Shown piece after piece: positions 1 to 64,000 of a stretch of 64,000 bases of DNA. The translations under genes and the position numbers were made by a program. The notes below the pieces were generated by a model that saw only the letters and a program-made list of their open reading frames with translations, did not search any database and was not told the DNA's origin. Source of the DNA: Terebella lapidaria (lineage: Eukaryota > Annelida > Polychaeta > Terebellida > Terebellidae); NCBI GenBank assembly GCA_949152475.1, contig OX424562.1:992001-1056000 (forward strand), given 5' to 3'. The number at the start of each line of letters is the position of its first letter. Within the stretch, counting starts at the first letter, position 1.

Positions 1-454
1 GTATTTGGGGCGGGGGTGCTACTGTTAGCATCCCGAAATACAACTGTATGAACGGTAGTGGTCAACTGTGCCAACGAATAAGTGGTATGTATGGACGATT
101 GATACATCATATCACACAAGTTGGTAATGTACATTGAAACGGAATGGAGTACATATGTAAAATTATTTCATAGTACAGTAATACCACCAAAATCCACCTT
201 TTTAGCGTTCCCATTTAGGTATATCGATATATGCTTTAGCGGCAACAGCCCAAATGTTTCCGTGTTGACATGTACGCACAAATGACACGCTTCATTGAAC
301 GGTACTGGGGCCTTATATACTGGCAGAAACCCCTCAAGTGCTGGAGCGTTTGGAGCAAACGCCGAGAACAACCGAAGGCAGCCGACTGCAGTCGGGCATT
401 TTCGGAAATGTAACGGGCACAGTACCGTATGAACACATGCGGTACATGTGCCGA
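1..454. other. No gene seen
   Basis: AT-rich sequence with only short open frames and no recognisable protein, RNA gene or repeat. It is the flank beyond the 3' end of the truncated LINE that follows. Confidence 0.4.
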
Positions 455-3258
455 AATATATTTTTTAATCTATTTTTTTCTCCTTTTAAGCCATTAGTCC
501 AGCTTTAAGAAATAATGAAGAAAAAAAACCCCTCCCCGATAGACCCCAATAGGTAGCCCCAACTGATGCAAGCCCAGAAATCCCCCCCCGTCCCATCTCA
601 GAGCCGTTGTCCACAAAATGGGCCGTCCCCGTCGCCGCTGGGGTTGTACGTTTAATACATGCGAAGTGATCAAACATAATTTGAGATGAAATGTTGTTTC
701 AGTCGTGAACCAAAGACTCGAGAGTTCGGTGATGTTTTTATAATCAGTGGGAGTTGATCCCACGAGGCTGGACCTTGATACAGGAGACTCCTGTGAACGA
801 TATCACGTTTGACCGGGTTTAAGTGTATGTTGTTGCGTTGACGCGTGTTAAAGTTGTGTATGTTTTTATTTTTTGTAAACATAGACAGGAGTGGTGTTGG
901 TAGGATAGATTGTTCTTGTCCAAACATAAATTTGCACAGTGATATTCGATACATATCGATGAAATTTGGAATTGCCAACTTACGGAATAGTGGTGGTGAG
1001 TGTTCATTATATGGTGCACCAGTTATTATGCGGACCGCTTTTCTCTGCAAAACATACAGTTTATTGAGCCGTGACTTTTTAGCAGAACCCCATAGGAGAA
1101 TTCCATATGATAAGTGTGGATGTATCAAGCTATGGTAAAGCAAGGTCAGGTTTTCTTGTGTTGAATATGTTTTAGCCGCTTTTATTGCATATAGTCCACT
1201 TCTGATCTTCTTCTGACAGACACCTATATGATCAGACCAGTTGAGCTTGTCATCTATATGCAATCCTAAGAATTTAACTGAATTGACCTTGTTGATTACG
1301 GAATTGTCGATTTCTATCTTCGAATTATATATTGGTTCATTTCGTTGATCATATAGTAGCATGTAATTAGTTTTAGTGATATTGAGCGACAGCTTATTTG
1401 CTTTGAACCAATCAGCTAGGATTTTTAATTCCTCGTTCAGCATATTGGCCATAGAATCAATATTTTTGCCAGTTAGATAGTTGTTGTGTCGTCAGCAAAG
1501 AGTATGGTGTTCACTTCCGTGAGTTTACGGGGCAAATCGTTCGTATAGATGATAAAGAGGAGAGGGCCTAATACAGATCCTTGTGGTACTCCACACGCGA
1601 TGTTGCGATAAATAGATTTGGTGCCTTTAAATTCAACGTACTGTTCCCTGTGACCGAGATAGCTTTTAAACCAGTCCAGCCCTACCCCCCGTATTCCATA
1701 ATGATTTAGTTTATGTAAAAGAATTGAGTGGTCGATCGTATCAAAAGCTTTTGATAAGTCTAAAAACAGAGCAAGAGTATATTCGTTATTTTCAAAACCA
1801 GTTAACGTATCTGATAGAAATTGAGTGACGGCATCAATCGTTGAGTGCTTTGGTCGAAAGCCATATTGACCTTTGTATAAGATGTTGTTTAATTCTAAGA
1901 AATTATATAGTCTTTTATGCATTAGTTTTTCAAGTATTTTGGACACACAGGGAAGTAGTGATATTGGGCGGTAGTTGTTAAGGTTTTGAGAATCTTTTGC
2001 TTTGAATATGGGAATGACTTTAGCTAATTTCATAGACTTCGGTACTTTGCCTTTTTCAAACGATTTATTGATAATTATCGATAAGGGATCGGATACAGAT
2101 GTGATAATTTGCTTTAAGAAATGCGTGCTGAATCCGTCATGTCCTGTGCTGTATTTAGTTTTAAATGAGGATACAATGTTCATTATTTCATATTTGTTTG
2201 TTGGATTGATGAACATCGATTTGCTATTACCAGAACACCCTAAATAGTAATTAGGAGAATGTCCAGAAGCATCAATTTTATCAGCATATTCTTTCCCAAT
2301 GTCAGAAAAAAAGTCACAGAATCCATTTGCAATAAGACTTTTGTCAGTAGTTTGTCTATCATTTATATTGAAAGCACTGGTTACATTATGCTTATTGTTT
2401 TCACGGCCGATGAGTATGTTTAGGGTTTTCCAGGTCATCTTTACATTATTTTTGAAGGAGTCCAGGATATTTTTATAGTACTGCTGTTTTGTGATTCGCT
2501 GCAATTTCCTTAGGATGTTCCTGTGTGTTAGGAATTTTATACGATAGGGATGGTTGCTAGGTTTGCCAAGGCTTTTACGGTATAATTTATCCCTTGTTTC
2601 CTTTGATTTTCGTAAACCTTTTGTTATCCACTTATTCCTAATAACTTTTTTTGCAGGAATTTTCAGAGATTTTAGAGGGGCAATATTATCGAGCACTTTG
2701 GATATCTTAGCATCAAATGTGTCATAAGCTTCGTCAACTGATAGGTTAAGCAGGAAAGACCAGTCGGTATTTTTCAACACATCATTTATCCTCCCAAATT
2801 TCGCATCATCTAAAGACCTGGTGTTGACCACAAGAGGTTTGGTTGAATTGTTTTTGTGTTTTTCACCCACACACGTGAAGACTGGGAAATGGTCGGAAAT
2901 GTCGCACACCAATATGCCAGAGAATATTTTAGAGCCGTTGTACCTAACATATATGTTGTCAATTAGCGTTGAAGATGTGTGCGTAATGCGCGTTGGTTTG
3001 GAAATAGTGGGAACAATGCCTGTTGATATGAAATTGTTAAACAGCAACGTGGTGTTATTATGCTTATCAACTTTAAGATAGTCAAAGTTTTGGTCTGTAC
3101 CAATAATGATGTCGCTCACATGTTTTCTCTTAGAGATATCCTCAAGGGCTGATTGATACTGCAATATTGAAGCTGACTCATTCGTGTTCGGTATTCTGTA
3201 TATTTCCCCAACTATGATTTTCCTCTCACGGTCAGTTATTTCTGCAAATATGGTTTCA
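455..3258 (-). mobile_element. 5'-truncated non-LTR retrotransposon (Jockey/CR1-like)
   Basis: A LINE copy reading right to left. Its 3' end is a short untranslated region (about 669 down to 455) finishing in an A-rich tail on the minus strand. The 5' end is cut inside the AP endonuclease domain near 3258, where coding similarity stops abruptly and a different sequence starts. 5' truncation is the usual result of target-primed reverse transcription. The sequence just beyond the cut, starting at 3259 with GTACCTAATCACAAGCC, matches part of the 363-bp repeat found at 33410 and elsewhere, so the LINE may have landed in or next to a copy of that repeat. The family assignment rests on the RT and endonuclease motifs and is tentative. 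Confidence 0.75.
670..3258 (-). pseudogene. LINE ORF2 remnant: endonuclease C-terminus plus reverse transcriptase, frameshifted
   Basis: The longer open part (1473-3164, 563 residues, with in-frame coding continuing to about 3258) starts with the end of an exonuclease-endonuclease-phosphatase domain; TLIDNIY and DISDHFPVF are visible. It continues into an RT domain with FLDLSKAFD near residue 469, [13 protein letters not shown] near 525 and the catalytic FADD near 555. Two residues after FADDTTT the frame stops at 1473. The C-terminal 'thumb' region (ADWFKANKLSLNITKT, then VKFLGLHIDDKLNW) continues in another frame from 1452 to 670. A single small indel near 1477 explains the break. In an intact family member this protein would nick the target and copy the element RNA. 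This copy is dead because it lacks the start and is frameshifted. Confidence 0.8.
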
Positions 3259-4608
3259 AGTACCTAATCACAAGCCGAAGGGCTTCTGGGATGGTTGTGG
3301 CCTGGAGTATGACCTTCTATAGGAAGGTTTTGTCGAAGTAGGAATCTTCAGCCTATCAGTTCTTTCATGGTGTGAAGAGTTTCTGAGTGTTACACTTCAT
3401 GCATTGTTCCTAGCCTGGCTACCATTGGATAATCCTGCAAAGACGACAGGACCAGGAGTATTGAATATTCAAGCTTTAATTTAATTAACACACAATGTAC
3501 CAGGAATCGTGACAGATTTATTGAAGGGTTTTGCCAAAGTTTGTAGCCCCAGTGTCAACACTGGCTCCGGGCACAGCTTTGCTTCAAGGCTGTCTGGTCA
3601 CGTCAGGACTGATTGACTGGCCCGATGGTCATTTGTTGTACCACCAGATTAACCAAATTACACACATCTTCCTTATACCCGTTCATGGTCACCTCATCCA
3701 AAAAACGATAATCATTCTGAATGTTATCAGTTTCGAATGTTATAGTGTAATGTATAAAATCATACATATCATAAAACTAAATAACAATACACGTGGTGTA
3801 AAGGGATTAGGGAACTGTTCTCAGGCATTCAATATGTGAGCAGAAAGGGTCGAAGAATATTGTAGCTAATCACCTTGTAAATATCATAGCTTGAGTTGTT
3901 CTAGTTCATATCACAATGTCTGGCATCACTTGATAAATGATAACAAGACACTTCTGGCCAGCACTAGGCAAACAACATAATGGTATGCGCATGTCTCTCT
4001 CTTCAGACTGCAAACTGCTGGGGGTATTCTCACAAGTACTGAACAAACAGAAACACAGCTAACCACAGTCCGCAATTGGGACAACATGGGACATATTAAT
4101 AATTGCATAATCTGGTGAATAATCCATGACGATGCTGTCCGTCTCTTGTTTCACTCAAACGTTTAGCTTATGTAATGCAGCATTGAAATATCGCTTGCAA
4201 GGTCGTATAGACCAACAGATCATTGTTGCCTTCATCACGAGGCGACATATATATTCAAATACGATAAAAACGGTCTATGGGGGATGCGTTTGTCCGGTCC
4301 TACTATCTCACCGTAGCATTTAAAAAAAATACTAGTCTGAACAACCAGATGGAAGCAATCATTGAAATATTTTCCCCTTAGTTTGATACCCAGTATTAAG
4401 TATCAATACTTAATACATACCCAGTATTAAGTATCCCGAGCGAACAAAACACGTTTTCAAATTTATCCATGCCTGATAACGGCGAAATATTGTGAGTACT
4501 TCGATAGATTTGACCGATCAGACAGCGGCTGCCCAGGAATTCCCCGACTCCGTGGGGATGGATTGTTCATCAGCATCATTGCTTGAGCACTATTCCGATA
4601 GATATATA
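3259..4608. other. Intergenic; one perfect inverted repeat
   Basis: No gene recognised in 1.35 kb. The first ~25 bases resemble the 363-bp repeat family (see 33284). At 4393-4416 there is a perfect 11-bp inverted repeat (arm GTATTAAGTAT, two-base spacer). It is followed by a second partial copy and then GAGCGAACAAAAC. The reverse complement of this block recurs near 58020-58060, so it belongs to a dispersed repeat. Confidence 0.5.
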
Positions 4609-5344
4609 TGTAAAGTTATTGACTACCGTCCGCTCTTCGGGATCCTCGAGGATAGTCCTCTCTCATCCGAGTCCTTGCGGACGCGCATCCGCTATTCCGG
4701 ATCCTTGCGGCGGCTCCGCTCACCGGAGGTCGCTGCGGACACGGTAACTACTTCAGCATTAACGGTAACCAGGTAACAGCCCACCCGACACTCCCAGGCC
4801 TACGGACACCGTTCAGAAACTAGTTCATCCCTACGGTGTTAACTGGCGGGGCCTGGCGAGCCGCGGTCTGCCTCGGGGACGGAACCCCGTACAGTCCGAC
4901 ATGCTGGCCAGAGCCTCTGTCACACGTCCCGGGAAGGGAGAGAACTGGCGATCCACAGGGCGTACGCCCCCGAGTCAGCAACTTGTCTCTCCCAGCCCGG
5001 GCCTCCCCATGGAAATCGTCCCCAGGGCTCTAGGAGCCCTCTACTCAGACCCAGGGAACACAAAGCTCATGGCGAGCCTCGTGTGCGTCCTAGTCTCGAT
5101 CTCTCGTACAATCTCCTCGATCGAGTCGCTTCCAGTGTATATATAATACACCACAAGCTGTAGGGCACACGCGAGGTCTAATCGATCCATTGTTATAGTT
5201 TACTGGAGCGTAAATTACAATGCGTCGCCGTGGCAATGCACGCTCGAACGGAGCGTGTCAAAACAAGGCCAAGTACGAAAAGGCCACATAAATGGCATTT
5301 ATGTTTACAATCACCTGCCGCGTGCTTAGGGCAAAATCGCCACA
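4609..5344 (-). repeat. 3' LTR of gypsy element 1
   Basis: 736 bp, TG...CA ends in both orientations, paired with 15547-16282. A degenerate relative of this LTR makes up the split solo LTR at 29308/48269. Immediately to the right, on the minus strand, lies the purine-rich run AAGAAGGGGG, which fits a polypurine tract next to the 3' LTR. Confidence 0.93.
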
Positions 5345-7988
5345 TTACCCCCTTCTTACAATGTTGGTCCCCAACATGTTCCGCCCGCGCCCAAAACAGC
5401 CAAAACCCGACGAAGGCTTCGCATGGCGGGGTCCGGAAGATGGCAAGATGGCAACGCCCGGAAGTCACGGCGCAAGACACTAGGACTTTAAGAGTCCCTT
5501 TTGGAAGAATGGGGAACTACCCCCGGACTTACGGAGTAAACTATAACGCGCTTTGCAATTTTGAATAAACCCTCATAAACAAGCTAAAATTTTGACCGAG
5601 GTGGTCCAAAACCGTGTGATGACCTTGGAAGGTCATCCGTTATAAAAGGACGGTGTGTCGAGTCTTTGGAATATCTTTAAGGTTAGACTTTAAATTTAGA
5701 AATTTTGTAAAACGACACACCGAGTGATCAAAAGTGATAGTACCTCTAAAAAGTGTTGCCGACCGCCCTGCCGGCCGGCTCCTCAGTTCCGCAGAACGGG
5801 TCTGAGGCAGGGCGGAGCCGCGGGAGCGACTCCGGCACGCCCGCATGACATATGTACATCTAACAGACACACATACACCTGCGGACAGCTGTCGCAGACA
5901 GCTATCAAAGCCAACGCGGCAAGCCGCATCGACTGCCAGTATCTGTATACTACAACCCGCACAGGCCTGTGTAAAGACACGCAGATGGACGGACGTCTGC
6001 ACTTACATGCAGCCGCCCGCCCGCCCGCACATCTCCAGCACGGCCCGCCTGGGGAATTTACAACTGGCAAAATCACCCGCATCTCGAACACCGGACACGC
6101 GGATCCCGCGGGATCCAGCGCCGCATCAGCGGACGAAATGCGAGTGGCACAAAACACATGTGCTACACATCTGGAGATTAATAAAAATCCGGGTACGACA
6201 TTTTTACATATACATGTATATACATGTAACAAATGATGACAGCTATACTACACGTGCAGCAATGCACGCGGTGTCGCTGCAAAACTCTGTCCCCGGTCAT
6301 ACTGACACACGCCCGGACCAAAATACATGCACTAGTAACTCATGCGGGTGCAATCATTTCCCTCCGTTGACTCCAAATCAAACCATGTATACGGGTAGAA
6401 AATAAATTTCTATCCCGGGGGACCTTGCAAATATCCTACAGTAGTTAAGATTAGTCATTCGCTTTTGCGTCCGCACCGGCGGTAAATGACGTAAAATTAA
6501 CCACCCCAGCAAGGTAGAAATTGGGCATAAAATTGACAGTAACCACTAACTTGTGGCTTGTACGAATATGTCAGACGAAAACAACAATAAATTGCCGTTC
6601 TCCAGTCTTTTCAAATATCACAGCAATCCGTCACTGTCAAAATTAGCGCAATCCCTTACACCCCTCTCGCGAAAGCAGAAATCTCCCGATTTCTTACTCT
6701 CTATTGCACCGGAAAGGAAATTTCACATACTTGTCTCACTTTGTATCAGTAAATGAGCAAGAACAGAATTCTCCAGAGACATGCCGCACACTTGTGGCTT
6801 ATAATCCTCCCATAAATAATAAATGAGATGGAAAATAAACAAAATCACTCCCCATAGCCGCTGGCACGCTTACAGGGCGATCGGACATACCCATGACGTC
6901 CGGACAGACAATCGGGCGCCCTATGGGCGTTTGCAAAGCGCCCACCCAGCAACCCCGACGTACAGCCCGGCCGCGGAGCGGTGCACGGTCCAGCCCAGAG
7001 CCTCCTCAAACGACTACCGGAGCGCGGAGCCAATAGATTAGACGCGGAGCCGGCATGGTCCATAACCTCATTGGTTAGGGGGCGAACCCTTCATACCGGC
7101 GCCCAATCTAGAGGCGCCCAAAGATGGTGAAAGCAATAGCCGGCGGACGTCCGGAGCTGCCCGCGGACGGAGTCCAGGCCGGACGCCTACCATAGAACGG
7201 CGTATTGCCCTTATCCAATGAATATGAAATTGGAATTAAAAGCCACCACAAGTGTTGCGCATGTAATATACGACCCCCTTCTTAGAAGGAGGCCGGGGTT
7301 CCGGTCATTCCGGCCGGACCGCGTATTGTAAGGTACGATCCGGACGAGAATGAGCGTCACCCGCTACCGCGGCTGGTCCGCACACGCGGACTTAACAACC
7401 GCTCCATTATCATAATGGATAGTCGGTTTCCTGCCGTAAGAAACCTTAATTACTATAACCGTAATTATAGTAATGGCTCACGGGGGATAACTACACCGAA
7501 GTCCGTCATCTTAAAGCGCCGCGGACGCCGGACGAGTCACGCTAACGAACCGCGGACGTCAGTCCTAACGTGCGGACACTATCCCCGCGTCCAGAGCCAG
7601 CTCCCCAAATCCGTGGGAAGGCGCTTCTCCCGTAGCGGACGTAAATCCCAACCTCAGTCTGGCCACATAAGAGGTTGTCCCGGGACCAGGGGCGTCCGGC
7701 CGGATCAGTAAAGTCGTCCGGCCAGCGTAACCGTCGTGCGGATTACGCCGGACAGCCGTCCACAATGTGCGGACAGGCCATCCGCATGTCCCAAGCGCTG
7801 GAAACTACAGGAGGGCGGATGCGGAGCGGCGGCGTTACGACATGAAAGTCTCCGCAGACCTCAACTCCGAAGATAGCCACAAAGTAGCCACCCGCGGAGG
7901 TAAGTCGTGCAGACTCTCACGAAACGACCTAAAACCCGTCCTTGGTGTGATAGACGGGTACCGCAGACGCATCCGCATGGGCGGAAGG
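5345..7988. other. 2.6-kb 3' region of gypsy element 1, no recognised ORF
   Basis: Lies between the end of pol and the 3' LTR, where env-like or accessory genes sit in some relatives. No minus-strand ORF here resembles an envelope or other known protein. On the plus strand there is a TATAAAAG (5641-5648), a 10-bp inverted repeat (5651-5660 with 5713-5722), and overlapping plus-strand frames of 170 and 186 codons (5724-6236, 5845-6405). The products are not recognised and may be chance frames in GC-rich DNA. The word CGGAC and relatives are repeated throughout. Confidence 0.45.
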
Positions 7989-10130
7989 TTATTCCCACCC
8001 ATACCGGGCTGGCGCACGTGGTTTCCGGCGTGGCCGCCCGCCATCCGCAGGTACTGGAGGTAGTGGGGGTACCTGCGGATCGCCGTCATCTGGCTGATAG
8101 CCACCCAGTCCATCATTTGACGGGTCAGAGAGGTCCGGGAGGCCCACCATACGGCGCACACGCTCGTCCGGAGTCCGCGGATGCTGACCGGACGGATCCC
8201 ATACGGGAGCATCATCCGGTTCCGCATCTTGAACGAGCGGATCCATGACAATCGGGCCCTCGTACTTCTTCAGATTATCGATATGGACAACCAGAACCCT
8301 ATCCGGATCGGAATCCCTCCGGATCCGGTAGTCCACATCTGTCACCTGTTTCAGTACCGTAAACGGGCCTATCCACGGCTTAGCAAATTTATTGCCTTGC
8401 TTAAGCGGCGGATAATAGTAGCGCACTTTGTCGCCTTCCGCAAAAGCTGACCTACCCTTAGCATGGGCGTCATAGCCTCGCTTCTGCCGGATGGCAGACT
8501 TGTCCAGGCGCGCGCGCGCGAAATCATGGGCGTTCGCCAGGGCGCGGCGAATCCACTCCACGTACTCCGGACCGCACTGGGGTACTGCGCCGGTCTCTGC
8601 CGCAGTTGGATACATAATATCCACGGGCAAATTTAGCTCCCGGCCGTACAACATCGCTGGCGGAGTAACTCCGGTCGAAGAGTGAACCGACGACCTGTAC
8701 GCCATTAAGACATACGGGAGGTGGTCATCCCAATCATTCGCACGATCGTTCACAAAGGCCGCCAGCATGTTGAGGACCGATCGATTAAAGCGTTCGACCT
8801 GGCCATCAGACTGGGGCCTGTAGGGGGTGGTCCGCACCTTGGTACTGCCTAGCATCTGTGCTAGGTTTCGGAACAGGTTGCTCTCAAATTGCGTGCCCTG
8901 ATCCGAATGTACCTGTTTAGGTACCCCATGGTACACCACCCATCTATTTACCAACAACCGAGGTACCTCGTCCGCAGTCTGGCGGCGCAGTGGGTAGGCG
9001 TCGGTATACTTGGTAAAATAGTCGGAAATCACTAGGATGTACCGGAAACCGCGCGGTGTGACCCGGTGGGTATCCAGTATATCCAAAGCTATCCGATCGA
9101 ACGGCGCGCCCGCCTTAACCGTGGTTAAGGGGTGGCGGCCAGGAGTCGGAACTCCCTTGCGAGCTTGACACCGAGGGCAGGCTGCGCACCACCGTTGCAC
9201 GTCCAAGCCGCTACCAGGCCAATGAAAGCGCTGTTGTAGCCTCTGGACGGTCCTCCGGATTCCCAAGTGACCGGTCACCCGGAGGTCATGCAACTGGTGG
9301 AGTACTTCTTTCCGCAGCTCCGCCGGAAGCACCAACTGCCATATGGGAGGCAGTGGAGTCGGTGGCTCATAGCGCCGGTACAAGAGGCCATCCCTCAAGG
9401 AGAGTCTTTCCCACTGGGATACTAGAGACAAAGTCTCCTCCCTGTAGGTCTTCCGCTCAACCTTCGAGGGCTTCTGGCCGGCCTCAAGGGCTGTGATTAC
9501 CGGTGCCAGAGCTCTGTCAGCTCTCTGCGCCGCAGCTATCTGCGCCGGAGAGTAGCCACCCAAGTAATTAGGCTCCTCATCCGTCGCGTCCGGCTGCGCC
9601 GCAGCGGCCATCACCACAAGGGGCAAGGACCGCTCATACTCAGACTCTCCAGAGGACGAGGGCACCCACGAGGAGTACACCGCCGGACTCGAGGAGGACT
9701 CGCTGGAGCTGAGCCGCACCTTCGCTTCGTATGCGGGACGCCCTCGCCGATAACGGCGGGTCCGCGCGCGGAGATTAGCCCTAAACGCTCCGGCCGCCAT
9801 GTTGTTAGAGGGGGCTGCGGCCTGCGGTCTCCCCGGAACGTCCAATTCCGAGTCTGAGGACGAATCCGCGGCTTGCTGGAATGGTGCCATTCCTGCACAA
9901 CCCGGATTCTTGCACTTATGACAACGGGACAGGTCGTCCGCGTTGCCGTGCAACTTACCAGCGCGATGCTCTATCTGCATGTCATACTCTTGGAGTTTGA
10001 CGAGCCACCGCGCCACCAAGCCATCGGCCTCACTATAGTTGAGGAGCCATCTCAGCGAACTATGATCAGTCCGCAAGCGGAAATGGCGTCCCAACAAATA
10101 GTGCCGGAGGCTTGGTCATCGTAACCACCG
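7989..10130 (-). pseudogene. Gypsy 1 pol, RNase H end plus integrase
   Basis: The 702-codon frame starts inside RNase H (LRTDHSSLRWLL, then GNADDLSR near the end of that domain). After a long linker it enters the integrase. The zinc-binding H-H-C-C set is visible (HDLRVTGHLG ... CAACPRC), and the DDE core follows as ALDILDTH, HSDQGTQFES and DGQVERFNRS. A GPY/F-type module (KPWIGPFTVLK) comes after it, and the protein ends in a basic tail RPRRKPRAPARYGWE typical of Ty3/gypsy pol. The integrase itself looks intact. The upstream join to RT is broken by a one-base shift near 10115. Integrase would insert the cDNA into the host chromosome. Confidence 0.88.
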
Positions 10131-11810
10131 CGAGCAACTCGCGATGAGTGGTACAGTAGTTCATTTGAGAGCGGCTCAAGGCCACACTCGCATAAGCTAC
10201 TACCCGCTCTTGCCCGTCCACGATCTGCGAGAGGACACCGCCGAGTGCGAAGTTACTCGCGTCAGTGTCCAGGATGAGCTCGCAGTCCGGACGAGGGTGC
10301 CACAGCACCGGGGCCGCAACCAAGGCCTGCCGGAGTCCCAAGAAGGCGTCAGCCTGCTCGGCGGACCAAACAAAATCGGCGCCCTTTTCCGTGAGGATAG
10401 TAAGGGGACGCGCGATCTCCGCAAAGCCGTGAATAAACCTGCGGTGGTAGCTCGCGAAGCCCAAGAAGAACCTCACGTCCGCCACGTTGCAGGGCGGAGG
10501 CCATTTCTGCACGGCCGCCACTTTTGCGGGGTCTGGTCTCACTCCGGTGCCCGTTACCATGAAGCCCAAGTACAGGATTTCCTGCGCAAATAGTTCACAC
10601 TTACTTGGCTTCAATTTAAGCCCTGCTCCGCGGATGCGATGGAGAACCATCTGGAGGTTGGTGAGGGTTTCCTCGAACGACCGGCCATACACGACGACAT
10701 CGTTGATGTAGACCATACATCGCTTCCAGAGGAACCCTTTAAGTACCATCTCCATGAGGCGCTCGAACGTCGCTGGTGCGTTACAGAGCCCGAACGGCAT
10801 TACCTTGAATTGGTAGAGCCCGTTCTTGGTAACGAAGGCAGTCTTCGCCCGATCACTCTCCTCCATCTCCACCTGCCAATACCCGGAGGCCAGATCCAGA
10901 GCACAGAAATAGTGCGACCCGGCCAGGGCATCGAAGGTATCCTCAATGTGCAGGAGAGGATATGAGTCCTTCCGCGTGGCATCGTTGAGTTTCCGATAGT
11001 CCACGCAGAACCTCCACGAGCCGTCCTTCTTCTTCACCATAACCACCGGACTGGCCCAAGGGCTGTCACTGGGTTCGATGATGTCCAAGTCGAGCATCTT
11101 TTGCACCTCCTGGTCTATGACCTCTTGGTGCACTATTGCTGCCCGACGAAGACGCTGCTTGAGAGGACGCTCGTCCACGAGGTCGATGCGGTGTTTGGCG
11201 ACGTCAGTCTTGCCAACCGCACCATCAGGACCCATGAACACATCCGCATACTGCGCAGCAGTTTGCGGAGCGCTTGGCGCTGCTCTTCATCCAACCGGTC
11301 CTTCGGAACCCGAGATTCCAAATGGTCCGGCAGGGTGAACGGGTCATCCCCGGCGGCCGCCGCCGCGCACGCAGCGCGGCAGACAGGATCGTCGGGGAGG
11401 ACACGACTCGAGGACGCGGGAATAGCAGTAGCTGCTATGCATCCGCGCTTCAGTACAATCGGAGCATCCGTAGGATTCACCACGAGGATGGGCATCGCGG
11501 CGATGCGGCGAAACTGCTCACGGGTTGCACTATACACGGTCGACCATCGAGGGGCATGCGGGGACGACGCGGCCTAGCCTCAATGATCATCTCACTCATC
11601 GGTGGCACTACTACAGTGCGCGATGCCCGCATTTGGAATGAATGCATCGGGCCCGAGCGGAAGAGGAAGTGTGTGTCCTTTCCCATCCGGAATTCGCCAG
11701 CACTAAAGTTGGCGGTCACCCGGTGGACCCGTAGAAAATTCATCCCAATAATCCCGGCCGCTCCGATATCCGCCACGATCGCCTCTGTCCGATACACCTT
11801 GTCCCCAAGG
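10066..11810 (-). pseudogene. Gypsy 1 pol, protease end plus reverse transcriptase, with YIND active site
   Basis: The main frame (10066-11241, 391 residues) holds the Ty3/gypsy RT: SPWASPVVMVKKKDGSWRF, DYRKLNDAT, ALDLASGYWQVEM, MPFGLCNAPATFERLM, then MVYINDVVVYG where YxDDxxV is expected. The first catalytic aspartate of the box is asparagine (codon AAC). The RNase H domain begins with LDTDASNFALGGVLS before the frame is lost near 10115. Upstream, 11133-11537 carries the pre-RT linker in a different frame, so a second frameshift lies near 11250. These changes should abolish polymerase activity. Confidence 0.88.
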
Positions 11811-13320
11811 GTAATAGGCAGATCGATGATGCCATGGATCAGATGCGGTTGTCTCCCGCTCCGTAGAGCTTGTACGGTCCGGGATCCCGCAACTCGAGGT
11901 TGCGGAGCGCGGGCTCCTTCCTAAACGTTCCGGCGGCCACGAGGGTCACCTCCGAGCCTGAGTCTACGAGGAACCGGACCGGCTCCTGTCCGAAGGACAG
12001 GGGCAGGTACCAACAAGGGTCCCTCACCAGCGCGCAGGTAGGGCGATACCTTTCACACGCGCTGGGCTCATCTACGGAGTCCTCGCCATCCGCCTCAGCC
12101 GCGGAGGAGCTAGACTGATCTCCAAGGACTACTTCCAGAGAAGTCATATCTACTTGGGGTTCGTCCTGCTCATCAGCGGGTGGGGCGGCATCGTTTGCCA
12201 CCGAACAACTATCCCCGGACGCGGGGGTTGGACATGACCAGGGCCCCACCCAGCACGAGCCCAGTTCCTGCGGCGAAACTGCTCACGGGTTGCACTATAC
12301 ACGGTCGACCATCGAGGGGCATGCGGGGACGACGCGGCCTAGCCTCAATGATCATCTCACTCGTCGGTGGCACTACTACAGTGCGCGATGCCCGCATTTG
12401 GAATGAATGCATCGGGCCCGAGCGGAAGAGGAAGTGTGTGTCCTTTCCCATCCGGAATTCGCCAGCACTAAAGTTGGCGGTCACCCGGTGGACCCGTAGA
12501 AAATTCATCCCAATAATCCCGGCCGCTCCGATATCCGCCACGATCGCCTCTGTCCGATACACCTTGTCCCCAAGGGTAATAGGCAGATCGATGATGCCAT
12601 GGATCAGATGCGGTTGTCTCCCGCTCCGTAGAGCTTGTACGGTCCGGGATCCCGCAACTCGAGGTTGCGGAGCGCGGGCTCCTTCCTAAACGTTCCGGCG
12701 GCCACGAGGGTCACCTCCGAGCCTGAGTCTACGAGGAACCGGACCGGCTCCTGTCCGAAGGACAGGGGCAGGTACCAACAAGGGTCCCTCACCAGCGCGC
12801 AGGTAGGGCGATACCTTTCACACGCGCTGGGCTCATCTACGGAGTCCTCGCCATCCGCCTCAGCCGTGGAGGAGCTAGACTGATCTCCAAGGACTACTTC
12901 CGGAGAAGTCATATCTACTTGGGGTTCGTCCTGCTCATCAGCGGGTGGGGCGGCATCGTTTGCCACCGAACAACTATCCCCGGACGTAGTGTTGGTCGCC
13001 ACCACGTCCGGATCTAGTTTCCCTGCCGCGGGTTCCGGCTCTGCTGTCCCGGAGGACCAGACCGGAAGGAACTCCTCCGTTGCGGGCCAGGGAGGGCTCC
13101 CTGGTATCCACGCGACCGCAGGCGTTCCAACAACTCCGGACACTTCAGCCAAAAGTGTCCCCGCTTTCCGCAGAAGTAGCAGGGACGGTTCTGAGCTGGT
13201 CCGGAGGTGAACGCGCAACATTCTGCGGGTCCCGGAGCTTCGATCCCGGCGCAGTGCGCAATCATCTGCGCGGCGCCGAGGTCGTATTCCTCGATGTCGC
13301 ACTCGTCCGAGGACGAGCAC
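11477..13320 (-). pseudogene. Gypsy 1 retropepsin-like protease, duplicated and frameshifted
   Basis: The aspartic protease motif FLVDSGSEVTLVAAGTF is encoded twice, once in each duplication copy (frames 11839-12249 and 12604-13320). The second half of the fold (ADIGAAGIIGMNFLRVH) follows in a shifted frame in both copies (11477-11797 and 12209-12562), with the break just left of each LYGAGDNRI. In a working element the dimeric protease cuts the Gag-Pol polyprotein. Here neither copy reads through. The right-hand copy is preceded in frame by the Gag tail, so it is the one in the original position. Confidence 0.8.
11505..12986 (-). repeat. 717-bp tandem duplication of the protease region in gypsy 1
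   Basis: 11505-12221 and 12270-12986 are nearly identical (three differences noticed by eye), offset by 765 bp, with a 48-bp unrelated spacer at 12222-12269. Each copy carries the protease active-site segment and the same frameshift just after it. The shared frameshift shows that it existed before the duplication, unless a later conversion copied it. Confidence 0.9.
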
Positions 13321-15395
13321 GGCGCGGCGACTGGTGCCGCATGTGCGGGCGCCCCTGTAGAGGGTGCCGGCGCACTAACCCACTGCGGGGTAGGTTCCCT
13401 GGCGGGTTCCCGGATGACCGGGTCCTGCCACGGGGTTACCTGCGATGCCTTAACCGGAGGAGGAGTCGCCGCCTGCGCGGGTACAGCCGAGGCCGGAGCC
13501 AGGGCCGAAGGCAACTGTCTAGGGCGGACAGCCACCTCAAGCGCAAGCGCGGAGTCAATTGCCTCCTCCATCGATCGCTTTTCATGGGTGGCCAGCCCGT
13601 ACGCTAGGTGGTAAGGCTGGCCATCGATGAACTGATCGATCAGCATCGTCTCGAACCGTCTGGAGTCCATGTCCGGAAAAGCTCTCCGGCCGAGTATGCG
13701 TAGGTTGAACGCATAGTCTGTCACGGACTCAGTCGGTTGGCAGGTACGCGCCTTGAACTCGCGTTCAGACTGCCGCCGATTGGTCGTCGGTGTGAACAGC
13801 AGGCAAAGTTGACGAGCAACCTCGCCGAACGTCACTGTTCCCACCGGCAGACACGGCATCACGCGGAGAGCTTTTCCTTCCAAGCTCCCCGCGAGGACGT
13901 GTCCAGCTTCATGCTGGGACCATCCTTCGTACACGGCGGTACGCCATACCTAGAGCAAGTAGTCCTCCAAGTCGGCGTTATCCCCGTTGAACCGTTTCCG
14001 CCACGAAGAGTGGTCGGGCCCGTCATCACGTTTGTTACGCGCCCGACGTGCGGTCCCGGCTCCGGGGTCGTCCGTGTACAGCGGCAAGTTCCGCGAGCTG
14101 CCCGCGCCTGCGGCGGAGTCCGCCGGAGCAAACATCGACGCCGCGGACATAGGAGCAGGGAAGCTCACGTTTGCCGCCGGGGTCATTCCCGCCGGGGTCA
14201 TTCCCACTCTGGCTAGGTGCGGGCGGGGCTCCCATCGAACCTACTGGGTAGGCTCCAGAAGGGGCGGCAAAGCTTGGGGCCGAAGCCGCCTGTTCCGCGA
14301 GCTGCCCGCGCCTGCGGCGGAGTCTGCCGGAGCAAACATCGACGCCGCGGACATAGGAGCAGGGAAGCTCACGTTTGCCGCCGGGGTCATTCCCGCTAAA
14401 AACCCACTCTGGCTAGGTGCGGGCGGGGCTCCCATCGAACCTACTGGGTAGGCTCCAGAAGGGGCGGCAAAGCTTGGGGCCGAAGCCGCCTGTTGCCACT
14501 GCCCGTCCGACACACTGTACGTGCCAGGGTAAGTCGGCCACGCGGCTTGCGCTCCAACCGTCGGAACGGTCGACGCGGTCGCCAACGTGGTGCCTCCGAG
14601 CCGCGGAGCAGGCGTGGGTCCCATTGCGGGGGCCACTGGCGCCTGCGGACTCGGCAGGACTTGGGGAGGGGCTACTGGCCCAGACATCCCCGGACTAAGA
14701 ATAGCCGACGGGTCAACGCTCGGAGGCGGCTGATTCCGCTTGAACAGTACAAGCGCCTCGGATACCAGCCACCTCTCCCTCTCCGTCAAAGGCCCCGAGT
14801 TGCCTTGTGACAGCGGAGAGGGGGAGCGGTTCCGCCGGTCTGATCGTCCCTGATGGGGCGACCGGGCGCGGTCATAGCGCCCTAGAGGAGCCAGCTCACT
14901 CAGAGTGTGGGTGAGCTGGTCCATCCCGCCTGACGCGGACTGCCTGGATTCCCGGCCGGGAGCCATCGCAGGAGCTCTTCCGGCTGGAGGTGGCATCCAG
15001 AACTGCTGGTCCGCTTGCCCGGAGGTACTCGGGCCGGCTACCACTCGATCCCGGACATCCGGAGATGTCCCCTGAAAGAGCGTCGCCTGCCACGTCTGCC
15101 GTCCGGACTTAGGCGGGTGCGGGGTAGCGCCGTTGCCAGCTCCACCTCCCGCGCCTACCGGATCAGGGCCAGGCCCTGATAGCAATCCCTGTTGCTGCCC
15201 CTCAGGGCGCGACTCGTCGTCCGGAGACGGAGCCAGGGACGCTGGAGTCGACTCCGCGGACGGGGTCTTGTCCACGGAGGTCTCCGCACGTTCCTTCCTA
15301 CCGCCGGAGTCATCCGAAGAATTCTCACTGCGGCCGTCGCGTGACCGGATGGGGTCCGCGACGTTTCCACCCGTTTCCCCCCCCCTTGGGTTCAT
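13014..15395 (-). pseudogene. Gypsy 1 gag, interrupted
   Basis: The likely start is at 15395 (MNPRGGETGG). The N-terminal third is Pro/Ser/Gly-rich and low in complexity. The capsid-like core follows in 13014-13934 (LRVMPCLPVGTVTFGEVARQL, then QSEREFKARTCQPTESVTDY), and after it one CCHC zinc knuckle, CYFCGKRGHFWLKC. The frame is interrupted at 14241-14243 by a stop created at the junction of a 204-bp duplication, and again by an in-frame TAG near 13949 just before the capsid core. Gag would form the virus-like particle and bind the element RNA. A complete Gag cannot be made from this copy. Confidence 0.83.
14089..14495 (-). repeat. 204-bp tandem duplication in gypsy 1 gag
   Basis: 14089-14292 and 14293-14495 repeat the same block (starting TTCCGCGAGCTGCCC) with small differences in a short GCCGGGGTCATT sub-repeat. 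The junction shifts the minus-strand frame and produces the stop at 14241. Confidence 0.88.
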
Positions 15396-15532
15396 CAGCT
15401 TTATTTTTGGCCTTATCTCTTTCTTTCGTCATGGTTTACGAGTTGTCCTTGAGGAGCGGGCGATCCCCAGGGACGAAGGAGGCTACAATGCTGTGACGGT
15501 AGGCTGCGATGAAACACTGTCGGACTGATCCT

Positions 15533-15545
15533 GGTCACGGCACCA
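15533..15545 (-). promoter_or_regulatory. Primer binding site, tRNA-His type
   Basis: On the minus strand, one base after the 5' LTR, the sequence is TGGTGCCGTGACC. The first 12 bases are complementary to the 3' end of metazoan tRNA-His including CCA. This is where minus-strand DNA synthesis would start. Confidence 0.7.
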
Positions 15546-15546
15546 A

Positions 15547-16282
15547 TGTAAAGTTATTGACAACCGTCCGCTCTTCGGGATCCTCGAGGATAGTCCTCTC
15601 TCATCCGAGTCCTTGCGGACGCGCATCCGCTATTCCGGATCCCTGCGGTAGGGCCGCTCACCGGAGGTCGCTGCGGACACGGTAACTACTTCAGCATTAA
15701 CGGTAACCAGGTAACAGCCCACCCGACACTCCCAGGCCTACGGACACCGTTCAGAAACTGGTTCATCACCACGGTGTTAACTGGAGGGGCCTGGCGAGCC
15801 GCGGTCTGCCTCGGGGACGGAACCCCGTACAGTCCGACATGCTGGCCAGAGCCTCTGTCACACGTCCCGGGAAGGGAGAGAACTGGCGATCCACAGGGCG
15901 TACGCCCCCGAGTCAGCAACTTGTCTCTCCCAGCCCGGGCCTCCCCATGGAAATCGTCCCCAGGGCTCTAGGAGCCCTCTACTCAGACCCAGGGAACACA
16001 AAGCTCATGGCGAGCCTCGTGTGCGTGCTAGTCTCGATCTCTCGGACAATCTCCTCGATCGAGTCGCTTCCAGTGTATATATAATACACCACAAGCTGTA
16101 GGGCGAACGCGAGGTCTAATCGATCCATTGTTATAGTTTACTGGAGCGTAAATTACAATGCGTCGCCGTGGCAACGCACGCTCGAACGGAGCGTGTCAAA
16201 ACAAGGCCAAGTACGAAAAGGCCACATAAATGGCATTTATGTTTACAATCACCTGCCGCGTGCTTAGGGCAAAATCGCCACA
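15547..16282 (-). repeat. 5' LTR of gypsy element 1
   Basis: 736 bp, pairs with 4609-5344; see that entry. It carries the promoter for the minus-strand transcript in this class of element; no particular promoter motif was assigned. Confidence 0.93.
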
Positions 16283-17040
16283 TATAGTTCTTGAACGAGA
16301 ACGTATTGCTTAAATAATATGACGTATGTATTCATCAGAATCTCTTCAAATCTACACACTCTTTATGATATTATATTGTATAAAAATCAGTTGAACACTG
16401 ACAGAAGGGGTCAAAACGCTGCAGTCCCTGTATTGATTTTCTGCTTGGCAGGGGGTGAGAGGGTGCACAATGCTATGCGGAAATATTTTTTCTAGCGGAT
16501 TTGTCCCGTTCGATGCAGTTTGACGAAAATTTCACCCCAAAACGTTGTTTCCGTGTCGAGTACTATATGTAGGCCTATATATGTGAATATAGGGGCTAAG
16601 TGTACAAGTTTAATTTATTTAGCATATTGAATTTATATCGACGAGCTACCGTGCATAATTTTTATTTGCTTTGTGGGGGTCGGAGAGCAGCTGTAGTAAC
16701 TTCAAATTGATATTGGCCTTGAAGTTTTTTTTTCATTTTGGGTCTGGAAATACACAGAATTAGTCCACAGAATTAACCACAGAATAGTGGGAACCCTGTT
16801 AATATAAATGGGGTATGTCATGATTAGAAACCTCAAATAAATTTCCCATACCCAACACTGGGATCAAGCTACACATTGCTAAGAGGCGACACATGTCTTT
16901 TACTTTATTTCTTGACACTTACTTTCTATACAATGCTTCATCTTTCATTCACCCCCACTTCAAACCCTCATTTACCCCATTCCGAGTTTTTTCAGACGTT
17001 TTGATTATAATCGAGCGATATTTGTGTTTATCCAATTTAT
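16283..17040. other. No gene seen
   Basis: AT-rich flank of the gypsy insertion with no supported feature apart from the TATA target duplication at its first four bases. Confidence 0.4.
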
Positions 17041-18985
17041 CTTATCTGACGACGATGACGACGACGACGACGACGGACGCAACGCCACGGCAATAGGTTA
17101 TTGAACCTAAAAATAGACCAAGGGCCATGAGAGGTTACCGGACAATTTTAGTTTTAACCATTGCAGGTATGACCTTGAAATTCACCAGTCAATATCATCC
17201 TAGTAAAATTCAGGCTCACCAAAAGAGTCACCATTATATGATGTTTATGGGCTCATAATACAATACATAAGCTCAACCATTTTGTGTAGCGGTTGATACA
17301 CATTTATGCCAGGTATGACCTTAAGATTTAGCCTTCAGTGGCATCTGAAGGTCAAGTTCAAGTTCCAAAATGATGTAAAAATTAAAACTTCCCATATGCC
17401 TATAGGGCGATTTTGCCTAAATTTCGAGACAGGCATTTCGGATGCTTTTGTACATGATATTCAGGCCACTTCGCATCTGGAGCATGCGTCGTCTTGGCGA
17501 CGGTTAATCTTCATTGACCAGCTCTACTATTACATGCCTGTAACGTCACACCCTCGTGATCGTGAGCTGGCAGTATAAATACTTTCAACCCGTCCAGGTT
17601 CCGAGAGTCGTCTCTGAGAATTCTGGAGGTGAACACGACGGTGCAGCTTGACATGGTCTGCCATCACCTCCGTTCTGAGTTGAGAGCCCGCAGGGCCCAC
17701 AGGGCACCGGGGACAATTCAAATGAGGGACCCGGGAGGGGGTAGCTTTGATCCCGTGTTCACCTGCCTGGATTGGCAACTTCTGGCCCCGGGAGGTACGT
17801 ACAGACTCTGACAATCTTTCGGGCTGTCCAGGGTTCTATCTCCGCGGTTGGCCGTCCACAAGGCCGGCCAGCAACACGTCCACGTGCTCGTGCATTGAGA
17901 GCTGCTACCATGGCTCTTGGTCTCGACACACCGGTCTACATGACGGAGATGTTAATACGGAGGTCACTAATACCGTGCCACTCGGCAGGGCACATGCACT
18001 CTGGAGAGACGACGCCGGTAAACGTAACACAAACCTAAGCTTTTTTTTGGCAAATGTTGTAGACTCAGAGGCTAATTCACACGTATCACGCCAGACGTGA
18101 GATTGAGCATTCACGATCATCAGAGGTCAAATTCAAATGACACCATCAAATATGCCATATATGACTTCCTATACGCTCATAATACAAACATGAGCTATAT
18201 CTTCAAGCATTTTCTCTGTATAGGCCAACTTACACATTTCCGATCAGACATGATCCTGAGATTCAGCTTTCAAGGTCATTTGAGGTAAAGTTCAGTGTCA
18301 TCAAAAGATGCACCATATATGACTTCCTATCTGTTTATAATACAAACGTAAGCTCTGTGAACAACTGTTTTGTCCCAGAGGCCAATTTGTGCATATCATG
18401 CTTTCATGTGCGTTTCCGATCCGACCTACATGTCAGGCAATTTGAGGCTCTCCATCCTTATATGCAACATAAAGAAACAATAATGAGAACGTTATAAAGA
18501 AAAGAAAAGACTCGAAACAGACTAGATAGTATTTGAGAAAAACAAAAATGTCAAAATTATGCATTTTCCAATAAAAAACGGCCGTTTGGACATTTCAAGA
18601 TCGTTTGAGGTCAAATCCAAGGTCAGATTTTGAGATCATTGAAGGTCAAATCCAAGGTCACCATGACCCGTCGAAAAAATCAAAGTGATCACCACGTGCT
18701 GATCGCCCTTTTCAAGGGGCAGACCGCCAATTCAAAGCAACGAAACTTATATACATCACAAAGGTATATAAGGGGGATTTTTTGAAATGAAAATCTCATA
18801 TCTGCATGATGAGGTTTCGAGAAAATAGCCGCCAAAAAATTTTTTTTGGGTAAAAAATGCCCGCATTTTTGAAGAAATGCGAAAATAGAAAAAATGAAAA
18901 ATACTTTCCGCTGGAAATAAAACTTCAAAGGTAACAATGTAGACGGACGCCGACGACGGACGACGAACGCAACGCCACGTCAGTA
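17041..18985. repeat. AGGTCA-rich ~175-bp repeats and two palindromic-element ends
   Basis: Two copies of a conserved end occur here, at about 17050-17105 and 18935-18985 (GACGACGGACG...AACGCCACG followed by TAGGTTATTGAACC or TAGATTATCGAACC). They are inverted relative to the ends at 23739 and 26568. Between them, at about 17170-17420 and 18110-18440, lie diverged units that share CATATATGACTTCCTAT, CTCATAATACAAACATGAGCT and AAGGTCA half-sites. A GC-rich block at 17460-18030 interrupts them. Related units recur at 22625-22900. Confidence 0.6.
17574..17581 (+). promoter_or_regulatory. Possible TATA promoter in a GC-rich block
   Basis: TATAAATA, preceded 30 bases upstream by TAACGTCAC (CRE-like) and followed by a GC-rich block with short plus-strand frames (60 codons at 17629-17811; 117 codons at 17747-18100). 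The encoded peptides are not recognised. The block differs in composition from the AT-rich repeats around it, so it may be an inserted promoter-bearing unit. Confidence 0.3.
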
Positions 18986-20752
18986 GATTATCGAACCATA
19001 AACTGGTAACCTAAAATTTTTGCTATCAATATTTTCTGCTGAATTGATCATTATATATATGACAAATATCCATTTGTTGAAATGTTTTATTGACTTGATC
19101 AATTTGTTAGACCCTTGCGACAATTTTAACACTGTAACAACTTTTAGCACAAAAAAATTCACCACATTAACCTATTTTTAAAACTAACTGACATTGATTT
19201 CCTATAAAATCTATTAGAAATCCACAAAATGTAATGTTTCATTGTCGAATGCATGTATACTTGAGTTGGACTTTGATGGGTATACACCCACAAGTGACAT
19301 AGTGTCGTGTTGTATAACGACTTATCTATACATGTCATTCATCGGACACCTACGGAAGCGCAGTGCTGCCGCATGATAGGAAAAACTAGTCGTTTTAAGA
19401 TTGAGTATCGAGCACGATCCACGCAATTTCAATGGTTTCATACCACGTGCAATGATGGTTCATATCTCGGCCGTTTCATAACAAACTTACATGAAATTTG
19501 AAATATATATTCTGTATATATCTATGAAGCTGACTTGAATAAGAGATTGAAGATTTCATTGATAACTTAGTATATAAGTGGAGTTGAATGTTGCTCGAAC
19601 AAATGTAACTTACGCTGCGTACACGAAGCATTACATGGTGTAGTTTCTTAACTGCAGCGAGTGCACATATCCGTGATCAAAAACCTACCCTTAAATTTTA
19701 AGTATCCCATCGATGATCATGTCAAATTGATACGCAAATGTGTATATCTATTGCAATCCCGCAAAAATGTCTTGTGCCGCTGATCAGTGAAGCGCTAAGT
19801 ACAGATTAGCGGATTATTCGTATGGCAAATACCGTCAATGCTCAGCTGTCGAGAACGTTGTACTCAGGAGTGAGATGTTGTTGTGATTTGGGTTCTATAC
19901 TGCACTTAGAAAATATTAGAGTCGCTGAATTCTTGATGTTGTTTGCGGTTGAGTTTACAATGCCAACGGATATAGACGTCATTATTACGATTGACAATCA
20001 ATTGCTTTCGCCCAGTGTATTTTCAATGCGGATGGTACATAACATGCTATTTTCACCATCAAACTCCCATCAAGGTAAATCCCAAAACAGACAGTAGGTT
20101 ATTGTTCTATGATAGGTAAACTAACCATCTAGTCAAGAAACTGTACCCTAAAACGCTGTCAGTTTTCTATGTAAGTTACATTTGATTGGCGGTGCATAAC
20201 GTTCAGGGTCTCTATGAATATCGACTGGGTCTTCAATATGGCCATTGGACAAGCATTGTAGTCGTGGATAGAACCTACACAACAATTTTCAGCGCAATCC
20301 ATCACCAAACTGCAGAGTTATAGGCCAAACAAAACATACCAGAATTCTGCTGATAAGGCATGGATCCTGACTGATAAGCATCCTTAATTTGATAACATGA
20401 GTCGTTTTAGCGATACTTTATCCGGTTAGGTCGACGTTTCTATTTCGCTAAATCGACTTATCATCCCGTTGAAACGACTTATTTATTATCTCATTAAAAC
20501 GTCTTCATTTTTTTCTCATGTGGCAGCATTGCGCTTCAGTATTAACCAATCACCATTGATAACAATTGTAGGCCGATTTGGCCTCAATTGTATGGGTGAC
20601 CGTCTAAGCTCTTCAGTGCATTGTTGATTCAATTGATTCATTTTGTCACTATGTGTTTTGATTGAAACTATTTTTTCTGCCTGTATTTGTTTGTATGTCT
20701 TGATTACATGGACATTGTGAGACATTTGTGACATGAGTCGTGCTGATGAGCC
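18986..20752. other. Intergenic upstream of the transporter gene
   Basis: No gene recognised. Near 20400-20510 short degenerate repeats built on AAACGACTTAT / GTCGTTTTAGCG occur. Nothing else is supported. Confidence 0.4.
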
Positions 20753-22596
20753 ATGGATTCCGATACAAATATGAAATATACTAACAAATACTCGGGCCAA
20801 GGAACTGTGGATGGACCGTGTGGCTGGCTTATCACACTTGCATCAGTGTGTGCCCAGACTATAATATGTGGATTAATATTTTCCTCCGGTGTATTTTACG
20901 AAATATTCCGCGATATCTTTGACAGCAGTAGCAGCAAACTCTCCTTGGTCTGCAGTATATCAGCAGCATGTAGCTACGGCTTGGGTGAGTTTCACACTTG
21001 TTGATTCAAAACAATTTCCGAGTCGTGTGGTCAGCTGTCGAGATCGAGCGAATACAAACACACGACTGCTACAAGTAAAATTAAATAGCGACAATTCAGT
21101 AGTTTCAAGCAGTACACCGATCGAGTGGTTCGTGTTGCTCACATATTCTTGATACTGATGGTTTATTTCGACAGGGCCTCTGGCCGGAGTGTTAATTTCC
21201 CGGTACGGTCACCGACCTGTAGCAATTATAGGAGGGTGTATTGCTGGCTGTGGGGTGACCCTGAGCGCTTTCAGTACGGAGATGTACCACCTTGTCATGA
21301 CATTCGGCATACTCTCTGGTTGGTAATCACATACAATAAATACGTTGAGAGACAGACTGATATCTTTTCCAGTTTGAAATGAGACATTCATACACATCCC
21401 GTAAAAGGGTGTGTATTCATACACATGCCGCAAAATATGTATATTTCAAAGATAGGATGCTTTCCAAAACTTTACTGATACTTTCTTCCATATCATTACG
21501 TGTACACTGTGATACATCCGTTCTACAGGTGTCGGTTTGGGCATCAGTTATATCGCAGTGTGGACCATTGTTCCAGTGTATTTCGTGCGCTTCCGAGGTC
21601 TTGCAACAGCCATAGCCACATCTGGCATAAGCATCGGGGCATTTGTCTATCCTCTGATGATCCGGGCCTTGGTCAGAGAATATGGACAGAAGGGCAGTCT
21701 GCTAATCACGGGAGCTCTGACTTTCAATATCTGCGTATGTGGGGCTTTGATGAGACCGCTGGCTATCAGAGAGACTTCAATAGCTGATCCTGAACCTCCA
21801 AACGACAACAAATACAAAACAAATCCTGAAGACATTGATACGGTGGATTACAGGTCGACAACTCACAAAAATATACCCAAACCTCTTCTGTTCCTGAACA
21901 TGCACCTCTGTTGTAACTTGTTCGTTATCGCACTGTGTATTCATTCTTGCATTGGTTGGTTTGGCATAGGAATAGTCTATGTTCATACAGCGGCATACGC
22001 TGAAGAAGTCCTGGATATCACAAAAGACCAAGCAGCTAGTCTGATCTCAGTGATGGGAGTCGCCGGCATAATCGGCAGGCCTGTATTCGGATTGCTTGTC
22101 AAGGTGCCACATATTAATTCACTGTTAATGTTCTGTATTATGCATGTGCTCGCAGGCTTGGCAATGCTATGCATGTTGTGGACGGGGTCATATTCAGGGT
22201 TGGCTGCAATGTCGGCCCTGTTTGGGTTTGCCACTGCCTCTACGTCTCCATCATTAGCGACCATGATTCCAGAATATGTTGATCAGACTCTTGTACCGAA
22301 TGTCTTTGGTCTCTACATCGGTTCGTGCGCAGTCAGCACATTGATTGGGCCGACCCTAGCAGGTTCGTACGACCCTAGCAGGTTCGTCTGTTGCATTCCT
22401 GTCAATATGATTGTCGCTGGTCAGGTTTTCATGCAACTGAACCCTTCTGTTTTCCACAGGTTACGTGTACGACTGTTCTGGCACATACACAGGTTCGCTC
22501 TACATGGCGGGCTCCACACTGGCTGTTTCTGGCATCATTATCCTTCTTCCATACATTCAAGAGAGGAATAAGAGCTGTAGGGTAGCTAGACATTGA
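20753..22596 (+). CDS. Monocarboxylate-transporter-like MFS protein (SLC16 family), four exons
   Basis: Exons 20753-20984, 21175-21318, 21529-22362 and 22460-22596 join at GT/AG introns (donors GTGAGT, GTTGGT, GTTCGT; acceptors ACAG) with every codon split after its first base. The product is 448 residues. The ATG sits in a good context (GCCATGG). Family signs are DGPCGW before TM1 (residue ~20), SRYGHRPV after TM2 (~86-93), YFVRFRGLATAIATSG in the TM5 region, a hydrophilic loop between TM6 and TM7, and a second half ending in IPEYVDQTLVPNVFGLY. Length and about 12 hydrophobic segments fit SLC16-type carriers, which move monocarboxylates or related solutes with protons across membranes. The substrate cannot be inferred. 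A 19-bp duplication covers the donor of exon 3. Confidence 0.85.
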
Positions 22597-22608
22597 ATGT
22601 GCATGTAG

Positions 22609-22614
22609 AATAAA
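22609..22614 (+). terminator. Poly(A) signal of the transporter gene
   Basis: AATAAA 13 bases after the stop codon (TGA at 22594-22596), implying a very short 3' untranslated region. Confidence 0.6.
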
Positions 22615-22624
22615 CACATTCTAA

Positions 22625-23390
22625 ACTGAGATGTTACACGCATGACTTCCTAGATGCTCAAAATACAAACATGAGCTCTATCTACAAGCATTTTGAGCCA
22701 AGTATCATACACTGAACTTAATACTACTCGTCCACTGAATGAATGCCATTTAATCCGTCTGTCACCTTTTTAATCGTTATTGAAAATAGAGGAAGGCGCA
22801 GTATATGATACTTGGACTGCATTTTGTGTGTAGAGGCCAATTTACACGTTTCAGGTCACCATGACCTTTAGAGTTAGTTTCTAGGTGTCAATATGACAGA
22901 CGTGATGATTTTGATTTTCCTATTATTCTGTCTTGAGCAGTAATATCCCAGCATCACCAGCAAACGGTGTTTACGTTTAATCCGTTATGCTAGAGCAGGC
23001 TCATCTTACAAGGGATTCATGAGCAGAGCACAGGTTCTGACTTCAAAACTACTCAAACAGGGATACGTAATGCCTATATACATGTAATTTTATGGTCGTC
23101 ACTATGATCTGGTCGAAGGTTACGCCAAGCCTGTGACACATACGATGGAAGGTATCGTCTCATCCTTAAAGTCCGGTGCATGTATTTCCGTCTCAAAATT
23201 GTGTGGATATTGTAGCAGGTGTTACAAGCGGGGCAGGAGATGCATGTACACTCTTCCGGAGCACCTGATCGCACACTCAGCTGGCCAGGTTATGTGATGT
23301 TCATATTGCTTTGACTTCGATACTTCAATATCACTCGGATGTTACCACTAACACTGATTTTGTAAAACTCATCTCGGGATTCGGTCTTGG
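22625..23390. repeat. Diverged AGGTCA-type repeat, otherwise intergenic
   Basis: 22625-22900 repeats phrases from 18110-18440 (ATGACTTCCTAGATGCTC, AATACAAACATGAGCTCTAT, AGGCCAATTTACACGTTTC, AGGTCACCATGACCTTT). The remainder to 23390 holds no recognised gene; 23220-23280 faintly resembles the 3' end of the Penelope-like element. Confidence 0.45.
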
Positions 23391-23393
23391 AAT

Positions 23394-23690
23394 ATGAATT
23401 TGTTTGAGTTTGTCAGTATCCATACCTACTTTTCGTACTTATTTATAGGCCCCCAACTTTTACCCTCAAGCTTATTGGGTCTTTCAGCAGATATCTTGGA
23501 GTCTTCATTTTACTATACCAATGCTGAATTATGGAATAGTATACCCCATAAAGTCAAATCTTTATCAAGTAGATCGAGTTCTGTTTTCGAACTGGTTTAT
23601 TTTGAAATATACATTCATTGGACACCAATCCTTTCCAAACACCTATATCTAGTAATTCTGTGTTTATACACCTGTTAGTTATCCTTATCT
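23394..23690 (+). pseudogene. 3' fragment of a LINE reverse transcriptase
   Basis: The frame contains SSFYYTNAELWNSIPHKVKSL and ends shortly after in IYIHWT. This resembles the C-terminal block of many LINE RTs, in which an aromatic-rich LWNSLP motif precedes the stop. No catalytic domain is present, so this is a short 5'-truncated relic. The call rests on one motif. Confidence 0.45.
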
Positions 23691-23738
23691 ATCCATATGT
23701 AAATTTGTATTCTGTAATGTATTACTATTTATCTTTTT

Positions 23739-24486
23739 AGCTTACCGTACCTATGGTCCGATAAGCTATTGTCGTCAGGTTGCGTCTAGCGTCCGTCCGT
23801 CGGCGTCGGTGTTGTTAAACGCTGGGGAAAATCTGTTCGATGAATATTGCTGTAATTCACAAAATATGTTCTATGGGCCCATATTTCCGGACCATTTTTT
23901 TTTTCGTCGATTGAATTGTTTTTTCCAAAATGGTGGCCATTTTTGTCGAAAAATGGCCAGTTTTTAATTTTGGAGGACATTTTCTCAAAAACTGTTCGAT
24001 CAGATTTGGGATTTTTGTTTCAAAAGATTCCCCTGATATACCTTCGTGCTGTGTATAAGTTTCGTTGCCCTTGAATTGTCGGTCTGCGTGTGGCAGCCAT
24101 TTTATTTTTTCGACCGCTCCCAGATAGGACTTTCCCATGTTAAATTAGCCTATGCTTTATAATGGGGACAAATTTCTCCTATCTCACTTAATATTGGGAT
24201 TAGACATTAGGAATCAATTGTACACATATAGGAAATTATATATGCCGATTATTCTCGTGACCTTGAATTTGACCTCCGACCTAATTTTCAAGGTCACAGC
24301 ACAAAATGGCTAATATCTCGCTTATTAATGACTTTACAGCTTAGGAATCAATTGTCAGCATATAGGAAATGATATATTCTGATTATTATTATCGTGACCT
24401 TGAATTTGACTTTTGACCTCATTTTCAAGGTCACAGGACAAAATGGCTAATGTCTCGCTTATTATCGACTTTACAGCTTAGGAATC
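23739..24486 (+). repeat. Palindrome-ended repeat element with AGGTCA-rich ~130-bp units, copy 1
   Basis: It starts with an imperfect inverted repeat (23739-23750 with 23756-23767) followed by GTCGTCAGGTTGCGTC. A segment shared with 26600-27000 follows (GGCCATTTTTG.CGAAAAA, AAATTTCGTTGCCCTTGAA, CCTATGCTTTATAATGGG). From about 24190 come ~130-bp units containing ACATATAGGAAATGATATATGC, GTGACCTTGAATTTGACCT and TCAAGGTCACAG. The same tandem array continues at 25261-25388 and 26249-26335 after two insertions. A variable tandem core is known in some non-autonomous invertebrate elements; autonomy and class are unknown here. Confidence 0.65.
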
Positions 24487-25260
24487 CAGGGATAGGGCTA
24501 GAGCATTTGAACAGTGGGTCAATTGGCCCCTTGACATTCAAAGCAATGGGACATTCCAAGTTTCAATGAGACATAACGCATTCGTTTGTTATTATTGACA
24601 CGATCTCAAATCCATTGATAACTATAAATATCAAAATATCAATCCGTATATCCTGAGTAAAATATATCTGGAATCTATTTATTATACTTTTTACCTGATT
24701 AGTTGATATGAATTAACAATTATAATTATTATTTACAATGCCCAGTTACCTTACTGAACATATCACGAATATTGCCATAAGGCAATTTAAGAGTTTTCTT
24801 AGGCGGCATCCTATGTATTCTGCATGCTTCTCATGAATTATGAGACCAAAAAAACACTAAACTATGGCAGCCGCGCTCTCCTATATGGAAACCGATCGTT
24901 GGAATGGAACGTCATGCAAATTCTGATTGATTGTGCAATTGTGTGAGTGGTGGCGCGCCCTAGCGGTTGGAAGAAACATTTTGATTATTTACTATTTTTG
25001 CCCCACCTGGCGAACTCCGGCAAAACTAACTGTAATTCGTGTTTTCCGATCGAATTCGAAGAAAATACTATCTAGATCTACCAGTGAAACAATCGAGATA
25101 ATGTCTCATTTGATTTCATTTCGTGACGAGAACCGTATTTCGAGCGCGGCACGCGGGGACATGCAGTATGCGTTAATTGGCGCATGGCCCATCAAAGCTA
25201 TGGGTCATTTCAAATTTCTTGCAGTCAATGGCGCGGGGCGCGACTCTCGGCCTACCCCTG
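24487..25260. mobile_element. Non-autonomous inverted-repeat element (774 bp) inserted in the 130-bp repeat
   Basis: It interrupts a 130-bp unit exactly: the left side ends GGAATC (24481-24486) and the right side resumes GCAATC (25261-25266), a probable six-base target duplication with one change. The ends are CAGGGATAGGGCTAGAG and, inverted, CAGGGGTAGGCCGAGAG. CAGGG ends recall hAT elements, but those make 8-bp duplications, so the class is open. No transposase is encoded. Confidence 0.55.
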
Positions 25261-25388
25261 GCAATCAATTGTGAACATTGGGAAATGATGTATGCCGAAT
25301 ATTTCGATGACCTTGAATCTGACGCTTGACCTCGTTTTCAAGCTCAGAGCACAAAATCGCTAATATCTTGGTGATTATCGACTTTACA

Positions 25389-26248
25389 TACATACATACA
25401 TACATTTATATAGCGCATTTACGAGCTCGAGAGCTATCTAAAGCGCTGTTCACATATGAAAGGTTAATATTCAGAAAAGAGGTACGTTTTCAAAGATTTT
25501 TTGAAGGATGTGGTTGATTTAATTGTTCTAATTTCCTCAGGTAAGTCATTCCAAAATTTGGGTCCGCAAACGCTGAAAGCCCTATCAGCAAAAGTCTTTC
25601 TTTTGGTGAACGGCACCTCTAGTTCATAGTTGGCATCGCTGGAACGAAGGCTTCGTCTGCTACCTCTCAGCGTGAGCTTGTCAACCAAGTATGATGGTGC
25701 TTCTCCCAACAAGCATTTGTGGACTGTCAGGATGAGCTTGTATCGGATTCGGAGCCTGACAGGAAGCCAGTGGAGGTACTTCAGGCAAGCTGTTGCACTG
25801 TCATACTTGCCTTTCAGCAGGATAAGCTTGGCGGCTGCATTTTGCATCCGTTACAATTTATTGACGTCATTGTCAGGCAGTCCACAGTACAGACCATTAG
25901 CGTAATCCAGGTGGGTTATAACCAGTCCTTGTACAGCTGTTTGGCACGCTTCTATGGTAAAAAAACGTCGAATTTGTTTGAGTTTTAATAGGTTGTACAT
26001 GGCGATTCTACACTTGTTCTTAATATGAGTTTTAAGCTGAAGCTGTTGGTCCAAGTCTACACCGAGATACCTGATGGAGGATGCTACTGGAACAGTGTTA
26101 TTGTTTACGTTGATAGCTTGTGTGGCACATTTCTGTAGTTGGGGTTTAGATCCGAAAGTAATATATTCTGTCTTGGTGTCGTTCATTTTCAGCCTGTTAC
26201 TATCCATCCAGGTCTTGATTGCAGCCAGACACACCTCCAGATCATGAA
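25389..26248 (-). mobile_element. L2/CR1-like LINE, 5' truncated, inserted in the 130-bp repeat
   Basis: Flanked by TTTACA on both sides (25383-25388 and 26249-26254), within the same 130-bp repeat unit, so the empty site can be seen. The minus-strand 3' end reads GCGCTATATAAATGTATGTATG, a short structured tail followed by ATGT repeats as in L2-type LINEs. Only the last part of the RT ORF is present. Confidence 0.8.
25464..26234 (-). pseudogene. L2-like RT C-terminal region with an in-frame stop
   Basis: The upper part (25851-26234) has IKTWMDSNRLKMNDTKTEY and SIRYLGVDLDQQLQ, the region after the RT catalytic box. The lower part (25464-25847) has MQNAAAKLIL, LHWLPVRLRIRYK and FWNDLPEEIR. The two are in the same frame, separated only by a TAA at 25848-25850. 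The stop sits where relatives usually have a glutamine codon in KLQRVQNAAAR, so a C-to-T change probably created it. This copy lacks all catalytic residues. Confidence 0.8.
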
Positions 26249-26335
26249 TTTACAGCTTAGGCATCAATTGAGGACATATAGGAAATTATATATGCCGAAT
26301 ATTCTCGTGAGCTTAAATTTGACCTTTGACCTCAA

Positions 26336-26567
26336 TAAACTGAAACCGAATCAAAAGCAAAGAATATCTTTGACAGTACTAGTCAGTTCCATTCTAGTTT
26401 CATATCATTGTATATTAGGCTCTAACACGATTGACTTACGTAGAGCAAGTTTTAGGCGTGAATGATGTGCAATTATTCTCATGACTTCATGACACTGCTT
26501 TCAGCTTACATAGAACTGAAACATATATCTTGGGTCCAGTAAGCGCAGAGCCCTACGGCTCTATTTT
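26336..26567. other. Intergenic, no feature seen
   Basis: Short stretch between two repeat elements without a supported feature. Confidence 0.35.
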
Positions 26568-27420
26568 TAGGTTATCGGACTGTTGGTCCGATAACCTATC
26601 GGCGTGGCGTTGCGTCCGTCGTCGTCCGTCTACATTTTATCTTTTATCATTTTATCTACATTTTATCCTTAAAGTTTGCAATCGAATCTTCCTGAAACTT
26701 TGCACAAAAATACCTAAAAATATTTCAAGAAGGAGTAATTTTTAAGTTTTTTGTTTTTCGCGATTATTTCAAAACGGCGGCCATTTTTGACGAAAAAAAC
26801 GCCCAATTTTGGACTTTGAAGGCCGTCTTCTCAAAATCTTTTCAGTATTTTTTTCTTATTGATGCATAACACTCCTTCTATGTACCCCTTTGACATGTAT
26901 AAATTTCGTTGCCCTTGAACCGCTCGAAAAGGGCCATTTTGGCCCAAACTTGGCCCAAATGGGACTTTCCATGCTAAATTCTCCTATGCTTTATAATGGG
27001 ACACATTATGCCTACTATCTCACTTAATATTGAGATTAGAGACTAGAAATCAATTGCGGACATATAGGAAATGATATATGCTGAATATTCTGATGACCTT
27101 GAAATTGACCCTTGATCTCATTTTCAAGGTCAGAACACGAAATGGCCAATAACTCGCTTATTATCGACTTAACAGCTAAGGAATCATTTGTGAACATATA
27201 GGAAATGATATATACTAGATGTCATGACCTTGAACTTGACCTTTGACAGCATTTTCAAGGTCACAGAACAAATATCTCGCTTATTGTCGACTTCACAGCT
27301 TAGCAATAAATTATGGACATATGGGGAATGATACACATGTATGCTGGACATTTTCGTGACCCTGGATTTGACCAGTGACCTTAATTTCAAGGCCATGAGA
27401 CCGAATGACTAATGACTGAA
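26568..27420 (+). repeat. Palindrome-ended repeat element with AGGTCA-rich ~130-bp units, copy 2
   Basis: It begins with a perfect 13-bp inverted repeat, arms 26568-26580 and 26586-26598 (TAGGTTATCGGAC), then GGCGTTGCGTCCGTCGTCG. The body matches copy 1 at 23800-24180. About three ~130-bp tandem units follow (from about 27030, 27165 and 27290), each with TGACCTTGAA, TTGACC and TTTCAAGGTCA. The paired AGGTCA half-sites are of the kind bound by nuclear receptors, but no function is shown. Confidence 0.65.
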
Positions 27421-27659
27421 ATATAAAACATGTGTCGTCCGGTAGCCTTGGGGATAATTTTTTTTTATTTCTCAATTTCTCAATTTTTATTTTTACGTAC
27501 CATTGTAAATTTACATTCATTTACAAACCATTGGTGTAACTGTTATATGTGACAGTTATTGTTAGACATTTCCCCCATTTAACCACACTATATCGAGTTT
27601 AGGAAGACCCAACTAAAACTAAGTCACATCTTTAATATAATACATAACCAACTTATCTA
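27421..27659. other. Intergenic, no feature seen
   Basis: AT-rich spacer with T-runs; nothing supported. Confidence 0.3.
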
Positions 27660-28205
27660 AATGCGAATGTTAAATGGGTCCGAGATCAACACACAGTCAA
27701 TACACGATTCAGTAATTCCTCACTATCCGTCCCTGCAGTTAAGACGAAACACTTCGGCCAAACATCTTTTTTCTACACCTCTATAACTGCATGGAATGAT
27801 TTACTCCCTGGCAGCCACATACTACCAACTAAACAAGCTTTTAAAGTAGCAGTGAGAAATTTCCTTTTTCAAAAAGTAGCTACCGAGGAAAATAATGCTT
27901 TTATTCATTAATCTAATTGTATTCACATATTCTAATGTTTTGGTTTAATAGTCAATCTATCTAGTCATATGTATTATATAATTTTTGCATATTTCTATGG
28001 ACTTTTCCCCATATATTTACAAATTTTCTATAGTCTGTATAATTCTACTTTAATTATTTTATGTCAAGTGACCTCACAAACAGGGACCACAATGGAAATA
28101 AGTATTAGGTTCCTTTTTTGTGCAATCCCTGGTGATTTTCTATATATGCATATCTATGTATAATATGGGTTGCCAAATAAACAAACTAAACATAAAACAT
28201 AAAAA
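27660..28205 (+). pseudogene. 3' end of a LINE with RT C-terminus
   Basis: Between about 27690 and 27912 one plus-strand frame reads NTRFSNSSLSVPAVKTKHFG, then ITAWNDLLPGSHILPTKQAF and VRNFLF before a stop. This is the conserved C-terminal block of Jockey/CR1-like RTs. The following ~290 bases look like a 3' untranslated region ending in AAACATAAAACATAAAA near 28200. The 5' part of the element is absent. Confidence 0.6.
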
Positions 28206-28210
28206 TATAT

Positions 28211-28700
28211 CTAGTTGCATGGCAGTCCTGGATTTGGCGGTTTATCAACCAGATCATGATGACGTCCATAGAATTTCTTAAAGGCAGCTATAGGTCTTGG
28301 TAAAACATATCCATTTCGCAGCAGGTTAGAGACAAGCTGGGCACTTCGATAAACAAAGTCCTCATATTTGCAACTAGCTCTGAAATAGCGTATAAGTTGA
28401 GAAGCAAACACACCATATGCTGGTGACACGGGAATGTTGCTGCTTAGAAAAGGGACTATGGAAAAATTGAAATCATCCCGTTTGTCATATAATCTAGTTG
28501 ATAGGTTATCAATCTCCAGCCCCAGGTCTAGATAGTTGGGAAAATTAGCGGAGTCTGTAGTATCCTTAATTTTAAGTTTTTTATGATATATGACATCCAA
28601 ATAATCACCAAACTTGGGATTATTTAGCGACAATACATTGTCTATGTATCGGAAGATGAAATTAAAATTACGTGTTAGTTTGTTGCAACGTTATGTATAC
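28211..28700 (-). pseudogene. Penelope-like RT fragment with YIDN active site
   Basis: The minus-strand frame (28211-28633, plus about 60 in-frame bases to its right) matches the C-terminal half of the RT at 57330-57820: NNPKFGDYLDVIY, LYDKRDDFNFSI, SQLIRYFRASCKYEDFVYR and FKKFYGRHHDLVDK. The catalytic box at about 28640-28655 reads FRYIDNVL instead of FRYIDDVL, so the second aspartate is lost. The fragment is truncated at both ends relative to the copy at 56290. Confidence 0.72.
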
Positions 28701-29303
28701 ATTGAAATATTAGTCATTCAAGTCATTTTATGAGATCTTTAAGCCGGGGATGTCTTATACCTGGTAGTGATAATTCTCGTGTTATGGATCCCGTCACTGT
28801 TTCTTGCAGAAAAACGCAGCAGACATAATATCACATGGATCAATTCATCTTGCTCAACACCGACTAATGTTCCAGTGCCGGCTCCTTCCTCGCCTCTATG
28901 ACCTTGAATCATTCACTTCTGACCGCCAAGTGACGTTAAAATATCCTTTGGTGTTTGTGAATTACTCCATTCGGAGGATAATCTCAACAAATGGGCTATC
29001 ATACATCGAGTCATGCCAAACACACCGTGTACCCGTGTTATCTACGAAGCTACGAGGCATGTGACGACAAGTGATGGCCTCTTAAACAAAGGAAGAGAAC
29101 GGATTACAATCAGGGTTTGGAATACCCGTGATTCCTCAGAGCAGGATTGGTGTTCATCCCGTGCTGCAGTTTGCCCAGTCACAACATATATCATGGTACA
29201 CAGTATATATCGCGATACACCACAGGAATATGATACACAAGCCTTGCTACACATATCACAAGCCAATTTATACTCTTCGCAGTCCAAAAGAAATACCATG
29301 AGA
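28701..29303. other. Intergenic, no recognised gene
   Basis: Short frames only. An acceptor-like TTTCTTGCAG at 28800-28809 precedes an 86-codon frame (28804-29064) that is not recognised; it is too weak to call an exon. Confidence 0.3.
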
Positions 29304-29713
29304 TACATGTTGCGATTTTGCCCAAAAATCGCGGCAGGTGATTCTTTCTAAATACTCTTGTTTCTGGCCTTTGTTTTGGAGGCTTCTGTTCAAAGCACGT
29401 GCGCTGCTTGGCAATGCCCTCTAACTCTCTCACCCAGTATGCCTTAACAACGGTCTTACGTCACTTCCCTCGTATCTCGAGCTTCAGGGACTATAAGTAT
29501 TCTGGAGCCGCACTGTTCAGTGGAGTTGTCTCAGAGCTGAGCAAGGCGAGAGTACGACGGAGGGCTCGGCCATGAGCTCTGCGTCCTCACTCAGCGGCTA
29601 AGGCCCTCGAGGGCCCTGAGGACAGTTTCCATATGGGGCCCAGGTGGGGAAGACCTTGATGACTCGGGGGCGTAAGCCCTCTGGATCACCGGTCTCTCCC
29701 CTGGGGTGGTGCG

Positions 29714-29861
29714 AATGTAAGTATCAATCTATTACCACCAATACAGCCAAATTTTGATGAATCCAATAACAAACGTAAAACACAACATTTTGCGATAGAA
29801 AAAAAGCCCGACCAAATACTTTATCAAAAGACACACTGGCGTCATCAGGGGCAGACAGTGT
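29714..29861 (+). repeat. 363-bp repeat family, partial unit (orientation A)
   Basis: From TGTAAGTATCAATC to GGGGCAGACAGTGT it matches the units at 33490-33650. The unit is cut at 29861 by the inverted-repeat element and resumes at 33279. Confidence 0.8.
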
Positions 29862-32800
29862 CACTGTAGACAAGCTGTGGCGCGGTAAAATAATTTTGAA
29901 CGGGCTTGGTGATCAATTTCGAACGGTTGGTGATCAATTTCGAACGGTTAGTGATCAATTTCGAACGGTCCGCACACTGAAACAGGGTGAAAAGTGTGTA
30001 AATTGTGAAGTAATTTCAGATTTATAGACATAAACTTTTAATTTTTGGGACAAAGAAATGATCGTATGTCATTTGTAAGCAGTTGAGGGTTTCCAGGTAG
30101 ACGTGGAAACACAAGTCATCTTGTATTTCCTGATGATTCCAGTTCGATGACAATTTGCGTAATATATAGACCAATTTCATTATCGTATATTGATGATTTT
30201 CAAAGAACATATGGCCCACAACATATATTTAAAAATTGAAATATGGAGATCAAAGGATAAAGATGCTAACACCGTGATAAGAATAATATTGATAAGCGAT
30301 CAATTTCGAACGGGCGGTGTTGATTTCGAACGGTTATTTTTCATAGGCGATCCATTTCGAACGTTAAAAAAATATTTTATTCCTCCTGTATAATGTTTTC
30401 TATGGGTTCCTATCGGTGTCATCATGATCAGTTTTTGGTGATACCACTGTAAGATTCCTTATGATGACACAGAACACGCGGAAATGAGAATTAGCATAAT
30501 TGTGCAAAGATAATAAAGGCTATAAGCCTTGCACTACAAATGTATGGCAAAGGATATGCCAAGTGATGTTTGCACGGTTGAAGAGGGTTGACTGATATTC
30601 AGACAAAAGACTTAAGACACAGGAAGCCCGTTGAAAAAAATACCTGAGCAAAGGTATTTGTCAACCCCCAGAAAAGTCAGATGTGTTTAGGAGACTGGTG
30701 GCTGAAGATGTACCACTGCCAATGGATGAAGATGGCGATGACTACGACTTTGTGGGATCAGACATCATCGTCCATTCAAAGATATTTTATGCTGGTTGAA
30801 GGCGAATTTTTTAACACTTTAATGTTCATTAGATATAGTATCACATTCAACGATAGAGCCTTCATGTACGTCTAAATTGCAATCAGCCATGCTTCATCGG
30901 AACACAGAATAGATGTCATAGGCTGCGATTTAGTCACACGTCTTCGCAAACAGAACAGCATCAAGAAGATGGCGCTCACAAATTGTAATTAACACCGACT
31001 AATCTTCGTCAGTTAGGGGTCGTTTGAAGACTGTGAATGCATTATTTACCTGACACGATTTCTCGAGTAAATCACTACAATTTTGTTGTTATTAAGGTAA
31101 TTTTGAAGAATTGAAGAAGTAAAGTGATTATTAATCAGCGCATGCTATCATAGCATACAACAATTCTACGACATCATACATCTTGTCTCACTATGTATAT
31201 TCTGCAATTAGTTCAAGATGCGCTAATAGCACAAGATTATGATGATGTCAATAGAAAACCTACAATTTATTATCAATTGATTCAAATTATATACTTAAAA
31301 GTTCTGCAATAAATGTATATAGATATATCGACTTAATACCAATAACATAAGATCACGCTGATGTCCATGAAGTTTGTAACTACATGTACTTAAAATAGCT
31401 GGCCAGTATTCAGTTATGTTTTGTTGGTTAACAGTAAAAAATGAACCCGGCTGCTATCCGCATATCAGGTGAGATGATCAGTGATATATCTCATCAAACT
31501 CTTGATAAACCGGCGCTCTGTCCATACCGGATTTTTTCCCGGGTCCCCTGGAGATCCGGTTTATACAGAGTACACTGTATACTATTCATGCATATACAGC
31601 TACATTTCACTTCTACGGGATAGTGATTCAATGCTTAGGGATACCGATTATGATAATGCTTTATTCACAACGCCAACGGGCCCATATGCGTAGAAACATA
31701 CAATATATCGTGGTTTGAGACAAATAAAATACAGCGTACATCACAAGTTATGGTATTTATCACGAGTAATTTCAGCGTTATATATAAAGGCAGCTAAACT
31801 TCTGATACATTCATCTTCCTTGTGTGACATGCTAAATTGAAAGCATGCTACTGTGCTACAGTTTGGTACAATGAATTTGTTTAAGTATTTCTGACTTAAA
31901 TTATACATGTAGTGGGCAAATTAGGACAAAATGACATTCATCTTCTATTAAATTGATATTATTTACTGATTTACAATACTGGCAAAAGCGTGCATCTTGT
32001 TTTGTTTTGTTGTGCCTGTTCTTCTCTATACCAAGTTTATGATTTGAACATCGAAATCTGGCCACAGATAGTATGTGTTTCCAATTACAAATTAATGAAC
32101 AAATACTTTTCTAGAGTCAGTTCTGTTTTGTAATTTCGGTAGTAGTTTGACTTTTTACAGACAATTTTGGATGCCAATTTTGTGTGCAAAATCTGTTACC
32201 CTCTGCCGAAATGTATTCACAAATAGTTCTGTATTCTTTATAAATACCACACATCCCCAAACTCGTGAGACAATATCATGCGAACATCAGTTACCCAGTT
32301 TTTACATCCGTTTTCCTCGTAAACGTTGAATATATTATACATTGCATTTTTTGTCCTTTTCACATCTCCATTTTGGACGATACTGAGCCAGAATTTGATA
32401 CATTTCACATTGTATATGTATACCAATTATGCGTTTTCCAGACATATTTTATACCCACCCGTACTACTAGACTAAACACCTCATGAACTTGGAGAGGAGA
32501 GGGAGAAGGGGAGGTGGCTAGATGCTCAACATATGCGTTTAATCAATTTTACAGTGTCATGTACAGTGTATGTATATAATCCTTTCAATGCTAAACACCA
32601 AATAGAATTTTGGCTTGTCATAGGTTTATCCGAGAGATAAAAAGTAATGAAAGGTAATAATGACTAACCTACTAATATTTGTAACCCCCAACCAAGAAGC
32701 AGAAATCAGCAGAAATCACAACACATACACAATTTTCACGGTGAAATAGTTCAGCAGAGCTATCAACAAACCGTTCGAAATTACTCGCATGAGCGTTCGA

Positions 32801-33278
32801 AATTATCCGCCTGTCATTTATGAGCGTTCGAAATTGACCACATTTAAATTTTCTATTCTACTTGATTCGGGCTCGTTTTGAGGAATATGCATCAATCAAA
32901 CAGCATAATGTGATTAACTTTAGCTATGTCTAGGTACACGTTCAATTTAACGGACTCATCAAACGTTTGCACACACTAATAACGATATTACATATTAATG
33001 ACATGTGTACTGTTCTCGCCATTCAAAAATAAATAATAAATAATCATTAAAACTCCCGATGTGCTTCAAAAGCATTCCACAGATCAGTAAAGTTTCCGCG
33101 AGGTGGTAAATATAACTATTTGTGACATAAACATCAGACAAATATACTTTTCACCTACTTTAATATGTGGACCGTTCAAAATAGATCGCCAACCGTTCGA
33201 AATTGACAATCAACCGTTCGAAATTGATCACCAAGCCCGTTCGAAATTATTTTACCGCGCCACCGCTTATCTACAGTG
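29862..33278. mobile_element. 3.4-kb non-autonomous DNA element, CACTGTAGA ends, 5-bp AGTGT duplication
   Basis: The outer ends are CACTGTAGA (29862) and TCTACAGTG (33278). Inverted repeats of roughly 110 bp follow, sharing GGCGCGGTAAAATAATTT and then repeats of GATCAATTTCGAACGGT. AGTGT lies on both sides (29857-29861, 33279-33283), and removing one copy restores the 363-bp repeat unit exactly, so the insertion boundaries are firm. Further TTCGAACG words sit inside the ends (30300-30365 and 32770-32840). A 5-bp duplication with CAC ends recalls Transib/ProtoRAG-type elements, but no transposase is visible, so this is inference. Confidence 0.8.
31880..32430 (-). pseudogene. C-terminal LINE RT fragment inside the 3.4-kb DNA element
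   Basis: The minus strand encodes NWVTDVRMILSHEFGDVWY (about 32240-32330). Further on, at about 31915-32075, it encodes RFRCSNHKLGIEKNRHNK followed by a CQYCKS...HFVLIC zinc-knuckle-like segment. The order matches the C-terminus of the LINE at 45259-47733 (NWCTDVR ... CNIC ... HFIFVC). It is a decayed copy of a related LINE; the middle is not open. Confidence 0.6.
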
Positions 33279-33283
33279 AGTGT

Positions 33284-34893
33284 GTGAAATGTAGTTGTTT
33301 CTACTGTACACCTGATAGAATTAGTATACAACTGCCCAACAACCTATGGAAATAATTAGAAATCCGAAACAAACCCCATGGAATAGATATATGACAAGTA
33401 CATAAGTACCTAATCACAAGCCAAAAGGCTACTGAGTTGATGGTATCCTCGGGGACAGACTTAACGTCCACCAGCAGTGACACCGGCTCAGTGGTATGAA
33501 TGTAAGTGTCAATCTATTACCACCAATACAGCCAAATTTTGATGAATCCAATTACAAACGTAAAACACAACATTTTGCAATAGAAACAAAGCCCGACCAA
33601 ATACTTTATCAAAAGACACACTGGCGTTATCAGGGGCAGACAGTGTGTGAAATGTAGTTGTCTCTACTGTACACCTGATGGAATTAGTATACAACTGCCC
33701 AACAACCTATGAAAATGATTAGAAATCCGAAATAAACCCCATGGAATAGATATATGACAACTACATAAGTACCTAATCACAAGCCAAAAGGCTACTGAGT
33801 TGATGGTATCCTCGGGGACAGACTTAACGTCCACCAGCAGTGACACTGGCTCAGTGGTATGAATGTAAGTATCAATCTATTACCACCAATACAGCCAAAT
33901 TTTGATGAATCCAATAACAACGTAAAACACAACATTTTGCAATAGAAACAAAGCCCGACCAAATACTTTATCAAAAGACACACTCGCGTCATCAGGGGCA
34001 GACAGTGTGTGAAATGTAGTTGTTTCTACTGTACACCTGATGGAATTAGTATACAACTGCCCAACAACCTATGAAAATAATTAGAAATCCGAAATAAACC
34101 CCATGGAATAGATATATGACAAGTACATAAGTACCTAATCACAAGCCAAAAGGCTACTGAGTTGATGGTATCCTCGGGGATAGACTTAACGTCCACCAGC
34201 AGTGACACTGGCTCAGTGGTATGAATGTAAGTATCAATCTATTTACCACCAATACAGCCAAATTTTGATGAATCCAATAACAAACGTAAAAAAACAACAT
34301 TTTGCAATAGAAACAAAGCCCGACCAAATACTTTATCAAAAGACACACTGGCGTCATCAGGGGCAGACAGTGTGTGAAATGTAGTTGTTTCTACTGTATA
34401 CCTGATGGAATTAGTATACAACTGCTACTGAGTTGATGGTATCCTCGGGGACAGACTTAACGTCCACCAGCAGTGACACCAGCTCAATGGTATGAATGTA
34501 AGTATCAATCTATTACCACCAATAGAGCCAAATTTTGATGAATCCAATAACAAACGTAAAACACAACATTTTGCAATAGAAACAAAGCCCGACCAAATAC
34601 TTTATCAAAACGCACTTCCGCACTTCCACATGTGAGTTGATGGTATCCTCGGGGACAGACTTAACGTCCACCAGCAGTGACACCGGCTCAGTGGTATGAA
34701 TGTAAGTATCAATCTATTACCACCAATACAGCCAAATTTTGATGAATCCAATAACAAACGTAAAACACAGCATTTTGCAATAGAAACAAAGCCCGACCAA
34801 ATACTTTATCAAAAGACACACTGGCGTCATCAGGGGCAGACAGTGTGTGAAATATAGTTGTTTCTACTGTACACCTGATGGAATTAGTATATG
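33284..34893 (+). repeat. 363-bp tandem repeat array (orientation A), about 4.5 units
   Basis: Each unit contains GTGAAATGTAGTTGTTTCTA, GGAATTAGTATACAACTGCC, GTACCTAATCACAAGCC, GGTATCCTCGGGGACAGAC, GTGACACCGGCTCAGTGG, AACATTTTGCAATAGAAAC and ACACACTGGCGTCATCAGG. Period is 362-363 bp. Units near 34425 and 34612 are shortened; at 34612-34634 a foreign CGCACTTCCGCACTTCCACA replaces repeat sequence and resembles the solo-LTR flank at 48163-48175. Recurrent ~60-codon frames in the units are by-products of the repeat, not genes. Confidence 0.9.
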
Positions 34894-34924
34894 CCCAACA
34901 ACCCTGTTGGGCAGGGTTGTTGGG
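34894..34924. repeat. Perfect palindrome at the orientation switch
   Basis: 13-bp arms CCCAACAACCCTG (34894-34906) and its complement (34912-34924) with loop TTGGG. The repeat runs in orientation A to the left and orientation B to the right, so this is the inversion point. Confidence 0.85.
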
Positions 34925-34966
34925 TTGTTGAGTCGGGCTTTGTTTCTATTGCAAAATGTTGTGTTT

Positions 34967-35152
34967 TGTTGGGGACGCTATGATTTTTGTAAAGTAAAAG
35001 ATGGTTTTATGTCGTCAGACGAATGGAGAGCATCAATAGAGGCCTTGAGTGATGACATGGAAAACTGTCAAAATGCAATAGGGGAAATTGCTAAGGTGTA
35101 TGAAAAGTTGGTAAATATCTTTACAAAAGAGGTTGATAAATATGTATACAAA
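34967..35152 (+). pseudogene. LINE ORF2, left part (before the LTR insertion)
   Basis: Encodes FMSSDEWRASIEALSDDM and IFTKEVDKYVYK, the stretch between endonuclease and RT domains. It matches in frame with the continuation at 45259. Confidence 0.65.
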
Positions 35153-35389
35153 TGTTGTGGGGCACGACCTGGGCGGGTAATGATCAGCTTACCAGTTGGC
35201 TGGAGCGATGCTGTTCCCGTGTTGTCGGTCTGGTGTCCAAGTAACTTCTGGTTGTCCAGGTCGAGTTTCCGGCGGTTGTTACTGACACTCGCGAGGTGGC
35301 AGCACTTGCCGGGTGAAGTTCCCCAGACTAGACTGGTACGGTCAACCCGACTTGAATCAGGTATCCCAGTGGCAGGTCATTTCACCACA
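35153..35389 (-). repeat. 3' LTR of the TatD-bearing element
   Basis: 237 bp, TGTTGTGGGG...CACCACA on the plus strand. It contains a degenerate member of the stem-loop family (loop CTTGAA at 35351-35356, arms ACCCGA/TCAGGT). Confidence 0.93.
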
Positions 35390-35433
35390 CTCTCCTCCGG
35401 TTTCTTTTGGTGACGAGCAGGGTCTGAGGAAAA

Positions 35434-35539
35434 GTACTAGCTAGGACTAGTGCTGTGGAGGGTGTCGGCAGATGTTCATTCTGATGATCGATACTGGCTA
35501 GGACCAGTACCAGGAACGGTGCTGGCTGGAACCAGCACC
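35434..35539 (-). other. Three stem-loops with CTWGRA loops after the TatD ORF
   Basis: Plus-strand coordinates: 35434-35453 (7-bp stem GTACTAG/CTAGTGC, loop CTAGGA, one G-T pair); 35492-35509 (6-bp stem TACTGG/CCAGTA, loop CTAGGA); 35518-35539 (8-bp stem GGTGCTGG/CCAGCACC, loop CTGGAA). They lie between the TatD stop and the polypurine run, so on the element transcript they would be in the 3' untranslated region. The stems differ but the pairing is kept, which suggests selection on structure. Confidence 0.7.
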
Positions 35540-35555
35540 TCGGGTTCCACGGGAC

Positions 35556-37322
35556 CTACAGCCGGAAGAACCGCATGGCGTTGCGGCATCCCAGTTCCAT
35601 GATCAGGGCAGCTGGCAGGTTTTTTGCTTGTCCGACGGAGATGGCCACTAGATCCAGTTCCCAGGGATGAGCTGACTGATACGGAGCATCCGACTCCAGC
35701 AGGATACGGTCCAAATCCATAGCCTGGATTAGCGGTGTTTGATCCTCGTCGCGGATTTTCTTCCCGAAGCCGAAGACGACATTGGGGAAGGCTGCCACCC
35801 ACAACGGCATGTCCTGTAAGCTATGGAAGCAGTGCACGTAAATTTTGTGCTCGGCAGGTACGACCTCCCCTAGGATTCGGATGCAGTCATCCCGGGCGGT
35901 AACAGAGTTGGCGCGATCCGGTCGGCAGTGAATCACGAGTGGCTTGTCCATTTCCACTGCTAGAGCACTCACCTCGCGAAGGTATTTCCGCTGGAACCCT
36001 CTCTGGAGCGGGCAGGAGTGGTGATAATAGTCGAGTCCGACCTCGCCTAATGCTACACATGTGGGTGATCTGGCGGCTTCTCGAAGCTTGGGGAAGTGGC
36101 CTAACGGCAGCTGATCACTAGCCACGTGTGGATGAGCTCCGAGTGTGAACCGCAGGCGGTGGTCCCGTATCAGGATTGGCAGGAAAGTGTCGGCAGAGGG
36201 AAAGTTGAGGGAGACGATCAGCCGATCCAGCTCGAAGCGTGAGGCGGGGTCGAGGCGTGTGATGCGCAGCCGGTCTTCCAGTTGATGCCTCGAGTGTACT
36301 CGATGGCGATCCAACAGTTTTTCTAAATGTACGTGGCTGTCAATTCCGTACACTGTGATGCACCGTTCCGGATCCTCTAACGATGCCCGACGGAAGTCTT
36401 CACGCTGAGGTGGGGAAGCCTCCTGCAGGAGCAGCAGCACGATCTTCCAGTGGAAAAGGGTCTCCAGGTGTGATGGGGGCTGAATGGAGTAGTTCACAAC
36501 CGAGCGAGAACCCGGTTGCAAAGCTCTGCCTAATATGCTGAGGCACAGATGTTGAGAGGTGGGGATATCTCCAATGGCGTCAGGGGGAAACAATTGACGA
36601 CGTCGAACATCAGCAAGCAGCTCGCCGGGGGTGTCGAGGCCACTGTAGCGAACAAGCCGGTCTAGCAGCCCTTTCATTGAGGCGATCCATGCACGGAGGC
36701 GGTTTCCGTCGAATACCGTGTCGTGTCCCTCCCCATGCCTGGCCCGTAAGAAACAGGCGGCGCTTTCGTTGACGTGGCAGGACCAGCAGGCGTGCTCCGG
36801 CACGAAGAACCAGGGCATGTGGAAGGCCTCTACGTGGCGGCATAGCTTCGCTGTCTTCTTGTCACAAATAGGACACCACGAGCGACGGCTTGCTTGAGAT
36901 CGGTGGGCGGACGTTGAGGCGCTACCCTGGCTTGAACCAGGTAGGTTCCTCCTTTCGGGTCGTGAGCCCTGATGAGAAGCGGGTGGATCTCCCAGACGCT
37001 GGTGCACTGGAACACGGACTGATGCTGGGCGTTCAATCCTTTGGTGCAGGCGAGCATCACTCCTGGCCGACTGCATTCCAGACCCAGACGCTTGATCGAT
37101 CCGTGACTCTCTCCTCGGAGGGTTGCGGGTCGTTGATGGAGGGTCCCGTGCCCTGGCCCGGCTCGTACCAGACCGTACAGGGTGGCGGCCACGAGATCTA
37201 CCACGAACCGCATGACCCCTTTCATGACGCCATTCGCGTGCCTCCTCCTCCTCCTCTTCCTCTTCCTCGTAATCAGGACGAAACTTCGATTCATCCATCG
37301 AATCCATTTTATAATCTAACAA
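35556..37322 (-). CDS. TatD-type metal-dependent nuclease with N-terminal zinc fingers (retrotransposon-borne)
   Basis: 588 residues, uninterrupted. Residues 19-27 are a glutamate run encoded by a simple repeat, followed by a basic Arg/Ser/Pro-rich region to ~148. A C2H2-like finger follows (C150, C153, H163, H168), then a Cys/His cluster (C179, C182, C190, H196). From ~325 there is a TatD fold with every expected metal ligand: DSHVH (H330, H332), GEVGLDYY (E427), PLVIHCR (H465), YVHCFHS (H497), LLESDAPY (D545). TatD enzymes are Mg-dependent nucleases acting on DNA ends; activity here is inferred. The ORF starts about 330 bases after pol ends, same strand, inside the LTRs. It may be made from a subgenomic RNA. 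The start could be M1, M6 or M9. Confidence 0.9.
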   Translation of the reverse strand: MLDYKMDSMDESKFRPDYEEEEEEEEEAREWRHERGHAVRGRSRGRHPVRSGTSRARARDPPSTTRNPPRRESRIDQASGSGMQSARSDARLHQRIERPASVRVPVHQRLGDPPASHQGSRPERRNLPGSSQGSASTSAHRSQASRRSWCPICDKKTAKLCRHVEAFHMPWFFVPEHACWSCHVNESAACFLRARHGEGHDTVFDGNRLRAWIASMKGLLDRLVRYSGLDTPGELLADVRRRQLFPPDAIGDIPTSQHLCLSILGRALQPGSRSVVNYSIQPPSHLETLFHWKIVLLLLQEASPPQREDFRRASLEDPERCITVYGIDSHVHLEKLLDRHRVHSRHQLEDRLRITRLDPASRFELDRLIVSLNFPSADTFLPILIRDHRLRFTLGAHPHVASDQLPLGHFPKLREAARSPTCVALGEVGLDYYHHSCPLQRGFQRKYLREVSALAVEMDKPLVIHCRPDRANSVTARDDCIRILGEVVPAEHKIYVHCFHSLQDMPLWVAAFPNVVFGFGKKIRDEDQTPLIQAMDLDRILLESDAPYQSAHPWELDLVAISVGQAKNLPAALIMELGCRNAMRFFRL

Positions 37323-37652
37323 AGGGAATCCTCATTGGAATCATGGTCGTATTTGCAGCGATTTAATTCATCCGTTACTAATATTAAGATATACCAGCTC
37401 AGAACCAGTATTGTTTATCAATTAAATCAGTATTATGTTCGGAAATACGGATTTACCAGGGGGAGAATCAGCACCCTTTACAGATTTGAGAATAAAAAAA
37501 AAAAATAATAATAATAATAAATTCTCAAATTAAATGACATACATTCTCACAGCTTCCAGAGCACGTATTCACAATGCAGATAATAAAACCATCACCTGTG
37601 TGATATAACAAAACTTGAATATACATATTTTACAATGTATGTACACCAATGT
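37323..37652 (-). other. Spacer between pol and the TatD ORF
   Basis: 330 AT-rich bases with an A run and ATA repeats at about 37493-37522. No ORF. A splice acceptor or internal promoter for the TatD ORF would be expected here, but none could be assigned. Confidence 0.4.
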
Positions 37653-39813
37653 TCAGAAACATTCGTAATCATCCAGCCGCAAAGGTTTCTGTATTCTGCG
37701 ACCACGACGTGTAGTCGTTATCTTCTCTTCGACGGTAGTGTCATCACTATCAGATTCCGACGAGAGAGATGGACTTCCCGGGTCTATGTCGATTTTACCA
37801 AACAACTGCTCCAGGTGAGTAGATTCGATTGCAGAATCAGGGTCATCTTCATCGGATCGATGATGGTTTTCAGAGCCACCTAGCAAAAGGCTTCTTTTCC
37901 TGCGAATCCAAAGTGGAATATTGCGATCTTCACAAACCCGCAGTCGATCATGGTGAACCACTTTGCTTCGATCTCGGCGTCCTTCAATCGCATACAGCAC
38001 TGGAGAGTGGGCTTTGACTACCAGGTATGGTCCAGTGTAGACTGGTTGGAGCTTACTGCTTCTCCCGATTTTAGTGCTACTGTCCAATAAATATACAAGA
38101 TCACCAGGTTCATAGGTGCGCTGTCGTAGCCGCTGGTCATAAATGGCCTTCTGACGATTCTGCTGAACCTGTAGAGTTTCTCGGGCTCTGTCATGTACCT
38201 GATGCATGTTCTTCAACAGAGTCTGTATGTATTGTGGAGGTTCCGTGGGTGTGGATGATCTCAAGCCGAACAACTCCTGAGGTAACGACACTTCCCGGCC
38301 CAACATCATCATGTTTGGAGTAAAACCCGTTGAGCGGTTCACCATGCTGCGTGCAGCCATACCCACAAAATGCAGGCAAGTATCCCAGCTTGTTTGATCT
38401 TCTCCAATGCAGCACCGTATCATCTGCAATACCAAACGGTTATACCGCTCCACTTGGGCGTTGGAGCAGGGGTGATATGGTGTGGTCCTTGTTTTGGCAA
38501 TCTCAAGGGCGTGGCACATCGACTGAAAGAGAATACTTTCAAAATTCCGACCCTGATCGGAATGTAGAAATGTCGGAATACCGAAACGGGCTAGAACCTG
38601 TTTTATCAACACATCTATTACTACTTCCGCTGACTGTTCAGCTACTGGATGACACTCTAACCACTTAGTGAATTGATCCACTATCATAACTACGTATTTA
38701 TTTCCTTTGTCACTCTCGGCGAAAGGACCAAGAATGTCAATATGTAACCGTTCCATGGAATACCCTGCATGGCAGCTTCCCAGACGCGCTTTAGGTTTAA
38801 CAGAAGGTTTCTTGCTGCGGTTGCAGACGTCACACGTACGAACATAAACATTGATGTCTTGTCGCATTTTTGGCCAGTAGAAGGATGATTTGAGACGGTC
38901 GAAGGTGCGTTGTTGTCCCGGATGTCCTGCAGATTTCTTGTCATTAGCCAGGTCAAGTAGTTCGGCTCTTAATGATGAAGGAACCAATAGTTTAGGCGAA
39001 GAAGTTTCTCCGTCGATCCAGAGATAATACAAGACACCATCCCGAACCTGTAGGAGGTCATGATTTGTCCAGAGACGTTTTACAGTCGGACCTTTGAGAG
39101 AGAGTTCTTCGGGAGTTGGAATGTAGTCAGTCTCAATCCAAGTTAACAGAGGACCTAGGGTCGGATCGCCAACTTGTGCAGTTCGCAACTCTTGCTTGGT
39201 GTATTTAGCTAGAGACAATGAATCTTCGGCATTGTTAGTTGGAACGTCTGTGATGTCAGTAACGGAACGGACTCCGATGGGAACAACGTCGTCAACGTCT
39301 TCTGTGAAGCGACCCCAGTTGTCATGTGCTCGACGACAATAAGAGCATCCCCCACAAGGTAGAGACGCCGGCGATTTACCAGCATCATAACAGTTACACA
39401 CAGTAGTAGAATCCGTCATTCTCGAAAGAACATCAGCATTTTGATGTTTTCGACCGCTGCGATGGAGGATTTTCATGTCGAATTGACTAAGTTCTTCTAA
39501 CCAACGAGCCAGTTGACCTTGGGGATGTTTGAAACGCATCAACCATACGAGACTATGATGGTCTGTTCTCACGATGAACATCCTGCCAAGTAGGTAGTGA
39601 CGATATTGACGAGTGAACATCACTATGGCTAGCAACTCCTTCCTGGTCGTACAGTAGCGTTTTTGTGCGTCAAGCAACGCTTTGCTAGCGAAAGAAATTG
39701 GTCTTTCAACTCCATCTTGAACTTGGTACAGAGCTGCCCCAATAGCTACATCAGAGGCATCAGTGTCGAGAATGAATTCTCCATCTTTTTCAGGGAACGC
39801 TAATACCGGATAG
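37653..39813 (-). pseudogene. TatD element pol: RNase H and integrase
   Basis: The RNase H start (ILDTDASDVAIGAAL, left of 39813 in this frame) precedes the 674-codon open frame that begins at 39677 with LDAQKRYCTTRKELLAI. The integrase has the zinc-binding segment (GHPGQQRTFDRL ... CDVCNRS), and the DDE core is complete: HIDILGPF, HSDQGRNFES and NAQVERYNR. The C-terminal domain has QPVYTGPYLVVK. The break from the RT frame near 39815 removes part of the RT-RNase H connection and shifts the frame, so RT and integrase cannot be made as one protein from this copy. The integrase on its own looks intact. Confidence 0.85.
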
Positions 39814-41937
39814 CTAGCAATGTTGATGTTCAGGGAGCCAGTCTAAGTTTTCAGGAGCTTTAGATCCAGTGAGCTGATAGAGGCAATGTGAAATCGAGGC
39901 ATAATCTTGAAGGAAATCACGATGGTAATTCATGAAGCCAAGAAATGCAGAGAGCTCTTTTTTTGTGGACGGACGAGTCCAATTTTCGATGACACTTAGT
40001 TTCTCTTTGGAGACGTGCACTCCTTCACCATTAACACGTCGACCGAGGAAGTCTACTTCTGTCTTGAAAAGGTGACATTTCCTGGGTTTGAGTTTGAGAT
40101 TGTACTCCCTGAAACGTTTGAAGACAGTTTGCAGATTAACAATGGCTTCTTCTAAGGTTGCTCCCAGGACGATCACATCATCGAGGTAGGCTAGAACCTC
40201 CCTCCAGGTCAGACCTTGTAGGACCAGAAACATCCCTCTCTGAAATGTAGCTGGTGCATTGCAGAGACCAAAGCTCATTCTGTTGTGTTCAAATAAGCCA
40301 TACCGGGTAATGAAAGAAGTTTTCGGTCGATCCTCAGGTTCGATTTCAATCTGCCAGTAACCCGCAGCTAAATCGAGAGTGCTGAAATAATGAGCGCCAC
40401 TTAATGTGTCGAGACAATCTTCTATTAGGGGGAGAGGAAAGGGCCTGGCTAGCACCAGATCGAGGCTCCGTCTTGACATCTGCTGATGACGTGGGATCCC
40501 GGCTTGAACCAGAACGCTTTGTGTTACCATAAAGGTATCTTTCACTGTTTTGGCGTTGAGTTCCCGATAATCAATGCAATATCGGACCGACCCGTCTTTT
40601 TTCCTCACGAGGACTGGAGCGGAGGCGTATTCAGAGTTGGAAGGGGAAATAACACCTTCACGTAACATACTCTGCAGATGTTGTTCTTCTTCAGCTTGGA
40701 AACTGATTGGTGTACGACGCATCTTCTGTTTCACAGGAGTTGGATCATGTAGTCGAATGTTGTGGCGAATGTCAGAAAAACAACCCAGATCTAGATCGTG
40801 ACGTGCGAAGACGTCAGCAAAGTCGGTCAACATCGCGGCGACCCGTTGGTGATGTTCTGGTGCTAGATCAGTGATGCTGTCAGCGTAGAGCCCTCGTACA
40901 TGCTCTGGCACAGTGTAGTTGTTGTCACTGGGGGCCAGGCTTTGGATGGCATAATCACCGTTGGTGCACGGTAGGTTGTTTCCATTCCTGGGCGCCAGGG
41001 AAGCAGATTCTGCGGTAGCAACTGTGTGTCCCTTATTCAGTGTTATCGGGTCTTTCCCGACATTGATAGCTCTGATTTTGACCGGTTGGGTAGTCTCGAC
41101 ATATATTCGTGGAAGAAACAACGAGTCATGTTGACATGGTTCTATCAACATTGGCATGTCGACATCATGGACGAAACCACACGGTAACCAACAGCTTTCA
41201 TTTGGAGGCAGTGTTATATTGTTGGAGACAATGACTTGATTTACCAGCTGGGGTGCTGAGGTATTACCTTTTTTCCAGCAGGCGAGCACCTGCTGTTCAG
41301 CGGGTTTACCTAGTGTAAGCTGACAATGTTGGAAATCAATACTACTGTCGTATTTCTTCAGAAAGTCATTTCCGAGAAGCATGTCATCATTCAGGGGAGC
41401 AGTTACCAAGGTACAGTCATAGTTACGGCTGTTGATTGTTAACGGAATGTTAGTAAATCGTTTCCCTGCTACAAGTCCCTTCTTAAATGCGCTTCGAAGT
41501 GTCACGGTGGTGAAGTCAGAAGGCAAATTACAGTCATTTATTACAGATTCATTCAGAACAGTTACATCTGCAGCAGTGTCTAGGATGGCTTGAAGTTTCT
41601 GCTGATTTATCATAACTGGGATGATCATCGCACCACTGGACTGAGGCGTAGTAACTTGTGCTGTAGCGGGGGTAGTTGATGGACCGTCAATGTCAACACT
41701 AGGATGTTGATGTCCCGCCATGGACGGTGAGGGTGTTGATGTGGATGTGGATTTAGGTAACCTCGCTGGAACCAGGTTGCTGTCATCCACGCTCAAAATG
41801 TTGGTTCGCTGATGGCCTTTCAAAGAGGTATGGACCAGGCCATGGCCGGAGGGCTTGGTCCAGTTTAGTTTTCCGGACTGGCTTTCTTCTGAGGGCAGTC
41901 CCGTGCATAGTGTCCAATTTGTTGACATGCGTGACAT
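39814..41937 (-). pseudogene. TatD element pol: protease and RT, with a 31-codon insertion in RT
   Basis: 707 codons. The retropepsin motif ILDTAADVTVL lies at residues 118-128. RT motifs are YASAPVLVRKKDGSVRY, DYRELNAKT, TLDLAAGYWQIEI, MSFGLCNAPATFQRGM and LAYLDDVIVLG, an intact YxDD. Between DTF and FPLPLIEDCLD, 93 extra bases (40438-40530) add 31 codons copied from gag. The ORF overlaps the end of gag by 73 bases in the -1 frame, the usual arrangement for frameshift expression. The frame ends in TAG at 39814 within the RT-RNase H connection. Whether the enlarged RT can fold is doubtful. Confidence 0.88.
40438..40535 (-). repeat. 93-bp gag segment inserted in RT
   Basis: 40441-40533 is identical by eye to 43250-43342 in gag. 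AAAGG lies at both edges (40438-40442 and 40531-40535), and the net gain is 93 bases, a multiple of three. The segment contains two members of the stem-loop family (loops CTAGCA at 40449 and CTTGAA at 40503). Confidence 0.85.
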
Positions 41938-43850
41938 TTGGAATCACGTGGACTAGGTGATGGTGATCGGGCTTGGACCCGATTATACTGTGGACTATTT
42001 GGACGTGCACTATTGGAGCTCCTTGGAGAAGGAGATCTCTGTCTTTGGTCAGAAAACTTCGTCCTGGGTTCGGAGCAATCTTTGATGAAATGTCCAGGTT
42101 TTCCACAGTTGTAGCACACGTAGCCAATGTTTCCAGCACGTTGAGTCTGTTGTTTAAGGAATTCCAAGAACAGTTTTTGCTGTTCTTGCGGCTGTTGCAT
42201 GATCTGCTGTTGCTGTTGTAGAAACTTAGTCATGGAGTTATCTGGTGAGACAGGACTGTTGCTTGGGGACGTACGGTTTGTGGGAGTGTTAGTGGATCGT
42301 AATGATACCCCGGCGACGTCCAACAATTCGTCCTCAAACATTACCTGTCGTACAACAGACGGCTTTATATTGGCAGCGCGATAGTTTTGCTGTGTCCTCT
42401 TCATCAGCTTCAAAGCCTTTGGAATGGTTCGAGGATTTTTTTCCATCATCAAGAAAGATGCCCTCGAGTCTTTGCAACCCCGCAAGAAAGCTTCTACGGC
42501 CATTGATTGGATTAAGCGGTCGTCTCCTGTTGGAAAGCTTTCCACCGCTAAAGCGTACACCTTGTCGGCGAAGTCGTCAAGAGTTTCAGTCTCGGTCTGT
42601 TTAGCCTGTCGTAGCTCCTTCCTGGTTTCCAGAGGAGTTTCACTGCGGCCGTAGCGCTTCTTGAGGCTTCTTATCAAGCTGTGGAAGTCCTGGCGTACAG
42701 CACGTGGTAGGTGTTGGACAAAGTCGACAGCTTTTCCACGTAAACAGCCAGCCAATCGTTCTCGCTTCTGACGGTATGTCCAGCGACCAGCTCTGCTAGT
42801 TTCCTTGAACTGGAAGTAGAAAGAGTTCCATTTTTTCAAATCTCCATCGAAAGTTTCCATCCGAGGCAGGTTTGTTGGAGTTGTGTTGCGATGTGCCCCG
42901 TCACGGCGACGACCGTGTCTGTGACCAACATCTACTTCAGCTTCTGATTCCGTCGAAGAGTCTGAATCCTCTCCGTTTTGGTCCTCCTGTTCGCTACTAT
43001 CAGATTCTTCCGAAGTTGAAGAGGAGCTTGCATTTTCTTCCTGCTTGGGTGGTTCAGTCTTGTGTGTTCTATGTCGTGTGTCAGTTTCCTTTTTTATCGG
43101 TTGATCTCCCCTAGTATTGTGCTTGTGGTCTCGGGCCCGTGGGCTAATATCACGACCAGATTTCTTGGCGAGAGATTTACCACCTGGTGACGCTCGAGAT
43201 TTCACCGGCCGTTGATCGGAAGTGGAATCTTTTGATTTCCAGACAGATTGGGCCTGGCTAGCACCAGATCGAGGCTCCGTCTTGACATCTGCTGATGACG
43301 TGGGATCCCGGCTTGAACCAGAACGCTTTGTGTTACCATAAATATCATTAGCAGGATATTGCGACATCATGGAAGCCAGAAATGGGTCCTGAGGGGTAGC
43401 CCTCGTAGCCCTCGCCATATCTTCCTCCTTTCTTTGTGTGTTTTGTTGCAGGATCATTTGGGCAAACTGTTGATGGAAAACTTGCTGTTGTTCTTGATAA
43501 ACACGTTGTTGTTCCGTCAAGTTGGTTAAGCTAGCCATCATTACTTGTAGGATCGATTTCAGGCCAGCATCTGGTGAACTATCCTCTCCAGGTAGTGAGT
43601 GTGCTGATCCTGTGTCGATGTTTTCGGGCGAAGCCCCGGTCAAGGTCTCAGGGGACTCACTCAAAGGTGCAATCACATCATTGGCGATTAGATCTTGAAA
43701 CGTACGGGCTGGTATTCCCGTCGCCAACACCAGTACCTCCATAGTAATTGGACTTGACTGCAGGCTGATTAGTTTCCTAGCCTTTGCTTTCCCGATTTGA
43801 GGTAAAGTTTCCAACTCAGCTTGAGTTGCAGTTTGCAGGTTAATCATCAT
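41865..43850 (-). CDS. TatD element Gag with N-terminal helix-hairpin-helix and two zinc knuckles
   Basis: The open frame extends to 43964, but the first 38 residues include a run of lysines from a poly-A tract, so the ATG pair at 43850 (MMINLQTA) is the better start. Directly after it, INLQTATQAELETLPQIGKA matches the ComEA-type helix-hairpin-helix, a non-specific DNA-binding fold. A Ser/Asp/Glu-rich region and a retrotransposon capsid core follow (WNSFYFQFKETSRAGRWTY, GCLRGKAVDFVQHLP, RKELRQAKQTETETLDDFAD). Two CCHC knuckles end the protein: CYNCGKPGHFIKDC and CHACQQIGHYARDC. Gag would package the RNA. It is uninterrupted and overlaps pol at its end. Confidence 0.87.
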   Translation of the reverse strand: MMINLQTATQAELETLPQIGKAKARKLISLQSSPITMEVLVLATGIPARTFQDLIANDVIAPLSESPETLTGASPENIDTGSAHSLPGEDSSPDAGLKSILQVMMASLTNLTEQQRVYQEQQQVFHQQFAQMILQQNTQRKEEDMARATRATPQDPFLASMMSQYPANDIYGNTKRSGSSRDPTSSADVKTEPRSGASQAQSVWKSKDSTSDQRPVKSRASPGGKSLAKKSGRDISPRARDHKHNTRGDQPIKKETDTRHRTHKTEPPKQEENASSSSTSEESDSSEQEDQNGEDSDSSTESEAEVDVGHRHGRRRDGAHRNTTPTNLPRMETFDGDLKKWNSFYFQFKETSRAGRWTYRQKRERLAGCLRGKAVDFVQHLPRAVRQDFHSLIRSLKKRYGRSETPLETRKELRQAKQTETETLDDFADKVYALAVESFPTGDDRLIQSMAVEAFLRGCKDSRASFLMMEKNPRTIPKALKLMKRTQQNYRAANIKPSVVRQVMFEDELLDVAGVSLRSTNTPTNRTSPSNSPVSPDNSMTKFLQQQQQIMQQPQEQQKLFLEFLKQQTQRAGNIGYVCYNCGKPGHFIKDCSEPRTKFSDQRQRSPSPRSSNSARPNSPQYNRVQARSPSPSPRDSKCHACQQIGHYARDCPQKKASPEN

Positions 43851-45020
43851 CTTCTTTTTTTTTTTTTTTTTTTTTAATCTACTTGTAAGCAGTAACACAG
43901 CAGAAGCTAATACGTAGACGTATATGATTTTATTTCTTATAACATACAAGAAATGTTTGATCACTTTGAATAAATTACTGCAAATAAGCTACATTACACA
44001 AAGTAAACTACCTATAGCCTCATCAACGCATGACGTACATGAAACAACAAAAACTAATGATCACAATATCGCTAATCGCAGTACGTTACAACATACAAGT
44101 CCAAAATTTCCCGTACAATAGGTTTATAACAAGAAATACAAAACTTAGCGTGAAAAACTACGAAATAATTATTATCACAGATCACATTGAGTGATGTAAA
44201 CAAATTTAGAAATATGATAACATTAACAATATAGATATTCTAAATGATGACACGGTACCACAATAATTCCTGGCGAGAACCAGAATTAACAAAAATAATA
44301 TAATTCCCGGCTAGGACCAGAAATAGCTAAAAAAACTAAGTCTAGGTTATTCTGGCAGTTATTTCTTGGCTAGAACCAAGATTAATCAGATATATGTCAA
44401 CCAGTCATTTATGAAAAATAATGAATAACAAACATTTTGTTCAGCCAGGTATTTTATTTTGAACAATTACAAATTGGCACGAACATTTCACCAGATGAAA
44501 ATTCAGATATCGTATTATGAGTACAATGTTACGAGTGCTGATTCCCAAACTCAATATTACGCGAATATTGAGCGTAATAGTCGCGCAATAAATCGAATAG
44601 ACATGTATTAGATCTAGACTTATGTCAGATTCACGTGCGTACTCACGAATCTAGATCGTAGATGAACAAGTCGAAATCCAAGTCAATCCAAGAATTTATG
44701 TCGCAGAAGAATTATTAAACAAGTGTCTATCCGAAACTATAGATGTCAAACTGTATATTCGAATATGTATTTAAGATAGAACCGGACTAGAATCCGATGT
44801 ATTTTGAATTTTCCGCTAAATTGAAAAAATTGGAGATCTTCAGCAATGGCTGCTTGGGCGGAAGGGGCGATAGCCAATCAGAAATTGTTTCAGATCACGT
44901 GACTATTTGTTGATATCTCGAAGTTGCAGACGAAATTACCGCATTGATCCAGGAATTTCCTTGATAAATGCGTGTGAGAAGACACAGTAGGCGCAGAAGT
45001 TCGATCACTTCTGACACCAG
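43851..45020 (-). other. Leader of the TatD element with stem-loops
   Basis: Non-coding 5' region of the element, including a poly-T run (poly-A on the transcript) at about 43855-43876. Stem-loops of the CTWGAA family: 44264-44288 (9 bp with one bulge, loop CGAGAA); loop CTAGGA at 44311 with weak arms; 44364-44381 (TCTTGG/CCAAGA, loop CTAGAA); 44783-44796 (CGGA/TCCG, loop CTAGAA). On the transcript these would be in the 5' untranslated region, where packaging signals are commonly located. Confidence 0.6.
45006..45019 (-). promoter_or_regulatory. Primer binding site, tRNA-Leu type
   Basis: Minus-strand TGGTGTCAGAAGTG begins one base after the 5' LTR and is complementary to the 3' end of metazoan tRNA-Leu (CACTTCTGACA plus CCA) over its full 14 bases. 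Confidence 0.8.
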
Positions 45021-45257
45021 TGTTGTGGGGCACGACCTGGGCGGGTAATGATCAGCTTACCAGTTGGCTGGAGCGATGCTATTCCCGTGTTGTCGGTCTG
45101 GTGTCCAAGTAACTTCTGGTTGTCCAGGTCGAGTTTCCGGCGGTTGTTACTGACACTCGCGAGGTGGCAGCACTTGCCGGGTGAAGTTCCCCAGACTAGA
45201 CTGGTACGGTCAACCCGACTTGAATCAGGTATCCCAGTGGCAGGTCATTTCACCACA
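45021..45257 (-). repeat. 5' LTR of the TatD-bearing element
   Basis: 237 bp, pairs with 35153-35389; one difference seen (A at about 45080 versus G in the other copy). Confidence 0.93.
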
Positions 45258-45258
45258 C

Positions 45259-47733
45259 AAAATAAAAAGTACAACACCTGGTAGGATGAGGAAGCTTAAC
45301 AAACCCTACTGGACGGAAGAACTAAGTTTTATGTGGAAGAAAATGTGGACTGCTGAGAAAACATATCTAACTTTCAATGGGTCGGACTCACAGAAAAAAG
45401 AATTTAGACAACATTTTATAAAATGTAGACAGGTGTTCGATAAACATCTTCGTAATGCAGAACGCAGATATAACCGAGAACAAATAAATAGTATAGAGGA
45501 TGTGTGTACAAATAACCCCAATGAATTCTGGAAAACCCTGAAGAAATTAGGACCCCCCAAAAAAAAAAAGATTCCCCTTCAGATTAAGCAAGGAAATGAC
45601 ATTGTCACTGACTCAATTTCAGTTTTGAATATCTGGAAGGATGCATTTGCTAATTTGTTCAGTGGAAATAACATGAATCTAGAATATGACATGTTATATC
45701 AAAATATACAAATAATGTTGAATTCAAGGGAAAATATGATGTCCTCAGTGTATTATAGTGAAAATGTTGTTATTAACAATAATATATCCAGGGAAGAGGT
45801 GAAAATTGTTGTATCCAAACTGAAAAACAAGAAATCCTGTGGTATGGATGGTATCTCTAATGAATTTCTTAAGCATGATAACGTGCTCGATGTACTGGTG
45901 TCTTTCTTCAATTTATGTTTCAATAACAACTGTATACCAACTGAGTGGAAACAAGCTATGATCAAACCAATACTTAAAAACCCTAGTAACGATCCGTGTA
46001 TACCAATGAATTACCGAGGTATCAGCTTACTGTCTTGTGTAAGTAAAGTCATGTCTGGTATTCTAAATAACCGTCTGATTACATATTGTGATGATCTAGA
46101 TGTCATTGTGGATGAACAAAATGGATTTCGAAAGGGTCGGTCGTGTCAGGAACATATATTCACTTTGAACAGTATTATCAGAATCCGAAAAAATTGTGGT
46201 CTATCTACCTTTGTCGCATTTGTAGATCTAGAGAAAGCTTTTGACTGCATCGATAGAAATTTATTGTTCTACGCTTTGTTAATTTATGATATTGATGGAA
46301 AACTGTATAGGATCATAAAAGAAATGTATACTGACACTAAAGCCTGTCTCAATATAAATAATTTGTTATCCGGTTGGTTTGATAGATCCAGTGGTGTGAG
46401 ACAAGGAGACAATCTGTCACCATTTTTGTTTGGTCTTTTTATAAATGGTTTAGCTCAATGTATAAATCAGTTAGGAAAAGGTATCAATATTGAAAATGGG
46501 ATGAGTAGTATACTGTTGTATGCTGATGACATGGCTCTTGTTGCCGGTAGTGAAAATGATTTGCAATGTATGTTGGACTGTATGCATGGTTGGGTGAATG
46601 AATGGCATTTGAAGGTGAATATACAAAAAACACAAATTGTCCATTTCCGTCCAAAGCGTAAGACTTGTACAAATCATGCTTTTATATACGGTGATAGGAA
46701 TATTGAGATTGTGAAGGCATATAAATATTTGGGTGTTTATTTTGATGAATTTTTAGATTTTGGAAAGTGTGTTGAAGTATTAGCTGAATCTGCAGGTAGA
46801 GCATTGGGCGGGGTGATTGCAAAATTTAGTTTACTTAGAGACTGTGGTTACAAAACTTATACGAAATTGTTTGACTCTGGTGTTTTGCCTATACTGCACT
46901 ATGGAGGTGAGATATGGGGTTATGGAAGATATGCAAAATGTGATGCCGTTATGAATAGACCGATGCGCTTTTTCCTAGGAGTACATAGATTTGCCCCAAC
47001 GGTTGGGGTACTCGGAGAAATGGCATGGATACCATTGAAATATAGGCGATATATAATGTTACTAAAATTCTGGAATAGACTTGTAAAAATGGATAATAAT
47101 AGGTTGACAAAAAAGGTTTTCCTTTGGTCTTACCATGCAGTTTCTAGTAATTGGTGTACTGATGTAAGATGTATTGCTGAGAAATTAGGATTTATGAATA
47201 TTTATAATAATATGGGTCTATTTAATGAACATGAGGTATATACTGTATGTTTTGACTTGATGTGTGCTGAATGGTATGTTGAAGTACAATCAAAACCGAA
47301 ACTGAGAACATATAAGGAGTTTAAAACAGAATTTTATGTAGAACCCTATGTGAGTAATAATATTTCAAAAAGCCTACGTTCGCTTCTTGCTCAGTTTAGA
47401 CTAGGAATCTTGCCCATTCAGATAGAAACCGGTCGCTTTACCAATATATTGGATTCGATAACAGGTTTGTAGAGAAAAATGAACGCTGATGAAAGACTTT
47501 GTAATATCTGTAAAAATGGCCAGGTTGAGGATGAAAAACATTTTATTTTTGTATGTGATAAATATAGTGATGACAGAAAACACTTTTTTGATTATTGTAA
47601 TCGAGTTAACCCAGATTTCAATGCTCTCACAGAAATAGATAAATTGATATTTATGTTAAAATACGAATGGAAATCAGCAGCAAATTTCATACTCAAGATT
47701 TGGCAGAAACGTAAAACCCTTGCATATATGTAA
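45259..47733 (+). pseudogene. LINE ORF2, right part: reverse transcriptase and C-terminal zinc knuckle
   Basis: Continues the LINE after the LTR insertion. RT motifs in order: MNYRGISLLSCVSK, VDEQNGFRKGRSCQEHIF, FVAFVDLEKAFDCIDR, SSGVRQGDNLSPFLFGLF, LLYADDMALVAG (intact catalytic box), then VKAYKYLGVYFDE. After NWCTDVR, a TAG at 47470-47472 interrupts the frame. The same frame then continues to 47733 with a C-terminal knuckle, CNICKNGQVEDEKHFIFVC. Without the LTR insertion and the TAG the RT region would be open, so this was a fairly young LINE when it was hit. The clade is uncertain. Confidence 0.85.
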
Positions 47734-48273
47734 ATTCCGGCCGTATAAACACAATTTTGTTGAACCGACTGTTATATGTCAATGAATAATCCTGTCACTA
47801 ATAAGCCCTCCAAGGGCTGGATGCTACTGATGATTTTAATGTTATCTGTTATTTTTTCTTTATATGTATGCATGTGTGACGTTAATAAACAAATACTACT
47901 ACTACTACTACTTTACGTTTGTTATTGGATTCATCAAAATTTGGCTGGTAATAGATTGATACTTACATTCATACCACTGAGCCGGTGTCATTGCTGGTGG
48001 ACGTTATGTCTGTCCCCGAGGGTACCATCAACTCAACAACCCAACAACCCTGTTGAAAATTTGGCTGTATTGGTGGTAATAGATTGATACTTACATTCAT
48101 ACCACTGAGCCGGTGTCACTGCTGGTGGACGTTAAGTCTGTCCCCGAGGATACCATCATGAACGCACTTCCACATGTGCGACACAGGCTCTAGCGGACAC
48201 TCAGCAGTGACCTTCGGTGAGCGGCTTATCCGCGAGGATCCGGAATAGTGGACGGTGTCAAACTTTACATACA

Positions 48274-49364
48274 CTTTATTTGAATATTGAACAATATCAG
48301 GGTATTATTGGCGATTAGAAAGGTATTCACTTATTCACCGAGACAAACGTACTAGCCGCCTGGAAGAAAGTGCCGACATACAGCGAGAAAAGAATGTTTT
48401 TGAAACAACATCTTTCGAAAGAACAGATATACTCCATCTACAATAATGTCTTTTTCGTTTTTTTATCGTTTGACCATATACTAGTAACTGAGATTCAACA
48501 CAGTGTTGAAATGATTCATCAGGATAGTTTGACCACAACATATCATAACATAACAGGTTAATTTTGCAAATGAAAATAAAACATCAAACCACATTGACCA
48601 CATTTAATTCATATATATACAAACTCCTGGAAACTAGAACTCAGATATTTCTCATATTCAACGTCATACATTGTAGCTAGAATCACTACTCGACAGGATT
48701 GATGGAAACAACCGTCGCGATCAGATAATTCACATTTCAACATCGTTAGAATTACATTCCTGAAGGTAAAAGATCATCTTAAGGGAATACAGGGTGTGAT
48801 TCACATTCGATACGCCAGCACAGTTTCTCTCTAGTTGGATGACCATATCACTGATGAACCTGATGTTGAGGTATCATCCTTTGTCCTTTGAATAAAACAC
48901 ATAAGAAACATTTGCAACAAGATATGTTAGCATGTCATTTTTTCAAATTCATGACGGGTGCAAGATGTTGAGCAGGAAATGCTTAATCTTCCCAAAAGAC
49001 TTGATTTCACCTCCTCATGGCCATATATGGATGTAAATGAAGTTCCACAAAATGTTCTCGATTTTGCTTGTTACTGGACTGATTGCATAACAGACTCTGT
49101 TTTTGCCAGAAGAATTTGTACTTCGGTATTGCTTTCATGTTTCGCAATGGTGAATTCAGACATGACTGAGTGAACTATTGCTTAAACATACGTCAGATAG
49201 ACTCAGTTTAGCTAACGTAACCAGCTTAGGTTGTTTCACATGTGTATGAACAATACTTATTCCTGAACAATGCTGCTGCATGTGAACAATATTCAAAGTT
49301 AAATCAGTGTTAGTGAGGCATGTTATCCAAATGACGACCACTGTTGTTGTATTCTGTCATGTGA
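48274..49364. other. Intergenic with a Penelope-like 3' fragment
   Basis: 48944-49030 (AATTCATGACGGGTGC, GCAGGAAATGCT, TGATTTCACCTCCT.ATGGCCAT) matches the 3' flank of the Penelope-like element at 57836-57915, so a short 3' relic of that family lies here. Nothing else is recognised. Confidence 0.45.
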
Positions 49365-49850
49365 ATGTCTTTATCATGTGGTTATGCCATCTGCCCTGCT
49401 ATGTCTGAACAGGCCTTGAAATATCACGTACAGGTGGAGAGAGAACGTCCACACTCAATGAAAGTACTCCAGCGTCAGGAAGAAATAACGCTACCTGATT
49501 CCTTGACTAATCCGCTCATAGATGTGCTCGAGAGAGGTGCATTTATAGCTTTGCACGTTTCCTTCATTAGTTGTAGGTTTTTCCTTCTTCAAATCAGTCA
49601 CATAGGGACGGCGGAAACTGCCACAAAACATAAAGGAACGGCAATTCCATCAATTGGAGCCAAGTCAATGGTATGCAAGTTGCCTAAGAATTCATCACGG
49701 AATCTATCAGACAAGGCTACGAGAATTTGCAAAGTAGATTATAATGAGCATCGCTTAAGTAGTTTCCTTCATGAACGGAAGGCAGTCAGAACTAGACTAA
49801 TCACAAAAGTAGTTGACTGGCAATGCACTTTCATACCCTGGTACAACTAA
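49365..49850 (+). CDS. Unrecognised 161-codon ORF
   Basis: Longest open frame in this stretch that is not made of repeats. The middle (DVLERGAFIALHVSFISCRFF) coincides with a T/C-rich stretch ending in CTTCAAATCAG near 49590. It could therefore instead be an intron inside a small gene, with donor GGTGCATT near 49536. Flanking parts (SEQALKYHVQVERERPHSMK, and KGTAIPSIGAKSMV onward) are hydrophilic. No family is recognised; a chance frame is possible. Confidence 0.2.
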   Translation: MSLSCGYAICPAMSEQALKYHVQVERERPHSMKVLQRQEEITLPDSLTNPLIDVLERGAFIALHVSFISCRFFLLQISHIGTAETATKHKGTAIPSIGAKSMVCKLPKNSSRNLSDKATRICKVDYNEHRLSSFLHERKAVRTRLITKVVDWQCTFIPWYN

Positions 49851-50690
49851 TAGAGAAGTACCTGGGCACTACCGGGGTTGGTGACCTCAATATGTGCAAA
49901 ACACATCTACCAAATCACTCAGTTCGTGATAACCTTACCAGCCGGTTCCTCGCTCTTCTTGTCACCAGTAGTATTGGTAATGGAAGTATGGGCGAGTTTG
50001 TTGAACGCCACAAAATTTATAACTTTCTGCATATAGATTACCCATATTAAAACATAAAACATTACCCATATTGACATGAACGATGTGCAAATGAGCTTAC
50101 CACTGGGGGAACAAAAAATATGTCAACAGGATACACAAATCGAAGTGGAACCTCAACCGAAAGACTTCTATCTCGTAAACTGATGAAGTTGGCAATAGGG
50201 CCCCAAAGTCCCCCAGTCTCCCCAAAGTTATGACGCAATTTTGTACTTCCTGGGTCAAACCTTGCCATGTCGTCACTTTTGCTGATTTAGATTGAATTCA
50301 CGTGTACCAAACAAAACAGTTTTTTTTCCAGATATATTCATAAATCTTTCTTGAATGTGATGAACGCACTCCGAATTATTTACTTACAAAATTTGCACAA
50401 AATCAGGTGTTTTTTTTCAAACTGAGAATGCGCCCTGGTCAAGTGGTGTTTCAGAGTGCATTTTTTTAGATAGTAATTCGATTATAGCACAAATATTCAT
50501 GTCATGTTACACTTCCCTCGTATGTCTCTCCTCTTATGTAGTTCCTCGGAACACAGAAAGAAAGTATAAGTTCGACTCAATTTAAAAGCCTTGGTACATT
50601 TTCTGCCGTAAAGGGCGCGACCCAAACACCCAGAAACATGGGTTAATTCAAACTCTTCAATCGGCAGGAAATATTTGATGAATAATACAT
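49851..50690. other. Intergenic, no feature seen
   Basis: Short frames only; no recognised gene or repeat. Confidence 0.3.
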
Positions 50691-51190
50691 TCATCAATCT
50701 GATAGCGGTTGTAATGTGTCAATGTAAGTATCAATCTATTACCATCAACAGTCAGATTTTGATGATGCCAAAAACAAGCGTAAAATAGAACATTTTGGAA
50801 TAGAAACAAAGCCCTACCAAATAGTTTATCCAAAGACACACTGGCGTCGTCAGGGGCAGAGAGTGTGTTAAATGTAGTTGTTTCTACTGTACACCTGATG
50901 AAATTAGTATACAACTGCCCAACAACCTATGAAAATAATTTAGAAATCTGAAACAAACCCCTTGGAATAGATATATGACAAGTACATAAGTACCTAATCA
51001 CAAGCCAAAAGGCTACTGAGTTGATGGTATCCTCGGGGACAGATTTAACGTCCACCAGCAGTGACACCGACTCAGTGGTATGAATGTAATTATCAATCTA
51101 TTACCATCAACAGTAAGATTTTGATGATGCCAAAAAGAAACGTAAAATAGAACATTTTGGAATAGAAACAAAGCCCTAGAAACAAAGTCC
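50691..51190 (+). repeat. 363-bp repeat, diverged subfamily, about 1.3 units (orientation A)
   Basis: Matches the main array but with TCAACAGTCAGATTTTGATGA and AACATTTTGGAATAGAAAC in place of the usual text. 61055-61265 has the corresponding GGAGGGCTTTGTTTCTATTC form inverted, so at least two sub-lineages exist. Confidence 0.8.
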
Positions 51191-51281
51191 GATGAATTTC
51201 CGTTTATATATGTTGATATTACTTGGAACTGAACAATTACAATATTCACAATTTTTGTGTGTCTCCAAAATCTCACTTATA

Positions 51282-52111
51282 TGGAAGCCCATAGGTGACA
51301 TGTGCAGGGAAAAAATTTGGTGTTTTTTTCTAGTAAAAACCTTGCACGTTCGAACGTAGAAAGTTAAAAGCTACCACGTTCGCATGTGAAAGCATTTAGC
51401 GCTATCACGTTCGCATGTGGTAACTTTAAAACTTATCACGTTCGCACGTAGAAAGGTTTTAGGCTTACACGTTCACACGTAGAAAGTCCAAAGCTACCAC
51501 GTTCACACGTGGATACAATATATGCTTTCACGTTCGCACGTAGAAACTTTAAAACCTATCACGTTCGAATGTAGAAAGATGTAGGTTTCCACGTTCACAC
51601 GTAGAAAGTTTCAAAGCTACCACGTTCACATGTGGAAACATTATATGCTTTCACGTTCGCACGTAGAAACTTTAAAACCTACCACGTTCGAACGTAGAAA
51701 GATGTAGGTTTCCACGTTCACACGTAGAAGTTTCAATGCTACCACGTTCACACGTGGAAACATTTATACCTTTCCACGTTCGCACGTAGAAAGATTCAGG
51801 TTTCTACGTTCACACGTAGAAAGATTCAAAGCTATCACGTTCACACGTGAAAGCATTTGATGCTACCACACCCAAATCTTTGCACGTGCGAACGTGGTAG
51901 CTCCTGAAGTTTCCACGTGCGAACGTGAAAGCGTTAAATGCTTCCACGTGTGAACGTGGTAACCTCGGACTTCCCACGTGTGAATGCAGTAGCCTTAACT
52001 GTTTCCACATGCGAACGTGATAGTGTTAAATGCTTCCACGTTCGATCGTGCTACCTTTTTGCTGGAAGAGACATAGAAAATTTTTACGCACATGTCACCT
52101 ATAGGCTTCCG
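51282..52111. mobile_element. TA-flanked inverted-repeat element filled with a palindrome-spacer array
   Basis: Ends are inverted: TGGAAGCCCATAGGTGACAT (from 51282) and the reverse of CGGAAGCCTATAGGTGACAT (to 52111), continuing through GTGC and AAAAATTT, roughly 35 bp. TA stands on both sides (51280-51281, 52112-52113), as in Tc1/mariner-type MITEs. No coding capacity. The whole interior is the array described in the next entry. Confidence 0.78.
51346..52049. repeat. Array of 23 near-palindromic 12-mers with ~18-19-base spacers
   Basis: Seventeen boxes of the form ACGTTCRCACGT (some ACGTTCGAACGT, a full palindrome) run to about 51850, then five or six in the inverse form ACGTGYGAACGT. Spacers are mostly 18-19 bases and recur in a four-spacer cycle (..AAAGCTACC, ..ATATGCTTTC, ..TTTAAAACCTAYC, ..GATGTAGGTTTCC), giving a higher-order repeat of about 125 bp. 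The orientation switch means the left and right arms can fold on each other. Confidence 0.85.
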
Positions 52112-52113
52112 TA

Positions 52114-52589
52114 CACTTCGGTGCCCTATTCACCCAAATGTTGATTTTCAGCTATAGGATCTATCTTGGGAATTTCATGATTTTTTTTCAGGTATTTTGT
52201 CGCGTCCATCTGCATGTAGAATGAAAGTACTGTTGCGTTGTTAAGAACCATAAGACAATTCCGATAGGTTTGATCCATAGGAATCACATAGGAATCATAG
52301 AACTACTAGTATCAAGTGATTGTGCGAGTTAAAAAAAAGGCAAAGGCACAAAATTTCATTCGGACCCAGCCTTTCCATTATTGGCTAATATTAATATATA
52401 AGAATAGATCGCCAACTTTTCAAGCTAGAAGCAGGAAACTTGATAGAAAACTACCGGTGAAGCGTGCAAAACATCATGATAATGTTCAGTATCGCTAATT
52501 TACAAACAAAAACCCGTGTACACAGGCTAGAAAAATTAGAGTATGATAATAAAAAACGATGGATCATTTTGTGACATTGAACGTGAACA
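52114..52589. other. Intergenic, no feature seen
   Basis: AT-rich spacer between the inverted-repeat element and the minisatellite block; nothing supported. Confidence 0.3.
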
Positions 52590-52930
52590 CTGAGAACTCT
52601 CTGACGATCTGCACGGGTCCGTGGTGTACTAACTCAGAGATTACCCCCTGACAATCTGCACGGGCCCGTAGTGTACGACTCAGAGATTACCCCCTGATAA
52701 TCTGCACGGGCCCAAGGTGTAGGACTCAGAGATTACCCCCTGATAATCTTAATGGGCCCAAGGTGTACGACTCAGAGATTACCCCTGACAATCTGCACGG
52801 GCCCGAGGTGTACGACTCAGAGATTACCCCCTGACAATCTGCACGGGCCCGAGGTGTACGACTCAGAGATTACCCCCTGATAATCTGCACGGGCCCAAGG
52901 TGTAGGACTCAGAGATTACCCCCTGATACA
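52590..52930. repeat. 46-47-bp minisatellite, left block (about 7 units)
   Basis: Unit: CTGACAATCTGCACGGGCCC, then GAGGTGTACGACTCAGAG, ATTACCCC. Each unit contains the inverted pair AGATTA ... TAATCT around CCCCCTGA. The same unit resumes at 55148 after the 21-bp array. Confidence 0.9.
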
Positions 52931-52989
52931 GTGGTAGTTTAGCTAAACTTCACAGATTGCTAGCATTTGGCATTTAGTATTTGGCATGC

Positions 52990-53118
52990 GAGAACTGCCA
53001 TGCCAAGTATGCTAGCATAAGCATTTGGCATAACTTAGCATTAGGCATAAACTATCATACATGCTAGCATCATTAGCATACATCAATGAACATGCTAGCA
53101 TCAAAACATGCTAGCATC
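52990..53118. repeat. ATGCTAGCAT palindromes
   Basis: Several copies of the perfect 10-bp palindrome ATGCTAGCAT or close variants, with ATTTGGCAT words, fill the join between the two minisatellites. Confidence 0.7.
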
Positions 53119-53119
53119 A

Positions 53120-55150
53120 GGTCAGCCAGTGACCTTACACCTCCAGCCACTCACCTTACAACTCCAGCCAGTGACATTACACCTCCAGCCAGTGACCTTA
53201 CAACTCCAGTCACTCACCTTATAACTCCAAACAGTGACCTTACACTTCTAGCCACTCACCTTACAACTCTAGCCAGTGACTTTACACCTCCAGCCAGTGA
53301 CGTTACACCTCCAGCCACTCACCGTTCAACTCCAGCCAGTGACCTTACACCTCCAGCCACTCACCTTACAACTCCAGCCAGTGACTTTACACCTCCAGCC
53401 AGTGACGTTACACCTCCAGCCACTCACCGTTCAACTCCAGCCAGTGACCTTACACCTCCAGCCACTCACCTTACAACTCCAGCCAGTGACTTTACACCTC
53501 CAGCCACTCACTTCACAACTCCCGCCAGTGACCTTACACCTCCAGCCACTGACCTTACACCTCCAGCCAGTCATCTTACAATTCCAGCCAGTGACCTTGA
53601 ACCTCCAGCCAGTGACCTTACACCTCCAGCCAGTCACCTTACAACTCCAGCTAGTCACCTCACACCTCCGACCATTCACCGCACACCTCCAGTCATTCAC
53701 CTTACAACTCCAGCCAGTGACCTTACACCTCCAGCTAGTGACCTTAGAGCTCCAGCCATTCACCTTAAAACTCCAGCCATTCACATTACAACTCCAGCCA
53801 GTCACCTTACACCTCCAGCATTCACCTTACACCTCCAGCCAGTCACCTTACACCTACAGCCAGTCACCTTACACCTCCAGCCAGTGACCTTACACCTCCA
53901 GCCAGTGACCTTACACCTCCAGCCAGTGACCTTACACCTACAGCCAATCACCTTACACCTCCAGCCAGTCACCTTACACCTCCATCCAGTCACCTTACAC
54001 CTCCATCCAGTCACCTTACAACTCCAGCCAGTCATCTTAACCTCCAACCAGTGACCTTACACCTCCAGCCAGTCAACTTACACCTCCAGCCAGTCACCTT
54101 ACACCTCCATCCAGTCACCTTACACCTCCAGCCATTCACCTTACAACTCCAGCCAGTCATCTTAACCTCCAACCAGTCACCTTACACCTCCAGCCAGTGA
54201 CCTTACACCTCCAGCCAGTGACCTTACACCTACAGCCAATCACCTTACACCTCCAGCCAGTCACCTTACACCTCCATCCAGTCACCTTACACCTCCATCC
54301 AGTCACCTTACAACTCCAGCCAGTCATCTTAACCTCCAACCAGTGACCTTTCACCTCCAGCCAGTCAACTTACACCTCCAGCCAGTCACATTACGCCTCC
54401 ATCCAGTCACCTTACACCTCCAGCCATTCACCTTACAACTCCAGCCAGTCATCTTAACCTCCAACCAGTCACCTTACACCTCCCGCCAGTCACCTTACAC
54501 CTCCAGCCAGTCACGTTACACCTCCAGCCACTCACCTTACAACACTAGCCAGTGACCTTACACCTACAGCCAGTGACCTTACAACTCCAGCCAGTCACCT
54601 TACACCTCCAGCCAGTGATCTTACACCTCCAGCCAGTCACCTTACAATTCCAGCCATTGACCTTAAACCTCCAGCCAGTGACCTTACACCTCCAGCCAGT
54701 CACCTTACACCTCCAGCCAGTGATCTTACACCTCCAGCCAGTCACCTTACAATTTCAGCCATTGACCTGAAACCTCCAGCCAGTGACCTTACACCTCCAG
54801 CCAATGACCTTACAGCTCCAGCCAGTCACCTTACAACTCCAGCCAATGACCTTACACCTCCAGCCAGTGACCGTGTACATCCACCCAGTCCCCTTACACC
54901 TCCAGCCAGTGACCTTACACCTCCAACCGATGACCTTACACCTCGAGCCGATGACCTTACACCTCCAGCCAGTGACCTTACACATCTAGCCAATGACCTT
55001 ACACCTCCAGTCAGTGACCTTACACTTCCAGCCAGTCCCCTTACACATCCAGCCAGTCCCCTTACATCTCCAGCTAATGACCTTACACCTCCAGCCAGTG
55101 ACCTTACACCTCCAGCCAGTGACGTTACACCTCCAGCCAGTGACCTTACA
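53120..55150. repeat. 21-bp minisatellite, about 95 units
   Basis: Unit: AGTGACCTTACACCTCCAGCC with variants at a few positions. Higher-order copies are visible, for example a six-unit block near 53270-53400 repeated at 53393-53500, and the stretch 54040-54165 repeated near 54330-54460. As 21 is a multiple of three, long frames stay open on both strands (plus strand 53086-54054, heptads like DLTPPAS; minus strand heptads like KVTGWRC). These frames are a consequence of the repeat and there is no evidence for a gene. Confidence 0.93.
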
Positions 55151-55405
55151 CCCGTGGTGTACTAACTCAGAGATTACCCCCTGGTAATCTGCACGGGCCC
55201 GTGGTGTACTAAGCTCAGAGATTATCCCTGACAATCTGCACGGGCTCGTGGTGTACGACTCAGAGTTTACCCCCTGATAATCTGCATGGGCCCGTGGTGT
55301 ACGAATCAGAAATTACCCCTGACGATCCACAGGGACCCGTGGTGTAAGACTCAGAGATTACCCCCTGACAATCTGCACGGGCCCATGGTGTACGACTCAG
55401 AGAAG
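55148..55405. repeat. 46-47-bp minisatellite, right block (about 5-6 units)
   Basis: Same unit and orientation as 52590-52930, directly abutting the 21-bp array. The 21-bp array therefore sits inside what was one 46-bp minisatellite. Confidence 0.9.
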
Positions 55406-56289
55406 TCTCATTAAATGAGGGGCTTCTGTTGGAAAGTATGATACTCGTAGCGCGAGGCAAGAGTGTCCGCACGTGTTTCTTTTATAGAGACATTTATTGT
55501 CAATGTTTACATTTCAGGCCCTGCCCGGTGCCAGATTTTTGTCACTGGGATATTCTTATGTGAGGTATATCAACATGTTTATTTTTAAAGAGAGTGTCCT
55601 GTTAGTTAAGTTCCAATGTTTTATGTTACCTCACCTTGTTTTCGCTAGATTACGCAAATTTTTGTGCGGCGAACTCGACAACTACCCATGCGGTCGGCGC
55701 GAGGCAAACTTATATTGTTTGTTTGTTTTACAAACTTTTATCCGTACGGGCCCTTTACACCTGACAAAGGGGAAAACTATGTCTCAGTAAGTGTATTTGT
55801 ACGTGTATTTCTTACATTCTCGGTAAGTGTATTTGTACGTGTATTTCTTATATGAGTTTATCTGGATTTTTTTGCCATTTTTGTGAAGTTTTGTACATTT
55901 TTCATGTTTCAACATCATGTTTTGTGAATAAAATAGAATTTAATCGTGTTCTTCAAATTGGAGTCCCTATTTTTATTAAGCTTCTAGTGCTGTCACAACA
56001 CGCTACCATACCTAACACACTACATACTTGAAAGCGTTGGTGAGGAATTCTAGCCATTTGTCACTCGCATTTTCATAGAGGGGTTCAATAAATTTTGGGT
56101 CTGTGCTCCAATGAAGCATCTGCCCATGAAACGATATAGTCACTACAGAACTCTCTAGGATAATGCTCCAGGGAAATGAGCAGATATGACTTTACAGATA
56201 TGAATTTCGGATATGAATATGAATGATATGAATTTCGGATAGGAATTTCGGATATGAAGCAGATATGAATTTCGTCTGTATTCCATTAT
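55406..56289. other. Intergenic; short duplication and AATAAA
   Basis: A 28-base phrase (GTAAGTGTATTTGTACGTGT, ATTTCTTA) occurs twice at 55786-55860. AATAAA occurs at 55927. TGTTGGAAAG (55427) and a Pol II-like layout might suggest a solo LTR, but no matching target duplication was found. No gene recognised. Confidence 0.3.
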
Positions 56290-57827
56290 CATGGATATTG
56301 TTTATCATCGGCTTTATAAGCCAACACAGAATTCCGAATATATACCACCCAAACGGTATTTTCTGAAGATAATACTTGCCAATAAAGGTATTGATGCAAT
56401 TAACATGAGTAATATATTACATCATAAGTCTGTTCAGTCCCAGGTACCATCATACTTCACTGACACGGCCGCTCCATCTATATCCTACTCATATACACGA
56501 TCCTGTTGGGCATGTTATTTCAGGCGACCTCAATATAGTGGAGAATGAATCATTGAAAGACATTTTGTCCAAAGGTCCCAAATATAGAGAGCCCACGTCG
56601 TTTTCATGGAGATACAATTTTAGGTTAGTCATGGATGCAGTTGAGGAGCATGCCAGAAAATGGGCAAAGCTTTACCTCATGTAAAGATTCTGATCTACCA
56701 AACTTATATTGGATCCCGAAATTGCACAAAAATCCACACAGACAAAGATATATTTCAGGTTCAGCATCATGTTCTACCAAAGCCCTTTCTAAAATATTAA
56801 CTGTTATATTGTCTAAAATTATACAGGGTCTCCAAAAGTACTCTGAAACCATCTATAGAAGTGGTATAAACCAAATGTGGATATTAAAAAATTCCAAATC
56901 TTTATTGGAGTATCTACATGCTCTCACACTTTCAAAAGTAACGTCTATCTGGAATAGCATTTGATTTCTCCACTTTGTACACAACTATACCTCATTCTGA
57001 ACTGAAGTCTCAGCTTAAAAAACTAATCAATGATTCATTTTTCTCTAAAAAGGGACAACGTCGGTACCACTATATTGTAGTTAAATATAATACCGCTTAT
57101 TTTGTTAAAGGCAACTCTGATGCCCCATACAAATATACTGAAATAGATGTGGTAAATATGGTTAATTTTCTGATTGATAATATTTTTGTGGAATTTGGTG
57201 GTCGAATATTTCAACAAACTTGGTATTCCCATGGGTACAAACTGTGCACCATTATTGGCAGACCTGTTTTTATACTCATATGAATCAGATTTTATCCAAC
57301 ATTTACAACGAGGAGGTTCTAAGAAACTAACATGTAATTTCAATTTCACTTTCCGATACATAGATGATGTATTGTGGCTAAATAATCCCAAGTTTGGTGA
57401 TTATTTGGATGTCATATATCCTAAGGAACTTGAAATTAAGGATACTACAGACTCCGCTAATTTTTCCAACTATCTAGACCTGAGGTTGGAGATTGATAAT
57501 GATTCTAACCTGTCAACTAGATTATATGACAAACGTGATGATTTCAATTTTTCCATAGTCAATTCCCCTTTTCTAAGCAGCAACATTCCTATGTCACCGG
57601 CATCTGGTGTGTTTGTTTCTCAACTTATACGCTATTCCAGAGCTAGTTGCAAATATGAGGACTTTGTCTATCGAAGTGCCCAGCTAGTCTTTAAACTGCT
57701 TCGACAAGGATATGTTTTACCAAGACTTATAGCGGCGTTTAAGAAATTCTATGGACGTCATCATGATTTGGTTGATAAATACAGCAAATCCATGTCTGCC
57801 ATGCAACTAGATCTATTTTCATGTTAA
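56290..57827 (+). pseudogene. Penelope-like reverse transcriptase, at least three frameshifts
   Basis: Pieces in order: SVQSQVPSYFTDTAAPS (to ~56500), HVISGDLNIVENESLKDIL in a shifted frame (56512-56570), LPNLYWIPKLHKNP and ISGSASCSTKALSK (56635-56964), FDFSTLYTTIPHSELK (from ~56960, shifted), then after another shift near 57225 GIPMGTNCAPLLADLFLYS and the intact catalytic FRYIDDVL (57352-57375). It ends with FKKFYGRHHDLVDKYSKSMS. The PKLHK and DFSTLYTTIP blocks are characteristic of Penelope-like RTs, which are related to telomerase. The copy cannot make a functional protein. Confidence 0.65.
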
Positions 57828-57990
57828 TTTTGGGGAATTCATGACGGGTGCCACTAGTAGGGCAGGAAATGCTCACTCTTTCCGGAACACCTGATTTCAC
57901 CTCCTAATGGCCATTTTTGGGGGTTCATGAGTTTCCCTGTCATTTTTGTTTTCTCTCACTTCGTATGCCTGATATGACTTTCTGTCCCCG
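56290..57990 (+). mobile_element. Penelope-like retroelement, multiply frameshifted
   Basis: Contains the RT described in the next entry plus a 3' flank (57836-57990) whose phrases recur at 48944. No GIY-YIG endonuclease follows the RT, and no LTR-like repeats were seen. A second, partial copy lies at 28211-28700 on the other strand. Assignment to Penelope-like elements is by general RT layout. Confidence 0.55.
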
Positions 57991-58573
57991 AATTATGAGA
58001 TTGGATAATGGACCCTGTTTTGTTTGCTCGGAATACTTAATACTGGGTATTGATTCCACGTCTATCCATTTGAGCTCGATCTAACACCGTATGCACACAG
58101 GTAGAAGTGGCCCTGGCGCAACACACTAAGTCGTTCCCCCGCTGCTGAGGGGGAATTCAATGTTCGCTCTCTGGGATCAAAATTCACTCAGCGGATGCAC
58201 TGGGTCTATCGGCGGTGGTGAAGGGGCAGAAACCTAGTTCACTAGGCGTACCCGGGTTTGTCATGACCACGCTACAAATACCCATCGATGCAGTACACCA
58301 TAAATTCCCGTCCATACACTACATACATACACGGGAACCAAAAATATGCCAGGCGCTCATAGACCAAAGTTGGTCGGATGGTGGTATGGCAACTCTCCAT
58401 ACAAGGTTAAGTCAGTATCATCTATCTATCGGTCTCCCAGTCTCCCTATCTATGTGGATTCAAAACGCAAAATATCACATTCTCGAGGCTTGAAAAAACC
58501 TGGACAGTATATTCCACAGAGCTGTTTGATAGCCTGTGAAGGTGCAGTTCGGTTTTATCTCGTGGTTGGAGAA
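57991..58573. other. Intergenic with a dispersed-repeat fragment
   Basis: 58020-58060 (TTTGTTTGCTCGGAATACTTAATACTGGGTATTGAT-type text) is the reverse complement of the block at 4385-4450. No gene recognised. Confidence 0.4.
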
Positions 58574-59095
58574 TTTGTCACTGACCCACTCACCTCCATA
58601 GTGGTAGGCACTGGCATATGATGAAAGAGTGTCCCCGGGACGCCTGATTGTGTTACCAGGTGTTTTGTCACTGACCCACTCACCTCCATAGTGGTAGGCA
58701 CTGGCATATGATGAAAAAGGAGTCCCCGAGATGCCTGATTGTGTTACCAGGCGTTTTGTCACTGACCCACTCACCTCCACAGTAGTAGGCACTGGCATAT
58801 GATGAAAAGGAGTCCCCGAGATGCCTGATTGTGTTACCAGGTGTTTTGTCACTGACTCACTCACCTCCATAGTAGTAGGCACTGGCATATGATGAAAGAG
58901 AGTCCCCGAGATGCCTGATTGTGTTACCAGGTGTTTTGTCACTGACCTACTCGCCTCCATAGTAGTAGGCACTGGCATATGATGAAAGAAAGTCCCCGAG
59001 ATGCCTGATTGTGTTACCAGGTGTTTTGTCACTGACCTACTCCCATAGTAGTAGGCACTGGCATATGATGAAAGAGAGTCCCCGAGATGCCTGAC
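58574..59095. repeat. ~90-bp tandem array, about 6 units
   Basis: Units start TTTGTCACTGACCCACTCAC (58574, 58664, 58755 and on) and contain GTAGTAGGCACTGGCATATG, AGTCCCCGAGATGCCTGATT and GTGTTACCAGGTGT. The last unit lacks part of the CACCTCC segment. The long minus-strand frame over it (58475-59155) is made of the repeat. Confidence 0.9.
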
Positions 59096-61054
59096 TGTGC
59101 TTTTTGGTGAAAATACAGTGTTTGAAAGGGACCGTTTCACAGGGAATGCTGCCAAATATTTCCGTAATCATTTCTGAACCAATCAGAATCGAGAGGCTAT
59201 GAAATAGTTTCAGCATGCATAACGTACGACACAGGCGCACATATATACAGAGTATATACCCAATCACTCTTACCTCAAAAGAAATGAAAACTCGAAAACT
59301 CCTATAGAATCCACTCACGTCATGAATGATAAATAGTGATAATGATACATGTATATGATAAATAGTGGATTCTTTGTTTTGAGACACCAAAGTGTGAATA
59401 TCTCGGCAAAGATCCTGCAAGAGAGTTCTCGGAGATAATGCATCGAATTGTCAGAAATCGACCACTGACTCGTACACATATATCGTGTCAAATAAGTAGA
59501 CCTCCTGTAGAGTACCTTGAGAATTACCGTCAATGCCGCGTTATGGTGCCAAGCCATAGCGTATTTTTATCCAGCTATTCCTCCCATGAATGGGATTGGG
59601 AACATTCGCAGGAACAACCAATAAGTCATCATTGAAGTGACAAAACCTACAAGAGAAGTACTTTCTGTGGATAAAGTCATGCCATTGAGTGGTTAGCCGG
59701 GCAGATTCATATCCTGCTGTTTTCAATTATCGAGATTGAATAGTGAATAAGCAGATACGTTGTGTAATGTAGCAGAGACCAGATCTTGATGGATAGGAAA
59801 AGTTCTTTCAGTGGATTGTTCTGTGCTTCTCAACACCTTGTTTATCAGAAGAAGCGAGATGTACATACAACTTGCTGTAAACATGCAAACTTTTGTTGGA
59901 TTATTGAGGAACAAGTTTGCAATAATTGCATGAACAACAAATGAATATATGTGAAATATGTGGTTACTATTCATGATAACGAGAGCCAAAAAAGATTAGT
60001 AATATTTTCTTCACAATAATCAAAGTAATATAGTGAAAAATAAAAGTAAATCTAATCGAGTCGAGGAATCATAATGCGTAGCGACTATTTTCCTTATATT
60101 TTCGTGGTGGGAGAAAGTGCGTTCATGCTTTACAGGTTTGTTACTTGCCTGAATCTTCGATTTCGGCAAGTATATTGGTCAGTTGGTTTGTCTGTTTAGG
60201 TGTTTGTTACCTGCCGGAAGTATGTTCATCTGTTTGTGGATGTGTTTGTTTGTTCGCACTCTAGTGTCCACGCTTGTTACCTGATTTCCTCCAAATTCGG
60301 TGTGCATATTCTCTTGGATACCGGGCAGAAACATTCCATTTTGGTGACAACACATGAGAGGCCATAACTCAGATTCTGATCGTCGTAGAAACTTCAAATC
60401 AAGTACATATTGTAGATATAATCGAGTTCTATCTTCGTGACCTGACCTTGAGAAGTTCGCCTGAGATTGAATATTCAAGCTTTGAGATCACCTCGCCCGA
60501 TTTCCGAACTGATGCTAGGAGTCGACATGGTCCCTTATGGTCAGTGTCAAATTTCAGCCCAATCGAACTATTCTTTTTGACTTAATTGACGTTTCTATGG
60601 CAAACAAAATTGATCCCATTTTAAGTGAAATTGCAACTTTCAACATATGCATGTTGATGACAGAGTGAATAGTGAGTGAATAACGAGTAGGTCACTATAT
60701 CCCAGAACTAAGAAGGATGGAGACACGCGAGTAAAACCAGAGTTAAACACTCATAAAGCCTAGCAACTCTTGTATAAACCTAAGGCATATGACCTATGAC
60801 CTTTGCAAGCGCATAAAGGTCAAAGTTGACTTTAAAAAATACCTTGCCCTTTCTTTTTGCTAAATATATTGAATAGTAGCTTGTTTGAAAAGTCTTCGTG
60901 ATGAGTTGTGTCCAGATATTGATGTTATTTTCGGAATCGGACGTGCTCTGACGTCATTATGACGTCAAACGGGATTATTTAATTGGTATTTAGGACTTTA
61001 GGGTATCATATGCACAAAGGTATGTTATTCATCGCAGATTTCTAATTTATTTTC
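59096..61054. other. Intergenic, no recognised gene
   Basis: Two kilobases of AT-rich DNA with short frames. AAGGTCA/TGACCTT words occur near 60430-60460 and 60790-60830. Nothing else supported. Confidence 0.35.
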
Positions 61055-62712
61055 ATAGGTTGGGCAGTTTTATACTAATTCCATCAGGTGTACAGTAGAA
61101 GCAACTATATTTCACCCACTGTTTGTCATTGATGACGCCAGCGTGTCTTTGGGTTATCTATTGGAGGGCTTTGTTTCTATTCTGAAATACTGTATTTTAC
61201 TTTTGTTATTGTCACCAATAAAATCTAGATGTATCTGTGGTAATAGGTTGATACTTACATTCATGCTTGAATCTTATGTGTGTATAATTGTTCGAGCAGA
61301 TTCCCAACTAAAACAACGAAGGGGCGATTGGTCAGGACGTAATTGACATTTAGCCTTGTTATTTCCTATTATTTAGGGTTATTTTGTATCACATATCTTG
61401 AGTTTCAATGTATAACACATATTCCATACTTGCATATCATGGATGGATATTCTCACATAATGCCTGCCAATTTTCAGCAAGTTCTGATTACCTATCACCA
61501 TCAGGTGTACAGTAGAAACAACTACATTTCGGGCTTTGTTTCTATTGCAAAATGTTGTGTTTTACGTTTGTTATTGGATTCATCAAAATTTGGCTGTATT
61601 GGTGGTAATAGATTGATATTTACATTCATACCACTGAGCCGGTGTCACTGCTGGTGGACGTTAAGTCTGTCCCCGAGGATACCATCAACTCAGTAGCCTT
61701 ATGGCTTGTGATTAGGTACTTATGTACTTGTGATATATCTGTTCCATGGGGTTTATTTCGGATTTCTAATTATTTTCATAGGTTGTTGGGCAGTTGTATA
61801 CTAATTCCATCAGGTGTACAGTAGAAACAACTACATTTCACACACTGTCTGCCCCTGATGATGCCAGTGTGTCTTTTGATAAAGTATTTGGTCGGGCTTT
61901 GTTTCTATTGCAAAATGTTGTGTTTTACGTTTGTTATTGGATTCATCAAAATCTGGCTGTATTGGTGGTAATAGATTGATACTTACATTCATACCACTGA
62001 GCCGGTGTCACTGCTGGTGGACGTTAAGTCTGTCCCCGAGGATACCATCAACTCAGTAGCCTTTTGGCTTGTGATTAGGTACTTATGTACTTGTCATATA
62101 TCTGTTCCATGGGGTTTATTTCGGATTTCTAATTATTTTCATAGGTTGTTGGGCAGTTGTATACTAATTCCATCAGGTGTACAGTAGAAACAACTACATT
62201 TCACACACTGTCTGCCCCTGATGATGCCAGTGTGTCTTTTGATAAAGTATTTGGTCGGGCTTTGTTTCTATTGCAAAATGTTGTGTTTTACGTTTGTTAT
62301 TGGATTCATCAAAATCTGGCTGTATTGGTGGTAATAGATTGATACTTACATTCATACCACTGAGCCGGTGTCACTGCTGGTGGACGTTAAGTCTGTCCCC
62401 GAGGATACCATCAACTCAGTAGCCTTTTGGCTTGTGATTAGGTACTTATGTACTTGTCATATATCTATTCCATGGGGCTTGTTTCGGATTTATAAATTAT
62501 TTTCATAGGTTGTTGGGCAGTTGTATACTAATTCCACCAGGTGTACAGTAGAAACAACTACATTTACCACACTGTCTGCCCCTGATGACGCCAGTGTGTT
62601 TTTGTAAGGTTTTTGGTCGGGCTTTGTTTTATTGCAAAGTGTTGATTTTACGTTTGTTATTGGAATCATCAAAATCTGGCTGTATTGGTGGTAATAGATT
62701 GATACTTACATA
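61055..62712 (-). repeat. 363-bp repeat array, orientation B
   Basis: A diverged unit (61055-61265), an unrelated gap, then about 3.4 units from 61499 to 62712 with a 363-bp period (for example TTACATTCATACCACTGAGC at 61620, 61983 and 62346). The last unit is more diverged and breaks off at CTTACATATGG. The opposite orientation to 33284-34893. Confidence 0.9.
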
Positions 62713-64000
62713 TGGCATCCTCGACATTTCCAAGGCAACATAGTCACATTGAATCAAATATTTATTACTTCAACTTACAGTGTACATTCGTTGATTCAAT
62801 GAATATGTAGCATGGTTACAGTCTGGTTTCGAGCCCTTTTATTATGTTATGCAAATGTCGAAATCTAACAAACCTTCAGGTTTGTTTCGTAGCCTATGAC
62901 CTTGAGATCCATTATTGACCTCGATAATTCCGGCAGTTGCATCGACTATGTCGTCTCGTTTGTTTGGCTGTTCGCCCTGTAGAGTCCACAGTTTTCGAGT
63001 TGACATCTGGAAACTTTTTTGATGGATAGATATTTTTTGGGGGGAAATCGGTTCATCGATGACGTCACAAAATATTTCTAGAAAACTACAAATATCCCTA
63101 TCTTATACATGGGTCAAATATTCCAAAATTCGTAACTCGCTTATTTTTCATTGAATTACTTTGAAATTTAGTTAGACATGTACAGTGACAACTTCGAGTT
63201 TGATCGCGGATTTTACAGCCATTCGAATTTAAAGTACTAGGAACATGAAAATATGATGTGAGCTCAGATTAAAGCACCATGTGAACTGATCAGAACGGCC
63301 TTTGCAGCATGTGAATATCTCGATTCCTTCAAAAGTTACAGTGTTTCAAAGTTCAAATTGCCCAAAGACCATTTGAAAAATCATATAGCTCATTAATATG
63401 CAAATTTGTATGCATGACGTCACAGGGGGAACATTTTTTAATTAGATGGTTTTATTGGCTTATTGAAGTCTTAAGAAATTGCAATTATTCAACAAAGCTC
63501 ATTCCACATGCTCTACATAATTGATAATCAATGAATTTCATATCCGGATAGTTGCCAAGGTCACCAGTATTGATGTAAGGCCCCTAGCAACCAGAGTTGC
63601 TATGGCCCAAATCCACAGTCATATCGATAAGCAAACAAAACCAAAGGTGAAAATGGATTGACTCCACATGCATAATCAATATACAATAACCAAATTCTGT
63701 CAAAACCCCTATTTCTGGCAGTTAGGGCCCATAGCAACCAATGGTTGCTAGGGACTCCAGCAGGTGAATAGTAACCATGGCAACAGTAACACTTTGAACA
63801 GCACTGATTATTGACCATGCGTATCAATGTTTGAAGATTAGGTTTGCAATAATTCTGACCAGATCAATTATATTAAGACTAAACTTGCCTAATTAAAAAT
63901 ATTCCCCCTTCTACGTCACGAATACCTCATTTGCATACTAATTAGCTGCTCATAAAATCCTGAAGTGTTTAATCCAGCCTATGTCATAACCTGCCAAAAT
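62713..64000. other. Intergenic; small palindrome
   Basis: AT-rich with no recognised gene. TAGCAACCA and its complement form a near-perfect 9-bp-arm palindrome at 63732-63750, and CTAGCAACCAGAGTTGCTA lies at about 63583-63601. Such GTTGCTA/TAGCAAC pairs suggest a MITE-type repeat, but its borders were not found. Confidence 0.4.

Follow-up and report, generated by a model that had tools for sequence, protein, structure and literature searches.

A zinc-finger-TatD reading frame as the probable third gene of a young Ty3/gypsy-type LTR retrotransposon in the annelid Terebella lapidaria

The window analysed here, a stretch of 64,000 nucleotides from Terebella lapidaria (assembly GCA_949152475.1, contig OX424562.1, positions 992,001 to 1,056,000), contains a Ty3/gypsy-type LTR retrotransposon on the minus strand, at 35153-45257 counted from the first base of the window (10,105 bp). 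Its integrase and its 3' LTR are separated by a further reading frame, ORF3, in which a zinc-finger region precedes a TatD-type domain. The element and its insertion site are composed as follows:

35149..35152, no strand: target-site duplication CAAA, left copy
35153..35389, minus strand: 3' LTR (TG...CA), from repeat comparison
35390..35404, minus strand: likely polypurine tract, directly abutting the 3' LTR, read by eye
35556..37307, minus strand: ORF3, zinc fingers, helical part and predicted TatD nuclease, 583 aa, stop codon included in the coordinates
35559..36344, minus strand: TatD domain of ORF3, about residues 322-583, from Pfam PF01026, invariant residues and a barrel model
36723..36875, minus strand: finger region of ORF3, C-x2-C-x9-H-x4-H followed by C-x2-C-x13-H-x3-H, read from the sequence
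37653..39842, minus strand: pol part 2, with RNase H, H2C2 zinc domain, integrase core and p58-type C-terminus, from Pfam
39814..41943, minus strand: pol part 1, with aspartic protease and reverse transcriptase, from Pfam and frames
40441..40533, minus strand: 93-bp exact copy of a gag segment in the reverse transcriptase frame, holding two hairpins
41865..43850, minus strand: gag, with two CCHC knuckles, from its ATG and knuckles by eye, overlapping pol in another frame
43250..43342, minus strand: the gag segment identical to the 93-bp copy
45002..45019, minus strand: likely primer binding site, separated from the 5' LTR by a single base, read by eye
45021..45257, minus strand: 5' LTR (TG...CA), from repeat comparison
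45258..45261, no strand: target-site duplication CAAA, right copy

Elements of the Ty3/gypsy type (Metaviridae) have gag, protease, reverse transcriptase, RNase H and integrase in this order, TG...CA LTRs and a short target duplication. In the element described here, two near-identical TG...CA LTRs are flanked by a short target duplication, and Pfam and the reading frames gave the domain order protease, reverse transcriptase, RNase H, integrase. The LTRs are 237 bp each and differ by one mismatch; the first-pass annotation of this DNA had correctly given both this single difference and the size of 10.1 kb. The primer binding site presumably fits the 3' end of tRNA-Leu, and no tRNA gene was found in the 64-kb window for comparison with this stretch. 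The element sits cleanly within a LINE. When the flanks are rejoined, a LINE frame runs open through the site and the remaining two frames are full of stops. The insertion is young and clean. Neither a second copy of the TatD ORF nor a third LTR occurs in the 64-kb window.

The window also holds other repeated DNA. A second, GC-rich LTR-type element at 4608-16283 is bounded by 738-bp end repeats (98% identity). It also contains two 718-bp repeats (11504-12221 and 12269-12986, 99.6% identity) and gag-pol-like frames on the minus strand, the longest minus-strand frame past the integrase being 154 aa. A long tandem repeat at 53077-55403, with units near 21 bp, keeps a frame open for 325 codons (xPPASDLT-like units). 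Another tandem repeat, of about 363 bp, is present as two inverted copies (33279-34425 and 61529-62711, 96-97% identity) and as shorter pieces at 47912-48158 and 50721-51176.

The pol of this copy is broken, because its two halves occupy different frames (protease-reverse transcriptase and RNase H-integrase, overlapping at 39814-39842). This damage had already been noticed, and the exact copy of a gag segment within the reverse transcriptase belongs to the same picture. ORF3 is intact. It lies on the gag-pol strand between the integrase and the 3' LTR, as was reported earlier, and the earlier description was upheld in that the env slot of a young LTR element is occupied by a TatD domain whose ligands are complete. 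The frame is open from stop to stop over 35556-37331 of the minus strand (591 aa), and translation from the first ATG at 37307 gives 583 aa. The earlier figure of 588 codons was therefore right in describing an uninterrupted frame but started upstream of this ATG, and 5 must be subtracted from each of its residue numbers. When the TatD frame was shuffled 1000 times by mononucleotides, the longest open run on the sense strand was 275 codons, so the length of the frame is not due to chance.

The only significant Pfam domain in the ORF is TatD_DNase (PF01026, E 5.7e-31, profile positions 1-252 of 253); Amidohydro_2 stayed below the cut-off and a DEDDy exonuclease domain is absent from ORF3. The Class II ligands are complete (H325, H327, E422, H460, H492 and D540, numbered from the Met) and all of them are invariant in six of six aligned proteins. 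The first-pass annotation spoke of five positions while listing six residues. The domain was modelled as a TatD barrel. Judged from its sequence, ORF3 encodes a TatD domain with complete Class II active-site motifs.

The Cys/His finger region at the N-terminus, also seen in the first pass, is of the C2H2 type. A protein search, in which 7994 candidates sharing most words with the query were compared, gave at least five matches (P0001-P0005), among which P0004, from a sea slug, is the only one with a named source; P0001 and P0002 are encoded on ENA contigs of up to 7,095 and 11,915 bases, respectively. Overall identity to ORF3 is 33% for P0001 and 29% for P0002. The first finger motif is kept in both and the second largely so. 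The finger and helical part of ORF3 aligns with P0001 over 176 of 181 residues (E 3e-27), P0002 shares the first half of this part (91 residues, E 5e-14), and P0003 and P0005 match the N-terminal part weakly (2e-4 and 5e-5). The host-like P0004 has a long N-terminus of its own, but the N-terminal part of ORF3 is not shared with it (E 0.12). Since this part is common to P0001 and P0002 and missing in P0004, the fused form is older than the insertion. The earlier proposal of a captured host TATDN gene, if read as the recent capture of a plain one, is not supported by this distribution. ORF3 is, on the evidence of these alignments, a member of a zinc-finger-TatD family rather than a newly made copy of a host TATDN gene.

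A search with residues 130-330 alone gave no match among 641 candidates; it was evidently insensitive, since P0001, which matches directly there, was not returned. A profile search added four further proteins whose alignments cover no more than 27-28% of the query, and among them P0008 contains other enzyme domains. A distant TatD was encoded in 2 of the 50 stretches of viral contigs that matched the patterns of alignment A1, and the integrase half gave no match to viral contigs. A single one of 49 BFVD matches reached E <= 0.001, a giant-virus protein. Of the prokaryotic matches, none of the 80 listed (of at least 518 confirmed) starts before residue 266, and these 80 therefore leave the fingers uncovered.

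In a tree of 28 TatD rows, ORF3 and P0001 form a pair at 100/97, and ORF3 with P0001-P0005 is split from 22 bacterial-side rows at 99/97. The narrower group of ORF3, P0001-P0003 and P0005, which excludes P0004, was obtained at 91/70 only, and a 9-row tree joined ORF3, P0001 and P0002 at 97/96. The split in the 28-row tree fits an animal source for the TatD domain. Direct capture from bacteria is disfavoured by this split and by the listed prokaryotic matches, which end short of the fingers. Because the end branches are long and the trees held no named TATDN1, TATDN2 or TATDN3 sequences, ORF3 is not called TATDN2 here.

Dispersed along the sense strand of the element are hairpins that have in common a six-base loop of the form TNCNNG, in most cases TYCNAG. 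They occur downstream of the ORF as well as in the LTR, the leader and the coding parts. The noncoding sites, together with the use of more than one reading frame in the coding parts, show that they are not a peptide repeat. Three of the stretches concerned are:

35433..35539, minus strand: downstream of the ORF, three TNCNNG hairpins, loops starting at 35531, 35503 and 35446
36497..37175, minus strand: stretch of the TatD ORF, three sense TNCNNG hairpins, loops starting at 37167, 36936 and 36510
44266..44800, minus strand: leader, four TNCNNG hairpins, loops starting at 44792, 44375, 44316 and 44279

With the strict loop T[TC]CNAG and a required stem of 4 (the stems found have 5-9 pairs), the element has 13 hairpins on the sense strand, or 11 with the LTR and 93-bp repeats counted once, and none on the antisense strand; 300 shuffles gave a mean of 0.41 and a maximum of 5. 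One such hairpin occurs in the other 53,895 bases of the window, both strands included, and none in the element at 4608-16283. For the loop TNCNNG the counts are 20 sense and 5 antisense (shuffles: mean 2.4, maximum 9). Because the motif had been noticed before any loop class was chosen, all these statistics are post hoc; the fairest of them is the count in which the loop was taken solely from hairpins outside the TatD ORF, with a stem of at least 5. This class has 18 members on the sense strand of the element (15 without repeats) and 1 on the antisense strand; beyond the element, one strand has 0 and the other 4. The TatD ORF contains two sense members, with 0.053 expected and 3 of 5000 synonymous shuffles as high, and also the sole antisense one. 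In gag there are three (0 of 5000 shuffles as high), and the RNase H-integrase part has none of this class and none with a stem of at least 5. When the classes are compared within the TatD ORF, the loop TNCNNG gives three hairpins (synonymous-shuffle P 0.002), two of which belong to the narrower outside-defined class, and the strict loop gives one (P 0.062, not significant). Two 12-pair hairpins, one sense and one antisense, lie in the ORF at 36510 and 37112; because of the antisense hairpin the strand bias is weaker within the ORF. A count of stem covariation is partly built in, because the search itself required stems, and the case for the hairpins rests on their excess over shuffles and on the strand bias instead. 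An Rfam match to SNORD35 on the antisense strand (E 0.083) was below the gathering score and was taken as chance.

The composition of the TatD ORF differs from that of the rest of the element. Its GC content is 0.578 vs 0.47-0.48 in gag-pol, and its codon use correlates with the gag-pol pieces at 0.01-0.22, the values among these pieces being 0.31-0.52. Both features favour a foreign origin at some time. That the ORF is nevertheless resident in the element is suggested by the hairpin class, which continues into it, and by the N-terminal architecture conserved elsewhere, and we consider it probably a resident gene, ORF3, common to a family of such elements. The main alternative, which we regard as unlikely, is a one-off transduction in which a host zinc-finger-TatD gene was taken up by template switching and is carried as a passenger useless to the element. 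The GC content and codon use are what such an event would leave, a single copy is known, from a 64-kb window, and host-gene capture by LTR retrotransposons has been reported in plants (PMC7264820). The ORF is also intact while pol is broken; with one LTR mismatch there has been little time for decay, and intactness therefore proves nothing either way. A passenger would not be expected to share the hairpin class of the other parts of the element, although this argument is post hoc. Moreover, the polypurine tract and the 3' LTR follow the ORF in the normal abutment, and no poly-A was seen by eye after its stop, although a T/A-rich tract does occur in the spacer before the ORF.

ORF3 would be expressed from a spliced or otherwise separate message, because it has its own ATG, 345 bases past pol. 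A pyrimidine-rich, acceptor-like stretch ending in TAG just upstream of this ATG and a GTAAG in the LTR, both noted by eye, make a spliced message possible. During reverse transcription or integration, nucleic acid of the element would be held by the fingers, and the Class II TatD site would shorten its 3' overhangs or single strands or incise it at abasic positions. Because the cDNA of retroelements passes through hybrid intermediates and has extended ends, a finger-held accessory nuclease would find its simplest use there. The activities described for relatives are of a suitable kind: E. coli TatD digests ssDNA and RNA as a 3'-5' exonuclease and shortens 3' overhangs to 2 nt (PMC4176340), and human TATDN1 and TATDN3 act both as 3' exonucleases and as AP endonucleases, cutting dsDNA at abasic sites (PMC10085689). 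We offer the action of ORF3 on the element's own cDNA or RNA only tentatively.

Two other substrates were considered for a resident enzyme, and both appear rather improbable. As a TATDN2-like enzyme, ORF3 would strip RNA from hybrids or R-loops of the element cDNA or at insertion sites. HxH is the Class II motif, common to TATDN2 and TATDN3, and the long N-terminus of the host-like P0004 recalls that of TATDN2 in higher eukaryotes (PMC10085689); TATDN2 itself has been described as an R-loop resolving enzyme (PMC12754012). However, the trees did not fix the orthologue, and the element already has an RNase H domain of its own. The enzyme might, with a similarly small likelihood, instead serve against host defence, cutting not element DNA but host nucleic acids used in sensing or small-RNA silencing. 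The degradation of ssDNA and RNA by E. coli TatD (PMC4176340) would permit this, and some TatD orthologues are virulence factors with which parasites cut host extracellular DNA traps (PMC10085689), but a feature linked to defence was not seen in the element.

The remaining explanations concern the ORF as such. The GC step at the ORF could mark an assembly join or a further mobile sequence lodged within the element, but the same strand, the correct slot before the polypurine tract, the hairpin class held in common and the single ORF copy and two LTRs of the window make this very improbable. An envelope-like protein for cell entry, which has only the position in the slot in its favour, was rejected as scarcely credible, since ORF3 has a TatD enzyme domain and no membrane-type segment by hydropathy, its highest 19-residue value being 1.23 where the usual membrane cut-off is near 1.6.

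The reading that we prefer as a whole is that of a zinc-finger-TatD ORF3 in a Ty3/gypsy-type LTR retrotransposon, fused before the insertion, resident and serving the element as a nuclease; we judge it about equally likely to be right or wrong in all its parts together. A wider version would assume an animal retroelement family, spread across several lineages, with zinc-finger-TatD as a standing third gene and with element RNA marked along its length by the common hairpin, which would be recognised by proteins of the element itself, through the knuckles of Gag or the fingers of ORF3, and would let packaging or the nuclease distinguish self RNA from other RNA. This extension is speculative and we do not think it likely.

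LTR elements are thought to need gag and pol only. Rotifer elements have DEDDy enzymes as ORF3. If the preferred reading is true, TatD would add to them a nuclease type of a different family in this role, which would suggest that a nuclease aids some step of the retroelement cycle, and the TatD ORF3 offers a tractable single-enzyme test of such help. Invertebrate genes annotated as 'TatD' or 'TATDN2' may then partly be genes of mobile elements. If the hairpins are sites for Gag or ORF3, the idea of many small packaging signals would extend to an LTR retrotransposon. Among the titles and abstract openings listed, outside subscription papers and Repbase, no earlier case of an LTR retrotransposon with a TatD gene was found, nor one with dispersed hairpins.

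The element resembles Ty3/gypsy elements (Metaviridae) in its gag-pol order, TG...CA LTRs and short target duplication, and it differs from them in the TatD nuclease ORF3 and the dispersed sense-strand hairpin class. ORF3 resembles the Class II TatD proteins (TATDN2, TATDN3, YcfH and YjjV) in its complete domain with HxH and E, H, H and D and in the modelled barrel, but it is encoded within an LTR element and has N-terminal fingers that lie outside all 80 listed prokaryotic matches. With P0001 and P0002 it shares the position of TatD behind the same finger region, and with P0001 also the whole helical part. A possible hint from another invertebrate is a figure legend in the giant squid genome report, in which the non-Hox genes situated inside the Hox cluster include TATDN2 and POGK (pogo transposable element) (PMC6962438). 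The closest precedent is provided by bdelloid rotifer LTR retrotransposons, which carry a DEDDy exonuclease (as in Vesta and Juno) or a GDSL esterase of unclear use as ORF3, for which the authors found no significant departure from neutrality (PMC5408684). The rotifer families have the DEDDy fold where the element described here has TatD, and dispersed hairpins are not described in the parts of that report drawn on here (PMC5408684). In both cases, however, an ORF3 is present beyond gag and pol and a nuclease-type enzyme replaces a bona fide env. The bdelloid catalytic residues are largely retained (DEDD to DEED), just as the ligands are complete in the ORF3 described here, and the Cys/His motif in two of the bdelloid ORF3s is analogous to its finger region (PMC5408684).
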